DNA of 64,000 nt, from positions 1 through 64,000 of the IMG/VR virus record IMGVR_UViG_3300042197_003319. One strand, given 5' to 3'. Below, one piece after another: positions 1 to 64,000 of this stretch. The notes beneath the pieces are model-generated. The model was not told the DNA's origin. It searched no databases and worked only from the letters and a program-made list of their open reading frames with translations. The DNA comes from a virus. Numbering within the stretch: position 1 is the first letter of the stretch; every line of letters starts with the position of its first letter. The translations under genes were made by a program, and so were the position numbers.

Positions 1-288
1 AGTGTTTGGGGTGGACACCCATCCCGAAAAAACAAGGCCTGTGTCTGGGCTGATCACTGGCACGACAACGGCATCTCCCGTAGAACTTCCGGCGCAGTCG
101 TAAATGACGTCTGTGGCAGACCCGTTGGCCTTTGACCCTGCGGCGCTAGCCGGGGGGAAAGACAAAGACCCGGAGTCTAAAATAATGTTCTGCGTTGGAG
201 ATGAAAGATACTGGGCAAACAAGTCCAGCATTTGCTGCGGGGTTCCGTAACATGTCTGCGGAGGTAGGGATCCTGAGATAAGGGCCAT
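1..288 (-). CDS. Virion-associated protein of unknown function, 3' end outside window
   Basis: Reading left from an ATG at 288 gives an open frame of 96 codons that runs off the window edge without a stop. It begins MALISGSLPPQTCYGTP and is rich in Ser, Gly and Pro, like the tail proteins upstream. The start lies just after the stop of the collar-domain gene, so it belongs to the same leftward late operon. No family was recognised. The position after three fibre genes suggests another tail or head-tail component, but this is inference. Confidence 0.7.
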   Translation of the reverse strand, partial: MALISGSLPPQTCYGTPQQMLDLFAQYLSSPTQNIILDSGSLSFPPASAAGSKANGSATDVIYDCAGSSTGDAVVVPVISPDTGLVFSGWVSTPNT

Positions 289-289
289 A

Positions 290-1048
290 TCAGTATTTTA
301 TAATCCAATTGAAAAAAGCAAGAGGGGGTATGTTGGGATGCGGGTCGGCGGTTGCGCTTTGGGTTGAAAGCGTAAAGGAATAATTAAAGCCTAAGGCTCC
401 GGAACCGTTAAACTCACCGTTAGCGTAGTTGTTGCCGCCACTGCAGCGGTTACCGTTTTCGGTGCCTCCGCTAAAACCTCCGGTTACGCTGGAGACGGTA
501 TGGGTGTGCGGAATTGACGGAACCTGGCTATCGTTCAAAGTGTTAAACTCTGTCCCGCCCTTAGCCCCAAGATTAGATGCAAGATTCCCGCTTACTGAGC
601 CTGTAATTCTACCGGAAGAGACAGCTCCACCCATAGCCTCAAGCCCTTGGATTACCCTCCCACGCAAGTCAGGCAGGCCAAAAGTAGACCGGCCATCGCC
701 GGAGCCGTAATTGATTCCGATAACTGAAAACAGCCTAGAATAGACAACTCTCGAAAGATTTTGCTGCCCGAAGCAAAACAACCAGCCTGAAGGAGGGCCG
801 GATTGCTCATCCCTAGGCCAAGGCCAGATAGTGCCGGGAAGGTCAAAAGATATTTCGGCGTAGGAGGTCGCTTCAGCGGGGGACAGGGCAATGTTCGTGC
901 CTGCGTTAATTTTGGATACCCCTGGGACAGCCCCAGTAATATTTAAAGAATTTAAAGAGATGACCCGTGTTTGCCCGGCTGTAACCACTGGAAAAAACAC
1001 AGTTGTTTTGGTGGGATTGGCTACTTCTGGTAGGTATGTGATTCTCAT
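290..1048 (-). CDS. Tail-collar-domain fibre protein (copy 1 of 3)
   Basis: A 252-residue protein carrying the Phage Tail Collar signature near the middle: GPPSGWLFC, then a Tyr/Leu-rich stretch, YGSGDGRSTFGLPDLRGR and a Gly-rich region. It ends in PPLAFFNWIIKY, matching the PP...YIIKT ends of the next two genes. The family forms trimeric tips of short tail fibres that contact the host surface. The C-terminal half is low-complexity Gly/Ser/Asn, where receptor-binding variation would sit. The start overlaps the upstream gene by 4 bp (1045-1048), indicating translational coupling. Confidence 0.85.
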   Translation of the reverse strand: MRITYLPEVANPTKTTVFFPVVTAGQTRVISLNSLNITGAVPGVSKINAGTNIALSPAEATSYAEISFDLPGTIWPWPRDEQSGPPSGWLFCFGQQNLSRVVYSRLFSVIGINYGSGDGRSTFGLPDLRGRVIQGLEAMGGAVSSGRITGSVSGNLASNLGAKGGTEFNTLNDSQVPSIPHTHTVSSVTGGFSGGTENGNRCSGGNNYANGEFNGSGALGFNYSFTLSTQSATADPHPNIPPLAFFNWIIKY

Positions 1049-1836
1049 GTTTTTATGATGTACCTCAGTAAAAGAAAAGGCGGTAGATGAGGGTGCGACA
1101 CCGAAGAAGCCACAGCGCTTGCGTCGGAGGTTGGGCTGGAAACGGTAAGATTAAGGGTAACTGAACCTGGCCCGTTATCCGGGTGAGTTCCAATGTTCCA
1201 TTCCACGTTCCCTTGGTTGCCGCAATAACCGCTCCCGCTCCTCCCACCTGAAAATTTTTGCTCGTTAAACGTACCGCTTACAGTGTGGTTGTGGGAGCTA
1301 AGGGGGATCTGAGCGTTTGTGAGCTGATGACTTATAGTACCGGTAGTGCCGCCCAACACGTTCCGATTTGCCCCTGCCCAGGTCTGGGTCAAAACATTTG
1401 CGCTAGTTCCACCCATATTGTCTAAACCGCAAAGAGCTCTGCCGGCCGGATTTGGAAGATTAAAGGTCGAACCCGACCCACCGTATCTATAACCAAGAGC
1501 TGCGAAAAGATCAGAATAGGTGGTGGTAGACAAAGGGCTACCGTCACAAAATAGCCAACCTGATGGCGGAGTTCCGCCTTGCCCGGCATAAAGACACATC
1601 AATCCCGGACAATGAAAACTCACTGAGCCAGACACCGAGATAGGGTTTGAGGATGTCTTGATACCGCTACCGGCTGTAAGATTTTTAAAGGTACCGACAT
1701 CAAACAGTTGTTTAATTTGAAAGACGGATAGTTGCTTTGTGACGTAATTCCCCTGCTCCTGCTGGACACACGGGACCATTGTCGACAACGCAGGGGTGTC
1801 GGTATTAGTCAGGTCAGTGATCTTAAATGTGGCCAT
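1045..1836 (-). CDS. Tail-collar-domain fibre protein (copy 2 of 3)
   Basis: A 263-residue paralogue of its two neighbours. The N-terminal 70 residues are unique. A collar core follows (TPPSGWLFCDGSPLS, then YRYGGSGSTFNLPNPAGR and GLDNMGG), then a variable Ser/Gly/Asn segment and the end PPFLLLRYIIKT. GLDNMGG matches GLEAMGG in copy 1, so these two are closest relatives. Likely part of the short-tail adsorption apparatus. Three consecutive copies suggest either a heteromeric fibre or stepwise duplication for host-range diversification. Confidence 0.85.
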   Translation of the reverse strand: MATFKITDLTNTDTPALSTMVPCVQQEQGNYVTKQLSVFQIKQLFDVGTFKNLTAGSGIKTSSNPISVSGSVSFHCPGLMCLYAGQGGTPPSGWLFCDGSPLSTTTYSDLFAALGYRYGGSGSTFNLPNPAGRALCGLDNMGGTSANVLTQTWAGANRNVLGGTTGTISHQLTNAQIPLSSHNHTVSGTFNEQKFSGGRSGSGYCGNQGNVEWNIGTHPDNGPGSVTLNLTVSSPTSDASAVASSVSHPHLPPFLLLRYIIKT

Positions 1837-1837
1837 A

Positions 1838-2668
1838 TTAGGTTTTAATTATGTAGGTTAGCACAATAAGGGGCGGCGTGTTGCTGTGAGGCTGGCTTGT
1901 TTGGGAGGAATTGCTGGTCCAGGAAGCGGCAGACGAAACAACATTACTGTTAGACATACTCACAGAACTTCCGTTTCCGGTTATGCTCCCTAAATTCCCA
2001 TAGTCACCGTAGCTACCTGGCGGGCTGCACTCCCCGTCAAACGTACAATAATTCCTTTGTCCGTAAACTGTCATGGTAGTCGTGCCAACAGGGGTGTGAG
2101 TATGAGAACGAATAGGAGCTTGGGCGGCAGTCAGGGACGTGTTTTCGGAGCCTCCGGTAGATCCGACAGTTTGATAATTCCCAGAAGCAAATTGGGCTCC
2201 GTTCAATGGACTGGCTGCCGAGGAGCTTGCCACAAAAGGAATCCTCCCACGTAAATCCGGAAGCACAAAGTTTGCAGGGTTGCCGGAAGAGCCAAATTGG
2301 TCCCCGACGACAGCGTAGAGCGCAGAATAGGTTATTTTTGAAACTTCTTCTCCGTTGCAATAGAGCCAACCAGAAGGAGGCTCTCCGTTCATTAGATAAG
2401 GAACAACGATACCTGGAAGAACAAACGAAAAGGTAAGCTCGCTTTGATTGGTGCTTACTTGAGTTTTGATCACGGAGATATTTGTACCGCCGGTAACACT
2501 GTTAGGGTTTAGGGTCCCGCCTCCGCAAAGACTTGTGAGGTTGCTTAAAAACGTCTTCCTGGTTATCCCGTTGATAACAATAGGCACAATCGAACTGTCA
2601 AGATCGTTTGGTCCGCTCGGCGTGTAAAGGCTAAGTCCGCCTGACGTTGGGCTAATTTTTACAGCCAT
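1838..2668 (-). CDS. Tail-collar-domain fibre protein (copy 3 of 3)
   Basis: A 276-residue collar-domain protein and the first of the three to be translated. The core reads EPPSGWLYCNGEEVS, then GSSGNPANFVLPDLRGR. The C-terminal region is Ser/Asn/Thr-rich and ends PPLIVLTYIIKT. The N-terminus (MAVKISPTSGGLSLYTP) differs from the other copies, so the attachment end may differ while the tip fold is shared. Only one base separates its stop from the next start. Confidence 0.85.
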   Translation of the reverse strand: MAVKISPTSGGLSLYTPSGPNDLDSSIVPIVINGITRKTFLSNLTSLCGGGTLNPNSVTGGTNISVIKTQVSTNQSELTFSFVLPGIVVPYLMNGEPPSGWLYCNGEEVSKITYSALYAVVGDQFGSSGNPANFVLPDLRGRIPFVASSSAASPLNGAQFASGNYQTVGSTGGSENTSLTAAQAPIRSHTHTPVGTTTMTVYGQRNYCTFDGECSPPGSYGDYGNLGSITGNGSSVSMSNSNVVSSAASWTSNSSQTSQPHSNTPPLIVLTYIIKT

Positions 2669-3124
2669 TTAATTAAGCTCCAAGAGCTCACCGGCCACCT
2701 GCAAGTAGCCAGAGCCTGTGTAGTTTTCGATCGCAAATATCTCGCCGTCTTCTGCCGCAAGGTAATCTTTAACGGCCGTTACGCCGACAACCAGATTGTC
2801 AAAATACCCTTGGTCGCAACCGCAAGTCAAAGCCTCGCAAGCAGGATAGATTTCTATGTAAAGCGTGAGAGTAAAACTCCCAAAGGCGTTGGTGGCTGTA
2901 AAGACGTACGGAGTTAGATCCTGCGTTTGGGTCGGTGTTCCGCTGATTAACCCTGTGTTGACATTAAGTGTGAGCCCAGGAGGTAGTGGGGGAGTTACGT
3001 TGTACGTGGCCAGTGTCGAGGTAGACAAAAACGTCAACTGAGGGCTTAAAGTCTGGATGGGGTCACCAACGACAAGTTCCAGGGTGGTAAGAGAGCTATA
3101 CGTATAGCCGATAATCTGGCTCAT
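2669..3124 (-). CDS. Small Ig-like (putative Ig / He_PIG-type) tail protein
   Basis: A 151-residue protein. Residues about 20-95 carry the pattern of putative Ig (cadherin-like) domains: TPPLPPGLTLNVNTGLISGTP followed by YVFTATNAFGSFT. In phages such domains decorate tail or capsid proteins and bind surface carbohydrate weakly. The C-terminal 50 residues are Cys-containing and unrecognised. It overlaps the nozzle-like gene by 4 bp (3121-3124), suggesting that the two proteins are made together and may interact. Confidence 0.7.
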   Translation of the reverse strand: MSQIIGYTYSSLTTLELVVGDPIQTLSPQLTFLSTSTLATYNVTPPLPPGLTLNVNTGLISGTPTQTQDLTPYVFTATNAFGSFTLTLYIEIYPACEALTCGCDQGYFDNLVVGVTAVKDYLAAEDGEIFAIENYTGSGYLQVAGELLELN

Positions 3125-5775
3125 AAACAGGCTCCTCCGACAGGTTCAACAAGCTTGCTGGCGTGAAACATGATTTTGGTTAGAGAGAACTGACCTTCCC
3201 ATTCGTACCTAAATTGAAAATTGTGCCCAACCCTGGCCAAAGATCCGGTTGAGGTAACACAATCATTCCCAGGTGTCGGAAGGCGTAATTGTGAACGGTA
3301 CTGGTCTTTAAGGTTGAGCGGCTTGTAAACACCACAATCTTCAGAAGCCACCAGAACTGAAGGAGCTTCAAGAGCTACGTTTGAGATATCAGCCCCAAGA
3401 GTGACTGAGTTTGTAGCCGCATCTACAACCGCGTTAAAAAGTTTAAAGGTTACGAGGAACTCATTTGTTGACGACAAAGATAATTGAGAGACAGAAGCCC
3501 TTAAAAACTTATACGTCCCAGAAGTAAAAGTCCCATCAACTGCCGGTACCCACACCCAAAAAGCAGAGTTAATAGCAGCCTCAATAGAGGCCGCCGTTGG
3601 CGGCCAAGAAACAATCGGAGTATACCTCTCAGTCAAAGTGTCAAGATATCCACCGCTCTTGGGTTGAAGGGTTGTCGCAGCACCAGCTAGTAAGGTCCCG
3701 CTAGAGGTCAAAGTCGGAAGATGCCCTACTCTGGATGAGCTTGAGTTTTGAATACGTATACGAAAAGGTTTTTCATCTTTAAACGACAGCTTCCAGGTTG
3801 TCGCACGTTCAACGGTTTTTCCTGAAGCTCTGACAGTCTCAAACCCGGAGACCGATGTGGCTACAGCAACAGGACTTATACAAGACTCTAGTTCTGAGCA
3901 TGTGTCGAAGGTATGCCACGGGAACCAACACGGGTTTTCGTCCGGGCGAAAATACACATTAACCTTGGTGTCTCCGGACAGTTCACCGATCCACATATCC
4001 CCGCGCTCAAGCTTCTTAAGATTCCAGGGGGTATCAAAATCGTAAGCCCGCGTTTCCAGGGCAGCCTGGATTTTGCGTGCAGATTGGCCCAAGGGGTAAT
4101 CAAACAAAGCCCATGGATAGTTTTCCCAAAGCTGGTTGCTGTTGGATGCCGGATCGTAAGAAAATATGAAGCACCTGGGGAGTCGGTTCGTCACCCCGGT
4201 CAAAAGCTGAAGAGACTCGCAGCCAGTCCAAACGCCGTCAAATATGGCGGGCTGCTTTTCGCCAGATGTCCCAAGGCTGTTAAAATCCAAGACTCCGATG
4301 CCCTGAAAAGAGGTGGATCTGTATTTTAAAGATTCGGTGCCGATGTTTTCATAGTTTTCCCTTGGCGAAACGGTAAACAACAAACGGTTGTCGAAGTACA
4401 CGGCGGAAGAGGACTCCAGCAGCCCCTCAGTGTCAAAGTCCATGATCGCGTCCATTTCCGTGCTGATCGGGGTTACGTTGTACCCGTCTTGCTGGGCTCT
4501 GGCGTTACGGTAATTCCGAATGCCGTCTATGCTTCGAAAATACAGGTCGTTGTTGATTGGAATCAGGGTTCTGTCAGAAACGAGTCCTATGTTGGAAAGG
4601 GCGACACGCTGAAAAGCCGGGGTAGTCTTCCAGAGATCACGCGGCATAGAGACGTTAAATGAAGCTACGCCTTGCTCGCCAAATACAAGCAAGTCACCCT
4701 GCCCGGTTCCGGTGTCCATAACCGGCATAAAAGCCAGGCCTCTGATTTGGCCCATCTGGGCTGGGATCGAGAAAGCACCTCCTTCGGCTAGGTAAGTAGT
4801 CTCGATAAAACGCAACAAATCCGTATCGGCTCCGGCTGCCGCCTTCGTCACGTACCCGCCTACCCCACCTGCGGCAAGGCCGGTTGGAATAGAAAACTGA
4901 GTGGCGTTTGTGCCGTAAACTCTCCAAGTACCGTTGATATTTGGAGTTGCGCTGTGACCTGAAATTGAAACCACGTCACCAGAACTAAAGCCGTGGGGCA
5001 CAGTGCCCGTGCTGATTACTGCCTGGGCGCCGGCAAAAGAGGCGGCAATATTGAACTGCTCGGAAGAGCCGCCAAAAACAATATCGCCAGCGTAAAAAGA
5101 ATCTTTTGTGGGAGATGCAATAAACAACCTCCCCTGCCCGTAGGCCATGTATGTCCCGATGGGCATGGATGCCGAAAGCTGGTTATCCGCTCCTGGGTCT
5201 TGGGTGTTAGATCCTACGCCTGTCTGGAAAAGCCCATCTCCGTCCCAAACGACAGGCCTGTCGACACCGTTTTGGATAATTAAAAACTTTTCGGCCTGGC
5301 AAAAATAAACTTTTCTGGTCCCATCGATGCGAAACAGGCCATCAGCAAACACAGGCGGGTTAGGAACATAAATTGACTTATACGAAGTAAGCCCTGGGTT
5401 ATGCTTGATGTTAAGTCTGGCCACGTAGCCCTCGACGGGTCGGATACGGAACACGTACCCACCGGAGACAGCTATAATGCAGGATTTTGTTGGGTTAGAT
5501 TTGTTTACGTAGAAAAATGCCCCCTGGAAAAGATTCCCCGTTTTTTGCCCGTTCCAAACACCTGTTGCAAACAAGGCAAGAGAACCCGGATAATCGGGAT
5601 CGTCGGTTAAAAACACCTGTTGAAAGCCTGGCCTTGTTTTCGCCCTTCCACCTCGAAAAGTCACATTTATCGCAACGCGGACAGAATTAGGATCGGAGGC
5701 CATCGGAGACCTGGAAGAGTCCATTCCCCTGGTCCAATTATACTGCCCGTCATTGACAATTAAGGATTCGGCCAT
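3121..5775 (-). CDS. Tail nozzle / tail-stabilisation-like protein
   Basis: An 884-residue, mostly beta-rich protein. The N-terminus (WTRGMDSSRSPMASDPNSVR, then GGRAKTRPGFQ) resembles the start of podoviral tail nozzle or packaged-DNA-stabilisation proteins, which list the genome-facing plug and then fold as beta-propeller repeats. Gene size, position between lysis genes and fibres, and the absence of other tail-tube genes support a short-tail nozzle role. The family call rests on overall pattern and context rather than a diagnostic motif. Confidence 0.6.
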   Translation of the reverse strand: MAESLIVNDGQYNWTRGMDSSRSPMASDPNSVRVAINVTFRGGRAKTRPGFQQVFLTDDPDYPGSLALFATGVWNGQKTGNLFQGAFFYVNKSNPTKSCIIAVSGGYVFRIRPVEGYVARLNIKHNPGLTSYKSIYVPNPPVFADGLFRIDGTRKVYFCQAEKFLIIQNGVDRPVVWDGDGLFQTGVGSNTQDPGADNQLSASMPIGTYMAYGQGRLFIASPTKDSFYAGDIVFGGSSEQFNIAASFAGAQAVISTGTVPHGFSSGDVVSISGHSATPNINGTWRVYGTNATQFSIPTGLAAGGVGGYVTKAAAGADTDLLRFIETTYLAEGGAFSIPAQMGQIRGLAFMPVMDTGTGQGDLLVFGEQGVASFNVSMPRDLWKTTPAFQRVALSNIGLVSDRTLIPINNDLYFRSIDGIRNYRNARAQQDGYNVTPISTEMDAIMDFDTEGLLESSSAVYFDNRLLFTVSPRENYENIGTESLKYRSTSFQGIGVLDFNSLGTSGEKQPAIFDGVWTGCESLQLLTGVTNRLPRCFIFSYDPASNSNQLWENYPWALFDYPLGQSARKIQAALETRAYDFDTPWNLKKLERGDMWIGELSGDTKVNVYFRPDENPCWFPWHTFDTCSELESCISPVAVATSVSGFETVRASGKTVERATTWKLSFKDEKPFRIRIQNSSSSRVGHLPTLTSSGTLLAGAATTLQPKSGGYLDTLTERYTPIVSWPPTAASIEAAINSAFWVWVPAVDGTFTSGTYKFLRASVSQLSLSSTNEFLVTFKLFNAVVDAATNSVTLGADISNVALEAPSVLVASEDCGVYKPLNLKDQYRSQLRLPTPGNDCVTSTGSLARVGHNFQFRYEWEGQFSLTKIMFHASKLVEPVGGACL

Positions 5776-5799
5776 TTGTCGTGTTTTCCGAGGTTCAGT

Positions 5800-6204
5800 C
5801 TAACCTCTTTTGCAACTCCGCAAGACGTCCCAGTTGTCTCTCCACTCGCAGTTAGGGGCAAAGTAGACAGATTGGGTACGGGGGAGTTTTTCGAAAGGGA
5901 CAACAAAAACGGCATTTAGCTTGGTGTGGTAAAACACAAACGCGTCAACCACGCCTTTACCGTATGGCTTTTTTGTGTTGGTCTGGTGAAACCCAGACCC
6001 ACGAAGGGCAAAGAATTTCAGCTTTGAACGCCGGGAGTCTTCGTACCCTGAAGTCGTCTTTACCTGGATACGTTTGAGGGTCCCCCGATAGTCCGTGATC
6101 AAATCGTACCCCTGGTCGTAAATAGGCTGACTTACCAGAAAACCCTGCTCCAAAAGAACAGAGGTCACCTTGCAGACGCCGATCGCCCCAAGAGCCTGAC
6201 TCAT
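5800..6204 (-). CDS. PD-(D/E)XK nuclease-like protein
   Basis: A 134-residue protein with the compact PD-(D/E)XK signature: GAIGVCKVTSVLLEQGF, then YDQGYDLITDYRGTL and RIQVKTTSG. The likely metal ligands are the Asp of YDLITD and the Gln-Val-Lys triad (Q-x-K variant). This arrangement is seen in Holliday-junction resolvase-like and group I intron-associated PD-(D/E)XK proteins. It starts inside the stop of the endolysin gene (ATGA overlap at 6201-6204). A nuclease between lysis and tail genes could process DNA ends or act against competitors; which cannot be told here. Confidence 0.65.
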   Translation of the reverse strand: MSQALGAIGVCKVTSVLLEQGFLVSQPIYDQGYDLITDYRGTLKRIQVKTTSGYEDSRRSKLKFFALRGSGFHQTNTKKPYGKGVVDAFVFYHTKLNAVFVVPFEKLPRTQSVYFAPNCEWRDNWDVLRSCKRG

Positions 6205-6731
6205 AGCCAGTCCTTCCCAAGAACGTTGACGGCGAGACGGCGCCGACGATAAACCCCATCCCCGTCGCGGCTTCCGCCACCGTTGGTATTGCCTTCAATC
6301 GTCACAAGCCAATCCCCCTCGTTCTTTTCCACAATGCCAACGTGCGCCACCCGGCCCATCGAGTTGAACCAGACCCCGAACACATCGGCTGGTTTGAGCG
6401 GAACTCCCCTTCTCTGCCGGTCCCAACTCGGTTTAGCCACAAAGACGGGAGACCAAGCCGAGCGAGGGTAGGGGTTGAATATCGAGGCGCCGAAGGCCTT
6501 GTCCCCCACCCAGACAATGAATGCCGCGCACCATGGCGCCTTGGTGCCTTCAAGCTTTACGGATGCGAGGATCTCGTCCACCACGGCCCCGTCGTTTCGA
6601 CCCGTGGCCTCCTTGATACCGATGGATCTACGGGCCTGTTCGACGACGAGAAGCCTCTGCGCCTCAACTCCTGGGCCAGCCAGAGCGTGGGAAAGAAACG
6701 CAAGATAAAGCGCAACATAGGCTATTTGCAT
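6201..6731 (-). CDS. Exported CHAP-type endolysin
   Basis: A 176-residue peptidoglycan hydrolase. The first about 19 residues form a signal-peptide-like hydrophobic stretch (MQIAYVALYLAFLSHALA), so it may be Sec-exported or a signal-arrest enzyme instead of being released only by a holin. The catalytic pattern is Cys in PWCAAFIVWVG, His in RVAHVGIVEK and Asn in TIEGNTNGGG, the CHAP/NlpC-like triad. I chose the ATG at 6731, which overlaps the holin candidate by 10 bp; the longer upstream extension lacks a good start. Role: degrades murein at the end of the lytic cycle. Confidence 0.8.
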   Translation of the reverse strand: MQIAYVALYLAFLSHALAGPGVEAQRLLVVEQARRSIGIKEATGRNDGAVVDEILASVKLEGTKAPWCAAFIVWVGDKAFGASIFNPYPRSAWSPVFVAKPSWDRQRRGVPLKPADVFGVWFNSMGRVAHVGIVEKNEGDWLVTIEGNTNGGGSRDGDGVYRRRRLAVNVLGKDWL

Positions 6732-7063
6732 GACAAGATGGCGGCTAGAAGCAACAGCCCGAAAACCGAGACAAACACCATTAGGCGCGTCCTCGGGCAA
6801 GCCTCCTTCCAGTCGTCCTTGAGAACCCCCCGGTCGACGTAGCGGTCGAGCATCTTCCAATCCAACTGAAGAACGCTCCACGCCAAAAAAGTGCAGAAAA
6901 GAAAACGGACAGCCCCAAAGACCAAAACGTGAAGGCTACCCAAATCAACAACCCCGGCAGTTGTGTCAAACCCCTGGAGGATGGGGCCAAGCAGAAAGAA
7001 AATGATGGTAGCGACCCCTAGAGCCGCCAATCCCTGCAAATTGGAGCGCAGCCAGCGGATCAC
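6722..7063 (-). CDS. Three-helix membrane protein, holin candidate
   Basis: 113 residues from a GTG start at 7063 that overlaps the spanin stop (GTGA). Three hydrophobic segments are visible: LAALGVATIIFFLLGPIL, VLVFGAVRFLFCTFLAWSV and LMVFVSVFGLLLLAAIL, separated by a charged loop (LDRYVDRGVLKDDWKEACPR). Location between spanin and endolysin genes makes holin the natural role, though no holin family was recognised. The longer frame opening at 7156 would overlap the spanin gene and looks spurious. Confidence 0.6.
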   Translation of the reverse strand: MIRWLRSNLQGLAALGVATIIFFLLGPILQGFDTTAGVVDLGSLHVLVFGAVRFLFCTFLAWSVLQLDWKMLDRYVDRGVLKDDWKEACPRTRLMVFVSVFGLLLLAAILSCK

Positions 7064-7458
7064 CAGGGTATCCCAATAAACTTCCTGACCAGCCAAAGAA
7101 GAGGTCCGCGAGCAGCAAATAAGACGGCCACAAGCAGGGCCCCTCGCCAGAACCAAAGTTCTTTAAGTGCTTTGCGCTGTTTGGCCTTCCAGTACTCGGC
7201 TTTAGCCAGGGCCTCGTTGCGCTCTTTGACAGCTTGCTCAAGCTGTTCGGTATTGGTCAGACACAGCTCCTTGGCGGACATAAGCTGCTTGCGAGCCTCG
7301 TCGAGATGCTTGCGGGTCACGGGATCGGCAGTCTGATAGGCCTGATCCAGGCGCGACTCGGCTACGGAAAAATCAGGGCTACCCTTGTAAGTTGTCGAAC
7401 AGCCAGAGAAAAAAAGACAGGCTACCAGTAATATGACGCCCATGGCTGATTTTGACAT
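7060..7458 (-). CDS. Unimolecular spanin-like lipoprotein
   Basis: 132 residues from the ATG at 7458 (a second ATG at 7476 is possible). The N-terminus is a lipoprotein signal ending in the lipobox-like LFFSGCS. A helical, charged, coiled-coil-like middle (about residues 35-95) is followed by a C-terminal transmembrane helix (FWRGALLVAVLFAARGPLLWLV). This outer-membrane lipid anchor plus inner-membrane helix is the arrangement of unimolecular spanins, which fuse the two membranes in the final step of lysis. It implies a Gram-negative host. Starts 22 bp after the XhlA-like gene. Confidence 0.7.
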   Translation of the reverse strand: MSKSAMGVILLVACLFFSGCSTTYKGSPDFSVAESRLDQAYQTADPVTRKHLDEARKQLMSAKELCLTNTEQLEQAVKERNEALAKAEYWKAKQRKALKELWFWRGALLVAVLFAARGPLLWLVRKFIGIPW

Positions 7459-7479
7459 ATTTCTGTCAATCAGCAAGCT

Positions 7480-7713
7480 TTATGGTTGCCCGGATACTTT
7501 TGACCAGACCCAAGACCAAACAATCGAAACACAGAACCCAATGGCTGCGGCCCAGCCGAAAGCGATATTCATATGCTTCTCGACCGAACGAAGACGTTCG
7601 TCGTGCCCGGTAAGATGCGCGTCATGCTTGCGGAGCATTTCCGCAAGACCGTCCAACTTGGCGTCAATTCCCGCCAGTCTTGCGACGATTTCGCTTACTT
7701 CCTTTCGAGGCAT
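7480..7713 (-). CDS. XhlA-like coiled-coil membrane protein
   Basis: A 77-residue protein with an amphipathic N-terminal coiled coil (EIVARLAGIDAKLDGLAEML) and one C-terminal transmembrane segment (IAFGWAAAIGFCVSIVWSWV). This is the layout of haemolysin XhlA-type phage proteins, which accompany holins. It opens the lysis cassette. It overlaps the end of the upstream gene by 50 bp, so its ATG lies inside that reading frame. Confidence 0.6.
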   Translation of the reverse strand: MPRKEVSEIVARLAGIDAKLDGLAEMLRKHDAHLTGHDERLRSVEKHMNIAFGWAAAIGFCVSIVWSWVWSKVSGQP

Positions 7714-7948
7714 TGAGTTTCTCCAGCTTGGCTATTTTCTTGTTTATCCTGTCGCGGACAGCTTCCGGGTTAAGCCGGAACCCGCAGACACGGAAAAGGT
7801 TTTCGGATACGTCAAAAAACTCCCTAAAATGCTCCGGAGAAAAAGCCCATTCAGGCTTGCGCTTTGCCTTGCAGGGGGAGACTGCCAGATTCAAGTCGGC
7901 AACAGCCTGTTCGGCTATTGCTGCGACCAGATCAAGCCATCCCCTCAT
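7664..7948 (-). CDS. Conserved-looking hypothetical protein
   Basis: 94 residues from the ATG at 7948, which lies 17 bp inside the end of the previous gene. It starts MRGWLDLVAAIAEQAVADLN, has an aromatic middle (EWAFSPEHFREFFDVSENLF) and a strongly basic, Lys/Arg-rich tail. The longer frame back to 8050 would be buried in the neighbour and is less likely. No family recognised. It sits between head genes and the lysis cassette, so either a small virion protein or a lysis accessory is possible. Confidence 0.55.
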   Translation of the reverse strand: MRGWLDLVAAIAEQAVADLNLAVSPCKAKRKPEWAFSPEHFREFFDVSENLFRVCGFRLNPEAVRDRINKKIAKLEKLNASKGSKRNRRKTGGN

Positions 7949-8228
7949 TTGCAGACAAACCCCGCTCGACGGCGTTTTCGAAAGAAACAGCGTTCTGCTC
8001 CGGTGATTTTTGGGGAGCAGATCTGACTTCGTGGCCTTCAATCGCCTCAAGAATCATCTGTCCGTCCTTGTACTGGACACGGCAGACAGCCTCAAAGGAT
8101 TGGCCTGGTTGAACACCTTCCGGAGGGACAAAGCCGCTAGGGATTGGAAACACGACCAAGCCGGAAACTTGCTGGGTTTTTTCAGCCAGTTCAGAAGCAG
8201 GTTGTGACATCCCCTGGTTGCCTAACAT
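7932..8228 (-). CDS. Hypothetical protein downstream of the capsid genes
   Basis: A 98-residue acidic protein (MLGNQGMSQPASELAEK...). A small beta-rich core (VVFPIPSGFVPPEGVQPGQS, then CRVQYKDGQMILEAIEG) could be an OB- or SH3-like fold, but no family is clear. A good AGGAGAA site precedes the ATG, directly after the GC-rich hairpin at 8250-8273. It therefore seems to be the first gene of the lysis-proximal part of the late operon. Confidence 0.6.
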   Translation of the reverse strand: MLGNQGMSQPASELAEKTQQVSGLVVFPIPSGFVPPEGVQPGQSFEAVCRVQYKDGQMILEAIEGHEVRSAPQKSPEQNAVSFENAVERGLSANEGMA

Positions 8229-8249
8229 GGGTTCTCCTGAGTTAGGAAA

Positions 8250-8273
8250 CCCCCGGGGGATTAACCCCGGGGG
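8250..8273. terminator. GC-rich hairpin after the capsid genes
   Basis: A perfect 9-bp stem (CCCCCGGGG / CCCCGGGGG) with a 6-nt loop. On the minus strand it is followed only by TTTCCTAAC, so it lacks a good U-tract. It lies between the small gene after the major capsid protein and the next ribosome binding site. Likely a partial terminator or an mRNA-stabilising hairpin that lets capsid mRNA exceed lysis mRNA. Confidence 0.55.
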
Positions 8274-8284
8274 CTCCGTTAAGT

Positions 8285-8503
8285 TTAGACGTTCAGGTTA
8301 CGCAACAGAGCAAGGATGGTGTTGACCTTGGTCGCAATCTGAGTCGAAGTGGCTGTGGCAGGGTCTGCAAGAGCAGCCAAGTCAGACACAGTCGCCAGAG
8401 TGCTTCCAGAGGTGCCCCACTCCGGCCCGTTGTTTAAAACGGACCGAAGCTCGGCAGCCAACACGTTATCCTGCGTCGTCGACGATTTGGAAAAGACAGC
8501 CAT
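8285..8503 (-). CDS. Small head-associated protein
   Basis: A 72-residue protein (MAVFSKSSTTQDNVLAAELR...) encoded right after the major capsid protein and before a strong hairpin. The sequence is Ala/Thr/Ser-rich with a predicted helical end (TQIATKVNTILALLRNLNV). Similar small genes beside capsid genes often encode decoration or head-fibre proteins. That role is inferred from position only. Confidence 0.55.
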   Translation of the reverse strand: MAVFSKSSTTQDNVLAAELRSVLNNGPEWGTSGSTLATVSDLAALADPATATSTQIATKVNTILALLRNLNV

Positions 8504-8522
8504 TGTAGGTCTCCTTTCCTAA

Positions 8523-9803
8523 TTAGACGATCGTGCTGCGCAGGTGCCGGATCACATAACCCATGTGCGGGAAGATCGGCTTCGCACCGTTGCTGAACAC
8601 AGCACGGAAGTAGCCGACAGTACCGTCGGGGTTAGTTTCGCGATCCAGGATGTTCCTCCAGGTGAACTCACCGCGATAGCTCTGAGCGTTGAACTCCATA
8701 CCCTGGCCAATGCTCAACGGCTTGGGGACCAAGCTGGTGAACACTTCCGGCACAAAGATGATGGTGTCTTCGTGCGTGGCGTTCAGGTAGGCCGAGTTCA
8801 GCTCATACTTGAAGCCCTGCTTGTCAACGCCGTTATTCGTGGCGCGGACAAACGGGTAAACGCGGTTCCAGGTTCCGCCGCTGTAGGTGTAGCGGGGGGC
8901 AAACGCATCCACCAGGTGATGGTAGTTGCGGTAGCTCCGCTGCACACCGAGAGGCGCGAGCAGCTCGCTGACGCGATCGCTCCAGCGGAAGTCCTGACGG
9001 ATGTCCGCGTTGGCGCGAATGAGGGAGTCGCTGGTCTCGGGCGACATGATCGCCAGGAACACAGGGGCTCCGTTGAGCCGGTCGTAGGCATTGGCCCCAG
9101 CACCGTTGCGGAGCAGGTCCATATACACACGATCCAGGATTGTCTGGGTGAGCTGGGTGTCGCTGGCCGAAGCGGCGGCAAAACCGGTCACGCGGGTGTT
9201 GTTCCCGGTGGACAGCTTGCGGACTGCGCCAGTGATAGCCGTGTCCTCGCCAGAGCCGGCAGAAGCCGTGGAAGCGAGAAGCTTGTTCTCCGACTGGTCA
9301 ACGTACTGGTCACGATAGCGCTGGATCCAAACATCAGTGGTCGATTCGGTGAGAATCTGCATGATGTTCGACAGCTGCTCTTTCCGTTTCATCGGGAAGC
9401 GCAGGTCGTTCAACGAGACGTTAGGGGATTCCAGGGCAGCGTGCTCCAGGCCGTAGCGCCGGAGGGTCTGGCCAAACTCGATCGTTCCGCCGGAGGCGGG
9501 GAAGGATTTGGCATTGTCAGAGGTAACGCCGGTGCCGTTGTAGCCAAGCGTGGTGGAGTTGTCATACCCAGCTCCGTTGGCGGTCACCGAGCTCCAAGAA
9601 ATCTTGGGGCCGGAAGCCGTGTACGGGAGTGAACGTTCGTAAACAAGAACGGAGACAGTGTCGCCCATCTCATCCGGCCAAGCATCCTGCTTGACGAGTT
9701 TGAGCCAGGGGGACGTGTCAACGGTCTTGCGATAGATGTCGTCACCGATACGGTTGCTCTCTTGAATGAGCAACTGCTCGATGTTCGTATAAGTCGTAGC
9801 CAT
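8523..9803 (-). CDS. Major capsid protein
   Basis: A 426-residue protein with a strong GAAAGGA ribosome binding site in its own leader after a 227-bp gap. The N-terminus (MATTYTNIEQLLIQESNRIG), the Ala/Gly/Ser-rich middle and the conserved-looking end (SNGAKPIFPHMGYVIRHLR) fit phage major capsid proteins of podoviruses. Size, codon bias (GC-rich, few rare codons) and position after portal and scaffold support the call. The fold is presumably HK97-like. No protease gene or delta domain is visible, so processing seems absent. Confidence 0.8.
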   Translation of the reverse strand: MATTYTNIEQLLIQESNRIGDDIYRKTVDTSPWLKLVKQDAWPDEMGDTVSVLVYERSLPYTASGPKISWSSVTANGAGYDNSTTLGYNGTGVTSDNAKSFPASGGTIEFGQTLRRYGLEHAALESPNVSLNDLRFPMKRKEQLSNIMQILTESTTDVWIQRYRDQYVDQSENKLLASTASAGSGEDTAITGAVRKLSTGNNTRVTGFAAASASDTQLTQTILDRVYMDLLRNGAGANAYDRLNGAPVFLAIMSPETSDSLIRANADIRQDFRWSDRVSELLAPLGVQRSYRNYHHLVDAFAPRYTYSGGTWNRVYPFVRATNNGVDKQGFKYELNSAYLNATHEDTIIFVPEVFTSLVPKPLSIGQGMEFNAQSYRGEFTWRNILDRETNPDGTVGYFRAVFSNGAKPIFPHMGYVIRHLRSTIV

Positions 9804-10030
9804 TGTTTTAGTGTCCTTTCAAAACAGAGTTAAGAAACCGTAAGCCCATACCCACAGGATATGGCGGTCTCCGTGTTTGGTTCCCCCGGCGGCATCCCGG
9901 AGCTTTTATTGCCCGCGCATTAACCAGTTTTAACTATCCGGCGGCGGCCCGGACGTACGCCCGTGTCAAACAGGTTTAGCTAACTTAAAAATAACCCAAC
10001 CTGATTTTTGTCAAGCACGCTGGTTTTAGT
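9804..10030 (-). promoter_or_regulatory. Leader and promoter candidate for the capsid gene
   Basis: A non-coding gap of 227 bp, unusually long for this operon. On the minus strand a TTGACA hexamer (10014-10009) is followed about 17 bp later by a weak TTTTTA-like -10, and an imperfect CAGGTT...AACCTG inverted repeat spans about 9970-10003. The middle is GC-rich without a strong terminator. Best read as an extra late promoter and structured leader boosting capsid expression. Confidence 0.35.
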
Positions 10031-10975
10031 TTAATTTATCAAGGCTTCGATAGTAAAGCTTGCTGGCGATGTCCAGGAATTTGGCGGAATGTAATCAGGG
10101 CTGTCTAACGGATTTGTCATTGATGTGTAAATTTCGCTAAAACTACTACCTTGGTTGCTGCACTCGTAACGGTTAAATCTCCAGACATTTGCAGAAGCAA
10201 GGGTTTTCCAGGAAGGATTTGAGACAAAGGTTGTCTTTGGCGGGATAATGAGCTCGCCGTAGCTAGTTTCCGAGCCGCTAGAAGTGTTATAAACATAAGT
10301 ACCGTAGTTTTTCCTATAAGCGTAGCCGCTCAGAATTCTTAACTCCGGGGATTCAATAAAACCGCCGGAATAAACACTGCCCGCAGCCAATTCGCCAGGC
10401 CCAATCTTTTGGTAAGTTCCTCGCAAAATGTTTGACCCGGGAATATTGCCCAGTCCGGTTACTCGTATTTGGTTTGTGCTAGAGACCGGTATTGGTATTG
10501 AGATAGGAGTTCCGCTAGACCAACTGTCCAGTGGGATATAGGTCGGGTCTGTAAAAGCATTTATATCCACAATTTGGTAATATAAATAGCATAACCTCCA
10601 GTCAATCGTAAAATACACCCTATACCAAACGTTAGCCGGAAAAGGTGGGTAGAAGATACCCTGTTGATAGTAAGTCGAATCCCCACCTACATAAGAATTA
10701 GGTTGCCCAATGAAAGAGCCTTCTGAAGCATAGCGATTGTCAAAGGTAGCGCCCGGCCCAAAATTACTGGTTTGGCCATAACCACCCCCAGATTGAAAAT
10801 GGACTAGTACCTCATTGACAAGATCGGGAGTGCAGTCTAAAAGAATTCCCTGATTCTTAGTATACAAAACATTACCGTACAAAATTCGATCTGTGCTTTC
10901 AAAAAACGCAAGGTTGACTGGGTTGTACCTGGCTATCTTTAAACGATTGGACAAGACAAACGGCAAACCTTTCAT
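10031..10975 (-). CDS. Beta-rich fibre- or decoration-like protein with internal repeat
   Basis: A 314-residue, Tyr/Ser/Gly/Asn-rich protein with almost no charged clusters, typical of fibres. It contains an internal duplication: AFTDPTYIPLDSWSSGTPISI around residue 140 recurs as SPDYIPPNSWTSPASFTIEA at the C-terminus, suggesting two copies of a beta-sandwich module. Codon use is more AT-rich than the neighbouring capsid gene. Its position between scaffold and capsid genes is unusual for a fibre. No family recognised. Confidence 0.55.
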   Translation of the reverse strand: MKGLPFVLSNRLKIARYNPVNLAFFESTDRILYGNVLYTKNQGILLDCTPDLVNEVLVHFQSGGGYGQTSNFGPGATFDNRYASEGSFIGQPNSYVGGDSTYYQQGIFYPPFPANVWYRVYFTIDWRLCYLYYQIVDINAFTDPTYIPLDSWSSGTPISIPIPVSSTNQIRVTGLGNIPGSNILRGTYQKIGPGELAAGSVYSGGFIESPELRILSGYAYRKNYGTYVYNTSSGSETSYGELIIPPKTTFVSNPSWKTLASANVWRFNRYECSNQGSSFSEIYTSMTNPLDSPDYIPPNSWTSPASFTIEALIN

Positions 10976-11015
10976 TTGCTTGAGGTTTTATACTAAAAAT
11001 TTTTAAACAATGTCT

Positions 11016-12290
11016 TTAAGCGGTTAGTATAAAATATTTTTTACTTGGGGCAGAGCATACGACATTAAGAGAATCTGTTGGGACAAAGGTAGTCTCAAAC
11101 ACAATTGTACCACCATTTTTTACAACTAACAAATCGTCATAGGTGGCAGTGGCACCAAAGTTTATATACATATCTGTGTCTGAAATGTTCTGGAAAAAAA
11201 GATATCTACGATTCGCGCTAAAAGAGCTTAATGGTGCTGGAGCAGGCTGGCTAGTGTTTGCCACTGCAGAGGTTGTGCCCCTTACCTTCACCACACTTCC
11301 GTTATGAGCCTGCACACGAAGAGGATTAGAATTTGAAGCGGTATTCGCCAGCGAAATTGGGAAGAGGTTGCTGGTCGAAACAGCCGCACCATTGACAAAG
11401 GTATTAGACGTAGCCACTACGGGTATTGGGTAACCAGAAGGAACACCCTGTACGCTAACTACATCTGGGGAAACTGATTGCGGAGTCCCAGTCCTGCCAT
11501 AATCAATAACTGCCCCGGTCGAATCAGTAATTTGAACTTTAGCTTTAAGATTGTTAGAATCCGACTGAGATACTACGACTGCAGAAGCTCGCAATTGGCT
11601 ATCGGTTAAAGGGCCTGAGACAGAAACAGGCGATGACCGTAATTGAGTATTTGTCAGAGGTCCTGTAACTGTCACAGGATTTTGCCTAAGCTCGTAGTCT
11701 GTAAGCGGGCCTGTAACCGTTTGAACGCTTGGCAGATTAACAACAGCTACATTTCCGTAGCTTACCTGAATGCTTTCAGGCATGTTGGAAACGGAAACAA
11801 CTCCGTTTATCGTTTGGTTTTCAGGAAAATTTTGAACCGAGACATTTTGGGAATTCGGGAAGGTGACCTGTATATTCTCTAAGGCTTCAAGACTCGAGGG
11901 CGCCAATGAAACAGAAACCGGGGAATTACGAAGTTGGGTGTCTGTAAGCGGCTGATTCAGACCGGTATTTGCAGTTACAGTTCCGGTTATTTCCTGAATC
12001 GTTGGTAGATTAGAAACAGAGACAGACCCGTCCACCGTAATCGAACCGTTATTGTCGGAAACCGGAACAGGACTATTTACGGATACGCCGTTTGCAACAT
12101 CGCTTCGAAGAGATTCAATTGAACCCTGGACCGAAGCTAACGTTGTCTCTGACGCGAGCGAGGACCCGTCAATCGTAACCGGGCCAGTAATTTCGGCGGC
12201 TCCGGTTTTAGCCTCGATCTTGTTTAAAAGGCTAACAGCTTTTCGTAACGAGGTGTCCGCCCCGTCATTGATGTAGGGCGAGTCGTCCAT
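11016..12290 (-). CDS. Repetitive virion protein with PLTDxQLR repeats
   Basis: A 424-residue protein. The N-terminus (DGADTSLRKAVSLLNKIEAK) is helical. A long beta-repeat region follows, with at least four copies of GPLTDTQLRxSPVxVS-type units and several VSNLPxxQ(T/E)VTG units. The C-terminal about 65 residues (NRRYLFFQN, then INFGATA) form a separate small domain shared with the plus-strand gene at 30724. Repeats of this type occur in phage fibres and decoration proteins. It lies directly after the scaffold gene (6-bp gap) and is AT-rich, suggesting a later insertion. Confidence 0.65.
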   Translation of the reverse strand: MDDSPYINDGADTSLRKAVSLLNKIEAKTGAAEITGPVTIDGSSLASETTLASVQGSIESLRSDVANGVSVNSPVPVSDNNGSITVDGSVSVSNLPTIQEITGTVTANTGLNQPLTDTQLRNSPVSVSLAPSSLEALENIQVTFPNSQNVSVQNFPENQTINGVVSVSNMPESIQVSYGNVAVVNLPSVQTVTGPLTDYELRQNPVTVTGPLTNTQLRSSPVSVSGPLTDSQLRASAVVVSQSDSNNLKAKVQITDSTGAVIDYGRTGTPQSVSPDVVSVQGVPSGYPIPVVATSNTFVNGAAVSTSNLFPISLANTASNSNPLRVQAHNGSVVKVRGTTSAVANTSQPAPAPLSSFSANRRYLFFQNISDTDMYINFGATATYDDLLVVKNGGTIVFETTFVPTDSLNVVCSAPSKKYFILTA

Positions 12291-12296
12291 CTAGTT

Positions 12297-13595
12297 TTAG
12301 AGACCCCGTTCCAAAGCCTCCAGAAAACTGACGTTGGGGTCGGCCTTTGCCGTCTTCGCAACGGCCTGACCGGAACCTGCGCCAGGAGTGGCCTTCCTGT
12401 ACTCGGAAAGACTGCTCTTCAGGCTGGTAAGTTCCTGGTTGGTTTTGGTGATGTAGTCCTTAAATACCTGGACAACTAGAGGAAGGGACACTGCCTGGTA
12501 GGTCAGCATTGCCCTTTGGCGATGACCAAGAGGCTCGGCGTCAAGCTTCTCGGCCTGCGTGCGGAGTTGGTCGACAGTGTTATTCCAGGCCTCGTTGCCA
12601 TCCACTTTTTTAAGAAGCGGCATATCTTCCTGAAAACTTGACCACACTTCGCTAAAAGCTTTTTTGGCCTCAGCATCGTAACTTGCGCGACTAGCCCTCT
12701 CCTGCTCCTCCTCTTGCTTGGCGATAGCTTCCAGAGCTGTCTTGCTGTTTTTTAGAAGCTCATCTTTTTTGGAATAAAGAGAAGCAAGTTCCTCGACCTT
12801 GGTGCGGACGGCCAAAGCATCCACCGGGTCCATCTCTCCGGTAAGTTCCTTAAGAAGGACCCTACGCTTAACGCCGTCCGGCTCATTTGCAGCTTCCAGA
12901 ATGGCATTTGGCTTGGCTTCATAGGCCTTCGCAATGTCCACGATAGTCTGGGTTGTTTTTTGAATCGGCTCCCCGATGGAAGACTTGTATTCGCGGGTAG
13001 CCTCAATTTTAAAAACGCGAAGCTCGCTCTCAAGCTCATCGCGTTCTTTTTGGAATTGCTCCAGCTTTTGTTGGTACTCCTTGACCTGAGTATCCGTCCC
13101 AGCGTCACCGCCCTTGTTCTCCACAGTTTCGGTGCGTGTCGCGAGCTTGGACTCAAACTCCTTAAGTTTGGACTTCGCTTCACGAAGCTCCTTGGTGAGT
13201 TTAGCAAAAGCTGTTTGAGCCGCAGGAGGCGTAGCTTCGGGCAAAGCCTCTTCCTGGGGCTTCTCTTCAGGAGCTTCTGCCTTTTCCTCTTTGGCGGGAG
13301 ACGATTCCGTTTTCTCTTGGCCAAGCGAGCTAAGGCGATCGAAAATAGAATCGGGAGTCTTTAACGAATTGTCCTGACTCTTTGCCGGTTCGGGAGTTGT
13401 CTTTTCAACAGGAGTTTCGGCCACGGGCTTTGACGGCTCAGCTGCAGGAGCTTGGGCTTTGGCCGGGGCTTCGCGGTTTAAGGGGGTGGGTGCTTCGGTC
13501 CCAAGGGCTGCGTCCAAGGCTTCAGCCAAAGACATTGAAGCGTTGAGTTTGGGGGCCGCTTCCTGAGCGGTCGGTTCTGCGGTTGCTGTGGCCAT
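12297..13595 (-). CDS. Scaffolding-like protein
   Basis: A 432-residue, Ala/Glu/Lys/Pro-rich protein. Residues about 1-130 are disordered (Pro/Ala/Glu). About 130-330 are strongly coiled-coil (KLTKELREAKSKLKEFESKL, then QQKLEQFQKERDELESELRV). The end is a short tail (SFLEALERGL). High charge, helicity and location between portal and major capsid protein are the hallmarks of phage scaffolds, which template procapsid assembly and then leave. Two fibre-like genes separate it from the capsid gene, which is atypical. Confidence 0.7.
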   Translation of the reverse strand: MATATAEPTAQEAAPKLNASMSLAEALDAALGTEAPTPLNREAPAKAQAPAAEPSKPVAETPVEKTTPEPAKSQDNSLKTPDSIFDRLSSLGQEKTESSPAKEEKAEAPEEKPQEEALPEATPPAAQTAFAKLTKELREAKSKLKEFESKLATRTETVENKGGDAGTDTQVKEYQQKLEQFQKERDELESELRVFKIEATREYKSSIGEPIQKTTQTIVDIAKAYEAKPNAILEAANEPDGVKRRVLLKELTGEMDPVDALAVRTKVEELASLYSKKDELLKNSKTALEAIAKQEEEQERASRASYDAEAKKAFSEVWSSFQEDMPLLKKVDGNEAWNNTVDQLRTQAEKLDAEPLGHRQRAMLTYQAVSLPLVVQVFKDYITKTNQELTSLKSSLSEYRKATPGAGSGQAVAKTAKADPNVSFLEALERGL

Positions 13596-13601
13596 GGTAG
13601 G

Positions 13602-13889
13602 TTACTCCTCCTTCTTGGTCTCTTCCCAGGGTCCTGGTAAAGATTCGCTCGGCCTTTTGATTTCTTTTAAAGCGTCGATGTTCCGGAGGGCGTCGTAATA
13701 CCCCTCGCGTCTTGCGTTTGCCAACGCGTTGTACTGAATTGGGTCAAAACCCTGTGGGATCTTAGTCTCTGCCGGAAGGGCGGCTTCTTTCAATACTTCC
13801 AGTCCGTGTTTTAGAGAGTCGTTGGTCTCCCAAAGTTTCTTCCACTCTGCCTGCAAATCGTCGCGTTTTGCCCATTCGTTTATGTTCAT
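13602..13889 (-). CDS. Small helical hypothetical protein between portal and scaffold
   Basis: A 95-residue charged, mostly helical protein (MNINEWAKRDDLQAEWKKL...). It contains IPQGFDPIQYNALANARREG, a pattern common in small phage proteins, and an acidic end. Just 6 bp separate it from the scaffold-like gene. A head-assembly or DNA-packaging accessory role is plausible from context but not shown. Confidence 0.6.
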   Translation of the reverse strand: MNINEWAKRDDLQAEWKKLWETNDSLKHGLEVLKEAALPAETKIPQGFDPIQYNALANARREGYYDALRNIDALKEIKRPSESLPGPWEETKKEE

Positions 13890-13920
13890 ATGGTGCTTGA
13901 CTTTATTTTGTCAAAACGTT

Positions 13921-16128
13921 TTAGGCAAGTTTATTCTTACGGATCTTCTGGGCAGTCTCGGCGTCGCGAAGGGCAAGCTTTTGTTGGGCGTCAGTGACTT
14001 TGATACGGTTATCGATCTCGGCCTGGCGAAGTTTGATCTGGTTGTCCACGTTGGCCTTTTCCATGGCGATCCTCGCCTTCGGGTCAAACTGAGGCTGATT
14101 CGCACGGGCCCTGGCCATGGCTTCTTTTTGCGCCTGGGCCTGAAGCTGTTTTCCAATATTCTCAATCGCTTCGCGCATTTGGTTAAGCACCTCTTTCGCC
14201 ACCTTAACTTCCCTCTCCCGGCTTTTGTCTGCGGCCAAGGCTTGTAGGTGGGCCATGCTGTGCGGGTACTGTAACTTGAAATAATCCGCCGCAATCTTGG
14301 GATTGACCTGGTTTTGCTGGAGAGCTTGGAGAAACCGCACTGCATCCTGCAAATGAACGTCCAGATGGACAGCATGATTTTCGCCCTCCTGGACGCTGAT
14401 GCCCCTGCCCCCCTGCATGGCGTCGTTTTCGAGTTCGGCGATCTTGGCATCCACAGGAACCCGTTCAGTCTCGCTTTTTGGCATGTAGCGGTCGACCTGG
14501 TCGTAACCGACACGTGCCGCAACACGATCACGGATCAGGTTTCTTTGGCCAACTTCGTCGAACCTGGGCATAATTTGCATAAACTCGTCAAAAGCCAAAA
14601 GCCTGGCCCCAGGACTGCCTGCGCCAACCGCCCTGACCGCTTGGACGTGGTAAACCTTTTCTACGGCCTTCCACGGAACGCCACGGGCCTCAATGCGTTT
14701 ACGGAAATCAATCGCTTCCGGCCCACCTGGCTCGTCGGAACGATACTTCACCGTGGCCAAACGCCGGAACTGTTCGTTCAGAAGTTTCTGGAACGGGATG
14801 TAGTAAAGGTTCATGGCTTGCGTCGAAAGGATGGATTGCTGGGCTAGTTGGGCCTGAACTTCCGTGGCCGTACGGGCGTCGCCTTCCGGCATAAGCTGTT
14901 TTTGATTGTACGTGCCGGTGTTGTTTTGGCGAACCAGCTCGAGGTCACGCACAATTGGGAGCACGTTGCCGGCAAGATTCGGCATGGACTTATCAATAAC
15001 ATTGATCCCGGGCGGGAGGATGCTCAAGGGCCCGTTGTAAACCAGACCCATGTTGCTGACATCCTCACCGGTAGAAGGCTGGATCATCAAGGCGGAAGAA
15101 AGCATGGCTCCGTCAACAACGGCGTTCCGCAACCGGTTAGAAAGCTGGATGAACGGAAAGAGCTTATAGCCAAGACCGCGGATACTATGCAGCAAACCGT
15201 TTGACCCAATGCCGTACGGAAAGAGAATGAAGGCTTCATTGGGGTGGGCAAAGCGGTTGGGCTTTTGGAAAAGGAAATCGTCAGAGTCACCTGCCCGAAG
15301 ACCGATATAATGCGAAATAGACTGGTCGAATTCTTTGACAAAATAATGAACGCACCGAACCACCTTGGAGCGGGCATGCGAGTACATCAGGTCATTGTTT
15401 TTAAGCTCGGCCTGAAGCTTCTCCCAATCCCGGGTGGTTGCCCGTCCGCTTTCGGTAGATAGCAAAATTGCTCTGCGAGTCTCTTCGACATTCCATCCAA
15501 GCTCGGAGGCCACCTTTTCGTTTTCAATGAACTGGTACAGCTCTCCAACCAGATATTCGCGTTCGATAACTGCTATTTCTACCTTGGTGTCACAGGCGGG
15601 TGTTCCCCGAGGAACTTTAAAATCTTTCAACCCGCAGGTGTCCCACTTCCAGCTTCGGTTGTCCTCAAAATAAACAACGCCCACTCCTTGTGCGACAAAG
15701 TGGTGGGACAGAAGCTGCTGCTTGTAGAAAAATTCGTCCCAACCAACAATAGTCCGGTGGAACTCCTCGGAGATTATGTTCTCCCACTCGGCTCTTTGGG
15801 AGGGGTCTCCCTCCGAAGTTTTTACCGTGGCCAATCGATCCACGGAGTTTACCAAATCGGAGTAGGCGGACAGAGCTGTCTCAAGAGCTGCGGAAGCTTC
15901 ACCAAAATTAAGATTGGCCCGATAGCCTTGGCCGAGTGCTTTTAGCTTCTGAGGGGAATAGGGAGGCTCCCCATCCAGCATGGCCTGAATTTTTTGACGA
16001 TCCATCGACGAAGCATCATCTGCATTTCGGATCGCAAGGTACAAGGCATGGGCGCTTTTCGCGTCCTTGATTCTTGTACGCGGCGCTTTTCCGGTCTCAG
16101 AAAGATTTTCTAATTCAATGCTAGACAC
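13921..16128 (-). CDS. Portal protein
   Basis: A protein of about 735 residues. I favour the GTG at 16128, preceded by GGGAG at good spacing, over a TTG at 16152 without one. It has the long alpha/beta body of podoviral portals: an N-terminal region (YRANLNFGEASAALETAL), a central wing (FKVPRGTPACDTKVEIAVIEREYLVGEL region), a stem region with Gly-rich loops (YNGPLSILPPGINVIDKSMP) and a helical, Gln/Ala/Lys-rich C-terminus (from about 610) that would form the barrel. It sits directly after the large terminase. Forms the dodecameric DNA channel at one capsid vertex. Confidence 0.8.
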   Translation of the reverse strand: MSSIELENLSETGKAPRTRIKDAKSAHALYLAIRNADDASSMDRQKIQAMLDGEPPYSPQKLKALGQGYRANLNFGEASAALETALSAYSDLVNSVDRLATVKTSEGDPSQRAEWENIISEEFHRTIVGWDEFFYKQQLLSHHFVAQGVGVVYFEDNRSWKWDTCGLKDFKVPRGTPACDTKVEIAVIEREYLVGELYQFIENEKVASELGWNVEETRRAILLSTESGRATTRDWEKLQAELKNNDLMYSHARSKVVRCVHYFVKEFDQSISHYIGLRAGDSDDFLFQKPNRFAHPNEAFILFPYGIGSNGLLHSIRGLGYKLFPFIQLSNRLRNAVVDGAMLSSALMIQPSTGEDVSNMGLVYNGPLSILPPGINVIDKSMPNLAGNVLPIVRDLELVRQNNTGTYNQKQLMPEGDARTATEVQAQLAQQSILSTQAMNLYYIPFQKLLNEQFRRLATVKYRSDEPGGPEAIDFRKRIEARGVPWKAVEKVYHVQAVRAVGAGSPGARLLAFDEFMQIMPRFDEVGQRNLIRDRVAARVGYDQVDRYMPKSETERVPVDAKIAELENDAMQGGRGISVQEGENHAVHLDVHLQDAVRFLQALQQNQVNPKIAADYFKLQYPHSMAHLQALAADKSREREVKVAKEVLNQMREAIENIGKQLQAQAQKEAMARARANQPQFDPKARIAMEKANVDNQIKLRQAEIDNRIKVTDAQQKLALRDAETAQKIRKNKLA

Positions 16129-16161
16129 GTGTCTCCCGAGTTTAACACTCAACGATTTTCG

Positions 16162-17913
16162 TCAAGTGACTGGCTGGTATACGCCCAAAACCTGACGGTC
16201 CCCGTAGGAGCTGACATCCAATTTTTTGGCCTGATTCAGCCAACCGTCACCACGGCTTAAGGCCAACTTAGCTCCGGCGTAAGCCCCCAGCCTTTGGCGG
16301 CAAACGTCGAGCAAGAGGAAGGCTGCGTCCGCCAAATCTGGAGATTTACCCATTCTGGCTTTCATGTCCTTCTTCGACTCAACTACAAGTTTCCCACCGG
16401 CCATAGTGCTGTACTTCCTAGCGGTCAGCTCCCTAGCGAGGTCAGGCGTAATCCCCTTTAACTGGTATGACCTTAAAAACTCAACGCCTACGTACCACAG
16501 TTCGGTAACCCGGTTGGCGAACTTCTCATTGGCAAGCACCGGAGAAACGGCGCTGGTCGGCAGATTGGTGGGCTTCTCGCCAAACTTCACCCTAAACACC
16601 CTGGGTGACCAAAGCTCGCTGATGATGTCGCAAAAAGGATCACCGGCTCCGGTGGCGTCAACCGCAAGATGTTCGGGGCGGACCCCCTCTTTCTCGCAAA
16701 TATCCTTTACCATCCTGGCAATCTGGAAGTTTCTTGGCTCATTGGCCTTGGTCGAGTCTTCACGTAAAAGATGCATTTTTTCAAAAGCCACCGTGGCAAC
16801 ACCGTCACGGCTTTTCCCAAAACTGCCGATATACAAAACAGATCGATCTCCACCGTTGGTAAAGGCCGGGTCAAATCCCGCTACGCGAACCGGCTCTTTT
16901 TCCCAAACCGGCAGTCCCTCCCCCTCGTACCTGCGGATGTCGGCTTCGGAGTAGATGTTTTGTTCCGCGCCGATGGGCGAGGGGTACGAGCGGATAAACC
17001 TCCAATACGAAAGGCTGTTCTCGCCTTGATGCTCCCTGGCGTCCCTCAGTTGCTTGGAGGTAAGCAAAAAGGGCCACTTGTCGTCGGCGTCAAGGTTTGG
17101 GGTCCTCTCACCGTCAAGGTGAACGCAATACCCACGCTGGGTCTCCCAGCCGTCCATGTCCGCGTTAACGCTGTTCCAGGTGTTCTTTGGGGCAATGAAC
17201 TGGCCGAAAGGATCGTAAGCCGAGGCAAAGTTACCTAGGGCAATACATTGAAAGAATGGGTTGGAGTCCAGGTTGTGGATGGCCTCAAAGATCGCCGGCG
17301 AGACATCTGTGGCCTCGTCGACCAGAAGCAGAACCCGCTTGTTTTTAAGCCCGATGAGTTTCTCTGTGGCTTCTTTTTCCTTGTCCTTGGCTGACGGGAT
17401 AAGGGTAATCGAAGACCGGTCACTGCCGGCTTCATCGAGAATCAGCTTACCCATCGAATCCACAATCCGCCCTGGGAGCCCCGGGATCTGTAAATGCCGC
17501 TCACGGATCACGCCCCACATGCGTTTCCGGGCCTCACGGACCGACGTGGTAGTGACTAAGACAAGCGTGTTAAAGGGGTCGCAGAGCCAGTTGATCAATC
17601 CCCAGATGCCAATGCAGTGGGTCTTGCTTGAGGACTTCGGCCCAGAGATTCCGAGGTAGTTCCATTTACAGGCCTCCTCAAAGATCCGCTCGGCCCAAGG
17701 GTTCCATTGGAAGCCGTTTTTGTTCTTCCTAGGGTCATACGGCCACAAAAGCTCAACTACCCGTCGGAAATGCCCGTACTTCCCAAGACCCCCCACTTCC
17801 GGCCCGTAATTCTCCCGAAACCCCATCAGCTCAATCGTGACCTCGGTTGTGCCAATTGGCCAAATTCTGCCGTATTTCTCAAAGCCTTCAGCCATAACCC
17901 AATGGGAAGACAT
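16162..17913 (-). CDS. terL: Terminase large subunit
   Basis: A 583-residue packaging motor. The ATPase half shows the Walker A-like GPKSSSKT (residues 91-98) and Walker B VLLLVDEATD (194-203), with a coupling-like TTTSVREARKR between them. The nuclease half shows the first acidic ligand in VAGFDPAFTNGGDRS (Asp about 348), AVDATGAGDPF and a late Asp in KSPDLADAAFLLL. It pumps DNA into the procapsid and cuts the concatemer. It is the first gene of the leftward late operon. The matching small subunit is not adjacent; a candidate is at 35008-35469. Confidence 0.92.
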   Translation of the reverse strand: MSSHWVMAEGFEKYGRIWPIGTTEVTIELMGFRENYGPEVGGLGKYGHFRRVVELLWPYDPRKNKNGFQWNPWAERIFEEACKWNYLGISGPKSSSKTHCIGIWGLINWLCDPFNTLVLVTTTSVREARKRMWGVIRERHLQIPGLPGRIVDSMGKLILDEAGSDRSSITLIPSAKDKEKEATEKLIGLKNKRVLLLVDEATDVSPAIFEAIHNLDSNPFFQCIALGNFASAYDPFGQFIAPKNTWNSVNADMDGWETQRGYCVHLDGERTPNLDADDKWPFLLTSKQLRDAREHQGENSLSYWRFIRSYPSPIGAEQNIYSEADIRRYEGEGLPVWEKEPVRVAGFDPAFTNGGDRSVLYIGSFGKSRDGVATVAFEKMHLLREDSTKANEPRNFQIARMVKDICEKEGVRPEHLAVDATGAGDPFCDIISELWSPRVFRVKFGEKPTNLPTSAVSPVLANEKFANRVTELWYVGVEFLRSYQLKGITPDLARELTARKYSTMAGGKLVVESKKDMKARMGKSPDLADAAFLLLDVCRQRLGAYAGAKLALSRGDGWLNQAKKLDVSSYGDRQVLGVYQPVT

Positions 17914-18167
17914 TAAGATTCGTCAAGATTTCGTCAAGATTTTTTAGGCCCTTTGCACAAAACGCTGATTTCGAAGTACTTCCCAAAATTGCACATTGGG
18001 CTAACGACCCGTCCTTGTAAGTCACTAACTTCCAACTATTTCCGTTAACTCCTTCAGTTAGAGTAAATTACCTGTGCAACCTGGGAAATGCAATGTGCAA
18101 CATTAAGCAAAGATTTCTGTTGACGCGTGTCAAGATTGTCAAGATACTGTGTCAAGAAACTAAAACC
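17914..18167. promoter_or_regulatory. Divergent control region between terL and integrase, candidate attP
   Basis: 254 bp without a convincing gene. Left edge: tandem TTAAGATT, GTCAAGATT, GTCAAGATT (GTCAAG at 17922 and 17933, 11 bp apart). Right edge: GTCAAG at 18129, 18138 and 18151 plus the inverted repeat TTGAC-GCGT-GTCAA (18120-18133). Inside: TTGCACA at 17953 and 17989, and its complement TGTGCAA at 18073 and 18094 (21 bp apart), flanking about 77 bp. Such arrays beside an integrase suggest arm-type integrase sites or operators controlling the divergent late and lysogeny transcripts. No strong sigma-70 promoter stands out. Confidence 0.5.
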
Positions 18168-19394
18168 ATGAAACCAATCATAATTCAAAAGGGCTGGGCG
18201 AAAGTCCGGATCTACGAGTGCCCTCTTCGCCGGGGGGCTGACGAATACATGACGTACATCATTTCCTGGTACATCGGGAAAAAACGGATGCGTCGAGGCA
18301 TGGCCTCACTCGAGTTGGCCAAACGGGAAGCCAAAGCGATCGCCGAGCAACTGGCCGATGGGTCAGCGACGACGACTGAAATCACCCAGAAAGAACTTCA
18401 GTATTACCGGCAGTGCGAAAATCTTCTCAACGGAGTCCCACTCGACAGGGCCGTTAAGGCCTACGTGGAGCTAAACCCAAAAGAAGTGAAGCAGGTTAGG
18501 ATCAAGGAACTGGTCGAAGAGTTTCTTAAGCGCAACGACGCTGACCCCAACCTTTCAAAATCGCAAAAGCTGACTATCCGACACCACTTGACCAGATTTG
18601 CCGAAAGGATGAACCGTCCGATATCTGTGGTCACCCCAAAGGAAATTGACGAATACCTGGACGACCCCCAATACGCCCCAAGGACCCGGCACAATCACCG
18701 TGCGTCCATTATCGTCCTTTTCAATTACGCCAGACGCAAAGGCTATCTTATCGAAGACAAGCGGCATGCGGCCGAGAAATCCGAAGAGATCCGATTTAAG
18801 CGCCCAGACGTTGAGATCTATTCCCCCGAACAGGCCGAGGCCATGCTTCACTTGGCCGACGCCAAGCTCATTCCCTTTTTGGCCATTGGGCTCTTTTCTG
18901 GGGTCAGAAGCGCAGAGCTCTGTCGGCTCAACTGGGAAGACATTGACTGGGTTGGGGGTAACATTCGGTTGGACCGAAACATCACCAAAACCAACCAATC
19001 CCGTCTTGTCCCCCTTCTCCCCAATCTTGCCGAGTGGTTGGCCCCGTACAAAGGCAGGAAGGGGAACATCATGGTTTCGATGGGGACAAAAGAACCGACT
19101 AGGTTTGTCAGCCCGTGGCTGATCAAAACCGACAACCCAAAGCTTCCCCGTAAATGGATCGATAACGGAATGCGTCACAGTTTTGCTTCTTACTATCTTG
19201 CCTATACGCAAGACGCGGCCAGGACAGCCCTGGCCTGCGGACACTCGGTAAGCATGTTGATGGGCACTTATAAAACGGTGTCTCTCAACGGGGTGTCCAT
19301 AACCCAGGAGGTGGCCAAGCGATATTTTGAGATCCGCCCGGTGGCGGCAGAAAATATCGTCCCAATCAGGCATGCCAAATCAAAGAAAGCCTAA
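18168..19394 (+). CDS. int: Tyrosine recombinase / phage integrase
   Basis: A 408-residue integrase from the ATG at 18168. An in-frame ATG at 18093 would add residues encoded by the repeat-rich control DNA and is less likely. An N-terminal arm and SAM-like core-binding region (about 95-195) precede the catalytic domain: Arg in LFSGVRSAELCRLNWEDID, then MRHSFASYY, ACGHSVSMLMGTY with the Tyr nucleophile. The usual His of the HxxR box is Asn (NGMR). It would integrate and excise the genome and probably uses the repeats just upstream. Confidence 0.88.
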   Translation: MKPIIIQKGWAKVRIYECPLRRGADEYMTYIISWYIGKKRMRRGMASLELAKREAKAIAEQLADGSATTTEITQKELQYYRQCENLLNGVPLDRAVKAYVELNPKEVKQVRIKELVEEFLKRNDADPNLSKSQKLTIRHHLTRFAERMNRPISVVTPKEIDEYLDDPQYAPRTRHNHRASIIVLFNYARRKGYLIEDKRHAAEKSEEIRFKRPDVEIYSPEQAEAMLHLADAKLIPFLAIGLFSGVRSAELCRLNWEDIDWVGGNIRLDRNITKTNQSRLVPLLPNLAEWLAPYKGRKGNIMVSMGTKEPTRFVSPWLIKTDNPKLPRKWIDNGMRHSFASYYLAYTQDAARTALACGHSVSMLMGTYKTVSLNGVSITQEVAKRYFEIRPVAAENIVPIRHAKSKKA

Positions 19395-19545
19395 CCAGAC
19401 CACGGCGACCTTCACCATACCCAAGCATCTTTTAACTTGGGTACAGTCAGAGGCTACGAAGCGGGGGCAATCGACCTCTGAGTATATTCGGGGTTTGCTC
19501 CTTAAGCAGTGGGACAAAGCTTCCGAAACTAAAAAAGAAAAATAA
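19372..19545 (+). CDS. Ribbon-helix-helix DNA-binding protein 1
   Basis: 57 residues from the ATG at 19372, overlapping the integrase end by 23 bp. The fold pattern is a short beta strand (TATFTIPKHLLTWV) followed by two helices (QSEATKRGQSTSEYIRGLLL), typical of CopG/Arc/ParD-type repressors. The C-terminal tail is lysine-rich. As a dimer it would bind repeated operator sites, and phased repeats flank this locus on both sides (17914-18167 and 19583-19637). A ParD-like antitoxin is an alternative, but no toxin gene follows. Confidence 0.65.
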   Translation: MPNQRKPNQTTATFTIPKHLLTWVQSEATKRGQSTSEYIRGLLLKQWDKASETKKEK

Positions 19546-19582
19546 TAGCCTAAAAGGGATAAGGTTTATTGTGGATTAGGTG

Positions 19583-19637
19583 GCGTATAATTGGCGCATT
19601 TGTAACGTATAAGTAGCGTATTTATAAGTATTTACGT
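19583..19637 (+). repeat. Five 11-bp direct repeats upstream of RHH gene 2
   Basis: Consecutive 11-mers start at 19583, 19594, 19605, 19616 and 19627: GCGTATAATTG, GCGCATTTGTA, ACGTATAAGTA, GCGTATTTATA, AGTATTTACGT. The common core is (G/A)CGTAT(A/T). A perfect TATAAT lies in the first unit (19586-19591), so a promoter for the next gene could be buried in the array. One helical turn between copies is the arrangement bound cooperatively by ribbon-helix-helix proteins. Confidence 0.75.
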
Positions 19638-19649
19638 ACTTGCCAATAA

Positions 19650-19856
19650 ATGCTTAAGCTACTAAGATTCTCCCTTGTGAAAAGGGGATTCCACGACAAT
19701 AAAGCAGAAAAAACCAACCTGCTCCTCCCCAGTAAACTAAAAATCAGGACTCTGGACCAGGCGAGGAAGGAGGGCGTATCAATGTCGCAACTCGTGCGAA
19801 AACTTTTGGAGAGCTATTTGGCGGAAGCGGCGAAAGCCGAAAAAATAAAAATGTAA
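19650..19856 (+). CDS. Ribbon-helix-helix DNA-binding protein 2
   Basis: 68 residues. The conserved part is TNLLLPSKLKIRTLDQARKE then GVSMSQLVRKLLESYL, a beta strand plus two helices as in CopG/Arc repressors. The first 22 residues are basic and may be an artefact of an upstream start, since no ribosome binding site precedes 19650. It lies 13 bp after an 11-bp repeat array, so autoregulation is the simplest reading. Only weakly similar to RHH protein 1, mainly in the SxSxxxR helix. Confidence 0.65.
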   Translation: MLKLLRFSLVKRGFHDNKAEKTNLLLPSKLKIRTLDQARKEGVSMSQLVRKLLESYLAEAAKAEKIKM

Positions 19857-19916
19857 AAAAAAAGAAGAAATTACTTGCCATGTATGCGCTGACGCTTACA
19901 CCTAGTCGCCTCTCGC

Positions 19917-20225
19917 ATGAGACTTACCCTCGAAACTAAGTCGGTTAGGATTTTTACCCAACCCAGCGGCCATTTGGCCGTGGAGCTGGAGCCCATCGGA
20001 GAAGACGGTTGGCCGAAGGATCTTCCGAGTGAAAACATCTACACAATCCCCGAGCTAACCAAACGGCTCGGAGTTTCTCGTCGCACAATCTACAGCTATT
20101 TTCGTCGGCACCATAATCCCCTCCCCCACTCGAAAGCGGGAGGCCGTCCGCGTGTGACCGAATCGGATTTAATGTCCTGGCTCTCCAGGGAAAAGACCAA
20201 AGCCAAGATCGTGAGCATCGTATGA
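19917..20225 (+). CDS. Helix-turn-helix (MerR/excisionase-type) protein
   Basis: A 102-residue protein. The C-terminal half holds a winged helix-turn-helix of the excisionase/HTH_17 type: IYTIPELTKRLGVSRRTIYS followed by KAGGRPRVTESDLMSWL. The N-terminal half (TKSVRIFTQPSGHLAVELEP) is a separate beta-rich segment. Location close to the integrase suggests an excisionase or regulator directing the lysogeny choice, but a role in replication initiation is also possible. Confidence 0.7.
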   Translation: MRLTLETKSVRIFTQPSGHLAVELEPIGEDGWPKDLPSENIYTIPELTKRLGVSRRTIYSYFRRHHNPLPHSKAGGRPRVTESDLMSWLSREKTKAKIVSIV

Positions 20226-20270
20226 TTTCAACCCAAATAAAAAAGAGGGCTGTCGCAAAGAAAGGAATGA

Positions 20271-20729
20271 ATGACACCCACCAAGGAACTGATTGCAATC
20301 GATCCGGGAAAGTCCGGAGGGATTGCATGGAAGATGGCCTACGGCGCGCGAGCCGTGGCGATGCCGGCCACGGAGCCGGACATCGCACAGAAATTAAAGG
20401 AGATCTATTATCACCTGGACAAACCTACTGTCCTAATCGAGGAGGTGGGCGGCTACATCGGGAGGCCGCAGCCGGGTTCAGCCATGTTTACTTTTGGTCG
20501 CAATTTCGGGTTCTTGTTAGGCGTTCTGACCTGCCTCTCGGCCAGGATCGTTCTGGTCCGACCTCAAAGATGGCAAAGCTTCTTAGGGCTTGGAACGAGC
20601 GACGGAAACCGAACCAAGTGGAAAAACAAGTTAAAGTCAAAGGCTCAGAACCTTTTTCCAGATCTTGACGTAACCTTGGCAATATCAGACGCTTTATTAC
20701 TTTTGGAATACGGGAGAAAGACAGAATAG
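20271..20729 (+). CDS. RuvC-like Holliday junction resolvase
   Basis: A 152-residue RNase H-fold nuclease. The first catalytic Asp is in LIAIDPGKSGGIAW (Asp11), the Glu in TVLIEEVGGYIG, and the C-terminal acidic residue in AISDALLLLEYG. The loop RPQRWQSFLGLG is typical of phage crossover junction endodeoxyribonucleases. A strong AAAGGA site precedes the ATG. It would resolve branched replication or packaging intermediates. It is followed directly by the helicase gene with no gap. Confidence 0.8.
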   Translation: MTPTKELIAIDPGKSGGIAWKMAYGARAVAMPATEPDIAQKLKEIYYHLDKPTVLIEEVGGYIGRPQPGSAMFTFGRNFGFLLGVLTCLSARIVLVRPQRWQSFLGLGTSDGNRTKWKNKLKSKAQNLFPDLDVTLAISDALLLLEYGRKTE

Positions 20730-21998
20730 ATGGAACTGTATGACTGGCAGAAGGATTCGGCTGAGGCTCTTTTGGCGAGCCTGCGGGAGCACCATGTCGC
20801 AGCGGATTGGAGCGACACCGGCACCGGGAAGACGGCTAAGGCTGTCTGGGTTGCCAAGCAGTTGGGTAAGCCAGTCGCTATCATCTGCCCAAAAGCCGTA
20901 ATCCCAGCCTGGAAAAACTGGTGCAAGGAAGCCGGAATTGAGCCGACCTTTATCCTCAACTACGAAAAGCTTCGGGCCGGCTCCACGCCATACGGAGACT
21001 TTGTTGGTGGGGCCTGGGTATGGTCACAGCCGATTGTATACGATCAACTCTTTATCTGGGACGAGGTCCACAAATGCAAAGGACCTAATTCTCTCAACGG
21101 GAAGATGTTAATCGCCTCCCGCCCTTACTACACGCTTATGTTGTCGGCTACCTTCGCCTCAAACCCCCTCGACATGAAGGCCACCGGGTATGTCCTGGGC
21201 TTGCACAAATACGCGGATTTCTGGCCATGGTGCATCAAGAACGGGGTTAAGAAAGCCCCGTGGGGGGCCATGTCGTACTTTGGGGGGAAAAAGAGCCTGG
21301 CCGTGATCCACCAGGCCATGGCCCCTAAATCGAGCCGGGTCAAGATTCGTGAGCTGGGAGACAAATTCCCCGACAATGAGGTATTCGCGGAAGCCTACGA
21401 TTGTGGGGATGTTCAAGGCCTATACGACGATCTGGAGCGCAGATTGGCCGAGTTGGAAGTTAGCAAGGCGGCTGACAAGCCCCACCCGATGACGGAAATC
21501 CTGCGGGCGAGGCAGGAATCAGAATTGTTGAGGGTCCCGATCTTGGCGGACTTGACGGATTCATTGCTCGACGAGGGGAGGTCGGTGGTTATTTTTTGCA
21601 ATTTTCGTAATTCTCTTGACGCTCTTTTGTCAGTGTTTAGTAAATCCAGCTCAATGATCTGGGGAGGGCAATCTACCGAGGAGCGCCAGGAGATGATTTC
21701 CGATTTCCAGAGCGACAAGACCAACGTGATGTTGTGCCAGGTCCAGAGCGGTGGCGTAGGTGTGTCCCTGCACGATGAGAACGGTGTTCGCCCTCGTAGT
21801 TCCCTCATCTGCCCGACCTATTCCGCCATCGACCTTAAGCAGGCTCTGGGCCGCATCCACCGGGCCGGGGCCAAGTCCAAGGCTGTGCAAAAAATAATTT
21901 TCGCCGCCGGCTCCATTGAGGAGCAGGTGATGAAGAAAGTCAGAGCGAAACTGAAGAACATCGAAACCCTTAACGACGGAGACATCGAAACGATATGA
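20730..21998 (+). CDS. SNF2-type superfamily 2 helicase
   Basis: A 422-residue DNA-dependent ATPase. Motif I is DTGTGKTA (about 29-36), motif II DEVH (about 111-114), motif III LSATFAS, and the C-terminal RecA lobe shows MLCQVQSGGVGVSLHDENG and QALGRIHRAGAKSK (motif VI, about 371-384). Such single-subunit SNF2-like enzymes are frequent in phage replication modules, where they likely remodel forks or aid recombination. It overlaps the next gene by 4 bp. Confidence 0.88.
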   Translation: MELYDWQKDSAEALLASLREHHVAADWSDTGTGKTAKAVWVAKQLGKPVAIICPKAVIPAWKNWCKEAGIEPTFILNYEKLRAGSTPYGDFVGGAWVWSQPIVYDQLFIWDEVHKCKGPNSLNGKMLIASRPYYTLMLSATFASNPLDMKATGYVLGLHKYADFWPWCIKNGVKKAPWGAMSYFGGKKSLAVIHQAMAPKSSRVKIRELGDKFPDNEVFAEAYDCGDVQGLYDDLERRLAELEVSKAADKPHPMTEILRARQESELLRVPILADLTDSLLDEGRSVVIFCNFRNSLDALLSVFSKSSSMIWGGQSTEERQEMISDFQSDKTNVMLCQVQSGGVGVSLHDENGVRPRSSLICPTYSAIDLKQALGRIHRAGAKSKAVQKIIFAAGSIEEQVMKKVRAKLKNIETLNDGDIETI

Positions 21999-22171
21999 AA
22001 ACCAAAACTGAAAAGTTAACGGAGCAACTCCAGTTCCTGGCCAACAGATTCTACGTTCTGGGAGTCCAGTACTTCGAGGGCATCAAGGGGCGGGATATCC
22101 CGAAGTGGGAGGATGAACTCCAGGGAGCTGTCGACGAATACGAGGATATCCGCGACGAGTGGGTTAGCTGA
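21995..22171 (+). CDS. Small acidic hypothetical protein between helicase and nuclease
   Basis: A 58-residue frame starting MKTKTEKLTEQLQFLANRF and ending EYEDIRDEWVS. It overlaps the helicase stop (ATGA at 21995-21998) and shares its stop base with the next ATG, so it fits the coupled-translation pattern exactly. Mostly helical and acidic. Function unknown; it may be a partner of one of the flanking enzymes. Confidence 0.6.
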   Translation: MKTKTEKLTEQLQFLANRFYVLGVQYFEGIKGRDIPKWEDELQGAVDEYEDIRDEWVS

Positions 22172-23277
22172 TGGGCGCACACCACGAGTTCTCCCCTTCC
22201 CAGTTGATGTACCGGGAGGCGTGTCCCGGTTGGAAGACCGAGGAGGGCGAGCAGTCTGTCCAGGCGGCGGAGGGCACGATGATGCACCAGGCCCTGGAGA
22301 CCGGGGATCTTAAGGGGCTCAATGAGGAGCAGTCCCGTTGCGTCAACATGGTTAGTGAGCTGTTTGCGGGAATGCGGGAAGAGCTTGAGACCGAAGGCCC
22401 CAAGGCTGAGGTCCACCAAGAGCTGAGACTTGGAATCATGGGGCTGACCTTTGGGACCGCCGACCTTGTCCTGGTTAACGGAACCAACGCCAAAATCGGG
22501 GACGCCAAGTTCGGGTGGAACGCCGTTGAAGATGCAGAAACCAATCTCCAGGGCTGGGCTTATGCCATCGGTGTGTACGAAAAATGGCCTTCGGTGGAGT
22601 GCGTCGAGGTTGTCTTCGCCCAGCCGAGGCTGGACACCGTAAGCAGGGCGCAGTTTTACCGGAAGACCGACCTGGAGCGCATGAGGCTTCGGGTAATGAC
22701 GGTCATCGCTAGGGCCAAGGACCACAAACCGGAAGACTTGAGGCCCAGCGAGTTCACCTGCCTTTACTGCGGGGCCAAGGCCACCTGCACGGCGCTCCAC
22801 AAGAAAGCCCTGGTCATTTCCAGCAAATTTGTCGAGCTGACTCCAGACCAGCAGCTTCTGGACATTTACAACCCGGAGCAACTGGCCACGCCAGAGTTGC
22901 GGGGGAAGGCGGAAATTCTGCGGAGAATCTTGGAGCCTTGGTGCGACAAGGTACGCAAAGAGAACTTACGGCATGTCCTTGAGACCGGAGAGGAAATTCC
23001 TGGTTTCGAGGTCAAATCGCGTGCGGGACGCCGATCTGTCACAGACCCGCAAATCACATGGGAACTGGTCAAGGACCGGCTGACTCCTGAGGAGTTTGCC
23101 GGAGTGACCGAGGTCTCAGTGGCGCAACTGCTCAAAGCCTATTCCGACAAGGCTCCGCGAGGGGCCAAGGAAAAGCTCAAGCAAGAAATCGAGGATCGGC
23201 TCACCGATGCGGGAATTCTGCAAGGGGGAGACGAAATTCGGTACCTACAACGAACAAAGGAAAAACAAAACAAATGA
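22171..23277 (+). CDS. Cas4-like PD-(D/E)XK nuclease (DUF2800-type)
   Basis: A 368-residue protein. The nuclease core is seen in RYxx-like His residue MMHQALETGD, the metal-binding GTADLVLVNG and IGDAKFG, then NLQGWAYAIG (motif IV-like Gln). A CLYCGAKATC Cys cluster lies near residue 195-205, matching DUF2800/Cas4-type phage nucleases. The C-terminal 100 residues resemble the accessory region that ends in PRGAKEKL. In phages these enzymes pair with a recombinase or single-strand binding partner; the next gene could be that partner. Confidence 0.75.
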   Translation: MGAHHEFSPSQLMYREACPGWKTEEGEQSVQAAEGTMMHQALETGDLKGLNEEQSRCVNMVSELFAGMREELETEGPKAEVHQELRLGIMGLTFGTADLVLVNGTNAKIGDAKFGWNAVEDAETNLQGWAYAIGVYEKWPSVECVEVVFAQPRLDTVSRAQFYRKTDLERMRLRVMTVIARAKDHKPEDLRPSEFTCLYCGAKATCTALHKKALVISSKFVELTPDQQLLDIYNPEQLATPELRGKAEILRRILEPWCDKVRKENLRHVLETGEEIPGFEVKSRAGRRSVTDPQITWELVKDRLTPEEFAGVTEVSVAQLLKAYSDKAPRGAKEKLKQEIEDRLTDAGILQGGDEIRYLQRTKEKQNK

Positions 23278-24029
23278 AAACATCATTCGCCAAACCGGCG
23301 ACCAAACCCCAGCCCCGTGCCGTTGCGCCCGTAGAAGAGCCATCGGAATCCGCGGAGCTGGCCACCACCGAAACCGCCTCGACCAGCCTGGCCATCCAGG
23401 GATCGGTCGACGGCCAGATCCAGGGCGAGTTCAGCCGTCGGGACCTCACGATCCCGAAGATGAACCTCGTCAACAAGACCGGGGAACTCTCCAACCAGTT
23501 CTCTCCTGGCTCCTTCGTCTACAACCGGGAGGTTCTCCTGGGTGACGGCAAGAAGCCGGCGACCATCACGGTAACCCGGATCGCCAAGTTCTATCTCCAG
23601 GATGTCCCCTACGGCTCCGGCGAGATGCCCAAGAACTTCACCTCCATCCGTGACGTGCGGGCGGCGGGTGGAGCTCTTGCCGGCGATCAGGACGTGGAAG
23701 AGGGTACGGACACCTACTCCGAGGCCATGACCTGCATTGTGCTGGTCAAGTCTCCGGCCAAGGCCCACCCGCTCTTCCCGTTTGAGTTCGGGGGAGATCA
23801 CTACGCCATGGCTCAGTGGCTTCTCACGAAGTCAGCCTACAAGGCCACGGGTCGCAAGCTCTTCACGGACTCGCAACTCGCCCTCCGTGACGGGATCGAC
23901 ACGGCAGCCTACGAGCTGACCTCCAGTCTCCGCACCAACAGCGCGGCCAGCTGGTACGTACCCACGGTCAAGTTGGCCACACGCCACACGCCCGAGTTCA
24001 TCGAATTCGTGCGCGGCCTGGTCAAATAA
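23274..24029 (+). CDS. Abundant-type replication accessory protein, possible ssDNA-binding role
   Basis: A 251-residue protein with a disordered N-terminus (Pro/Ala/Glu/Ser, residues 1-55), then a compact beta-rich body (PKMNLVNKTGELSNQFSPGS, then PATITVTRIAKFYLQDVPYG). Codon use is very GC-rich and uniform, as in highly expressed genes. The position after a Cas4-like nuclease and upstream of the polymerase resembles where phages encode single-strand binding or recombination-mediator proteins. No family was recognised, so the role is inferred. ATGA overlap with the preceding gene. Confidence 0.55.
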   Translation: MKTSFAKPATKPQPRAVAPVEEPSESAELATTETASTSLAIQGSVDGQIQGEFSRRDLTIPKMNLVNKTGELSNQFSPGSFVYNREVLLGDGKKPATITVTRIAKFYLQDVPYGSGEMPKNFTSIRDVRAAGGALAGDQDVEEGTDTYSEAMTCIVLVKSPAKAHPLFPFEFGGDHYAMAQWLLTKSAYKATGRKLFTDSQLALRDGIDTAAYELTSSLRTNSAASWYVPTVKLATRHTPEFIEFVRGLVK

Positions 24030-24030
24030 C

Positions 24031-24411
24031 ATGACGGAAGTTCCCACCCATGGTGTGCAGGGAGAACCTGCAACGGCCACCCAACCTGACAGTGCCTCCT
24101 CGGCTTTTGAAACAGGTGCGGAACTTTACTGCCCGTCCGTGACGGAAGTCGCGGACATGGCCTGGGACGTGATCCACCGGATCATGTCCAGGGGCAGCGA
24201 TAAAAGCGTGTTTGGCCAATGGTTTCACACCGACAGCCGCAGATACAACGCCGACCGATGCATCAACCACATCTGCCAGGCGATGATGCAGCTGGACGGA
24301 AACCGTCCGGCCAAGGACGCAAACGGAGAGGACGCAGTGGATCATCTGGAACGCGGGATGGTGAGAGCCGCGTTCTTGCTCTTCAAAACCAAGAAAGGAA
24401 AAGTTGAATGA
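24031..24411 (+). CDS. Hypothetical protein of the replication operon
   Basis: A 126-residue protein. The N-terminal 35 residues look disordered. The helical body contains MAWDVIHRIMSRGSDKSVFG, then a His/Cys-bearing stretch (ADRCINHICQAMMQLDG) and HLERGMVRAAFLLF. The His/Glu pattern hints at a small HD- or DUF5664-like helical domain, but it is too degenerate to assign. It overlaps the next gene by 4 bp. Confidence 0.5.
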   Translation: MTEVPTHGVQGEPATATQPDSASSAFETGAELYCPSVTEVADMAWDVIHRIMSRGSDKSVFGQWFHTDSRRYNADRCINHICQAMMQLDGNRPAKDANGEDAVDHLERGMVRAAFLLFKTKKGKVE

Positions 24412-24716
24412 AGAACAAAAAACAAAATAACAAGAAACAGAAAGTCGGGGTCAAGGTGGACATGGACAAGGATCTGGCCAAGTACGCCCAGCGGGTAAAC
24501 CAAGACGAGCTGGGGATCATCCAGTGCTTGGGTAGCAAGGATATCGAGATGTGCGAAGTCAGCTTCCAGACGGACGACAAGACTTTCGCCAAGGTCGCGG
24601 ATATCGGAAGGGATCTGATCCAGTCCGATAAACACAAGCTTTTTGGGTACGCCATCGTCCGGGCCATCGAGGACGTGATCGCCGAGGAGAAGGGGAAAAA
24701 ATGTTCGAGGGCTTGA
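24408..24716 (+). CDS. Hypothetical protein
   Basis: A 102-residue protein with a very basic N-terminus (KNKKQNNKKQKVGVKVDM) followed by a mixed alpha/beta body (LGIIQCLGSKDIEMCEVSFQ). It ends with the ribosome binding site for the following small gene (GGAGAAGGGGAAAAA), so the two are coupled with a 16-bp overlap. No family recognised. Confidence 0.5.
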   Translation: MKNKKQNNKKQKVGVKVDMDKDLAKYAQRVNQDELGIIQCLGSKDIEMCEVSFQTDDKTFAKVADIGRDLIQSDKHKLFGYAIVRAIEDVIAEEKGKKCSRA

Positions 24717-24874
24717 GAATGAGGCTTTTCGTATGGCTAGCAACCAGATGGTTCCCTCACCTCACGTTCTCCACGGACCCGACGACTGGATCCGTCGTTA
24801 CTATGATTTTTTCCTGCAAAGAGGAAACAGTCGACCGGGTCATGTCGTGGATGGTCAAGGAGGAGCTTCTGTGA
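24701..24874 (+). CDS. Small hypothetical protein
   Basis: 57 residues: MFEGLRMRLFVWLATRWFPH at the N-terminus, a hydrophobic middle and a charged end (RVMSWMVKEELL). The purine-rich GGAGAAGGGGA site is ideally placed for the ATG at 24701, and its stop overlaps the next GTG start (GTGA at 24871-24874). This is the better reading than a different-frame start at 24733. May be a membrane-associated peptide. Confidence 0.5.
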   Translation: MFEGLRMRLFVWLATRWFPHLTFSTDPTTGSVVTMIFSCKEETVDRVMSWMVKEELL

Positions 24875-25128
24875 GCGAGCGTGAACTTAACCGGCTACGA
24901 GACTTTTACCACGGTCTGACCGACGAGCTGGGGCGGGTGCGCCAACACGCCGAGGAGGCAAATAAGGTCTCCGAGGGCCTGATGCACCTCTGCCAGGATC
25001 ACCTGACCATCCTGGCGGATTTGGAGCAGCAGAACGCCGACCTTAGGCGGGAGAACCGAAACATCAGGGAAAAACTCAATCAACAACTTAAGGAGGACGA
25101 CAGATGCAAAACATTATTGTCGGCCTGA
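24871..25128 (+). CDS. Coiled-coil hypothetical protein
   Basis: 85 residues from a GTG at 24871 that has a strong AAGGAGGAG site. The protein is almost wholly helical with heptad-like spacing (DELGRVRQHAEEANKVSEGL, then LADLEQQNADLRRENRNIRE), so a dimeric coiled coil is likely. Function unknown. Overlaps the following membrane protein gene by 25 bp. Confidence 0.6.
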   Translation: MSERELNRLRDFYHGLTDELGRVRQHAEEANKVSEGLMHLCQDHLTILADLEQQNADLRRENRNIREKLNQQLKEDDRCKTLLSA

Positions 25129-25331
25129 TCCTGGGATGGATCGGCCATTACACCTGGGTGTGGCTAAGGCACCGCTCGGTGTTCCACACCACCGCCTACA
25201 CGACCAGTTCCGGGAAGACATCGTACGTCTCGTACACATGGCCGAAAAAATTGAAGCTCCCGGGCAATATGTGGCCTTTCCGGAAGGCCGAGGATGTCTT
25301 CGTGGGCAAGAAGCGCGGGAGGAAAAAATGA
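25104..25331 (+). CDS. Small N-terminal-anchored membrane protein
   Basis: 75 residues with one N-terminal hydrophobic helix (NIIVGLILGWIGHYTWVWL) and a basic C-terminus ending KKRGRKK. An AAGGAGG site lies just upstream. One of two consecutive small membrane proteins inside the replication operon; they could tether replication complexes to the membrane or act in superinfection exclusion. Confidence 0.55.
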   Translation: MQNIIVGLILGWIGHYTWVWLRHRSVFHTTAYTTSSGKTSYVSYTWPKKLKLPGNMWPFRKAEDVFVGKKRGRKK

Positions 25332-25447
25332 TCGAAGCCATTAAATACGTGTTTTTTGCGGCAGGAATCGTGGCCACGACGATGCTGATCGTGTCTGTCG
25401 CCTGCTTCGGGGCCTGGCTCTTTGACAAGTGGAGGAAAGAGCGATGA
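25328..25447 (+). CDS. Very small membrane protein
   Basis: 39 residues (MIEAIKYVFFAAGIVATTML...) consisting of a single transmembrane helix and a short basic tail (DKWRKER). It starts on an ATGA overlap and ends on another, which argues that it is a true gene despite the size. Confidence 0.5.
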   Translation: MIEAIKYVFFAAGIVATTMLIVSVACFGAWLFDKWRKER

Positions 25448-25647
25448 CCGGCCAACCCATCCCCACCACCGAGGATATCCGTTTGGCCCGAGTGGAGAAG
25501 TCCATCGAGACCCTGGAAGCGGAGAACTTCGGACTGAAACAAAGGATCAAGGAATTGGAAGACCAGATCCGCTACGACTTCACTCCCCTCACGGAGCCCA
25601 TCGAGGTCATCGGGTCCTGGCACAAAACGAAAGGAAACAGCCTATGA
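25444..25647 (+). CDS. Coiled-coil hypothetical protein
   Basis: 67 residues from the ATG at 25444 (GGAGGAAAGAG site). Helical heptads in VEKSIETLEAENFGLKQRIK then ELEDQIRYDF suggest a short coiled coil, followed by a conserved-looking hydrophobic end (EPIEVIGSWHKT). Function unknown. Confidence 0.5.
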   Translation: MTGQPIPTTEDIRLARVEKSIETLEAENFGLKQRIKELEDQIRYDFTPLTEPIEVIGSWHKTKGNSL

Positions 25648-25850
25648 GCGTTGATGTGAGAATCCGTGCCGTCGAGGACACGGAAAACGACAAACTTCGG
25701 TTTGAGATTCATTTGGACCGGTACGGGGCCACGGATCTGGAATTGGCGGCGGCACAGAGGATTTATCCCAAGGTCGCCAACCTGCTCGAGATCGTCACCC
25801 ACGAGGTCGAGAATCCACCGGAGGAACCCTCAAGAATCATCGTTCCCTGA
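25644..25850 (+). CDS. Small hypothetical protein preceding the polymerase
   Basis: 68 residues, acidic, alternating strand and helix (VDVRIRAVEDTENDKLRFEI, then LELAAAQRIYPKVANLLEIV). AAAGGAAA precedes the ATG. Its stop shares one base with the polymerase ATG at 25850, so it is translationally coupled to it and might be a small polymerase partner. Confidence 0.5.
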   Translation: MSVDVRIRAVEDTENDKLRFEIHLDRYGATDLELAAAQRIYPKVANLLEIVTHEVENPPEEPSRIIVP

Positions 25851-27607
25851 TGTACGCCGTCGACTTTGAGACGACGTACTCCAGTGACGTCAACATAGAT
25901 GCGCTTGGGCAGTGGCACTATCTGCGCCACCCGTCCACCGACATCTATCTGGTGTCCATCGTCGGACCGGACGTGGAGTATGTGGGACGACCTGAACAGG
26001 CCCCATGGGACAGGATCAACGGGAAGCACTGGGTCGCGCACAACTACTCCTTCGACGGGGCGGTGATGCAGGTGCTGCGGGAGCGGGAGGTTACCAAGGC
26101 CCTTCCTAGCACCTTCACCTGCACGGCCAACCTGTCGGTCTTTATGGGGGCTCCCCGTAATTTGGGGGGTGCGTCCAAGGAGCTTTTGGGGGTGAAGGTG
26201 GACAAGGACCCCAGGGCTTTTATGAAAGGCAAGACCTGGAACGACGTTGTCGCTCTGGGCAAGGCCAAGGAGATCGAGGACTACGCCCTCAATGACTCCA
26301 AGCACTGCCTGGATCTGGCGAAAACTTTTTCGGCCAGGATGCCGGAGATAGAGCAGAGGCTATCGCGGCACACCATTGAGATGGGCTGGCGCGGGTTTTG
26401 CGTGGATTCGGACCTGGTCGACAAGGGCCTCAACGTCCTGGACTGGACAAGAATCAAGGCCAACGAAAAGCTCCCCTGGGCCAACGACGACCACACCGGA
26501 GAGGTCTTAAAGGTCAGTGAGCTGGCCAGAGCCTGCCGGGAGGCCGGCATCCCGGTGCCTCCCTCGACGTCGGAGGACGACCCGGCCTGCATTCGCTGGG
26601 AGGAGGAATTCGGGGAGAAATTCCCATGGGTCGGGGCGATGCGGGATTGGCGCAAGGCCAACATGCTGTTTACCAAGATGGAGATTCTCTGGAAACGCCG
26701 GCGTCCGGACGGGACGGTCCCATTCGGTTTAAAATATTTCGGGGCCCAGACAGGCCGGTGGTCGGGGGAATCCAAGTTCAATTTTCAAAATCTCCCCAAG
26801 GGAGAAATACATGGAGTCGACCTCAGGGCCTGCATTGTACCCAGAGCGGGGAAGAAATTCATCATCTCCGATTTGGCACAGATTGAGCCACGGGTTCTAG
26901 CGTGGCTCTGCGGGGACGAAACTCTCCTTAACGCGATACGTCATGGCTACGGAATCTACGAGGCATTTGCGGTAGCCTCCGGGATCTGGAACGGAAACAA
27001 GGGCACGCTCAAGAAGGGCGATCCGGCCAAGTACGCCTTGGCCAAAGCCCAGGTCCTGGGGCTGGGCTACGGCTGCGGGTATAAGAAGTTCGTTCTGGTG
27101 GCCAGGATGATGGCTGGTCTTGACTTAAATGAGGTAAGATCAAAGGAGATCGTCGACAACTACCGGCGCAAGAACCAAAAGGTCGTCAGTCTTTGGAACA
27201 AGCTCGAGCGGACCTTCCGGGAATCCCAGAACGAGGACTGCCACATCGAGCTGCCGTCGGGTCGGGCGCAAAAGTATTTCGGGATTTCCAGCCAGATGGG
27301 GCCCCACGGGCGTCCCGACTGGAGGGCGAGCGTCAACATGGGCGGACCCAAGTTCCCCTTCTGGGGCGGGAAGCTGTGCGAGAACCTGGTCCAGGCCACC
27401 GCCCGGGACGTGTTTGGCGAGTGCCTGCTGCGCCTGGAAGACGCCGGCCTCCAGGTCCTGGCCCACGTCCATGACGAGGTGATTTTGGAAGTCGACCCGG
27501 ACGTGACCTGCGAGGACGTCAACCGCCTGATGGCCGTGACCCCCGACTGGCTGGAGGGCTGCCCCATCGAGGCCGAGTCCCACGAGGCGGAGTGTTACAA
27601 GAAATGA
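25850..27607 (+). CDS. Family A DNA polymerase with 3'-5' exonuclease domain
   Basis: A 585-residue replicative polymerase. The exonuclease domain begins at once with DFETTY (residues 5-10), has AHNYSFDGAVMQ, and DYALNDSKHCLDLA (ExoIII-like D...D). The polymerase domain shows motif A SDLAQIEPRVLAWL (about 339-352), motif B KAQVLGLGYGCGYKKF (about 399-414) and motif C HVHDEVILEV (about 540-549). No 5' nuclease domain is present. This compact form is common in podoviruses. It replicates the phage genome with the primase-helicase at 28552-30693. Confidence 0.93.
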   Translation: MYAVDFETTYSSDVNIDALGQWHYLRHPSTDIYLVSIVGPDVEYVGRPEQAPWDRINGKHWVAHNYSFDGAVMQVLREREVTKALPSTFTCTANLSVFMGAPRNLGGASKELLGVKVDKDPRAFMKGKTWNDVVALGKAKEIEDYALNDSKHCLDLAKTFSARMPEIEQRLSRHTIEMGWRGFCVDSDLVDKGLNVLDWTRIKANEKLPWANDDHTGEVLKVSELARACREAGIPVPPSTSEDDPACIRWEEEFGEKFPWVGAMRDWRKANMLFTKMEILWKRRRPDGTVPFGLKYFGAQTGRWSGESKFNFQNLPKGEIHGVDLRACIVPRAGKKFIISDLAQIEPRVLAWLCGDETLLNAIRHGYGIYEAFAVASGIWNGNKGTLKKGDPAKYALAKAQVLGLGYGCGYKKFVLVARMMAGLDLNEVRSKEIVDNYRRKNQKVVSLWNKLERTFRESQNEDCHIELPSGRAQKYFGISSQMGPHGRPDWRASVNMGGPKFPFWGGKLCENLVQATARDVFGECLLRLEDAGLQVLAHVHDEVILEVDPDVTCEDVNRLMAVTPDWLEGCPIEAESHEAECYKK

Positions 27608-27673
27608 AATACAAGCCCCACTTCAACCCGACTTTTGGAAGATGGAAAACCGCACCCTACGGAAGGAACCAGA

Positions 27674-27805
27674 ATGAAAAAACCCAAATGGAGAAAATGT
27701 CTGAGATGTGGAAAGCGTTTCACCGAAGAGTCTCTGCTCTGCTCGGTCTGCGACGCCAAGCCCACAAAACCAAAAAGGCTAAGGGCCAAAAGAGGTAGAA
27801 AATGA
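27674..27805 (+). CDS. Small zinc-ribbon protein
   Basis: 43 residues from the ATG at 27674 with AAGGAACC upstream. Two knuckles (KCLRCGKRF and LCSVCDAKP) form a C4 zinc ribbon, followed by a basic tail. It ends on an ATGA overlap with the next gene (27802-27805), matching the local gene-joining pattern. A different-frame ORF at 27604-27798 covers the same DNA, but its product is compositionally poor; the zinc-ribbon frame is preferred. Likely a nucleic-acid-binding accessory. Confidence 0.6.
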   Translation: MKKPKWRKCLRCGKRFTEESLLCSVCDAKPTKPKRLRAKRGRK

Positions 27806-28065
27806 AATTCACATTCATCGGAGATTCCGTCGAACCACCCTGTGAGACCTACCATACTCGAGGTTTGTGTGCGATCCCCACCAAAACCACCCTTGAGTTC
27901 GAGGCCGAGACCCTTGACACCGTCTTGTCGCAATTCAAGCAGTTCCTCCAGGGGTGTGGCTACGTAGTCGATGGTGAGCTCGAAATCTATAGGGACGAAA
28001 CCAGCCCAGGAACCGAGATCACCGACAGGCTCCGCAAAGAAATGCATGGGGGGAAAGAAAAGTGA
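27802..28065 (+). CDS. Hypothetical protein of the replication operon
   Basis: An 87-residue mixed alpha/beta protein (MKFTFIGDSVEPPCETYHTR...) with an amphipathic helix (LDTVLSQFKQFLQGCGYVVD) and a charged end. Looks like a complete small domain. No family recognised. It overlaps the next GTG start by 4 bp. Confidence 0.55.
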   Translation: MKFTFIGDSVEPPCETYHTRGLCAIPTKTTLEFEAETLDTVLSQFKQFLQGCGYVVDGELEIYRDETSPGTEITDRLRKEMHGGKEK

Positions 28066-28334
28066 AACTCCCAAGCTGGCGGCCCCACGACGAGGTGCCG
28101 GAGACAAACCACGATCTGACCAAGCGGGTGGCAGACCTGGAGAACAGGTTTACCAACCTGTGGCTGACCGTGGGTGATTACGTCGGCCGCCTCAAGTCAC
28201 TCGAACTCCACGAGCAGTGGCGGGGGGAGTACGACATGCGGGAGATGGATCTCTACCACAAAGCCAAGATCAAGGCGTGGATGAACGAGGAAGAGACACT
28301 TTCGAAGCCCAAAAAGAAACGGAAGAAAAAATGA
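28062..28334 (+). CDS. Coiled-coil hypothetical protein
   Basis: 90 residues from a GTG start in a GTGA overlap. Contains a helical core (HDLTKRVADLENRFTNLWL) and ends in a strongly basic Lys tail (KPKKKRKKK). The Lys tail codons double as the purine-rich ribosome binding site for the next gene. Confidence 0.5.
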   Translation: MKLPSWRPHDEVPETNHDLTKRVADLENRFTNLWLTVGDYVGRLKSLELHEQWRGEYDMREMDLYHKAKIKAWMNEEETLSKPKKKRKKK

Positions 28335-28555
28335 GTCAGTGGACTTTCCTGCCAACCGAACGCTGGGTGCAGACGCCGAAAGGTGAAGGCATCTGGCTTG
28401 CGGTCATTGACTACGGAAAGTCCGACAATCCCATCTACCTGGTTGAGCTCAACGAAGACGGCAAACACATCTGCGTCGACATGAGCGAGATCCGGGGAAC
28501 CGAAAACCAGATGTTTGGCATCAAACGGCCTGACCTGCCTGAAAGGACCATGTGA
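28331..28555 (+). CDS. Small beta-rich hypothetical protein
   Basis: 74 residues from the ATG at 28331 (MSQWTFLPTERWVQTPKGEG...). A beta-barrel-like pattern (GIWLAVIDYGKSDNPIYLVE) resembles small SH3/KOW-like folds, but this is only suggestive. It overlaps the primase-helicase GTG start (GTGA at 28552-28555), so it is coupled to that enzyme. Confidence 0.5.
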   Translation: MSQWTFLPTERWVQTPKGEGIWLAVIDYGKSDNPIYLVELNEDGKHICVDMSEIRGTENQMFGIKRPDLPERTM

Positions 28556-30693
28556 AGACCACCCTATTTAGAATCCCCAACCTCCAATCCCGTAGCGCCG
28601 AACCCATTAAACCGTGGGACGTGGGTTCCCTTTCCTTCCCGACCTTCAAAGAGAAGGAGGAGTTCCGCAAGTGGTGCGCCGAGGACACCACCGACTACGT
28701 CTTTGTTTCCAGCTTCGAGGGTTTGAACCCGCACGTTCGGGTCAGCAAATCGAATGAGCCTTTCAAGATGCACGGCCTGATTGCCGATTATGACGCTCCC
28801 TTGACCGACGAGCAGCTCCTGGAAGGTCTGGCCCGCGGGTCCAAGCCTGGCTTCAAGCCCATGTACGCCCACAAGACCTTCTCCTCCGGAGCCCGTGTGG
28901 TCTGGATGTTTGAGGAGCCGGTCTATGTGCTGCCGGGAGTACTGAAAGAATTCCTCCACCTGCTGGTCAAGGAGACCAAGGCCAAGACCTTGTTCCCCAG
29001 AATGGACGAGGCCATCTACAAGCCCGACCAGTACTACGCCTGGTTTCCGGGAGCGGTGAAGTTCGCCGACCAGCCCATCCGCACCGAGGCCGTCCACAGC
29101 GTCCTGTCCGAGGCCGTAGAGAAATCCAAGAAGTACCGGGGCGAAGGGGAGATTCACATTCCCCTGGATCGGGTTTACGCGAAGGTTCAGGAGGTCTATC
29201 CGGGCCGGTGGACAGGGGCCTTCGAGGAAGGTTTGCGGGGACCGCTGTTCTGGATCGAGGATAACATCGACCGGACCGGTGCCCAGGTCACCAAGACCGG
29301 GATGATCTCCTACTCGACCCGCTCGACCAAGGGCTTCATGTCCTGGGCGGATCTGTTCGGGGCTGGCTGGGTCCAGGAATTCGTCGAGGACCGCTACGGC
29401 GGCCCACTTCAGACCTTCTGGTATGACGGCAAGTTTTATTGGAAAAAGGACCTGGAGGGAAACTGGCGCAATTCCGGAAAGGACGACACCCGCCACGATA
29501 TCGTCGGGTCCTTTGGTTTATCCTCCTGTCCGGACAGCCGTGGGGATCTTTCCGAAGCCGACGAGTCCATGCGCCGCATCCGGGAGTCGCGGATTGTAAA
29601 CGGGTCACTCCCTGCCCTCTACGACCCGCGGGACATCGTCGTCCAGAACGGGGAAAGAATGCTTAACATCTCCCGGATCAAGGTCATTCAGCCCGAGGAA
29701 GGCAGACACGAATGGGGCCAGGGCTTCCCCTGGCTGGCCAAGTTTTTCGACACCGCCATCGAGCCCCATGAATCGCTCCCCTACCTCATGGGTTGGCTGA
29801 AACATTTCTACTGCTCAGCCTTGCGGGGGAACCTCATGCCTGGGCAGGCTGTCTTCGTCGCCGGCGACGTGGGCCTGGGGAAGACATTCTTCGGCACCGA
29901 GATCGTAGCCCGGCTGATGGGGGGTGGCGCCAACGCCTCCGATTACCTCGTCCACGGGTCGACCTTTAACGCAGAACTCTTTAACTACGCCGTCTGGAAC
30001 GTGGACGACGCCAGCTCAGCTGATTCCAGCGAGGCTCATCGCCACTACAGCCGAATGATCAAGCAGGGGGTGGCCAACACAAGGCACTCCTACCACAGGA
30101 AGTTCATGGACCAGGTCACACTTGAATGGCGGGGCCGGATCATCCAGACGCTGAACGACGATCCTGAATCCGTCCAGGCTGTGCCCCATACCGACGGAAG
30201 TATTCTGGACAAGATCAGCCTCTTCAAGTTCCAGGCCCACGGCATGTTTGACAGTATCAAAAGATGTGACATTCCAGCGATGTTGGCAAAAGAATTGCCC
30301 CACTTTGCAGCCTGGTTGAGGGACTGGGAGGTTCCGGATCATGTGGTCGGCGATACTCGATACGGTGTCAAATCCTACCACCATCCTCTGCTCCTGGCCG
30401 AAAGTCGTGCCTCCTCGGCCAACCACAGCTTCATGGAGTATTTGGACGTCTTCCTGCGCCAATACAAGGCCGACCATCCAGAAGAGACGAGCTGGAAGGG
30501 GCCGGCGATCGATCTCCTACTAGCCTTCCAGAACGACGCCAAGCTGTCGGGTAGCGTGAAGATGTTTATCTCAAGCTCACGCCACCTAGGCAAAATGTTG
30601 GCGAACCTGTCAGTTATCAAGGGCAGCGGTATAAAGCGAATGCTGAAGCTAGACGGGGTTACTCAATGGAAAATTGACTTGCCGACCGATTGA
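28552..30693 (+). CDS. Primase-helicase with DUF5906-type ATPase domain
   Basis: A 713-residue bifunctional enzyme. The N-terminal third resembles a PrimPol/AEP-like region: LIADYDAPLTDEQLL supplies a DxD-like acidic pair and TLFPRMDEAIYKPDQYYAWF follows. The C-terminal half is an SF3-like helicase with Walker A AGDVGLGKTFF (about 437-447), Walker B-like AVWNVDDASSADSS (about 480-494) and sensor QTLNDDPESV, the pattern of DUF5906/NrS-1-type helicases. GTG start. It would prime and unwind DNA for the family A polymerase and ends the operon. Confidence 0.8.
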   Translation: MKTTLFRIPNLQSRSAEPIKPWDVGSLSFPTFKEKEEFRKWCAEDTTDYVFVSSFEGLNPHVRVSKSNEPFKMHGLIADYDAPLTDEQLLEGLARGSKPGFKPMYAHKTFSSGARVVWMFEEPVYVLPGVLKEFLHLLVKETKAKTLFPRMDEAIYKPDQYYAWFPGAVKFADQPIRTEAVHSVLSEAVEKSKKYRGEGEIHIPLDRVYAKVQEVYPGRWTGAFEEGLRGPLFWIEDNIDRTGAQVTKTGMISYSTRSTKGFMSWADLFGAGWVQEFVEDRYGGPLQTFWYDGKFYWKKDLEGNWRNSGKDDTRHDIVGSFGLSSCPDSRGDLSEADESMRRIRESRIVNGSLPALYDPRDIVVQNGERMLNISRIKVIQPEEGRHEWGQGFPWLAKFFDTAIEPHESLPYLMGWLKHFYCSALRGNLMPGQAVFVAGDVGLGKTFFGTEIVARLMGGGANASDYLVHGSTFNAELFNYAVWNVDDASSADSSEAHRHYSRMIKQGVANTRHSYHRKFMDQVTLEWRGRIIQTLNDDPESVQAVPHTDGSILDKISLFKFQAHGMFDSIKRCDIPAMLAKELPHFAAWLRDWEVPDHVVGDTRYGVKSYHHPLLLAESRASSANHSFMEYLDVFLRQYKADHPEETSWKGPAIDLLLAFQNDAKLSGSVKMFISSSRHLGKMLANLSVIKGSGIKRMLKLDGVTQWKIDLPTD

Positions 30694-30723
30694 CAATCTT
30701 AAACACCAACTACAATAAATCCA

Positions 30724-31113
30724 ATGGCCAACGAACCACTTGTCACGGACAGCGAAAATCAGTCTTTACGTAAAATCAACGCGGAAATCTCCGCCTTAAA
30801 CGCGGACGTTGCCGACGGAATTTCGCTTCAGGGCTTTTCTACCGTTAGTACTGTTTCAGTAGACTATGCCAATCACGCGGGTGGGACAGGTGGGTCGGCC
30901 CAGTTTTTAGAAACTCAGGCAAACAGGAAATACCTTATTTTGACGTGCACGACTGGAACGGCGTTTATTGGTTTCGGCTCAGCAGCAGTGTCTTCCACAG
31001 ACTATGCGATAAAACTACGCGATGCCGAAGTATACGAACTAAGCGGTTACGCCGGGGCTGTTCAAGTAAAACTAGACCCGGGAAGCTCAATTAGAAGCAC
31101 AAGCATTTCTTAA
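30724..31113 (+). CDS. Fibre-associated or decoration-like protein on the early strand
   Basis: A 129-residue protein. The N-terminus (SENQSLRKINAEISALNADV) and the C-terminal domain (ANRKYLILTCTTGTAFIGFG) echo the two ends of the minus-strand protein at 11016-12290 (DTSLRKAVSLLNKIE and ANRRYLFFQN...INFG), so this looks like a version lacking the repeat shaft. Probably a virion decoration or fibre cap despite lying next to replication genes on the plus strand. No strong ribosome binding site is visible. Confidence 0.55.
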   Translation: MANEPLVTDSENQSLRKINAEISALNADVADGISLQGFSTVSTVSVDYANHAGGTGGSAQFLETQANRKYLILTCTTGTAFIGFGSAAVSSTDYAIKLRDAEVYELSGYAGAVQVKLDPGSSIRSTSIS

Positions 31114-31129
31114 TCGGCTAGCTACAAAA

Positions 31130-32053
31130 ATGCCACTAAGAAAAAGATTGCGCTCAGCCAGTCCGTATGAAATTTTTGGCAACAAGCCAAACATAAATTT
31201 ATTACATTGGTTCGACGCTTCCGATTCTTCGAGGGTTGGCGGCCAGAAAATAAGAGACAAACGCGATTCTACCTTTGCTCAAAACGCAATCGCTGGGATG
31301 CCAAACTTAACTACGTTTGGGGGAGTTCAAGATGTGTCGACAGGAGCCATTAACGGAATTCCGTGTGCAGGGTTAAACGGCACAAGCGGGGGCCATCTCG
31401 TGCTTTGCAATGCTGGGGGAACCACGTACAGTCCGGTATTCGGCGGGATCGGAGCTTCGACATCAAGTATTTGGAATACAGAAAACCAGGCGGTCTTTAT
31501 TGCCGGGGTTTTTACCAACACAAACACCGGAACGGCTGGAGCAGCCGGGACTACTTTCTTCTCTCAAAACATATCAGACGCAACTAGCGGAAGATTGTTG
31601 CACTGTTTTAGGGTTTACCCTGACACTTACGGAACTAGAGGAACTACTTTCTGGGTAAAAGGGACAGACAGGACGATTTTTGACGACACGGCAATTCCCC
31701 AAGAAGCTCCTGCGGTAATTACGTTTCTTCAAAGATCTGGGGCAACCCCAAGACAAGTGTTAAGCGCGTGCAGCAGGTACATAAACGTTGGCGTAAACCC
31801 CAACGCGTCTTATGTGGCGGCTAATGAAGCGGCAGCTAATTTTAGAATTGGAGCCAGAATCGGGGCTAACGGAAACCCAACAGCTTTAATGACTGGAGCG
31901 TTTGGGGAGTTAGTGGTCGTAACTACAACAAACATAGTCGGGACTATTTTGGAAGAGTTTGCCAATCCGGTTTCTGGGGCAGCACCGAAACTACTAAAAA
32001 ATTACTTTATCGAGAAATGGAAACTAGCCGAAGGGGCATATTTAAACTTCTAG
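31130..32053 (+). CDS. LamG-like fibre or adhesin protein
   Basis: A 307-residue protein. NLLHWFDASDSSRVGGQKIR at the start, GELVVVT and the end NYFIEKWKL follow the plan of concanavalin/LamG-like modules found on phage fibres (tryptophan-rich first strand, closing KWKL helix). A Gly/Ala/Thr-rich loop lies in the middle. Carbohydrate binding at the host surface is the usual job. It is the last plus-strand gene before 318 bp of AT-rich non-coding DNA. Confidence 0.6.
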   Translation: MPLRKRLRSASPYEIFGNKPNINLLHWFDASDSSRVGGQKIRDKRDSTFAQNAIAGMPNLTTFGGVQDVSTGAINGIPCAGLNGTSGGHLVLCNAGGTTYSPVFGGIGASTSSIWNTENQAVFIAGVFTNTNTGTAGAAGTTFFSQNISDATSGRLLHCFRVYPDTYGTRGTTFWVKGTDRTIFDDTAIPQEAPAVITFLQRSGATPRQVLSACSRYINVGVNPNASYVAANEAAANFRIGARIGANGNPTALMTGAFGELVVVTTTNIVGTILEEFANPVSGAAPKLLKNYFIEKWKLAEGAYLNF

Positions 32054-32371
32054 TAAACCTTTGGCGTTGCGGCAGGATTCTTTGGATGCACTTTAGATAA
32101 AACGTTGCACTTGGACTAACTACCTACAGGCCAACAATTTAAACAATAAAAAATGGGTTAGGGCGTTGTTGGTCACGATTTCAAACCCATATCCTACAAA
32201 ATATATTTATTTGGCCACAAAATATATTCCTATAACCCCCTCTTCTATATAATACACTTTAATACACTAATACACTTATAAGATAGAAGTATATAGAATA
32301 GAAGGGGTTACAAAAAGTGGGTTTGCCAGTGTATTGACGTTAGGCCCGGATTAACACACTTATGGTTGACG
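32054..32371. other. AT-rich non-coding region, candidate replication origin
   Basis: 318 bp without a supported gene. Features: TTGCACTTGGACTAAC at 32105-32120, close to TTGCACATTGGGCTAAC at 17989-18005 beside the integrase; a half-copy TGCACTTTAGA about 20 bp upstream of it; direct repeat ACAAAATATATT; three ATACACT repeats (32252, 32262, 32270) in the loop of an imperfect inverted repeat (32233-32251 with 32290-32310, core AACCCC...CTATATA). Strongly AT-rich cruciform-forming DNA beside the replication module suggests an origin or a promoter hub. Confidence 0.45.
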
Positions 32372-32542
32372 CTACAAGTATTTAGAAAAGGCTTTTGCGG
32401 CTTTTTTGCATACCTTTCTAACCCTCCCCGATAGCTCCTTAAAGATCCCGGCTATACCCATTGAGACGAGGGTTGCAGCCAGTAGGGCCAAGACCGAACC
32501 GAAAGACGATATAGCGTCTCGTATAAGCGGATCCTGGATCAT
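32372..32542 (-). CDS. Small single-helix membrane protein
   Basis: 56 residues from the ATG at 32542 (MIQDPLIRDAISSFGSVLAL...). One transmembrane helix (SVLALLAATLVSMGIAGIF) is followed by a strongly basic helix (GRVRKVCKKAAKAFSKYL). Its ATG overlaps the previous stop (ATGA), so the two are coupled. This small amphipathic plan is seen in holin-like or membrane-active phage peptides; function unproven. Confidence 0.5.
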   Translation of the reverse strand: MIQDPLIRDAISSFGSVLALLAATLVSMGIAGIFKELSGRVRKVCKKAAKAFSKYL

Positions 32543-32688
32543 ATCTCGTCGACCTCGTCTATGCGGTCGTCGACCTTGTCGCCGTCCTGGTCGATGAAGT
32601 TTAGCGGATCCCTGGCGAAGACCTGGTGCGCATCCAGGAATTGTTCGACAATGAATTGCTCTTCCAGCTTTTTTGTGTGTTTGTCCAT
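32539..32688 (-). CDS. Small acidic protein with a DxDGD motif
   Basis: 49 residues from the ATG at 32688 (MDKHTKKLEEQFIVEQFLDA...). The C-terminal part FIDQDGDKVDDRIDEVDEI has a DxDGD calcium-loop-like run, but a complete EF-hand cannot be made. It reads in a different frame from a longer overlapping ORF and is favoured because its stop overlaps the next ATG by the usual 4 bp. Confidence 0.45.
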   Translation of the reverse strand: MDKHTKKLEEQFIVEQFLDAHQVFARDPLNFIDQDGDKVDDRIDEVDEI

Positions 32689-32719
32689 TCATCGAGTCTG
32701 AAAAAGACCCGAGAGTGTC

Positions 32720-32739
32720 AACCCCTCTTGGGGGTTTTT
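32720..32739 (+). terminator. Rho-independent terminator (plus strand)
   Basis: Stem AACCCC / GGGGTT with a short TCTTG loop followed by TTTTTG on the plus strand. It would stop transcription arriving from the replication and fibre genes before it runs antisense into the minus-strand cluster. On the minus strand there is no U-tract. Confidence 0.55.
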
Positions 32740-32740
32740 G

Positions 32741-33115
32741 TTATTCCCCGATGGGCTGAGCAGTGATCGGGTCGACAACTTCGGGTGCTGTCTCCCCTTC
32801 CGCTACAACAGTCCCGTTGGGAAGCGGCGTAGTTTCGGGCTTGCTTGTTTCTTGCGCAGGTAATGTCTCTTGGTTTTCGGGGGCCACTATTTGGTTTATG
32901 AGAACAATGCCAGGACCTCTTAAATTGATCGTCTGAGGATTAAGCTCAATTGCCGGCAACTCTACTTTTTTTTCCACAACTGTCACCGGGGTGCCTTCTA
33001 TCAGGTTGACTGAAGTGGGTAGAATTTGAGGCTCAGGGATGATTGTGACAGAGCCGGCTTGTACCGGCATAGATTCCGCCTTTACGTTAAGGCCGGTTAT
33101 TGAGGTATCCGACAT
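32741..33115 (-). CDS. Hypothetical extended protein
   Basis: A 124-residue, Pro/Val/Ile/Glu-rich protein with no Cys or Trp. Alternating VTIIPEPQILPTSVNLIEGT and IELNPQTINLRGPGIVL segments look like extended beta strands, and the end is disordered (PAQETSKPETTPLPNG). GGAG lies before the ATG. Possibly a surface-exposed fibrous protein. No family recognised. Confidence 0.55.
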   Translation of the reverse strand: MSDTSITGLNVKAESMPVQAGSVTIIPEPQILPTSVNLIEGTPVTVVEKKVELPAIELNPQTINLRGPGIVLINQIVAPENQETLPAQETSKPETTPLPNGTVVAEGETAPEVVDPITAQPIGE

Positions 33116-33120
33116 GTCTT

Positions 33121-33267
33121 TTATCTCCTGGCGGCGGCTGCGTTATCGACCAGGTTGGGGTATTTCCTGCCGGCTTTTCTGGCCCTTTCCCTCGCCCAGG
33201 CAATGTCACGCGGAGACAATTTCTTGTCTTTCTTTGTGGGGTCGGGCTTTTTCCAAAAAGGCTTCAT
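33121..33267 (-). CDS. Small basic hypothetical protein
   Basis: 48 residues from the ATG at 33267, which overlaps the upstream stop as TAATG. The sequence is strongly basic (MKPFWKKPDPTKKDKKLSPR, then RARKAGRKYPNLVDNAAA). A longer frame up to 33351 would overlap the neighbour heavily. DNA- or RNA-binding is possible from the charge. Confidence 0.55.
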   Translation of the reverse strand: MKPFWKKPDPTKKDKKLSPRDIAWARERARKAGRKYPNLVDNAAAARR

Positions 33268-33524
33268 TAGCAGTTCCAGAGCACCTTTCTTGACCAGTAG
33301 TTGGCCGAAAGCTTTCCGTCCCCTCCCTTGATCCCACCGCTCCTGGCGCAATAGCTTTTCCTGCGCTTCTCGCTTTTGTGCTGACGGTAATCCTGCATGG
33401 AGCTGTCACCAAAATGGACAAGCCGCTCCTTCCCGTTCGCACAGGCCTTAACCATCATTTTCTTTCCAGGCCTTGTGCTTTTCCGTGGCTTGTTACAAGG
33501 CATGTTGGCTTTTCCGAGCGGCAT
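33267..33524 (-). CDS. Small conserved phage protein (DUF5754-like)
   Basis: An 85-residue basic protein. GKKMMVKACANGKERLVHFG at the centre and SANYWSRKVLW at the end match the pattern of small phage proteins grouped as DUF5754 (a basic beta hairpin, a Ser/Arg/Lys middle, and a NYW(A/S)RK(V/Y)LW ending). Such proteins are frequent in environmental myo- and podoviruses. Function unknown; the single Cys residues do not form a complete zinc site. Confidence 0.6.
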   Translation of the reverse strand: MPLGKANMPCNKPRKSTRPGKKMMVKACANGKERLVHFGDSSMQDYRQHKSEKRRKSYCARSGGIKGGDGKLSANYWSRKVLWNC

Positions 33525-33528
33525 GACT

Positions 33529-34125
33529 TCAGTTTACAACGATCTTATTTTTTTGCACTACCCCTCCCCATGAACCTTTGGGGAAAGCGTTAAACGCGAT
33601 TGAGTACCTCGGCTCGTCGTCAAGATTAAGCCTGACCCCGTGCCTGAGGTTTGACGGGAAGACCACCAACCTTCCCCGTTTGGCTGCAAGCTCCGCAGAC
33701 TCCCGGTCCTCCCCGTACAGAAAGAACAGATTCCGTTTCCATAGATTGACGTTGTCCGAAAAGTACGTTTCACCCCCCTTTCCTTCCGTCAGGTAAAATA
33801 CCCCGCTTACCAGGGAGTTGTTGTGCATGTGAAAGTGATGCTCAAAGCCCGTCTCTGTCAGGTTGGCCCAGGAAAGTATAATCTCCAACTTTGGGAACGG
33901 GTACCCAACCCTTTGGTTAACTGTCGCCAAACATTGGTCGAACCATTCGTGGAGTTCCTGGAATTCCGGTTTTGTGTGCAGGTCGGCCGCCTTGGTTATC
34001 AAATTGGCCGCCGTGTTCTCAAATTGCTCTTTTTTAACAGCTGCCAAAGCCGAGCTTGTTAGCTCATCGCTCGCCTGGAACGTAAACAGGCTAAGCCCAA
34101 GGATCTTTTGCTCCTGCATTTTCAA
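33529..34125 (-). CDS. 2OG-Fe(II) oxygenase-like protein
   Basis: 198 residues from a TTG at 34125 (or 196 from the ATG at 34119). The double-stranded beta-helix signature is present: HFHMHNNSLVSGVFYL with the HxH/D-like metal site, then FPSNLRHGVRLN with the distal His, and RYSIAFN with the 2-oxoglutarate-binding Arg. This is the putative 2OG-Fe(II) oxygenase type common in aquatic phages, thought to hydroxylate proteins or nucleotides. It is the first gene of a leftward cluster of small proteins. Confidence 0.8.
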   Translation of the reverse strand: MKMQEQKILGLSLFTFQASDELTSSALAAVKKEQFENTAANLITKAADLHTKPEFQELHEWFDQCLATVNQRVGYPFPKLEIILSWANLTETGFEHHFHMHNNSLVSGVFYLTEGKGGETYFSDNVNLWKRNLFFLYGEDRESAELAAKRGRLVVFPSNLRHGVRLNLDDEPRYSIAFNAFPKGSWGGVVQKNKIVVN

Positions 34126-34463
34126 AGTTTACCTGGGTTTGATTTCTGTCCAGGGCGCGAAAAATTAAAAAATTTTTTTTAATCCCCTCTATTAAACGTT
34201 ATGAACCGCCAGAGGGGGGGTGGGGGGGAGGGGGGTGGTGCGTAGCGGTTTTGCCGAGGCTCGACCTTCGGTCGTTCGTCTCGCAAACCGAAACTCGTTT
34301 GAGGCGGCTCGCTTTGAGCCGTTCGGTCAATGCGTGGCCAACGCCAGTTCTTTTTGGTTAAAGCTCCCGCTTCCTCTCCGAGGTTGCGGGTTGCGATGTG
34401 CGGCTGGTTGTCTCGATCGAGACATCGGCTTCACACTCAACCCGTAACTATGGAGTCATAACT
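34126..34463. promoter_or_regulatory. Divergent intergenic region with G-rich tract and palindromes
   Basis: 338 bp between divergent genes. Contents: A/T block around 34160-34182; three long G runs (34214-34220, 34222-34228, 34230-34235) able to form a G-quadruplex on the plus strand; small stems CGACC-TTC-GGTCG (34262-34274) and CGGCTC-GCTTT-GAGCCG (34305-34321); a perfect 14-bp palindrome GTCTCGATCGAGAC (34410-34423). A weak ORF at 34220-34447 spans it but has no convincing product. Likely a structured leader and operator for the plus-strand gene at 34464. Confidence 0.45.
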
Positions 34464-34907
34464 ATGAATAACAACGAAGCAACTACACTGGTGAAATCAT
34501 TCAACAACATCGATTTGGGTAAGTCGATGCGGTTGTTCAGTTCCTCTAACAAAGAGGACATCGCCAAGATCGGTGGCCAAACCCGTGCCGAAATCCGCAA
34601 GTCTTTGCGTGATTCCGGTCTCTCGGGCAACGCCCTGACCGCGGCGGTGAACGAGCGTTACTGCTCGCAGCTGGGCAAGTCCACCCTCGCTGGTAAAACC
34701 CTCGAGGCTGCTTTCGAGCAGACGGGCGCCCAGATCACCAATCAGACGGCGCGCCGGTCGAAGGGCATGCTCAAGCTCGTCACCACGCGCTCCAAGTTCG
34801 TTCCCGTAACCACGGAGGACGAGCTCGCAACCGTCGAGGCCAAGATCGCTCTGCTCAAGGCCAAGGCAGCCGAGCTCGCCGCGGAAGCCAAGACAATCGA
34901 AGCCTAA
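34464..34907 (+). CDS. Hypothetical protein with its own leader and terminator
   Basis: A 147-residue, Ala/Lys/Thr-rich, mostly helical protein with GGAG before the ATG at 34464. The C-terminal helix (VEAKIALLKAKAAELAAEAK) is highly amphipathic and Ala/Lys-rich, like histone H1- or phasin-type tails. Codon use is strongly biased (Ctc, Gcc, Aag). With a 338-bp leader and a strong terminator behind it, this is a monocistronic and probably highly expressed gene, perhaps a nucleoid- or RNA-binding protein. Confidence 0.6.
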   Translation: MNNNEATTLVKSFNNIDLGKSMRLFSSSNKEDIAKIGGQTRAEIRKSLRDSGLSGNALTAAVNERYCSQLGKSTLAGKTLEAAFEQTGAQITNQTARRSKGMLKLVTTRSKFVPVTTEDELATVEAKIALLKAKAAELAAEAKTIEA

Positions 34908-34926
34908 GCAACCTAGGCTCGACAAC

Positions 34927-34965
34927 GGAGGTCAGGGGTTTTCATCCCCCTGGCCTCCTTTTTTT
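34927..34965 (+). terminator. Strong rho-independent terminator
   Basis: Stem GGAGGTCAGGGG / CCCCTGGCCTCC (one G-T pair, 12 bp) with an 8-nt loop and a run of seven T after it. Stops transcription of the preceding monocistronic gene and shields the minus-strand gene downstream. Confidence 0.85.
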
Positions 34966-35007
34966 GTGTAGGTTTGGGGTCTTAACCCAATGGGTTTCTC
35001 TGTAGAA

Positions 35008-35469
35008 TCAGGATTCTTGACAATTCTTGACAGGCTGCGAATCCGCAACTTGTTGTAACACCGCAATATTGACAATTCCGCCTTTCGTCCCGTTTGCCTG
35101 ATCGTTCAGGCCAAGGGCCGGACGGGCGATCTTATCAATTTTGCCCAGAGCCTCGAAGTGCTGGTCGACTTCACGGACAGTCGCCGGCGTCGCGGCCTCA
35201 AGCACGGCTAACCCTTTGTCAACCTGCGTGACTACCCTTTCCAGGTATCCACCCGCGCGATTAGCCAACGTTTGCACAGTCTTTTCCGCCTGTTTGACCT
35301 GTATGGCATCTCTCAATGCAAGGCGCTTTGTAGCCCATCCTCCGCGCCGAATTCGGGCCTCTAGAGTGCTTGGCTTGAGTTTGTAGAACGTTGCAAGGTC
35401 AACAACTCGGGTTCCTCTTAGGTAATCAGCCTCAACCAATTTCCAATCTACGCCTATGTCCTTCGGCAT
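35008..35469 (-). CDS. Terminase small-subunit-like protein
   Basis: A 153-residue protein. The N-terminus (VDWKLVEADYLRGTRVVDLA, then FYKLKPSTLEARIRRGGWAT) is the DNA-binding helix-turn-helix of phage small terminases, followed by a helical oligomerisation region (VTQVDKGLAVLEAATPATVR). It would recognise the packaging site and regulate the large subunit. It lies about 17 kb from terL, alone on the minus strand in an early-type region. Its last codons are made of two CTTGAC elements 10 bp apart. A plain HTH regulator is the alternative. Confidence 0.6.
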   Translation of the reverse strand: MPKDIGVDWKLVEADYLRGTRVVDLATFYKLKPSTLEARIRRGGWATKRLALRDAIQVKQAEKTVQTLANRAGGYLERVVTQVDKGLAVLEAATPATVREVDQHFEALGKIDKIARPALGLNDQANGTKGGIVNIAVLQQVADSQPVKNCQES

Positions 35470-35510
35470 AGATGACTTATAACAGAAGGACAGAAAGTAG
35501 TCAATACACC

Positions 35511-35783
35511 ATGCAAACCAACCAAATCGAGGCGGTCTTGCGGGATGTTAACTATATGGCCCGGGTCAATGACCTGGTCGTTAACGCCCCTGCAAAACCC
35601 TCCCCGAACGTCCCACGAACCTTCGCTGAAGGGGTCAGCAGACTTGAGTCCAGCCCAGCTACTTCTTACTGGCTCATGGATGCTGTCCGAGACCTGGACA
35701 AACGTGACCCGGTGGATGCGTTGAACGACGCGGAAACCCTGGTCTTTCTGTTCAAGCTCAAGCTTGGCGAACCGACGACATGA
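35511..35783 (+). CDS. Hypothetical protein
   Basis: 90 residues from the ATG at 35511 (AGAAAG upstream). A start at 35472 would abut the divergent terminase-like gene. Sequence: MQTNQIEAVLRDVNYMARVN... with helical patterns and an acidic end (DALNDAETLVFLFKLKLGEP). Opens a run of small plus-strand genes. No family recognised. Confidence 0.5.
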   Translation: MQTNQIEAVLRDVNYMARVNDLVVNAPAKPSPNVPRTFAEGVSRLESSPATSYWLMDAVRDLDKRDPVDALNDAETLVFLFKLKLGEPTT

Positions 35784-35848
35784 CGCTGGCAAGACTTCGC
35801 AGGCTGTTTAAGAAGGCAGCCCGCATGAAAGAAAGGAGGCTCGCATGA
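35780..35848 (+). CDS. Tiny basic peptide or coupling ORF
   Basis: A 22-codon ORF (MTLARLRRLFKKAARMKERR...) joined to both neighbours by ATGA overlaps (35780-35783 and 35845-35848). It carries the AAAGGAGG site for the next gene. The peptide is strongly cationic and amphipathic. Either a real micropeptide or a translational link. Confidence 0.35.
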   Translation: MTLARLRRLFKKAARMKERRLA

Positions 35849-36078
35849 GCCATGCATTGGAAGACGACATCCTTGCAACGATGGTTAGTCCCGTTGTGGT
35901 GGGGCAGATCATCGACAAGGACGACGGAACCCGGGAGATCGTGACCTGGGTTGGCAACAACGACGGTGAGATCAACGTGATCACCGAGGTTCTGGCCGGC
36001 AAGGGCCGGTACTATTCGGTCGATCACAACCACAAGCTGGTCGACGCCATTGGCCGGCCGGTCACCTGGTCCAGATAG
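35845..36078 (+). CDS. Small beta-rich hypothetical protein
   Basis: A 77-residue acidic protein (MSHALEDDILATMVSPVVVG...) with alternating short strands (REIVTWVGNNDGEINVITEV) and a strong AAAGGAGG site. Followed directly by a terminator. No family recognised. Confidence 0.55.
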   Translation: MSHALEDDILATMVSPVVVGQIIDKDDGTREIVTWVGNNDGEINVITEVLAGKGRYYSVDHNHKLVDAIGRPVTWSR

Positions 36079-36095
36079 CAAATAGTTCAGTCAAG

Positions 36096-36139
36096 AAAGG
36101 GGGAGATGAGGCTTAACGGCCTTGTCTCCCCCTTTTTTT
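36096..36139 (+). terminator. Rho-independent terminator
   Basis: AAAGGGGGAGA pairs with TCTCCCCCTTT across an 18-nt loop that can form a small inner stem, followed by a run of seven T. Ends the 35.5-36.1 kb mini-operon. Confidence 0.85.
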
Positions 36140-36192
36140 GTGGACGGACAACAAACCAAACAACCAACCCCGTCCCGAAAGGATAAACAACC

Positions 36193-36384
36193 ATGAATAA
36201 CAATAGCATCCGCGTATTGTACGGCCAAGACGGCGGTATGATCCGCGTCAGCAGCATCGAAACCCCCAACCACAACGAAGCCGGTGCGCCCAAGCGTTAC
36301 CGCTTCGAGCTGGAAGGCGATTCGGAGCTGTTTGAGACCTACACCCCCGGTCAACGCAACGTCGTGCTCGAGGCGGTACTCTAA
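36193..36384 (+). CDS. Small hypothetical protein
   Basis: 63 residues (MNNNSIRVLYGQDGGMIRVS...). Strand-rich, with YRFELEGDSELFETYTPGQR. The start MNNN matches that of the monocistronic gene at 34464, perhaps because both use similar leader sequences. GAAAGGA precedes the ATG. Overlaps the next gene by one base (TAATG). Confidence 0.5.
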   Translation: MNNNSIRVLYGQDGGMIRVSSIETPNHNEAGAPKRYRFELEGDSELFETYTPGQRNVVLEAVL

Positions 36385-36578
36385 TGAAGTTCATCTGGCG
36401 TACCCCCAACAAAAGCAGCTCGACCAAGCACATCACCATTCAGCGCTACATTCCCAAGGAGTGGCGCCAGACGCACACGGAGCGCGAGAACTGGCATCAG
36501 TACCGCAAGGAACAGATGGTCAGGACGCCCCAGAATGCGCCCCTGGTTGGTCTTGACAGTCTCTTGACTGTTTCTTGA
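36384..36578 (+). CDS. Small hypothetical protein ending in a CTTGAC repeat array
   Basis: 64 residues, basic and His/Trp-bearing (MKFIWRTPNKSSSTKHITIQ...). The C-terminal codons for LDSLLTVS are made from an array of CTTGAC repeats, so the end may reflect a DNA element more than protein selection. No family recognised. Confidence 0.45.
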   Translation: MKFIWRTPNKSSSTKHITIQRYIPKEWRQTHTERENWHQYRKEQMVRTPQNAPLVGLDSLLTVS

Positions 36579-36590
36579 CAGATATCTGTC
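36552..36590. repeat. CTTGAC triple repeat with palindrome
   Basis: CTTGAC occurs at 36552, 36563 and 36574, exactly 11 bp apart. The last copy runs into the perfect palindrome GACAGATATCTGTC (36577-36590). The 12-mer TCTTGACTGTTT at 36562 recurs exactly at 42698. A regulator binding one face of the helix is the natural interpretation. Confidence 0.65.
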
Positions 36591-36612
36591 CTGTCCCCTA
36601 GACCAGTACAGA

Positions 36613-36659
36613 CAGGCTGGCCCCGTCGGATTCATAACTCCGGCGGGGTCAGAAGCCTG
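36613..36659 (+). promoter_or_regulatory. Long hairpin in the leader of the 36.7-38.7 kb operon
   Basis: A bipartite stem: CAGGCT pairs with AGCCTG (36654-36659), and inside it GGCCCCGTCGG (36619-36629) pairs with CCGGCGGGGTC (36640-36650) with a wobble. No T run follows, so it is not a classic terminator. It sits just before AGGAGAAAAGGAGA and the ATG at 36686. Probably stabilises or processes the mRNA of the small-gene operon. Confidence 0.5.
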
Positions 36660-36685
36660 CACTGCAGGAGAAAAGGAGACACACT

Positions 36686-36907
36686 ATGTTAGCCATCTAC
36701 AGACAAAATTCCCATCGAGAATGGGTCCTGTCCACCGTGTTTGCCGACAACGTCGCGGGCATGATGTGGCGGGAGTGGTTCGAGAAGGGCGGTTATGAAA
36801 CCAAGGTCAAGACGGTCAACTCGGTCAGTGAACTGGCCGATGTTCTCTCCCCGGAGGAAGAGCTCATGTCGGAGGTCCTGTCGGATCTCCAGAAGGAGAC
36901 CGAATGA
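36686..36907 (+). CDS. Small hypothetical protein
   Basis: 73 residues with a very good AAAGGAG site (MLAIYRQNSHREWVLSTVFA...). Mixed alpha/beta N-terminus with Trp-rich DNVAGMMWREWFEKGGYETK, then an acidic helix. First gene after the 36.6-kb hairpin. No family recognised. Confidence 0.55.
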   Translation: MLAIYRQNSHREWVLSTVFADNVAGMMWREWFEKGGYETKVKTVNSVSELADVLSPEEELMSEVLSDLQKETE

Positions 36908-37056
36908 AGCTGGTTGAGAAAGACGGCGAGTATTACCTGGAGTTCACGACACGGAGGGCCTTTGTGCTTTCCGTGGCCAAGGGGCTCCTGGTGATCGCCT
37001 CGGCCTTTGCTTCGTTCTACGCGCTTTGGCTGTTGGCTGCACTGTTTGACAAATGA
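36904..37056 (+). CDS. Small membrane protein
   Basis: 50 residues from the ATG at 36904 (MKLVEKDGEYYLEFTTRRAF...). A charged N-terminus precedes a single transmembrane helix (SVAKGLLVIASAFASFYALW). ATGA overlaps at both ends support it as a real gene. Unknown role, perhaps membrane association of an early function. Confidence 0.5.
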   Translation: MKLVEKDGEYYLEFTTRRAFVLSVAKGLLVIASAFASFYALWLLAALFDK

Positions 37057-37259
37057 ACCCCAAGAAATTCAAACGAGTTTGGTGGGGCTACATCAAGGCC
37101 GGGGACCGCGTGGTGTTTGACGAAAACGGCGAGGCTTACACCTTCGTCGGCAAAGACCCGCAAGACTCGGCCCACATCATCCTTGCCGACAGCCAGGGCA
37201 ACACGGGCAGTTTTCACAACTGCTTTTGCAGCCCTTACCTGCGGGGGGCGATGCTATGA
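37053..37259 (+). CDS. Small beta-rich hypothetical protein
   Basis: 68 residues (MNPKKFKRVWWGYIKAGDRV...). The pattern VVFDENGEAYTFVGKDP suggests an SH3-like barrel. It ends with FHNCFCSPYLRGAML. No family recognised. Confidence 0.5.
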   Translation: MNPKKFKRVWWGYIKAGDRVVFDENGEAYTFVGKDPQDSAHIILADSQGNTGSFHNCFCSPYLRGAML

Positions 37260-37279
37260 ACGCAACTTTAGGAGGATAA
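37256..37279 (+). promoter_or_regulatory. Seven-codon leader ORF carrying the next ribosome binding site
   Basis: An ATGA overlap opens a 7-codon frame (MNATLGG, then stop) whose last codons TTAGGAGGATAA are themselves the Shine-Dalgarno of the gene at 37283. Ribosomes finishing this mini-ORF would be placed on that start. Coupling device rather than a functional peptide. Confidence 0.4.
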
Positions 37280-37282
37280 ACA

Positions 37283-37471
37283 ATGACCAAAAACACAATC
37301 AAAAAGCAACTTAGATACGAGCAGAAGATGCTTAAAAAAGCCAAAGACTTTATGCTGAAAACCGAAGGTTACGCTGGAATCGCTTGTAGCGGTTCGGCAG
37401 ACATCGGTTTTTATGAGGGTCGAATTGCCCTGCTTGAATCTCGGTTAAGGGAGGAAAGCCGGAATCGATGA
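37283..37471 (+). CDS. Small helical hypothetical protein
   Basis: 62 residues, basic and helical (MTKNTIKKQLRYEQKMLKKA...), with a Gly/Ser/Cys-containing middle. Strong AGGAGGA site. Overlaps the next ATG by 4 bp. No family recognised. Confidence 0.5.
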   Translation: MTKNTIKKQLRYEQKMLKKAKDFMLKTEGYAGIACSGSADIGFYEGRIALLESRLREESRNR

Positions 37472-37722
37472 GCAACATCCGTACCCCTACCCGGAAATGG
37501 CTGGAAAAGTTACCGGACGCCTACAAAGAGGCGTTCTACGACAACCTGGCCAACTTCAAAACCAACGACCTTTGGGAATGGATCATTGATCTGTTGCCTT
37601 TGCGGGATGCGGAGGATCTGCTCGCCAACCTCACCAGTCACTGGGAGGAGGACGAGATCGGAACTCCGTACCGCAAGAGCATGAAGTCCCCAAGCGTCAA
37701 AACCAGAAAGGTTAAAACATGA
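37468..37722 (+). CDS. Small hypothetical protein
   Basis: 84 residues, helical, Trp-bearing (KLPDAYKEAFYDNLANFKTN, then DLWEWIIDLLPLRDAEDLLA) with a basic tail. Looks like a compact three-helix domain. ATGA overlaps on both sides. No family recognised. Confidence 0.5.
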   Translation: MSNIRTPTRKWLEKLPDAYKEAFYDNLANFKTNDLWEWIIDLLPLRDAEDLLANLTSHWEEDEIGTPYRKSMKSPSVKTRKVKT

Positions 37723-37910
37723 ACATGTATGACGCCATGGTCGGAGACATCTCCGATCAGATTCAAAAGCTACGTGAAGAGATGGGGGTCACTTCCCGCC
37801 TGGAGTGGGAAGGCCTCAAGGAAATAGTCGGGAAAAAAGCCCATGACCAGATCGTGGGCAACCTTCCCCGAACGGACGAGGACACGTTGTCCTTGGACAA
37901 ATGGGCATGA
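37719..37910 (+). CDS. Small hypothetical protein
   Basis: 63 residues (MNMYDAMVGDISDQIQKLRE...), helical and acidic. ATGA overlap with both neighbours. No family recognised. Confidence 0.45.
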   Translation: MNMYDAMVGDISDQIQKLREEMGVTSRLEWEGLKEIVGKKAHDQIVGNLPRTDEDTLSLDKWA

Positions 37911-38167
37911 TCGTAATCGACAAACCACTTAACGGACCCAACGGAGTTCCATTTTTGCAGCTCCTGATGGCCGTCCAGGGTCTTAGGGCCATCAACAACG
38001 GGATGAGACTCACGCGCATGGCCACACCGGCCGTGTGCATGGAGATCATCTCCAACGTGACCGGCGTTAAGTACAAACGAACCCACAGAAACATCGCGTT
38101 GGCCGATGGCGAAGCCGTGCTTGAAGCTGTCCGCCAGCAGAAAGGAAAGTCAAAGCCAAGGTCTTGA
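37907..38167 (+). CDS. Small hypothetical protein
   Basis: 86 residues from the ATG at 37907 (MIVIDKPLNGPNGVPFLQLL...), helical with a hydrophobic core (LRAINNGMRLTRMATPAVCM) and a basic end. Its stop lies in a TCTTGAC element that precedes the next gene. No family recognised. Confidence 0.5.
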   Translation: MIVIDKPLNGPNGVPFLQLLMAVQGLRAINNGMRLTRMATPAVCMEIISNVTGVKYKRTHRNIALADGEAVLEAVRQQKGKSKPRS

Positions 38168-38174
38168 CTTGTTT

Positions 38175-38321
38175 ATGACAAACATGGATACAACCGAAAA
38201 GCCTGACACAAAGGACATCACCGATGGTCGTGAACACCCTGACTGGGTAGCGGAACAGCGCGAAAGGTTTGAGCGCATGGACCGATACGACGAGTCCGGA
38301 TACTGGAGACACTTCCGATGA
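38175..38321 (+). CDS. Small acidic hypothetical protein
   Basis: 48 residues from the ATG at 38175, or slightly fewer from an internal ATG at 38184. Charged, Asp/Glu/Arg-rich (MTNMDTTEKPDTKDITDGRE...). The start directly follows the element GTCTTGACTTGTTT. No ribosome binding site is visible. Overlaps the zinc-finger-like gene by 4 bp. Confidence 0.4.
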   Translation: MTNMDTTEKPDTKDITDGREHPDWVAEQRERFERMDRYDESGYWRHFR

Positions 38322-38500
38322 GCTACACCGTACGCGAGTGCGACTGTGGCTCAGGCAAAACGTCTGACTGGGTATACGACGGCCACGGCATCCCGCTGTG
38401 CCGGACATGCCCGACATGTCACGACAAGAAGATATCGAAATATCGGGCCGATATCTTTGAGGCATACGTGCCCGATGAACAACTAGACGAGGATTATTAA
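38318..38500 (+). CDS. Small zinc-finger-like protein
   Basis: 60 residues. The Cys pattern ECDCGSGK, then LCRTCPTCH, gives two pairs of ligands (plus a His) about 18 residues apart, consistent with a zinc ribbon. Tyr/Asp-rich C-terminus. Possible nucleic-acid or protein-binding accessory. Confidence 0.55.
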   Translation: MSYTVRECDCGSGKTSDWVYDGHGIPLCRTCPTCHDKKISKYRADIFEAYVPDEQLDEDY

Positions 38501-38503
38501 ACC

Positions 38504-38689
38504 ATGAGCAGAGCCGACAAATGGGATGACATTGACTACACACCGGATGACACCGGCCAGGACGAGCCCATCGACACTCGTTCTTACGCTGAGATCGAAC
38601 GTTCTGACCGCAGTGATTACGCCTCGGAGATGGTCAGAAAAGGTAAATGGGACCCCATTCAAGCTGCCGAATATCGCATGGGCGCTTGA
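38504..38689 (+). CDS. Small acidic hypothetical protein
   Basis: 61 residues, very acidic (MSRADKWDDIDYTPDDTGQD...). Probably disordered at the N-terminus with a short helix at the end (KWDPIQAAEYRMGA). Such acidic phage proteins sometimes mimic DNA, but nothing specific supports that. Confidence 0.45.
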   Translation: MSRADKWDDIDYTPDDTGQDEPIDTRSYAEIERSDRSDYASEMVRKGKWDPIQAAEYRMGA

Positions 38690-38711
38690 GTAACTGGTGA
38701 CCAGACCCCGA

Positions 38712-38755
38712 TGGCAGGCGAGCCCCTGCCATTCGGTCTGTTCATTAGAACAGAC
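38712..38755 (+). promoter_or_regulatory. Tandem stem-loops upstream of the rIIA operon
   Basis: Two consecutive hairpins in a 92-bp gap: TGGCAGG-CGAGCC-CCTGCCA (38712-38731) and the perfect GTCTGTTC-ATTA-GAACAGAC (38736-38755). No T run follows. They precede the AAAGGAGGA of the next gene. Likely mRNA processing or stability elements, or a protein-binding leader. Confidence 0.5.
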
Positions 38756-38781
38756 AACCAATTAACCCAAAGGAGGATACT

Positions 38782-39105
38782 ATGTCTCATATCACCACTC
38801 CTACCCGTGAGCAGATCGACTTGTTCGGCGATGCCACGGACAGGAAAAATCAGGCGGACAAGGTGCGTAACGCCGTGTACCCGCTGTTCAAATTGAGTTA
38901 CGAGTCCGATCGGATGGCCCTTTTCCTCGGGGAAAAGTGGCAGGTCCGGGCGTATGACACTTCGAGGTCTTCGCTGGACGTGCACAAGCTGATCGAAACG
39001 CTGGCTGCCATGGGCGTGGATTCGCCCGCGCAGCTGGTGGACGGCTGCTATGCCAAGCAAACCTACCCTTCATTCCGGGCAACCCCCATTCCGGTGCTTG
39101 CCTAG
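38782..39105 (+). CDS. Hypothetical protein preceding rIIA
   Basis: A 107-residue alpha/beta protein with a strong AAAGGAGGA site (MSHITTPTREQIDLFGDATD...). The body (LGEKWQVRAYDTSRSSLDVH) looks like a complete small domain. Its stop (TAG) overlaps the rIIA ATG, so the two are translated together. No family recognised. Confidence 0.55.
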   Translation: MSHITTPTREQIDLFGDATDRKNQADKVRNAVYPLFKLSYESDRMALFLGEKWQVRAYDTSRSSLDVHKLIETLAAMGVDSPAQLVDGCYAKQTYPSFRATPIPVLA

Positions 39106-41328
39106 ATGATTACCACTACTGACAGGCCGACGCCAACAGTCGTCGGTGCCAAGTCGGAGGTCGGTTTCACCATCGACCCCCGCAACCTTGCCCACGTTGT
39201 CAGTCTGTTGCGCGACGCTTACTCCGACCCGATCACTGCGGTGCTTCGCGAGTATTCCGTCAACGCGGCCGACGCGCACGTCGAGGCGGGTATTCCCAAC
39301 AAGCCGATCAGGGTCACCCTGCCCGGCAGGTTGGAGCCGGTGCTCAAGATCCGCGACTTCGGTCGTGGCCTTACGCCGGAACAGATCGAGAGTTTGTTCT
39401 GCTCGTATGGCGCTTCCAGCAAGCGCACCAGCAACGACTACACCGGTTGCCTTGGCATCGGCTGCAAATCGGCCTTTGCCATCACCGACTCCTTCACCGT
39501 CACCACCTTCCACGGTGGCCGGGCAAGGTCGTACAGTTGCTTTCTTGACGAGAGCGAAGTCGGCAAGGCCGTCCTGCTGAGCGACAAGCCCAGCAACGAG
39601 ACGGGCGTGCTGGTCAGTATCCCGGTCAAGAAGGACGACATCGGCACGGTTGAGAACAAGGCCATTGAGGTATACAAGTACTTCAAGATCCGGCCTGAGT
39701 TCGAAAACCTCGGCAACTCCCGCCTGCAGGAGATCACCCGACCCGCGTATCTTTACCGGACAGACGGCGTTGGTCTTCGCAACGGCAATTCCTGGCGCAA
39801 CGACGACAGCAACATTGTGATGGGCAACATTGCCTATCCGATCAAGATTGACGAGTTGGGCCACGATAAGATCCAGGAAATCCTTAACTACACCGCGTTT
39901 GACATCGAAGTCCCCATCGGTGCGGTCGACATCGCTCCGTCCCGTGAGGAACTCAAGTACAACGCCAGGACCAAGAAAGCCGTGCTCGAGGCGGTCAAGG
40001 ACGCGTTCAAGCGTATCGGCAAGAGCGCGGCCGACGACATTGCCAAAAGCAACGACCTGTTTTCGGCCATCAAGATCTTCAAGGCCTGCTTCCAGCGCCA
40101 CAAGCTGGACGGCTACCTTCGCGGTCTTGGCCACAAGCCGGTCTACAAAGGCAAGGAGCTGACGTCCTGCGACATCAAGCTCTACGACAAGGAAGAGGAA
40201 GCCAAGCAACACGGCTTTGCCGTTCGTCGCCTGGTCAAGCTCAACACTATTCGGCGTGGTAAGTCCTATCAGTTCAGTGAGACCAACACCATGGAGATCG
40301 GCCTGGATGACAAGCTGTATCACGACACCTCATCCAACCAGATGGAGTTCTACGGCAGGGTCCGGACGTTGTTGTCCGATCCCCACTTCAGGTCCGCGTA
40401 CGTGTTCAAGACACGCAACGGGGGCATGGATTATCTCCGCAACAAGCAACCCTTGTTGAACGAGATGACGTTCGATGACTTTACAGCCATCGATATCACA
40501 CCTCCGGAGAAAACGGACACAAACGTCCGTGGTCCGATCAACAACGCCAAGCACTCGATGCAGGTCTTCAAGCTCAAGCCTGACGACAAGCTCAGCGAGT
40601 GGCAAAGGCATCAGTCCGAGCATTGGCTTCCAGCCAGCATCGATCTTAAGAACGACAGCGGCGTGTATTTCGCCATTGATCGTTTCCAGATCACCACGGA
40701 ATCCAACTCGCGGGACGTCAGCGATTACGTGGAGAGGATCAAGCTTCTTCGGAGGTTCGGCTACAAAGGCGAGCTATACGGCTTCAAGCCTGCTGTGGTC
40801 GAACGGCTGAAGAAATCCAAAAGCACCAATTGGGTCCTGTTTCACGATAAATTCCGAGAGCTCTGGGAAGCCAGGGTTGCTCCTTATCGCGAAGCCATGG
40901 ACAACCACTTGAATTACCTGATGCACATCAACGATCGCAATGGCGATCGGGAAATCATTGATGTCCTTCACAAGGAAACCTTTGCCGAAGGAACCGTGGC
41001 TTCCATGTACAAAGACGCGTTGGATCGATGTGTCGCCAATCCACCAGGCGTGGATCTGGCCAAGGAAGCCAAGTTGATCGACGGCAACATGTGGTTGTTG
41101 CCCAAGCTCAAGCCGACCATTGACCTGGACGGCCTGTGCAAGCTGTTCGATGAGCGGTACCCGATGGTCATGTTTTGGTCTCTTGATGGCGGCAGCTACG
41201 AATCTGCCACCATAAAGGCCAGAAATACCCGGAACTCCAAGTTGTTGGCCGACTACTTGAAGTTGGTCGATGCCAATGACGCAGTCATTTCAACCTCAAC
41301 AACAAAAAGAAAGGATAAAGGTGAGTAA
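39106..41328 (+). CDS. rIIA: RIIA-like protein with N-terminal GHKL ATPase domain
   Basis: A 740-residue protein. The Bergerat ATP-binding fold is clear: N-box LREYSVNAADAH (about 47-58), G1 IRDFGRGL (82-89) and G2 GCLGIGCKSAF (114-124), followed by a transducer-like region and a long C-terminal domain. T4 rIIA-type proteins protect an infecting phage against exclusion or abortive systems and sit on the membrane. It overlaps rIIB by 8 bp, so both are made together. Exact function in this phage is inferred. Confidence 0.85.
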   Translation: MITTTDRPTPTVVGAKSEVGFTIDPRNLAHVVSLLRDAYSDPITAVLREYSVNAADAHVEAGIPNKPIRVTLPGRLEPVLKIRDFGRGLTPEQIESLFCSYGASSKRTSNDYTGCLGIGCKSAFAITDSFTVTTFHGGRARSYSCFLDESEVGKAVLLSDKPSNETGVLVSIPVKKDDIGTVENKAIEVYKYFKIRPEFENLGNSRLQEITRPAYLYRTDGVGLRNGNSWRNDDSNIVMGNIAYPIKIDELGHDKIQEILNYTAFDIEVPIGAVDIAPSREELKYNARTKKAVLEAVKDAFKRIGKSAADDIAKSNDLFSAIKIFKACFQRHKLDGYLRGLGHKPVYKGKELTSCDIKLYDKEEEAKQHGFAVRRLVKLNTIRRGKSYQFSETNTMEIGLDDKLYHDTSSNQMEFYGRVRTLLSDPHFRSAYVFKTRNGGMDYLRNKQPLLNEMTFDDFTAIDITPPEKTDTNVRGPINNAKHSMQVFKLKPDDKLSEWQRHQSEHWLPASIDLKNDSGVYFAIDRFQITTESNSRDVSDYVERIKLLRRFGYKGELYGFKPAVVERLKKSKSTNWVLFHDKFRELWEARVAPYREAMDNHLNYLMHINDRNGDREIIDVLHKETFAEGTVASMYKDALDRCVANPPGVDLAKEAKLIDGNMWLLPKLKPTIDLDGLCKLFDERYPMVMFWSLDGGSYESATIKARNTRNSKLLADYLKLVDANDAVISTSTTKRKDKGE

Positions 41329-42106
41329 CAACATAGCCTACAACATCAACCAAAACTCCCTCGTCGCCCTGATTGACGGCGAGGCGTACACAATACCGAA
41401 GTCGCATCCCAAGTTCGCGGACATCGCGGAAGCCTTGCGGAACGAGCTGACGCAGGACGAAATCCTGCCCCTCTTCCAGACGGCCAAGCAGGTCGCGGAC
41501 TACACGGAAGGGTCGATCGAGGTTCGTGGTGGCAAAGTCTTCTTTGCCGGCGAGGAAGTCGGCGGCGCTGTCGTCGACCGCATCCTCGAGTTCATGTCGG
41601 AAAAGCTGCCCCACAGGCCGCTGGTCCGATTCCTTGAGCGTCTGATGCGGAACCCGTCGTTCCGCAGCCGCGAGCAGCTCTACTCGTTCCTGGAGCACAA
41701 AAACCTGCCAATCACTCCCGACGGCAAGTTCCTGGCCTACAAGTCGGTGTCGGCGGAGTACATGGATCATCACTCGGGCAAGATCTCCAATAAGGTCGGC
41801 TCGGTGATCACCATGCCGCGTCACCGCATCTCGGACGACCCGAGCATCGGATGCCACACCGGCCTCCATGTCGGCGCGCTCGAGTACGCACGGGACTTCG
41901 GCGGAAGCGACCGCAAGGTCGTCATCTGCGAGATTGATCCCGAGCACGTGGTCAGCGTTCCGCTTGACTGCGACTGCCAGAAGATGCGCGTCTGTCAGTA
42001 CCGCGTGGTCGACAACTACAAGGGTCCGTTGGACCGGCCCATCGTCGATGATTACACCGACGACGAAGAGTCCTACGACCCGGACGAAGTAACCTCAACC
42101 TACTAA
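41321..42106 (+). CDS. rIIB: RIIB-like protein
   Basis: 261 residues from the GTG at 41321 (AAAGAAAGGA upstream). The conserved RIIB body is evident: FLERLMRNPSFRSREQLYSF, ITPDGKFLAYKSV, DHHSG, a GLHVGALEYA stretch and a VVSVPLDCDCQKMRVCQYRV end. The C-terminus is acidic. It partners RIIA and is followed by a strong hairpin terminator at 42119. Confidence 0.85.
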   Translation: MSNNIAYNINQNSLVALIDGEAYTIPKSHPKFADIAEALRNELTQDEILPLFQTAKQVADYTEGSIEVRGGKVFFAGEEVGGAVVDRILEFMSEKLPHRPLVRFLERLMRNPSFRSREQLYSFLEHKNLPITPDGKFLAYKSVSAEYMDHHSGKISNKVGSVITMPRHRISDDPSIGCHTGLHVGALEYARDFGGSDRKVVICEIDPEHVVSVPLDCDCQKMRVCQYRVVDNYKGPLDRPIVDDYTDDEESYDPDEVTSTY

Positions 42107-42118
42107 AGAAAGGCGATT

Positions 42119-42155
42119 GGTCCCGGGGGTTCATTCCCCCGGGGCCGTCATTTTT
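42119..42155 (+). terminator. Terminator hairpin abutting the next start codon
   Basis: GGTCCCGGGGG pairs with CCCCCGGGGCC across a TTCATT loop (11 bp, one wobble), followed by GTCATTTTT. The next gene's ATG begins immediately after the T run. It would end rIIB transcription; read-through would place the ATG directly behind the stem and could make its translation structure-dependent. Confidence 0.75.
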
Positions 42156-42341
42156 ATGCTTATCAATATCACCCACACCAAACGCATAGCTCTCGAGTAT
42201 TCGCAGAAGCTACGCAACGGAAAATTTACCCGTGTTTCCAAAGCCTTTCTTGAGGACCTGGACCGCACGGTCAAACGAGAACTAGAACACAAAATTAGAA
42301 CCCACCCCAGCAAGGGTAAAACCTTGATGGGAGGGCAATAA
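42156..42341 (+). CDS. Small histone-fold-like basic protein
   Basis: 61 residues. The segment TRVSKAFLEDLDRTVKRELE followed by HKIRTHPSKGKTL resembles the helix-loop-helix of small bacterial or viral histone-fold proteins (VSK.F...LD..V...I..A...GRKT pattern), with basic ends. No ribosome binding site is seen between the terminator and ATG. A DNA-compacting or nucleoid role is possible; the assignment is tentative. Confidence 0.45.
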   Translation: MLINITHTKRIALEYSQKLRNGKFTRVSKAFLEDLDRTVKRELEHKIRTHPSKGKTLMGGQ

Positions 42342-42352
42342 GAAAGGAGTTT

Positions 42353-42703
42353 ATGTTACAACAGACAACCAACCCACCGCTCGAAGTTGTGTGGGAGAAG
42401 GGCATTCTTGCCAGCCGGTTTGGCGCCAAGACTGTCCAAAAGTCCAGCACCCACAGCTTCCCGCTCAACCACGCAACCGTCAGGACCTACCGTCTTCACG
42501 ACGGTCACAACGCAAGTGTCGGGATCTACTACGATCGCGAGATTAAGGATCAGGGCCGCCGTCGCTGCGTGGCCAGCCTTTATTTCAACGATAAAGGAGA
42601 AGCCAGGGTCAACTTCAATGGCAACCTTGTGTACGAGGACTTGCAGGATATGGCTCGTTGCGTCCAGCACGTCCGGGATCAACTAGGGTCGCTCAAGTCT
42701 TGA
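42353..42703 (+). CDS. Hypothetical protein
   Basis: A 116-residue, His/Arg-rich alpha/beta protein with an AAAGGAG site (MLQQTTNPPLEVVWEKGILA...). Strand pairs HNASVGIYYDREIKDQGRRR and VASLYFNDKGEARVNFNGNL suggest a beta-sheet core, then a C-terminal helix. Its stop lies within the element GTCTTGACTGTTTATG that also contains the next start. No family recognised. Confidence 0.55.
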   Translation: MLQQTTNPPLEVVWEKGILASRFGAKTVQKSSTHSFPLNHATVRTYRLHDGHNASVGIYYDREIKDQGRRRCVASLYFNDKGEARVNFNGNLVYEDLQDMARCVQHVRDQLGSLKS

Positions 42704-42709
42704 CTGTTT

Positions 42710-43486
42710 ATGGTCAATACTGCTTTAGCTGATTCGTTCTTTGACACGCTTACTCCAGAGGCGGTCAAGGATCAGACGGATTACTGGGAGAAGCTGGCGC
42801 CACAATCGCTCGACGACATGTTTCGGCGCTGGCTGTTTGCCTTCACCTCCATCCACACAAGCTGGAAAGGCAACGTGTACGGGTACGAAGCCCTCAAGGA
42901 CTTTCTGCCCTGGAAGTGGAACAAACCCGAGCTGAACAAACGTCTTCGGAACTGCGGCTGTGGCATGTACCAGAACCGCACCGAATACATCTGGGACTTC
43001 AGCCGCAAGTTCTGGGACAAGCCAACGGACTACTTTCCGCAGGCCGGAGAGCCGTGGCGTGCGTACCGGGACCGGCTGGTCGAGCAGAACCGTGGCATCG
43101 GCATCGCCAAGGTCAGTTATGTCCTTGAGCTGTGTTACCCGATGACCGCGCAGGTCCTGTGCGGCGACATCCATCAATGCCGCCTGTACGGGGTCAACCG
43201 AAACCTGACCGGCAACGGTCCGGACAAACACGCATACGAAACGATGGAGTATCACTGGGTCAAACGCAGCCGCGAGAAAGGCGTCAGCGCACCCGTGGCA
43301 CGCCAGTCGTTCTGGAACAACCTTAAACAAAAAGCGAATTCCCGCTTTTGGAGCTGGGTATTCGAACCGGAGGATATGAAGAAAGAACTAGACGCAAAAG
43401 AAGCAGCCATCGCCGAAGGCGAACGGCGCGAGATCGAGGAGCCCTTGTTTGTATGGGGCGAACAAAATGAGAAAGCCAGCGCCTAA
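42710..43486 (+). CDS. HhH-GPD DNA glycosylase-like protein
   Basis: A 258-residue protein. The centre holds a helix-hairpin-helix-like GIGIAKVSYVLELCYPM followed by VLCGDIHQCRLYG, whose Asp stands where HhH-GPD glycosylases place the catalytic acid (GIG...K, then D.HxxR). N-terminal aromatic stretches (WKGNVYGYEALKDFLPWKWN) and a C-terminal basic, charged tail complete it. There is no iron-sulphur Cys loop. A base-excision or modified-base activity is possible; the family call is based on pattern only. Confidence 0.5.
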   Translation: MVNTALADSFFDTLTPEAVKDQTDYWEKLAPQSLDDMFRRWLFAFTSIHTSWKGNVYGYEALKDFLPWKWNKPELNKRLRNCGCGMYQNRTEYIWDFSRKFWDKPTDYFPQAGEPWRAYRDRLVEQNRGIGIAKVSYVLELCYPMTAQVLCGDIHQCRLYGVNRNLTGNGPDKHAYETMEYHWVKRSREKGVSAPVARQSFWNNLKQKANSRFWSWVFEPEDMKKELDAKEAAIAEGERREIEEPLFVWGEQNEKASA

Positions 43487-43718
43487 ACGTTGGTTTCTCC
43501 ATTACAACAAACCCGAAAGCCGAAAGGCTGGACGCAACGTCCTCACACTTCACTGGGACAAGGCCTGCCACATGGTCAATCACTTCGTCACGGTGAACGT
43601 TGATTCGGAATCACACGAAAATCAAAGACAACCCCGCTGTGTCATCCGCGGCTTTGCAAAGAGCGTGCGCTTTTTGAAAGCCGACGGTCTTGTCACGGCA
43701 GTTATTTCAGGAGTTTAA
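43467..43718 (+). CDS. Small basic hypothetical protein
   Basis: 83 residues from the ATG at 43467, overlapping the previous gene by 20 bp (MRKPAPKRWFLHYNKPESRK...). Basic, His/Lys/Arg-rich with a beta-strand core (NHFVTVNVDSESHENQRQPR). Possibly a nucleic-acid-binding protein. No family recognised. Confidence 0.5.
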   Translation: MRKPAPKRWFLHYNKPESRKAGRNVLTLHWDKACHMVNHFVTVNVDSESHENQRQPRCVIRGFAKSVRFLKADGLVTAVISGV

Positions 43719-43719
43719 C

Positions 43720-44529
43720 ATGATCCACACACCTCTCACTAACGACGAGATTCGCAGGCTTGCCCCTGCGGCCTTCGCCACCAAACCCAGCCCGAAGGTA
43801 TCCAACCGCTACGGGTTCATCAGCACAGCCGAAGTTCTCGACGGGCTTCGCAACCACGGTTGGGTGCCGGTTCGCGCTCGCCAGTCCTACACCAGGATTG
43901 CGGAGAACGTTCCGTTTACCCGGCACGAGATTGTTTTTCGCCGGCCAGACGAAAAACCGACTGTTGAGTTAGGCGATCTCCTCACCGAGACACGCCTGAT
44001 AAACAGTCACGGAACAGAATCCTGCTATCACACGGTAGGCGGTCTTTACCGTCTGGCGTGCAAAAACGGGGCCGTTGCAAGCGCAGGCTCGGAGTTCTGG
44101 GTCCGTGTTCGGCACACTATTCATTCCGTTGAAGGAGTGCTCGAAGCGGTTATGCAGGTTGGCGAGAAATTGCCACGGCTTGTGTCCACTGCTGCTGAGT
44201 GGTCCAAGATCCAGCTGACCCAAGAGCAGATCATAGCTTACGGTCAGACGGCGCTTGAGATCCGCTACGGACAAAACCAAGACAAGTGGCCGACCAAGCC
44301 TTCCTTTATCGGCAACCACGTCAACCGTCATGCCGACGCCGGCAACAACCTTTGGTCGGTATTCAACCGGGTGCAGGAGAACGTCACCCGCAACGGTTCC
44401 GTTCCCCGTCATCTGATCGGGCGGACCACACGTCGGATGAGCATTCGCTCAGTCAAGTCGATCGACTCCGACCTCAAAATCAACAGCAAGCTTTGGGAAG
44501 CAGCGTCTCAACTGGCGCTTGCAGCCTAA
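43720..44529 (+). CDS. DUF932-type protein
   Basis: 269 residues from the ATG at 43720, after CAGGAG. The typical DUF932 core is present: WVPVRARQSYTRIAENVPFT, LINSHGTESCYHTVGGLYRLACKNGAV with the RLxCxNG signature, then a helical C-terminal half with TRNGSVPRHLIGRTTRRMS. DUF932 proteins are widespread on plasmids and phages and of unknown biochemical role; association with defence islands and replication modules has been noted. Forms an operon with the HTH and Gp88-like genes downstream. Confidence 0.8.
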   Translation: MIHTPLTNDEIRRLAPAAFATKPSPKVSNRYGFISTAEVLDGLRNHGWVPVRARQSYTRIAENVPFTRHEIVFRRPDEKPTVELGDLLTETRLINSHGTESCYHTVGGLYRLACKNGAVASAGSEFWVRVRHTIHSVEGVLEAVMQVGEKLPRLVSTAAEWSKIQLTQEQIIAYGQTALEIRYGQNQDKWPTKPSFIGNHVNRHADAGNNLWSVFNRVQENVTRNGSVPRHLIGRTTRRMSIRSVKSIDSDLKINSKLWEAASQLALAA

Positions 44530-44543
44530 GCAGAAAGGAAATT

Positions 44544-44732
44544 ATGTTACGAAAAGGCAGACCACGTATTCACTGGGACAAACTAACCAGGATCATCCGG
44601 CAAAGGGCAAACCTAAGCCAGATGCAGCTCGCAGCGGCTTTGAAAGTGAGCCAATCATCCATCTCCCTGTGGGAACAGGGGTTGATTGTCCCAACGCGCA
44701 AGCTCCAAAGGAAGCTTGAGGCAATTGCTTGA
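44544..44732 (+). CDS. Small Xre-type helix-turn-helix regulator
   Basis: 62 residues from the ATG at 44544 (AGAAAGGAA). The HTH is textbook Cro/CI type: LSQMQLAAALKVSQSSISLW then EQGLIVPTRKLQRKLEAI. A repressor or antirepressor controlling the flanking accessory genes is likely. Its stop overlaps the TTG start of the next gene. Confidence 0.75.
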   Translation: MLRKGRPRIHWDKLTRIIRQRANLSQMQLAAALKVSQSSISLWEQGLIVPTRKLQRKLEAIA

Positions 44733-45481
44733 GCGTATATTCAGCCCACAATTTGGCGTTCGGCAACGGTAACGCCAAGTTACCGGATGGCATTTATCAC
44801 TTCAGTTTGTTATCCGGCTACACCTGCCCTGGCGCCCACAAGTGCCTTGCCAAAGTCAATCTTCAGACAGGCAAGATCATGGACGGACCCGAGGCAGACA
44901 TCCGTTGTTACTCGGCAATGATGGAGGCAATGTACCCGAACCTTCGGGAGCTTCGCCAACACAACACCAAGTTACTCTCCGGCAAAACAAAGCAGGAGAT
45001 GATCGACTTGATTGACAGGTCATTGCCCGTACACGCCAGGTTCATCCGTGTGCACATCGGCGGTGACTTCTTCAGCGAGGATTACTTCCTTGCCTGGATG
45101 GAAGTTGCCTCGAGACACCCAGGCATAACCTTCTACGCGTACACCAAGAGCCTGCCCTTCTGGGTTAAGAACATGTCCAAGGTGCCATCCAACTTCATGC
45201 TCACGGCAAGCAGGGGCGGATTGCACGATGTCTTGATCGACAGCCACGAGCTCCGCTGCGCAGAAATTGTGTTCAGCGAGTCCGAGGCCAACATCAAGGG
45301 CTTGGAGATAGACCATGACGACAGTCATGCTTACGGCAACGACCCAAAGTCGTTTGCCTTGTTAATCCACGGATCGCAGAAAGCCGGCTCTCCAGCTTCC
45401 AAAGCGTTATCCGCTTTGCGTAAGTCGGGGTGGACCGGCTACAGTAACAAGAAGAAGAAAGGAGAACTCCTTGCCGTTTAA
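44729..45481 (+). CDS. Gp88-like phage protein
   Basis: 250 residues from a TTG at 44729. It follows the Gene product 88 plan: FGNGNAKLPDGIYHFSLLSG, YTCPGAHKCLAKVN with the Cys pair, GPEADIRCYSAMMEAMYPNL, then RIHVGGDFF-like VHIGGDFFSEDYFLAWMEV and YAYTKSLPFW. The conserved Cys and His residues suggest a metal- or cluster-binding enzyme, but the reaction is not established. Common in actinobacterial and environmental phages. Confidence 0.8.
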   Translation: MSVYSAHNLAFGNGNAKLPDGIYHFSLLSGYTCPGAHKCLAKVNLQTGKIMDGPEADIRCYSAMMEAMYPNLRELRQHNTKLLSGKTKQEMIDLIDRSLPVHARFIRVHIGGDFFSEDYFLAWMEVASRHPGITFYAYTKSLPFWVKNMSKVPSNFMLTASRGGLHDVLIDSHELRCAEIVFSESEANIKGLEIDHDDSHAYGNDPKSFALLIHGSQKAGSPASKALSALRKSGWTGYSNKKKKGELLAV

Positions 45482-45788
45482 TTCATCACCCGATCCTGCA
45501 GCTAACGAAGGCGGACCTAATCGCGAGCACATGCTACGCAAGTTCTCGGATGTGGGTTGGCACGTTAAAGGCAGGTTTTATTACACACCCAAGAAAGGTG
45601 TGGGTCTCTCGTACCCGGTGGAATATCAAGCCTTGATTGACCCCTGGGGAGAGACAAGACAAGAGCAGATTGTTAACTTGCAAGTCGACCTTCCTAATCA
45701 GCTGGCTGAGGAACTACTGACTCCAGTTCGCGACGCCGCCAAGCTTCACGTATGTGAAGACCTGGCTAAAGCTGAATTGTCAGGTTAA
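45471..45788 (+). CDS. Hypothetical protein
   Basis: A 105-residue protein from a TTG start behind AAAGGAGA. An ATG at 45531 is an alternative. MLRKFSDVGWHVKGRFYYTP and VEYQALIDPWGETRQEQIVN give an alpha/beta domain. Ends the operon just before a terminator. No family recognised. Confidence 0.5.
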   Translation: MPFNSSPDPAANEGGPNREHMLRKFSDVGWHVKGRFYYTPKKGVGLSYPVEYQALIDPWGETRQEQIVNLQVDLPNQLAEELLTPVRDAAKLHVCEDLAKAELSG

Positions 45789-45815
45789 ACTAACAGTTAC
45801 GGATTGAGTGTGGCG

Positions 45816-45857
45816 CTACCCCGGAAGGTCTATCCCTTTCGGGGTAGTTTTATTTTT
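45816..45857 (+). terminator. Rho-independent terminator
   Basis: CTACCCCG pairs with CGGGGTAG, extended by GAAGG/CCTTTC-type inner pairing, followed by TTTTATTTTT. Ends the DUF932-HTH-Gp88 operon. The secreted repeat gene begins 12 bp further on with its own AGAAAGGAA. Confidence 0.85.
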
Positions 45858-45868
45858 AGAAAGGAAAA

Positions 45869-46144
45869 ATGAAAACAACTATCATACTAACCCTCGCCCT
45901 AAGTTCTTTGGCTCACGCCCAAGAGTTAAGGCTGTCAGCTAACCCTGACCTAATTGGTTCAACCTCAAATGATTACGGACTTTGGGGTGCGCCCGAGTTC
46001 ATCAACTCGTTTACCAACGATTATGGACCGGTCGGATCCCCTGAGTTTGTAACCGGTATCAGCAATGACTACGGGATTGGTCTTGGATTAAAACTTATCC
46101 AGCCAAGCTTCGAACTCATCCAGGTGCCGCTCGAGGTCCCTTAG
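45869..46144 (+). CDS. Secreted repeat protein with NDYG units
   Basis: A 91-residue protein with a clear signal peptide (TTIILTLALSSLAHAQ). The mature part contains three units starting with (S/T)NDYG: NDYGLWGAPEFINSFT, NDYGPVGSPEFVTGIS and NDYGIGLG, a 16-residue period. It has its own ribosome binding site straight after a terminator. Exported repeat peptides from phage are rare; surface display, host-cell modification or virion decoration are possible roles. Confidence 0.6.
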   Translation: MKTTIILTLALSSLAHAQELRLSANPDLIGSTSNDYGLWGAPEFINSFTNDYGPVGSPEFVTGISNDYGIGLGLKLIQPSFELIQVPLEVP

Positions 46145-46297
46145 AGTAATTAAATCCTGCGTAGCTGCCCGTGCCAGAAGAAGGATGTCGCAGATCCTGT
46201 CTGGCAACCTTCGCAGGTCTGAATCCTCCGGCAGTCCGTCCCAAAGCGGACTGTCGGGGGGTATCAGGAATTCAGGTTCGCGCGTCTTTTTGCGCAT
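46088..46297 (-). CDS. Small acidic helical protein
   Basis: 69 residues (MRKKTREPEFLIPPDSPLWD...) with a helical acidic body (LARAATQDLITLRDLERHLD). It overlaps the upstream gene on the same strand by 34 bp and the plus-strand repeat gene tail by 57 bp. Likely real given the pairing with the next gene; no family recognised. Confidence 0.5.
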   Translation of the reverse strand: MRKKTREPEFLIPPDSPLWDGLPEDSDLRRLPDRICDILLLARAATQDLITLRDLERHLDEFEAWLDKF

Positions 46298-46602
46298 GCC
46301 CCGCAGCCCTTAATGTCAGTCCCCGCAACCATGTCTATTGCCGCCGCAATCGGTTGCGCAACCATAGCCACGGCGTCCCCCAAACCAAAACCCTCACACC
46401 ATTCTTTGCCAGCCCTGTCGCAGATCTGGTCTTGAATCATTTGCCCAAGCTTTGTGGTCGGCTCAATCCCAGCGGAAGCTCTCTCCGAAACAACCTGGCC
46501 CACTAGATCCTGGTAAGAATCCCCTGTAATTGTCCGCTTTAACTCGGGGTCGTTGTATAACCACCCCCCAGGAGGAGTTCTTCCAAGTTCTTTTAACCTC
46601 AT
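46264..46602 (-). CDS. Conserved phage-type hypothetical protein
   Basis: 112 residues from the ATG at 46602 (a start at 46623 is possible). The pattern LKELGRTPPGGWLYNDPELK, followed by a helical segment ending in QICDRAG, and a C-terminal CGACAKRR, is that of a widespread small protein in tailed phages. Cys-x-x-Cys near the end could bind zinc. Located between early plus genes and the giant minus-strand gene. Confidence 0.55.
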   Translation of the reverse strand: MRLKELGRTPPGGWLYNDPELKRTITGDSYQDLVGQVVSERASAGIEPTTKLGQMIQDQICDRAGKEWCEGFGLGDAVAMVAQPIAAAIDMVAGTDIKGCGACAKRRANLNS

Positions 46603-46648
46603 GTCCAGCCCATCTTGACACATGTTTGTTCAGTTTCAAGCTGGGTTT

Positions 46649-46873
46649 ATGGCAGACGACACCTACTGGATCGACGGCGAAAGCCGCACATCCCAAAAGC
46701 TACTGCGTATTTTTCTGGCCGCTTCAATCATCGACAGCGGCGGAACCCTAAACGTTTCCCGAAAAGCCTTGGCCGAGCTTTCAGATAAATGCTTAAGCTA
46801 CCGAGGCTTTCAGATCATTGCCGCCCCGGGGGAAGACCATGACATGGACCTTTCGCTCGAATGGCACAAATAA
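46649..46873 (+). CDS. Small hypothetical protein
   Basis: 74 residues from the ATG at 46649, or 83 from 46622. Alpha/beta with RTSQKLLRIFLAASIIDSGG, then a Cys and an acidic end. No clear ribosome binding site. It overlaps the following small gene by 13 bp. Confidence 0.4.
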   Translation: MADDTYWIDGESRTSQKLLRIFLAASIIDSGGTLNVSRKALAELSDKCLSYRGFQIIAAPGEDHDMDLSLEWHK

Positions 46874-47007
46874 TCCTGGCCTTTAAGCTCTTGCTGATTC
46901 TTCCCGTTTTTCTTTTTAAACTTTCAATACTTTTAGCCGCTTACCCAATCGCCAGGCATTACCCCAAGCTTTTCCTTTGGCTCCAAGCCAAATGTCGTTT
47001 CTGTTAA
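46861..47007 (+). CDS. Very small membrane protein
   Basis: 48 residues (MAQIILAFKLLLILPVFLFK...) with one long hydrophobic helix and a basic, Cys-ending tail. Its stop overlaps the end of the giant minus-strand gene by 4 bp, a convergent arrangement with no visible terminator between. Possibly a membrane peptide of the lysis or exclusion class. Confidence 0.45.
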   Translation: MAQIILAFKLLLILPVFLFKLSILLAAYPIARHYPKLFLWLQAKCRFC

Positions 47008-50000
47008 TCCACGTTCCTCGGCCCAAGCTCCCGCTTCAGCTGCCTTTTATCCGAAGCCTCCTGCCATAACTCGTATTTGTTTAGCACCAGAAGATCAGCG
47101 CTCTTGTTGGCTCTGCTTGTTAGGCGGGTGATCTCGTTTTGAACATCGCCAGAAGTGCGCTCAGGCAGTTCTTTAAGCCACTCCGGGTCCCTCAACGTTT
47201 CCCTAAGAACCTTCGCCCTTTCCATAACCCAATCATCCCTCTGCTCTTCGTTTAGCAGCACCCCCCTCACCCTTACTTGTCTTTCCGGCAGGGTCACCCA
47301 AGCCCTCTTCTTGGCCAGCTCAATCCAAAGAGGGTCGGGGTTATCCCGATAGCGCATAACAATATCCCCATAGTTGAAGAACGCCTGCTTGGCCCTATCC
47401 CATCCGTCCTTAGGCAGTTCTGATCCGTCGCTCAGCATGGGCTCTCCCAATACGTTGGTCATAGGGTGGTTAAAGTTGCGGAGGAAAGGGATGTTCCCGA
47501 TCCCAGCCGCCATAATGGATGAGTAATTGTCGGTCTTTTCGGGGAAGATTTTCCGGTCAGCTTCCCGCAGCAGGTTCCCAAACAGCATAGACCCACCCGT
47601 CCGCATCAGGAAGGCAACCGCTTTTTTGTCCCAGCTTCCGCTGTCCAGGTTGCCAAGGTCGGCCAGGGTTTTCACACCGCTTAAGAACGGAACGTCAACG
47701 ATGCCAAAGAGCATCGACTTTAATCCGGCCAGTGAGAACTGCATGGCCAGCTCCCCAGCCTTTGCCTGGTTGGGCTTCTCGTACTTTGAATAGTCGCGCA
47801 TGTACCCCAGCGATTTAAACAAGAGGAAGGTCGGCAGCCAGTTCGGGTTCTTGAACCACATATTCCCCACCTTGATGCTTTCCGGTTGCCATTTTCCGCT
47901 GTCGATCAAAGCCTGCCTGAACGCAGGATCCGAAGGACCCTTGCCGGAAAAGTCCAGGAACCTTTCTTTTTCGTCATCGTCTCCGTCAATTGTCCTGGCG
48001 ATAATCGCAGTCAATCCCGCCAGCATTATCCCTAAACCTGCAATCCCCCCGCCTAGTTCCATTGCCCGCATGTCGCTGGGCTTCTGCCTGGTCCCCTCTC
48101 CCCACACCTTGATCGTAGGGTTCATGCTCTTGAGTATTCCTGTCCCCATCCAGGACAGCCATGTCTGGTAAACCGAAGTCACAATCCCGTAAAAAGGCTG
48201 GACCAGTTTCGCGATCAGGTAATCGTTGGACCATCCCTCCAAGGTCTTCGCGAGGAAACCCGTGACTCCCATCGGCTTGTTGGTGTAAGCCAGCACAGAG
48301 CCCAGGAAAAACGCCTCGTCAGTCACAGCCCCGACCATTCTGTCGATGGTCTTCCTTTCAGCTTCGCTCGCCCTGTTCCAGACACGGTTCCAATAGGGGT
48401 TCGCCAATCCACGATTCCTTCTGGCCGACAGGTAAAGCTGTTGCCGGAACTCAAGTGTCCCAGGCTTGAGCCTTTCCACCCGCTCCTCAGACGCTTCCCG
48501 CTCTAGTTTCCGCACGATCTCCGGGCCTTCCAAGCCCTCCGGCAATCTCTCGTTTGTCCCGGCAATCTGTCTTGCGGTCCTGAGCATGCTGCCCAAGTCA
48601 GAAGACAACAGGCCCTGGGCATCAGGAACATCCCGGTCAGGGTAATTTTCAGCGAGCTCCCTCGAAACATCGGAAGCCGCAAGAGCTGCCGCAAGTTCGC
48701 TGTAGAAAGTTGTCGTGGCCAAATCCAGGGAGTTGTAGAGCCTCGAGATCAGAATCCCAAGACCTGTGGGGCTCACCTGGATTGCCGCTGAGTCTCCGTA
48801 TTCGGGTGACCTAATCGTTCCGGCGCCAACCTTCTTTAACCCTACCCGAACAAGCTTAAATGTTTTGTCCCAGGCGCTCTTGGATATCGGGATTTGAGGC
48901 CAGATTCCACGCTTGTTCCACCCAAACCAAAGCTCAGCAAGCTTGGCCACGCCCCTGCCGAACGAAGAGTTTGCGTTGATCCGAACACCACCCTCACCAA
49001 GAAGCTCGGGCAAGGGACGACCGGATACCCTGGTCGATAAGGTTTTTCCTGGAGCAAGGGTTTTACCTGAGCTGTCCCCGGTTGCCAGCAGGTCAATGGC
49101 TTCCACCAGGGCGTTGTTGATCGCTCTTGGGATGGCCTTCATGGCGACCCTGACAGACGACATGTTCTTGTCCCTGGCAACCCTCACCCCAAGCATAGCC
49201 CCGAGGTTCAGCGCGTTGCCGATTGGTGACAGAAGGTTGACCGTGATGGTCTTAACCCCTTGCAAAATATTCGTGTAGAACTGGCCGACAAAAGCCTCGA
49301 GAACCGTGACCCCGGAATCCTTCTTGATGGCGTCCAGGATGTCCATGGTCTTGCGGCCGGCCCTTCTGGAGTCAGGACCGTCAGGATCGTTGGCGATTTC
49401 GTTGGCTAGTTTCTCAATCGTCTTCTTGGTCTGCTCGCTCGGCATCCAGTTCTCGTCGTCGAGCTTTAGCTTCTTGGCCACATATCCGTAGATCACCTGC
49501 TCGGTAAGGTTCCCAGCCAAAGCAGCCTTCACGACGTTATGCAGGTTGTCCCGAATGGCCCTTGTCGCCCGGTTCTCGCTCTTCCCGAACACAAGTTGAA
49601 TGGATCGCTGGATCTCGGTTTGGGCGATCTTTTCCATTTCGTCCGAGATCTTGGACAGAACCCGCCCAAGCACGTCCTCCTTAACCTCGATTCCGCTGGC
49701 CTTAAGCTCGGCCACCAGGTCGGCCAGAACCTCTGCTTTCCTGGCCGTCAAAAGATACCTGCGGTTAAAGACAAACTCCTTGAAGTTGAAGCTTGGGAGG
49801 GTCATGTACGACCTGACGTCCGCCGTGGTGAACGGTTCGTCCATGGCCTGCTGCATGGCCTCGACAATCAATTGGTAAGAGCCTTCGTCCACCGAGTCTT
49901 TGAGGCTGTCGTAGATCATTTGAACCGCAGTCTGCAGGGATTCCCAGTTGTTCATGGCCTCGCGGAACCTGCGGACAGACTGAAGTTTCCTTTGCTCCTG

Positions 50001-53000
50001 GCTCATCTTGCTGCGGGTCAGCTTGAGCTGTCCGTTACCCTGGAGCTGAACCCTTTCGCGAAGGATTCTGCGGATGATCCCCACGGCGGTTTCTTTGGGG
50101 GCCTTGTTTTCCGCGTCTTTTGCGTCCAGGGCCCTTTCAAAATTCTCAAGAAACCCATCCAGGACGTTCTCGATAATCTTTCGGCTGGCTTTGTTAACGT
50201 CTTTGACTGGGCTTCCGGTTCCCGAGACCTGCTCGTCTGCCTCGTCAGACATCATAGTGGTTCCGAAACGGTTCCAGAGGTGATTGTTGATCTCGTTTGT
50301 CGTCGCTTGGGCTGACTCATCAAGCACGTCCTGGGCCTCTTCGATGTTTTCCAGAACTTCCCCTTCGGAAACACCAAGCTCTTTGGCCACTTCTTTGGCG
50401 GAGGCTGTGCCTTTCTGCAAGAGCGCAGCGGTTCCCTCGGCAACCGTGGCCGACATTTGCCGTCTTGTCTCAGCCGAATCCTCGGTCTTCTTGAGCAGTT
50501 CGACCATTTCCTTGGCCGTCTTGATCTGCTGGTCGAGCACGTCGGAAAGCGTGTTTGTGCTCATCCTCTGCCACTCCGAGGAGATGCTGGCAATTCTCTT
50601 GGCCTTTAACAAAAGCTGCGCCCAGATGGCGTTGTTCGCTGTTGATTCGATCAGCCCGCCAAGCTTGGAAACTTCTTCTTTCCCAAACACTTTCTCCAAG
50701 GCGCTGTTGATGGCCTGGTCGCCAGCCATCTTGGCTTTGGCGATGTCGTCCGCAAACAACCCGACCTGGCGGAGCCTTTCGACCTGCTTGGCGTTTGTCG
50801 CAAACCACATCCAGCCAGCCACTCCGATCCTTGAATAAGCCCCAAAAGCCCTAAGCCCTTGGGCAAGGGATGTCCCGAGGTCGGCTTGTTTTCTTGCCAG
50901 AGCAAACTGCATGGCCCGTATTTCGTTTGCCCTTTCCGGGTTTTCCTTTGCTGCTTTTTCCAACTGCTGGATAAGGATTGAGTTAAGGATAACGATGTTG
51001 TCAAAGTGCCTGGTGCTTCCGTCGCGGATGGCCTGAAGCTCTTCGTCGTTAACGCTAAGATCGGGGCTAAGGATTGCCCTGGTTGCCTGCTCTGCCCCAC
51101 CGACACGGTTGATCAGGGCCAACATTTCCTCTGCCCGCAAGGGCTGGGTCCTTACCGAGTACTTAAACTCACCCAGAGCTGTCGCGCTTCTGAGTTCGTT
51201 GCCAAGTCGTTCATCCCTGGCCAGCTGCCCGGCAAACACCTGGCGACGTTCTTTGCCTTCCCGCTTCTTAAAGTATTTCATGCCCCTGGCTTCCCGCTCT
51301 CCCTGTTCCCCACGGTATGGGCTTCCGGTTCCAGCCACATCGTCGTTGCGGATTACAAACTTAATCGTTCCGGCTTTCTCCTGTTTCTCAAGCTCACGGA
51401 CCAAAAGCCCAAATTCAGATCTCTGCCACACACGTCCGTTAAAAGGATATTTAGCGACAATCATTTGAGAGGCTACGTTTCCTCGAGCCCCTTCCCTTGA
51501 AACGTTTAGTGTCGTAAACCCAATAGCTCCTTTGTCTATCAAGTCCCAGGTAAACCTAAATTTCGGTCTGGCTCTCCTGGCTTTGGCCTCACTTCCAGTT
51601 ACCGGAGGTTCCGGATGAACCGTTTCTTTCGTGGAAAGCTTGTCCCGTTTGTTGATCTCAAAGGATGTTTTTGCGTTACGGCCAATTTCCGAGTACTCAA
51701 GCTTTTGGGAATTGGTCTTGTCCACCTTGTAAAGGTCCAGGGAATTAAGCTCGTGGTAGCCAGGTATTTTTGGGACCCCCTCAAAATAGAGCACGGTCCT
51801 GGGCTGGATGACGATCTTCGTCCCTTTTGTGACACCAGTTGCGTCCCCGTAGTCTTCGTGGGAATACATGTTCACATAGCGGTTGTTCTCATCCAAAAGG
51901 CTTTCGGGTGTTAGACTAACTTCTGTCAATACTCCGCCACGATTGGTCGAAATGCTTATGCCCGAGGTGGCAATCACATGGTCCAAGGGGGTCAACTTTA
52001 ACCTGTCGGAATGCTCAAACCGCTCAAACAAGAACCGCTCCAACTCTTCCGCCGACATTCCGTTGTTGTTGTCGATGATGGTGTAGCGGTTGTTCACCTT
52101 GTCTACAGTCACACTGACCTTGGTTTTCGCATTTCCGGCTTTGAACGCCTGCTGAATCAGCTCCGTAAGTCCGTTAACCAGGTCGTAGTCCTTGGCCTGG
52201 CCGATAGCATTCTCCACCAGGGTTTTATTTACCAACAGAGGAACCTTAACCCTGCCCGGAGCATCTTCCCCGTCATAGTAAAGCGATCCGGTTCCGGCAA
52301 CTTCTCCGTTGCGGCTTACAAGTTGAACCCCAGTCGGAGCCCTGTCCTTATACAGCATCTGCGGGTAGGTTACGTGTGAACGCTCCTTGATGATCTTAAG
52401 CGCAAGATCCATCAGGTTATTTGTCCTTGGCGATTCCGGTATCTTAATCACGTCACCTGGTTTCGGCTGGTAATCCGTCGGAAGGTTATTGTGTTTGGCC
52501 ACTTCCTCCCTGGTCAGTCCGTACTTTGTCGCAATCTCAAGCAGAGTCAGTTGTTCCGGAGCCTCGAAGAACGGAGGCACTTCCACGCTCTTGGTAGTTC
52601 CGGGAATCAGCAATTGAGAACCGACAATAACTTTACCCATCGTCAGGTTGTTTGCTTTCTTGAGGTCCTGGACGCTAACACCGTTTTTGGCCGCGATATC
52701 AGCGAGCACTTCATCTGAAGTCCGCTTGCGGCCTTCCGGCACAACATATTCAGTTGCCTCTACCGGGACATCCATTTGGGGGGACTTGCCCGCGAACAGC
52801 ATGTTTTCGGTCACGCTTCTCATGGGGCCGGTTGCGCTGATCTTTTTGCTGCGATTCACAACCGACATGCTCTTTGGCGTGTTCCGTAATAGGGCAAGCT
52901 GCTGGATTTTCTCCAAGCCCTGCTTGTTAAACTCACCCTTGCGATAGGTGACCCAACCAAACATCATCCCCACCTTGACAATGTCCTGGTCGTTTATCGA

Positions 53001-56000
53001 AGCGCCTGCCTCAAACCTTCCCGCGAGGTATGCCTCGGCTTCCCGCTTTACGACATAATCAAAACTGGAATTGGTGGCTCTACCCTGCTCAATGGCTTCC
53101 ATCAAAAGGTCGATGCGCTGTTTCCGCAGCGCTTTCCTGACTTCGATTTGCGACTGCGCGACATTGTCGGGCCTTTCCGTTTTCTCGATGTCCACCTTCT
53201 TGGTTCTGGTGGCGATGTCTTTGCCGTACCACTTGCCTTTGTAGTAAATGTCGCCCTGCTCGCCCAGTTTCTGAATCGCAATCATCACCGCTTCGTCGGC
53301 GTTCCTGGCCCGGATATAGATCTTCTTTGACCTTGAGTTGACAGCACCGATGCTTCCGGTCGAGCGGTTGATCTTTGCCGCAGCGGAAGCCATCGACATC
53401 ACCATGGCCTCGCCTCTCGGCCCACCCCGCTTGTTCGGCTTGCCGGCGATCTCTTTAAGGAGTCTTTTGGCGTTTATGTCGGCGATTTCCGGGTGAAGTT
53501 GGAACTCCCACATGGAGTTGCCCCGTTCGTCAACCATAGGCTCGGACTTAATGATCGGCGTTCCGGCTGGCTTCATCCCAATTATGGTTGCCGGCTTGAG
53601 CGACTGAGTTTCCTTTTCGCTCTTGAACTCCACCCTCCGAATCGCGGAAAGATCCGGCTCAACGGGAAGTGTGACCATCAGGGTGGGGGAATCCGTCCCC
53701 TGGTCGCGGGTGATGGTTACGGCTTTCTTGGTCGTGTAATAAGCCGAAGCCGCGTATTCAGCGTGCAGACTCGGCACATAGGAACCGTCGGTAAATATCG
53801 GGATCTTGAAATTCCCCGAAACGTTTTTGTCGGAGTTATACTTAAGGATCATCCCGACCCCACCGTAAGACACCGGCAACTGCCACTCTCCGCTTTCCGC
53901 CTTGGACCACCCTTTCTCTTTGGTTTCCTGGTAAAGGATTTCCGCAGATATCTTCTTATCCTCGACGTTTGCCAGGCCAAGATAGTTTGCCGGGAATGTC
54001 CACTCGATTGTCTTTTTGTAGACCGGGGCCCCCTGACCAAACTTCGGGACCATGCCGCGACGCTTGAGCTCCGCCACAATCGCCGGTGGCAGATTGTTAA
54101 GTTCCTGTTCTGTTACAAGGACACCTTCCTGGGAGTCATCGACTTTGATTTGGCTTACGTATTCGGTCTTCAGCATTCTGTCGAATACGTCCTGGACCTC
54201 AGCTTTTTCAGCGAGGATTTTCTGCCGTGCAGCCTGTAGTTCTGAACGTTTTTTGAAAGCCAAAGCTGCTCTTGGGTTGTTCTCTTCTCCCATCTGCAAC
54301 TCGGACAATATCTCCTGGTTAATCAAAAGAATTTTTTGATCCTGCTTTCGGATGTCTTCTTCAATATTTTTTAAGTGGACACGATATTCGTTAACCCTCT
54401 TTGGGATGCTTGGGGTTAAGACCGCGGAGCGAATCGACTTTTGGTCGATCAACTTCATGGTCATCTGCAGACGTCGTCTGGCGGCTTTGTCGAGAGGTGC
54501 CGGAGGAAGCTCCTGTTTCGCTTTTTTAGAAACCCATTTTTTAAGACCAGCGTCCCAATCGGCATCCGCACCGGTGATCTCCGGGATTGAAACGTTGGTC
54601 GTCAGCCACTGCTCGTAAGCCGCCACTGCTTTCTCGGCAAGCTCCCTGGCTTCCTTTGTCTTCTCTTGGTCGCCGATGGCGTTTAGAAACCGCAGGATTT
54701 CCTTGGTATGTTTGTTGGTTTCTACAAGTTTTTTGACGGCCTCGTCTTCGTAGGACAATATTCTTGAGTTGGTTTTTGTGACCTCGATTGCCTTTCGGAA
54801 AGGCCCAAACAGCACATTGACAACCGGGTCCTGCAGGGCTTTTGTCTGAACCATCGGCTCCGAAAGCTTTTTGATTTCCTGCATGAAGTCCCGCAATTCC
54901 TTACGGGTTTTCGCAAGCTCGATTGTTTCTTCGAGCCACTGCTCATCCTTGGCAATTGTTTCCAGAACTTTCTTGAACCGGAAATAGTTTTCCATGCCGG
55001 CAGCTTCCAGGGCGGCAAGCAACCTGTTGTATTCCCACCGCGACTTGAATCCCCTCTGTTCCAGCACTTCGTCCGTGATCTCCGGCGAATCGAATACTTC
55101 CAGGTTTGCCAGGTTGGGCCCGTACTTCTCTTGCTGGTCGGTGGTTATTTGAAAACCTTGAGCGCCCATGTACAGGCCGTGTTGAGTGGACAAATAGGCG
55201 TATTTTCCTGCGTAATCCTCCGTTAGGATTTCTTCGGCCGCGGAATCAACATCCATGCCGTCGTAAAACTCTTCGTCGTCAAGCCCGGTATTAGGGTTAT
55301 TGTAGTTCGAAGAAGCGTAATCGGTTTCTTCTTCGTAAACTTCCTCGCCAAAATAGTACACGGGTTTCTGAATAGATTGGCGATCGCGCTCAAGCGTTTT
55401 CCGAACCACCTCCCATTTTATTTCGGCAATTTGTCTACGTATCTCCTTCATCTCCAACTCGATCTGTTCGCGTGTCCTTGGCGTTCCTGTTCCCGATACC
55501 CATTCCTTGGACTCAAGGTCTTGATTTGGTTTTTGCGCTTCCTTAACCCTAAAGGTCACCGCTTCCATTGCTTTTTGGATGGGTGACACGGAAAACATAT
55601 CTTCCGCATTCCCCTGACGCGAGTTGTCGGAAAGAGCCGCTGCCAGCTCGTCCATCATCACATTAAACAAGGTGGCTGATTTCGCTGTATACTTTGTCTT
55701 TCCGTTTTCCAATTTTGTGGTCGGCCCGATTTTCTCGGACATGAAATCGACCAGGGCCCTGAACTCTGGGTTTGCATCGATCTCTGGGAACTTGTTGGTG
55801 GCTGTGCCCTTTTCGTCAAGCAGGTCCATGACGTTGGAACTTGAAGCCAGCTCTTTGATTGCCGCGTACGGGCTCATGTTTCTGGCTTTTTGGGAGAGCA
55901 TTTGATTCATCAACCTGCTGAAGAAAGCCTTGTACTGGGCGCTTTCTTTTTCCCCAAGAACTTCCGACGATGCGACACACTGGGCCATGGACAAATAGAG

Positions 56001-59000
56001 GTTTTTGGCGTTGCCCTGGTCCATCACTTCCCTGACCATTTCTGTTGCCGGGGTTGTGCTTTTGGGGGCATTCAGATGTCGGTCCATCGGCTGCAAAAAC
56101 TCACGTAGGATCATGTACTGCAGGTATTCGACCGGCTGAGAACCTGCCGCGCTGCTCAGCAAGGCGGCTCTAGAATCCCTGTCGATGACGTTTTCTTCGA
56201 CGAGTTGTTTGATAAATGTCTGAGCCCCCTCCCTAGTCAGGTTGTGGAGATCGACGGCAAGAGACCTTAGCTTTTTGCGCTTGGTCTCTGATTTGGCCAC
56301 AGCGTCATAATCCTGGTCAGCTTTTTGCAAATGGGTCAGTTCCGACCCACCTTCAGCGTTCATCACCTTAACCAGGTAATCCAGTCTTTCGGAACCCTCC
56401 TGGGTTGAGGTGTCAACCTGCTCCGTCATTACCCGATAAAGGAAATACCCTCCAGTTTCGAGGTCGGCTGGTATTTCTCCCCCCATTCTGGCCGTCATGT
56501 CTTTCGCAAGATCCAGCATTGCAGACACGTTTTCGGGAGACTTGGCAAACTGATACCCGAGAACTTGCTCCCGTGCATTGCCTCCGACCACCATCCATTC
56601 GCCTACCGCCTTATCAAAAATAAGGGTGGGAAGCCCTTGGTTGGGCGAACCGGCCCCCTCGTTTACGATCTGCTGCGGGTCAAAACCTGGGCCTTGGATT
56701 TTTAGAATCTTTTCCTTTTCTGCCGGGTCATAAGAATAATTCCTGGTATTGCGACCGGTGTATCTTGAGTTTGCCCCAAAGAATTTTTCTGAACCCATGT
56801 GGGAGGCCTGAACCTTTGACCTTTTGACCCAGGCGTAAACAAAAGGATGCCTTTGACCAGAAGCGTCTCGCACCTTTTGCTCTGGCCCAAAATCTACGAT
56901 ATCTCCTGGGTTTCTCTTTTTAAGCGTGGTGGCATGCGTAATTGTTCTTGTGACGCTGGACAAGTCCACCGGCTCTGCGGTTACAGCTGAGCCACCTTCC
57001 CTGAGCGTAACCTTCGGTCCCTCCTCCGTGGAAACAAGTTTGAGCAGGCTGGTTATTGACTCGTTGTTTTTCGGGGGTGCGTTAGGACCATATTTTTCAA
57101 GGTGGAAAAGGATGTTGTCCGTTGCGTCCAGGACAGACCCAAGGAATGGGCTGTCTTTTACGGTGATGCCCAGACGGCCAAGGATATCAAACACCGCCTG
57201 CCGCAATGCCTTGAACCACATCGCCAGGTATCCGTCTTTGGGAACCCCTTTGAGGAGCTGTCTCAGGCTTTCTTCGTCTGCCTCGGATGGGCGGATAAAG
57301 TCCTCCGTCGTGTAACCAAGTCTGGCTTTTTGCAGGACGAATCTGATGTATTCAATGGTTGCCGATTTGTCATCAAGCTCCCTGCCGTACCTTTTTCTTA
57401 GGAGCTCCAATGCTTCCGGGGATATCTCTTCAAAAGCCTTTTGGGTCAGGTAGTTCATTGTCCTGGAGTAAGCTTCCTGGGCGGTTAGTTCTCCAGACCT
57501 AATCTGCCTGTCATACAACTGAACAGCCACGGTTCTGACCACCGCGTAAGTTGCGTTGTGCGCCATCTCTTCGCTTGCTGTGCTCAGAAGATATCCTCTT
57601 CCCGCTTCGCCAACCCTGCCCCGCATGTTGAGGGAAATCCTGTCCCTGTTGTTGAGGAGGACTTCCGGCTTGATGTATACCGTGTTGAAGTCCGGTGACG
57701 AAATACTTACCCAAGCCGCCATGTCTCCCCTGTCCCCAAAGATAATTTTTACGTTCTTGAACTTCAGGTCCGAAAGGGCTTTTGCGAATTCGTCGACAAC
57801 ATCCTGCTGGTAAGGTGACAAGCTGGAAAATCTTTCGTCAACAAGCTGACCGTTTCTAAGAACAGTTGCCTGCCTTCGGACTTCGCCCTGCAGGTCTTTT
57901 GCGTAGACTTTTCCGTCGCCAGTTTCCTTCGGTATCTGGGGGCGACCATCAACATAAGTCGACCCTTGAAAAGGAAGGGTGGGTTGGTTGCTGTCGCCTT
58001 GTTGCAGAACACCCTGGGTGGCGGCAAGAACACCCTGCTTGCTTTCCCGTCTGCGGATTCTCTCAAGGTCCGTCCAAATGTCCGAGGCAACCAGTTCTTT
58101 GATAACCGGCTCCGACATGGAAGAAAGCCGGTAGCCTGCGCGCTTTAGGATCTGATCGTGCTTGTCGGCAGCCTCGTTCGGAGTCGCGATATAAACAACT
58201 CTTGGTGCTGTTCCCGTCTGGTCGTCCAACGATAGCCCGGCTCCACCCTTCATCGGGGTAACAAGAGCCACACGTTTTAGGCCTACCTGGAAGTCATTGA
58301 TGTCGGAGGTCATTTGAGCTCCGCCTTCCCCGTAAATGACAGCCGGCTGGAGTCCTTCTTTGCGGAACATGTCGTTCAGCATCTCCAGCATGGACGGGGT
58401 TTTGCCGAAGTTTATCTCCGGGAAGGAGATCTCGTTGACGAATTCCCCGAAGATAACAACCTGCTTGCCTTGCCGCAGATCCTGCATGGCCATTTCGAAA
58501 ATGTACGGAGCCTTGTTAACTTCGGCCCAGGCTTCCGTCTTGAACTTCAACACGCCCTCAAGCTCGAGCGTTTTACGCTGTTGCTCGACCGTTGGGATCA
58601 CCGAAGGGTCGCCGGTCAGCTCGGAAATTTGTCTGCGGTAATAACCCTCGATCTGTTCGATCTGAGCCTTGATTTGCGGACCGGCGTTAAGCTCAACCCT
58701 CGATGTCTGAACGTTGATCCCTTCCGGCACTCTCCGGATGTAGGCCCCAACGGTTGCAGCCGACTCAACAAGGTTGGCGATGGTCTCCTCTTTGTTCTTG
58801 GAGATTTCCAACATCGAGCGAACGGTTGTCTCTGATTTGCCGAGAATTCCCGGCAGGAAATAGAGAGCACCCGAAAGGCGGTCGGCGGGAGTTGCCGTAA
58901 GGAAAATCTTAAATGCCTTGGTCTGCCTCGCCATCTGGTTACGGATGGCGGTGGTGTTCTTGAGGTTCTGGGCTTCGTCGAACAGGATTACGTCCGCAGA

Positions 59001-62000
59001 CTCAATGTCCTTAATGGAGTTCTTGGAATAAGCATCGTACGTGTAAAAGAACACGCGGTTCTTCGGGATGTTGGCCGAGGCCAACTGGCTTTTTAGGCCG
59101 CCCGTGGAAGCGTTGATTAGCTCGTTGCTTTCCGTGATAACGATGACTTTCCCGTACGGCTCGTTGCGCGCAGCAGCTTTCATGTCTGCGATCACACGGG
59201 CAGCCGCCTGCCCCGACCTGGTCTTCCCCAGGCCTGCGTCGTCCGCCAACAGTGCCGCCTCCCGCCCAACCTTGTAGGCGTTCACAATCAGGTTGGCCGC
59301 TTCCCTTTGGTGCGGAAGCATCAGGTAACGGTTCGGGACCACGTTTGGGACAGCCGGGTTTGCGTCCGAGATAACCTTCAATGCCGGCTCTTTGATGCCA
59401 ACCCCCGGCTGCTTGGACGCAAGGATTGCCTGCATGAGCTGGATCGCTTTGTTTGCCGCCCCCTGTCTTGGGGACATATCAAGCTGGTCCTGGATTTCGG
59501 CGACCTCGACGTTGGTCAGGAAGCCCGACTCGTACAGCTCTTCCAGCAAATCCCTGGCCAGAGCCTGCGATTCCCGGTCAAAGGCGGTGAGCTGTGGCTT
59601 ACCTTTCGTTTCCGAAAGAACCCTGAATGTCTTTTGCGGACCCTGGATTATCTCGGGCAGCTGCCCGGTTTTTTGGTAAGCTTCAAGGTCTTTGTTGTAT
59701 TTTTCTTTTACAAAAGCCACCATCCCGTCGATCATTTTTGGAAGGCTCTTGGCCAGCTCTCCGGTGCTCGTCTTGTACCCCATCGAGTTAAGAACACCTG
59801 CTATCTCTGATAGCTTTGTGGTGTTCTTCGCAAACTCTTTCGGGTCTTGGTTTTTCCTTGAGGCTTCGTTAAGCGCAGCCCCGAGCAGGTACTTCTGGCC
59901 AGGGTCCTCGACCGAGGCGAAGTATGCGTTTTTGGCGTTCTTCCGAAGATCACTGCGGACATCTTCGTCACTGGCCTGAACCGTGGGGGAGGCAATCACA
60001 TCCTCAAGCGTCTCGTCTCCTGAGTCGTCTCCCAGGCTTTTCTGGAGACTTACGGCGGACTCTAACCCTATTTTCCCGCCAAGCCTCCGGCCAAGCTTCC
60101 TGGAGTAGTCTTCCACCACGGAACGGAAGATCCTGTTTTTCGAAATTCCAGGTACGTCCTGGGTCTGGAAGAGTTCGTTGGCTTCTTTGTCCGTTACACC
60201 GGAGGTCTTGTTTTTACGGACATCGTACTTGCGGCGCAGCTGTCTCCAGTAGCGCATCCGAGCCGCGTTGGCCAAACGGGTTTCGTCAACGGTGAGGTTG
60301 GGGTTATCGAGCTTGAACTTTGAGGCCTTTTCCCGGAATGCCCTTTCGGCCTCGGCAAGGTTTTGGGCCTCGTCGGGGGATTCCGGTAGTTTCTCAAGAG
60401 CAGCCAGATAGTCCGTGGACTCTTCGCTAAAAGAAATTTCGTTGCTGACCCTAGACCCCGGTTGCGAGACCTTGGGTAAACGTCTTACCGGCTCAGGCCG
60501 GTTTTGCTGCAGCCTTCCGTACCTTGCGTTCAGATCGGAAAGCGCCGTGGAGACGTTTACCGGCAGATCCACTTCTGCCTCCTCCGGAGGAGGCGTTCCT
60601 TTGGCGAGCTCCTTGGCTCTGTCGACCATCGGCCCTTTCGGCTTTTGCCACAATACCGCAATGGTGTTTTTGACCTCTCGGACAAAAGCGGCTTGGAGCT
60701 CTTCGTCGTCCGGCCATACCAGGTCGGCCTGCTTTAGGATCGGGATGATCTTGTCCGCAAATTCGGCGTAGGATAAGTCGGACGGAAATAGTTTGTCCCC
60801 GTCCTTGATTCGTCCGGCCTCAAGAAATTCCGGGCGCAGCTTGTTGAGATAGTATTCGGCGGAGTAATCCACACTCCTCTGCAGCTTGGGGTCGAGCTTG
60901 GGCGTGCCGGTACCGCTGAAACCCTTAAAGAGAAATTGTTGGGTTAGTTTGTTTTCGGGGACAAGGGTTGTGTAAGGTTTCTCATCCCCTGCCCGCTTGA
61001 AGTCCATCTCAAGTTGCGGGTCGACCGGAACCGTAGCCTGTGTGTCAGGGTCAACTTGTTTGCCGACGGGGAGTTCCTGGTCCACCGCCAAAGGTTTGTC
61101 GACAGTCGCCTGGGTGTCTGGCGTTCTAACTTTTCCGGCAGGGAGTTCCTGGTCCACCGCCAATGGCTGGTCGACAGTCGCCTTGGTGTCGACTTTGGCC
61201 GGACGTCCTGGCCTTGAGAAGTTAAGCTCGTCCGGAAGTCTCCCAGTCCCAGCGATCTCTTCCCCTTCTACTTGAGGAGTGACTGGCGCTTGACCTTGTT
61301 CAGCAGCCCCTGGCTGCACGTTTTCCCCAGGAGCGACTTCTTCTGGGGTTGTGGTTGCGGCTTCTTCTTTTTGTGTCGTTGATGGTTGCCCACTGGTTGT
61401 TCCCTCCGTTGGCATCAAAGAGCCAAGATCAAACGGCTCGTCTGTTTTTAAAATGTCCTCATCCGGCCTCTCGTATTCCGTCATCGGTTTGAGGGATTCG
61501 GCCACTTCCTGCTCAAGCCCGACTTCGGCCTGGGCCTGTGAGGTCAAAGGAGCGTTGGAAATCTCAGGTATATTCCCCGATCCTCTCCTCCTCAGCCTAA
61601 GCCCCAAGGCGTTGACGACTGCGCTGACCAAAACTCCGGAAGTTCCCCCAACCTTTGCCGACTGCAGGAGGTCTTCGGTTAACTCTTGGTTGGGGTTGTA
61701 TCCAATCTTCTCAAAGAAGTTCGAGGCCCATGTCTGGAAAGCTTCCTGGGAAAATTCTTCTGCCCCTTCCTTCGCCACCTCTTTCATGTAACCAATAAAA
61801 CCCCTTGAGAACTGACCTCCGGTGGAATCGTCCAGCTTGTCCACCCATTTGGCCATGGGGATCGCTTCGCTGGTTCCGAAAAGGGCGTTTAGCGCAGAGT
61901 ACTTCAGGGCCTGCTCGTCGCTTGCGCCCTCTGAGAGCGCTTTGGAAACAGACTGTCCCCCGGAAATTGTCGACCCGGTTATCATCGTTGTTTGGGTCCC

Positions 62001-62729
62001 AGTCAGGCCGAGTGTTCTTCCGGCAGGACCCGCAAGCAACATCCCGGAACTTTGCCCGACCGCCCCGGCAACCTGACCCGGCAAGGACTCCTGGGTTTCC
62101 TGGCTTACCGGGAAAGTACCCTCGACGTTTTGCTCGTATTTTCTGGCGAGCTGGTAACCCAGGGTTGACTCGACCGGGTAAGGTTTGCCCTGCGTGACAT
62201 AACCAAGCCCGCTGGTTAAAGCTCCGTAGGCGTCAGCAGCCCCTGAGATGTTGGAATAAAAACCCCGCATAAGAGCGTTCGGAAGTTCACCCGCCTTCCA
62301 GGATTCCGGCTCTTGCGGCTTCTCAAAGGACTGAAGTTCGAGCCTTGCGTCCTGGGGAAGGATTTCAGCGGATACCGGTTCCGTCTCCGTAATACCCTGG
62401 AGGTCTTCCTGTAACAGGTCTGCCAGGGACTTCTCTTGCTGGAGTTTGGGCTTAGGGAGAAACGGTGCGTCCAACTCGGTCGACGCCATTTCGATGGGGG
62501 ATGGCGGGTTGGAAAACATGGCGACCTGCTTGTTGTCACCGGCCACAAGGGTTTTGTTGAACTCGCCAAGCACCTGGTCGTTTTCAGACGTATCCGGCTC
62601 GGCCTTAAGAAACTCTACAAACTTTTTCTGTTCTTCCGTGAGCTCTATTTCCGGCTCCGGGTTGTCTACCTGCCCCTTATCGCCGGCCAGAAGTTCGGCC
62701 AGCGTCTTGTTCGGATCGAGAGGGTTCAC
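47004..62729 (-). CDS. Giant polyvalent virion protein with helicase, ParB/DdrB-like, LysM and GHKL modules
   Basis: One uninterrupted frame of 5,241 residues, GTG start overlapping the upstream stop. Approximate layout: disordered N-terminus (1-600); SF2/SNF2-like helicase about 1110-1540 (GLGKT 1166-1170, DEAQ 1251-1254, HDQILKRAGYR about 1524); a degenerate metallopeptidase-like SEEMAHN about 1719; a ParB/DdrB-like segment about 2010-2100 (WMVVGGNAREQVLG); long coiled coils; two LysM-like repeats about 3330-3430; a GHKL ATPase-like module about 3510-3610 (DNNNGM); C-terminal membrane segments near 4850-4915. Six GTG[STR] motifs at 494, 606, 2413, 3479, 3800 and 4170 punctuate it. Best read as a polyvalent protein packaged in the virion and ejected first, protecting and processing incoming DNA. 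Confidence 0.8.
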   Translation of the reverse strand: MNPLDPNKTLAELLAGDKGQVDNPEPEIELTEEQKKFVEFLKAEPDTSENDQVLGEFNKTLVAGDNKQVAMFSNPPSPIEMASTELDAPFLPKPKLQQEKSLADLLQEDLQGITETEPVSAEILPQDARLELQSFEKPQEPESWKAGELPNALMRGFYSNISGAADAYGALTSGLGYVTQGKPYPVESTLGYQLARKYEQNVEGTFPVSQETQESLPGQVAGAVGQSSGMLLAGPAGRTLGLTGTQTTMITGSTISGGQSVSKALSEGASDEQALKYSALNALFGTSEAIPMAKWVDKLDDSTGGQFSRGFIGYMKEVAKEGAEEFSQEAFQTWASNFFEKIGYNPNQELTEDLLQSAKVGGTSGVLVSAVVNALGLRLRRRGSGNIPEISNAPLTSQAQAEVGLEQEVAESLKPMTEYERPDEDILKTDEPFDLGSLMPTEGTTSGQPSTTQKEEAATTTPEEVAPGENVQPGAAEQGQAPVTPQVEGEEIAGTGRLPDELNFSRPGRPAKVDTKATVDQPLAVDQELPAGKVRTPDTQATVDKPLAVDQELPVGKQVDPDTQATVPVDPQLEMDFKRAGDEKPYTTLVPENKLTQQFLFKGFSGTGTPKLDPKLQRSVDYSAEYYLNKLRPEFLEAGRIKDGDKLFPSDLSYAEFADKIIPILKQADLVWPDDEELQAAFVREVKNTIAVLWQKPKGPMVDRAKELAKGTPPPEEAEVDLPVNVSTALSDLNARYGRLQQNRPEPVRRLPKVSQPGSRVSNEISFSEESTDYLAALEKLPESPDEAQNLAEAERAFREKASKFKLDNPNLTVDETRLANAARMRYWRQLRRKYDVRKNKTSGVTDKEANELFQTQDVPGISKNRIFRSVVEDYSRKLGRRLGGKIGLESAVSLQKSLGDDSGDETLEDVIASPTVQASDEDVRSDLRKNAKNAYFASVEDPGQKYLLGAALNEASRKNQDPKEFAKNTTKLSEIAGVLNSMGYKTSTGELAKSLPKMIDGMVAFVKEKYNKDLEAYQKTGQLPEIIQGPQKTFRVLSETKGKPQLTAFDRESQALARDLLEELYESGFLTNVEVAEIQDQLDMSPRQGAANKAIQLMQAILASKQPGVGIKEPALKVISDANPAVPNVVPNRYLMLPHQREAANLIVNAYKVGREAALLADDAGLGKTRSGQAAARVIADMKAAARNEPYGKVIVITESNELINASTGGLKSQLASANIPKNRVFFYTYDAYSKNSIKDIESADVILFDEAQNLKNTTAIRNQMARQTKAFKIFLTATPADRLSGALYFLPGILGKSETTVRSMLEISKNKEETIANLVESAATVGAYIRRVPEGINVQTSRVELNAGPQIKAQIEQIEGYYRRQISELTGDPSVIPTVEQQRKTLELEGVLKFKTEAWAEVNKAPYIFEMAMQDLRQGKQVVIFGEFVNEISFPEINFGKTPSMLEMLNDMFRKEGLQPAVIYGEGGAQMTSDINDFQVGLKRVALVTPMKGGAGLSLDDQTGTAPRVVYIATPNEAADKHDQILKRAGYRLSSMSEPVIKELVASDIWTDLERIRRRESKQGVLAATQGVLQQGDSNQPTLPFQGSTYVDGRPQIPKETGDGKVYAKDLQGEVRRQATVLRNGQLVDERFSSLSPYQQDVVDEFAKALSDLKFKNVKIIFGDRGDMAAWVSISSPDFNTVYIKPEVLLNNRDRISLNMRGRVGEAGRGYLLSTASEEMAHNATYAVVRTVAVQLYDRQIRSGELTAQEAYSRTMNYLTQKAFEEISPEALELLRKRYGRELDDKSATIEYIRFVLQKARLGYTTEDFIRPSEADEESLRQLLKGVPKDGYLAMWFKALRQAVFDILGRLGITVKDSPFLGSVLDATDNILFHLEKYGPNAPPKNNESITSLLKLVSTEEGPKVTLREGGSAVTAEPVDLSSVTRTITHATTLKKRNPGDIVDFGPEQKVRDASGQRHPFVYAWVKRSKVQASHMGSEKFFGANSRYTGRNTRNYSYDPAEKEKILKIQGPGFDPQQIVNEGAGSPNQGLPTLIFDKAVGEWMVVGGNAREQVLGYQFAKSPENVSAMLDLAKDMTARMGGEIPADLETGGYFLYRVMTEQVDTSTQEGSERLDYLVKVMNAEGGSELTHLQKADQDYDAVAKSETKRKKLRSLAVDLHNLTREGAQTFIKQLVEENVIDRDSRAALLSSAAGSQPVEYLQYMILREFLQPMDRHLNAPKSTTPATEMVREVMDQGNAKNLYLSMAQCVASSEVLGEKESAQYKAFFSRLMNQMLSQKARNMSPYAAIKELASSSNVMDLLDEKGTATNKFPEIDANPEFRALVDFMSEKIGPTTKLENGKTKYTAKSATLFNVMMDELAAALSDNSRQGNAEDMFSVSPIQKAMEAVTFRVKEAQKPNQDLESKEWVSGTGTPRTREQIELEMKEIRRQIAEIKWEVVRKTLERDRQSIQKPVYYFGEEVYEEETDYASSNYNNPNTGLDDEEFYDGMDVDSAAEEILTEDYAGKYAYLSTQHGLYMGAQGFQITTDQQEKYGPNLANLEVFDSPEITDEVLEQRGFKSRWEYNRLLAALEAAGMENYFRFKKVLETIAKDEQWLEETIELAKTRKELRDFMQEIKKLSEPMVQTKALQDPVVNVLFGPFRKAIEVTKTNSRILSYEDEAVKKLVETNKHTKEILRFLNAIGDQEKTKEARELAEKAVAAYEQWLTTNVSIPEITGADADWDAGLKKWVSKKAKQELPPAPLDKAARRRLQMTMKLIDQKSIRSAVLTPSIPKRVNEYRVHLKNIEEDIRKQDQKILLINQEILSELQMGEENNPRAALAFKKRSELQAARQKILAEKAEVQDVFDRMLKTEYVSQIKVDDSQEGVLVTEQELNNLPPAIVAELKRRGMVPKFGQGAPVYKKTIEWTFPANYLGLANVEDKKISAEILYQETKEKGWSKAESGEWQLPVSYGGVGMILKYNSDKNVSGNFKIPIFTDGSYVPSLHAEYAASAYYTTKKAVTITRDQGTDSPTLMVTLPVEPDLSAIRRVEFKSEKETQSLKPATIIGMKPAGTPIIKSEPMVDERGNSMWEFQLHPEIADINAKRLLKEIAGKPNKRGGPRGEAMVMSMASAAAKINRSTGSIGAVNSRSKKIYIRARNADEAVMIAIQKLGEQGDIYYKGKWYGKDIATRTKKVDIEKTERPDNVAQSQIEVRKALRKQRIDLLMEAIEQGRATNSSFDYVVKREAEAYLAGRFEAGASINDQDIVKVGMMFGWVTYRKGEFNKQGLEKIQQLALLRNTPKSMSVVNRSKKISATGPMRSVTENMLFAGKSPQMDVPVEATEYVVPEGRKRTSDEVLADIAAKNGVSVQDLKKANNLTMGKVIVGSQLLIPGTTKSVEVPPFFEAPEQLTLLEIATKYGLTREEVAKHNNLPTDYQPKPGDVIKIPESPRTNNLMDLALKIIKERSHVTYPQMLYKDRAPTGVQLVSRNGEVAGTGSLYYDGEDAPGRVKVPLLVNKTLVENAIGQAKDYDLVNGLTELIQQAFKAGNAKTKVSVTVDKVNNRYTIIDNNNGMSAEELERFLFERFEHSDRLKLTPLDHVIATSGISISTNRGGVLTEVSLTPESLLDENNRYVNMYSHEDYGDATGVTKGTKIVIQPRTVLYFEGVPKIPGYHELNSLDLYKVDKTNSQKLEYSEIGRNAKTSFEINKRDKLSTKETVHPEPPVTGSEAKARRARPKFRFTWDLIDKGAIGFTTLNVSREGARGNVASQMIVAKYPFNGRVWQRSEFGLLVRELEKQEKAGTIKFVIRNDDVAGTGSPYRGEQGEREARGMKYFKKREGKERRQVFAGQLARDERLGNELRSATALGEFKYSVRTQPLRAEEMLALINRVGGAEQATRAILSPDLSVNDEELQAIRDGSTRHFDNIVILNSILIQQLEKAAKENPERANEIRAMQFALARKQADLGTSLAQGLRAFGAYSRIGVAGWMWFATNAKQVERLRQVGLFADDIAKAKMAGDQAINSALEKVFGKEEVSKLGGLIESTANNAIWAQLLLKAKRIASISSEWQRMSTNTLSDVLDQQIKTAKEMVELLKKTEDSAETRRQMSATVAEGTAALLQKGTASAKEVAKELGVSEGEVLENIEEAQDVLDESAQATTNEINNHLWNRFGTTMMSDEADEQVSGTGSPVKDVNKASRKIIENVLDGFLENFERALDAKDAENKAPKETAVGIIRRILRERVQLQGNGQLKLTRSKMSQEQRKLQSVRRFREAMNNWESLQTAVQMIYDSLKDSVDEGSYQLIVEAMQQAMDEPFTTADVRSYMTLPSFNFKEFVFNRRYLLTARKAEVLADLVAELKASGIEVKEDVLGRVLSKISDEMEKIAQTEIQRSIQLVFGKSENRATRAIRDNLHNVVKAALAGNLTEQVIYGYVAKKLKLDDENWMPSEQTKKTIEKLANEIANDPDGPDSRRAGRKTMDILDAIKKDSGVTVLEAFVGQFYTNILQGVKTITVNLLSPIGNALNLGAMLGVRVARDKNMSSVRVAMKAIPRAINNALVEAIDLLATGDSSGKTLAPGKTLSTRVSGRPLPELLGEGGVRINANSSFGRGVAKLAELWFGWNKRGIWPQIPISKSAWDKTFKLVRVGLKKVGAGTIRSPEYGDSAAIQVSPTGLGILISRLYNSLDLATTTFYSELAAALAASDVSRELAENYPDRDVPDAQGLLSSDLGSMLRTARQIAGTNERLPEGLEGPEIVRKLEREASEERVERLKPGTLEFRQQLYLSARRNRGLANPYWNRVWNRASEAERKTIDRMVGAVTDEAFFLGSVLAYTNKPMGVTGFLAKTLEGWSNDYLIAKLVQPFYGIVTSVYQTWLSWMGTGILKSMNPTIKVWGEGTRQKPSDMRAMELGGGIAGLGIMLAGLTAIIARTIDGDDDEKERFLDFSGKGPSDPAFRQALIDSGKWQPESIKVGNMWFKNPNWLPTFLLFKSLGYMRDYSKYEKPNQAKAGELAMQFSLAGLKSMLFGIVDVPFLSGVKTLADLGNLDSGSWDKKAVAFLMRTGGSMLFGNLLREADRKIFPEKTDNYSSIMAAGIGNIPFLRNFNHPMTNVLGEPMLSDGSELPKDGWDRAKQAFFNYGDIVMRYRDNPDPLWIELAKKRAWVTLPERQVRVRGVLLNEEQRDDWVMERAKVLRETLRDPEWLKELPERTSGDVQNEITRLTSRANKSADLLVLNKYELWQEASDKRQLKRELGPRNVD

Positions 62730-63811
62730 CGGGGTTTACCGGTGTTAATCGAAAAGTCTTTGATATTAAGCAAAGACCCGTTGTACGAGATGGCGTCAGA
62801 GTATTGCGCCTGAGTCATCTGTCTGGTGCGGACCTGAGTCTCACCCGGAAGGGTATAGTTTACCGTGTAGGTAATCTCCCCGTCTTTCGGTAGAGTCGAG
62901 CTTTCCATCATCCTCAAAGCGTCTTCGTTTGAAAAAGCTCCTCTTTGGGCTTGGTTTCTCTTCGCCACCGATTCCAGATACTGCATCTTAAACTTCTCGG
63001 CATTCGCCTGCGCGTTCTCGTAAAGCTTTTGGTTGCCGCTTTGAGCCGCTTGGGCGGCCACTTTTTGATATTCAATCCACTGGGTTTTTGCGGCGTCAAC
63101 CTGGTCGTCCAGAGCCTTAAACTCCTGGGTTAGTTTTTTGTCGCGGTTAGTCTGGCTCAACTTTGCCATCTCAACCGTCATGTCCATTTGCTTGGCCATG
63201 TATGTCGGGTTTGAGCTGAGAGATTTTTTAGCAGCATATTGAGCCGAATCCGTTAAAGCCTTTGCGTGCTCAGCACCAAGTTGAGAGATGGGAATGCCAG
63301 CCTGAAGAAGTGCCCGAGCTTCGTCTGCGTACCCACGCTGAATCGGGTCAGCCCCAAGGGTCAGGGAGTATTCGGTAAGATTATTGATGTCTTGCAGACG
63401 GTTCTTTTGCCCGGCTGACGCTGACAAATAGTTGGCTTTCTGAATCCTAAAAGCTTCACGCTGGGCGTTGTTAAACCTTCCGATTGACTCCGGGTCTACC
63501 CCTTCGATCTGTACGTCCTGGTATGTTGCTGATTTAAGCCCCTCGTAGTCTTCGTTGATTGCAGCTGTTTGAAGCTTTTCAAACTGACTCTGGGCTCCGG
63601 TGGACCCGAGAGCAGTTGCCCTTTCCAAATCCATCGTGCGTTTGGTGTTTTGGATGGCAAGGCTCCGCATTTCCTGTTCCTGCTCAAAGGCTCTTTGGCG
63701 AAGACTAAGCTCTTGCTGGGCACGACCCTCACGCATGCCCATAAGGACATCGCTAAACGCTGTTTGGATAGCGTTGCCAGCCTGAATTCCAAATGCTTCG
63801 TATCCCGCCAT
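62726..63811 (-). CDS. Internal virion / ejection-like protein
   Basis: A 361-residue, Gln/Ala/Lys-rich, almost wholly helical protein (RAQQELSLRQRAFEQEQEMR and QKLYENAQANAEKFKMQYLE) with a beta-rich last 60 residues. Location directly upstream of the giant polyvalent gene (GTGA overlap) and composition fit podoviral internal proteins that line the portal and exit before DNA. No family motif recognised. Confidence 0.6.
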   Translation of the reverse strand: MAGYEAFGIQAGNAIQTAFSDVLMGMREGRAQQELSLRQRAFEQEQEMRSLAIQNTKRTMDLERATALGSTGAQSQFEKLQTAAINEDYEGLKSATYQDVQIEGVDPESIGRFNNAQREAFRIQKANYLSASAGQKNRLQDINNLTEYSLTLGADPIQRGYADEARALLQAGIPISQLGAEHAKALTDSAQYAAKKSLSSNPTYMAKQMDMTVEMAKLSQTNRDKKLTQEFKALDDQVDAAKTQWIEYQKVAAQAAQSGNQKLYENAQANAEKFKMQYLESVAKRNQAQRGAFSNEDALRMMESSTLPKDGEITYTVNYTLPGETQVRTRQMTQAQYSDAISYNGSLLNIKDFSINTGKPR

Positions 63812-63815
63812 AACC

Positions 63816-63998
63816 TTAACCGATTGATCTCACGTTTGTCCGGTCAAAGAGCGAAGCCATATAGTAGTCGCTAAGTCCTCCGTACCCACCACGGTTCTGG
63901 TAGGCCGCGCTTAAACCTCCGAAACCAGCAGTAGCTCCCCCAAGCCCCTGGAAAATTCCAGCCATCCCCATCCCCTTTGCGCCACCATAAGAACCCAT
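63816..63998 (-). CDS. Gly-rich virion protein, possibly incomplete at window edge
   Basis: An open frame of 60 residues from an ATG at 63998, two bases from the window edge, so the true start may lie outside. Very Gly-rich (MGSYGGAKGMGMAGIFQGLG, then GGATAGFGGLSAAYQNRGGY), as in membrane-active ejection proteins. It ends 4 bp before the next gene's start. Confidence 0.5.
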   Translation of the reverse strand: MGSYGGAKGMGMAGIFQGLGGATAGFGGLSAAYQNRGGYGGLSDYYMASLFDRTNVRSIG

Positions 63999-64000
63999 CA

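Follow-up and report, generated by a model that had tools for sequence, protein, structure and literature searches.

The minus strand of the window (the whole 64,000-nucleotide stretch analysed here, positions 1 to 64,000 of IMG/VR record IMGVR_UViG_3300042197_003319) is open for 5,241 codons at 47,004-62,729, encoding a giant protein of the polyvalent type (5241 aa) whose gene comes last in the structural cluster. The 75,237-bp record is a podovirus-like phage genome and is apparently circular, since by gene order the window's first gene continues the cluster found at the far end. The cluster runs through terminase, portal, scaffold, major capsid protein, adaptor and tail genes -- some of these names having been assigned by order and size, not by strong family matches -- to a 316-aa Gly-rich protein, then a 361-aa protein, and then the giant. 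The 361-aa gene lies at 62,726-63,811 and the Gly-rich gene at 63,816-64,000, continuing beyond the window, both on the minus strand. The Gly-rich protein is conserved in 13 relatives and, judged by eye, is a possible gp14-like ejection protein. The giant follows the structural genes in G000, G001, G002 and their relatives; this placement and the precedent of T7 and P22 make its packaging and its ejection into the host probable. The podovirus ejection proteins (T7 gp14/15/16; P22 gp7/16/20) have the same position after the structural genes, with a small gp14-like neighbour whose counterpart here would be the Gly-rich protein. The window giant is, however, much larger than any of these, and no description of their multi-site processing was found; possible cleavage of P22 gp20 by the host is mentioned in a review (PMC8954989).

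Several other genes of this genome deserve mention. Within the structural cluster, a PD-(D/E)XK nuclease (PF11645, E 1e-17; 5,800-6,204) and a CHAP-domain protein (6,201-6,881) are both conserved in 13 relatives, the latter being a likely exported lysin with a signal sequence. A virion-cluster gene at 11,016-12,290 varies greatly in what it contains and in how long it is: its product, possibly a decoration protein, has 424 aa here and 1,025 aa in G001, where it is repeat-rich. There is a RIIA-like gene at 39,106-41,328, and the same genome has an integrase gene at 18,093-19,394. The 422-aa helicase encoded at 20,730-21,998, conserved across clades, is partly like the helicase region of the giant (27% over 207 aa).

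Six motif copies and the pieces between them

A preliminary description had reported a short GTG[S/T/R] motif at six places in the giant, and all six copies are present, at residues 494, 606, 2413, 3479, 3800 and 4170. With their flanks they read, on the minus strand, AGTGRL (residues 493-498; 61,236-61,253), SGTGTP (605-610; 60,900-60,917), SGTGTP again (2412-2417; 55,479-55,496), AGTGSL (3478-3483; 52,281-52,298), AGTGSP (3799-3804; 51,318-51,335) and SGTGSP (4169-4174; 50,208-50,225), the last two having, as was originally reported, 15 bases in common (GGAACCGGAAGCCCA). A seventh GTG, at residue 4862 (WMGTGILK), lacks these flanks and lies inside a conserved hydrophobic stretch, and was therefore excluded from the set. 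[AS]GTG is found 6 times in the giant versus 0.23-0.31 expected, a count reached by 0 of 2,000 shuffles; these were global or within 20- or 40-residue blocks, and together they rule out chance or composition as the source of the motifs. GTG alone occurs 7 times, where 1.5-1.8 would be expected. With no preset pattern, BLOSUM self-matching of 6-mers also ranks the GTG motif first in the giant (5 partners, against a shuffle maximum of 3), and among all ORFs of at least 60 aa in the 75,237-bp record, [VIFL][ASG]GTG is confined to this protein.

Cutting after each GTG -- the exact bond is an assumption, on which the masses below depend -- would yield seven pieces, all encoded on the minus strand. 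Piece 1 (residues 1-496, 52.8 kDa; 61,242-62,729) matches phrog_10691 over part of its length, and piece 2 (497-608, 12.3 kDa; 60,906-61,241) is absent from the relative L005. Piece 3 (609-2415, 200.7 kDa; 55,485-60,905) holds a ResIII/SNF2-like helicase domain at 58,884-59,321 (PF04851, E 1.9e-8; phrog_62, E 6.6e-17). Piece 4 (2416-3481, 120.4 kDa; 52,287-55,484) has LysM repeats near its end, in two stretches, at 52,602-52,712 (PF01476, E 1.3e-12) and near 52,437-52,559. Piece 5 (3482-3802, 35.9 kDa; 51,324-52,286) is weakly GHKL ATPase-like, piece 6 (3803-4172, 40.8 kDa; 50,214-51,323) is well conserved in clade A, to which the window belongs, and piece 7 (4173-5241, 119.5 kDa, pI 9.3; 47,007-50,213) is the C-terminal piece common to all relatives. 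The domains first proposed between the motifs were recovered in part. The helicase does lie between copies 2 and 3, but no domain was detected for the ParB-like region placed beside it (a ddrB-ParB domain is strong, E 1e-37, in the distant relative L130); the GHKL-like stretch is present between copies 4 and 5, but the match to PF02518 (E 1.5e-4) is below the Pfam gathering score.

An AlphaFold2 model of residues 3290-4400, from three-sequence input, was poor (pLDDT 44), and one of residues 4172-5241 reached pLDDT 48; both are good for coil placement only. In the first, each of sites 4, 5 and 6 is placed in predicted coil that separates secondary-structure elements, site 6 lying between two helices. 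A Foldseek search with the pLDDT 48 model gave no fold match, and no PDB entry was matched by sequence.

Junctions in the relatives

Two relatives carry a giant of the window type, 43-55% identical: L002 (IMGVR_UViG_3300009068_000071, comprising the first 4,368 aa of the giant) and L005 (IMGVR_UViG_3300009160_000053, 5,127 aa). At site 1, where the window has AGTGRL, L002 has SGASVA and L005 has a deletion; the module between motifs 1 and 2 is lost in L005. Site 2 (SGTGTP) reads VGASEV in L002 and VAAGEV in L005, the latter near residue 510 and placed by eye, and site 3 (SGTGTP) is deleted in L002 and reads SSAGEV in L005. Sites 4, 5 and 6 (AGTGSL, AGTGSP and SGTGSP) are VGSSVP, SGASTP and VGASSL in L002, which keeps five of the six positions, and VGSGVV, SGSGSV and AGVGSA in L005. 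The letters are specific to each genome: GTG in the window, GAS or GSS in L002, and GSG or GVG (and AGEV) in L005, where the motifs are less uniform than in the others. All four GAS in the L002 giant are at motif sites (p 2e-7, or ~5e-4 corrected for 2,613 tripeptides), as are all three G[SV]G[SV] in L005 (p 2e-6, for a pattern chosen afterwards). Motifs resemble one another more within one genome than they do at the same site across genomes, and the true labelling scores highest among 5,184 permutations; the p of 1.9e-4 is the smallest attainable, and the prior setting of the L002 and L005 registers by eye may help the result. Thus the motifs are neither absent from the homologues nor unplaced in them, either of which would have refuted the original proposal; their positions are kept, but the letters GTG[S/T/R] are not, and change in concert instead. 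As read from these alignments, the conserved feature is a junction and not a fixed string.

Between copies, codons agree about as often as usage predicts in L002 (4 versus 5.0 expected) and in G014, a clade B genome (8 versus 9.0), and only mildly more often in the window (26 versus 18.5), so DNA repeats do not explain the motifs; DNA duplication as the source of the copies is ruled out by their synonymous variation. The likeness within each genome, taken with this synonymous variation, makes a shared recogniser acting on amino acids likely; the amino acids of the motif are under selection and are probably read in trans by something. A reading of the motifs as joints of recombination, whose likeness is maintained by exchange of DNA among modules, is accordingly very improbable. 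Modules are indeed gained and lost at the motifs, window codon agreement slightly exceeds expectation and copies 5 and 6 share their 15 bases, but the codons of L002 and G014 point to selection on the protein.

Portal searches yielded 48 related contigs. Only in G040, which over an overlap of 100 aa is 98% identical to L002, was a close form of the giant found. At the same locus the other relatives have giants of ~3,500-4,200 aa with a common C-terminal piece (residues 4750-5218 of the window protein, ~25% identity); it is this piece, and not the helicase region, that is common to the distant relatives. Clades A, B and C all have their last motif immediately before this C-terminal piece, which there spans ~1,030-1,200 aa. 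The motif set of clade B is [EIVL][LI]GAA-x-P. In G014 it takes the forms KELGAAMP, NILGAALP, DELGAAMP and DILGAAMP, at residues ~1614, 2089, 2229 and 2944, so that LGAA[ML]P occurs four times and LGAAM 3 times versus 0.003 expected; the same protein has an ART-PolyVal domain just under the cut-off (E 7e-7). L135 (DLIGAAVP, DEIGAAMP, DLLGAAMP) and G010, G019 and G009 (EVIGAAIP, DVIGAPAMP, DILGAAEVRP) match the G014 motifs at three sites, and all four lack the 475-aa module that runs from the first to the second motif of G014, one motif being kept at the join. In clade C, six genomes have [KR]PIGAQ near residues 1010-1070 and 2710-3135, two copies only, with a large indel directly after the first. 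In G000, G002, G014 and G048 the giant is essentially the only protein with the genome-specific motif, and looser patterns give a few stray matches outside the giant in G019, G010 and G001.

A more distant giant, L130 (L130:5261-12199), has DPL[TS]E[IV] at residues 4, 110, 123 and 1405. The first two copies flank a stretch that by eye is M15-peptidase-like, without a Pfam match, and the last lies ~20 residues before the homology to G019 starts, adjoining the last motif of G019. The L-x-E within this motif resembles the T4 gp21 cleavage rule. A distant SNF2 giant (L013:6617-16162) has four copies of RESR, of which three lie in variable regions; as a motif of the same kind it was not confirmed in L014. 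Searches of isolated phages by tblastn with the helicase, C-terminal and portal regions gave no match, nor did a scan of genome contigs; the only similarity found among isolated phages was a weak N-terminal one to Ruegeria phage 45A6. The 3,912-aa giant of that phage (L019:16759-28497, ANH49087.1) has GTG 8 times versus 1.9 expected, including QGTGSD and SGTGSD, which might be a further instance of the phenomenon, in a phage that has been isolated.

Known systems and the search for a protease

Polyvalent proteins are found in phages and plasmids, P1 DdrB and DarA among them; their processing has been predicted, and it is known for P1 DarA and DdrB (Iyer et al. 2017, PMC5512222). The window protein is likewise a giant multidomain phage protein in a late-gene context, and because domains described for polyvalent proteins are present -- the helicase in the window giant, ART-PolyVal and ddrB-ParB in its relatives -- the family is placed among them. 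A term search of that paper (PMC5512222) found no repeated module-border motif. An MPTase metallopeptidase is frequent in polyvalent proteins, though not universal; HExxH is absent from the three clade A giants (window, L002, L005), which speaks against an internal zincin as the processor.

A virion protease encoded elsewhere in the genome, which the first description led one to expect, was not found by Pfam scans or an S78 search. There is no Peptidase_S78 prohead protease in 12 genomes, and Pfam scans over most ORFs of G000, G014 and G038 detected no maturation protease, the only proteases seen being a non-conserved S8 subtilase and the CHAP lysin. The subtilase (E 6e-29) lies outside the window between two tail-fibre genes (G000:70499-72199, equivalent to L003:8500-10200) and is possibly a surface-degrading tail enzyme. 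It is also present in G002; its absence from the partial G001 contig and, above all, from 13 other records rules it out as the processor. Judged by eye, the major capsid protein seemingly has no propeptide. Processing may be due to a phage enzyme that has escaped recognition, to an enzyme of the host, or to an activity of the giant itself that has likewise gone unrecognised.

Short recurrent cleavage rules in packaged and ejected proteins, such as is proposed here, are known for the substrates of prohead proteases of the T4, phiKZ and SPN3US type; ejected head proteins of SPN3US, e.g. gp245, are cut after A-x-E (PMC10052503). The letters in the giant differ from these, its sites are mid-chain whereas theirs belong to an N-terminal propeptide, its motif is absent from other head proteins, and no homologous protease was found. 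Large virion proteins cut at small-residue motifs are also found in unrelated viruses: the ASFV polyprotein pp220 is cut after Gly-Gly-X to give several separate structural proteins (PMC10308890), and vaccinia P4a is cut at Ala-Gly-X (PMC4837287). The proteins too are unrelated, and the giant is not a member of either family, so the analogy is one of mechanism only; the ASFV site is read by a SUMO-like protease, while here the motif is G-[TASV]-[GAS] and the Pfam scans revealed no such enzyme.

Proposed cleavage junctions in a chain of modules

The motifs were originally suggested to be either proteolytic maturation sites or linkers joining modules. Kept positions, concerted letters and the gain and loss of modules from motif to motif fit junctions, and the failure to find a virion protease counts against cutting. 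The borders between modules, marked by the motif, evolve in concert; proteolytic junctions account for this best, and on balance we lean, from sequence comparison, to the view that the motifs are cleavage junctions of a phage polyprotein with exchangeable modules.

Were the motifs uncut flexible hinges, rigid modules could string out and pass the portal singly. The small residues in the motifs, the predicted coil at three sites between helices and strands (in a low-confidence model) and the identity around all six sites, lower than the median of the giant, would be in keeping with this; yet hinges need no fixed wording, and the wording is uniform within a genome and shifts together between genomes. 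The motif is also missing from 8 of the 10 low-identity stretches in the clade A alignment, which argues that it is not general linker composition, and hinges appear rather unlikely. It is likewise unlikely that the motifs are docking peptides, short binding sites for a common partner (a scaffold, portal core or chaperone) by which each module would be loaded. Concerted change is also what one co-evolving partner would bring about, and the L130 copy at the extreme N-terminus stands where cutting would free almost nothing, but the position at module borders and the loss of modules from motif to motif are more natural for cut sites.

On the cleavage reading, the giant gene would make a single chain of exchangeable modules that is packaged and then ejected into the host. 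Each joint would be cut by a phage or host protease among the small residues around G-[TASV]-[GAS]-x, as the head is being assembled or once the chain has been ejected; timing, exact bond and enzyme are all part of the supposition. Some seven products would be freed, among them the helicase, LysM, GHKL-like and common C-terminal pieces. If one enzyme reads all the joints, they would change together as its preference drifts, and modules could be added or dropped from joint to joint without harm to the rest. In its full form, this would be a cassette polyprotein made by a family of uncultured phages. Modules of the giant ejected chain would be exchanged from one joint to the next, and a protease of unrecognised kind, co-evolving with a junction code specific to each genome, would set them free. 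We offer that scheme tentatively, as a serious possibility that is somewhat less likely than not.

The matter bears on the passage of giant injected phage proteins through the portal and on the way in which their many domains reach different targets. With a junction code legible in the sequence, processing would become directly testable and the enzyme could be sought by co-variation, and giants that are hard to annotate would be divided into natural units suited to expression and structural studies.
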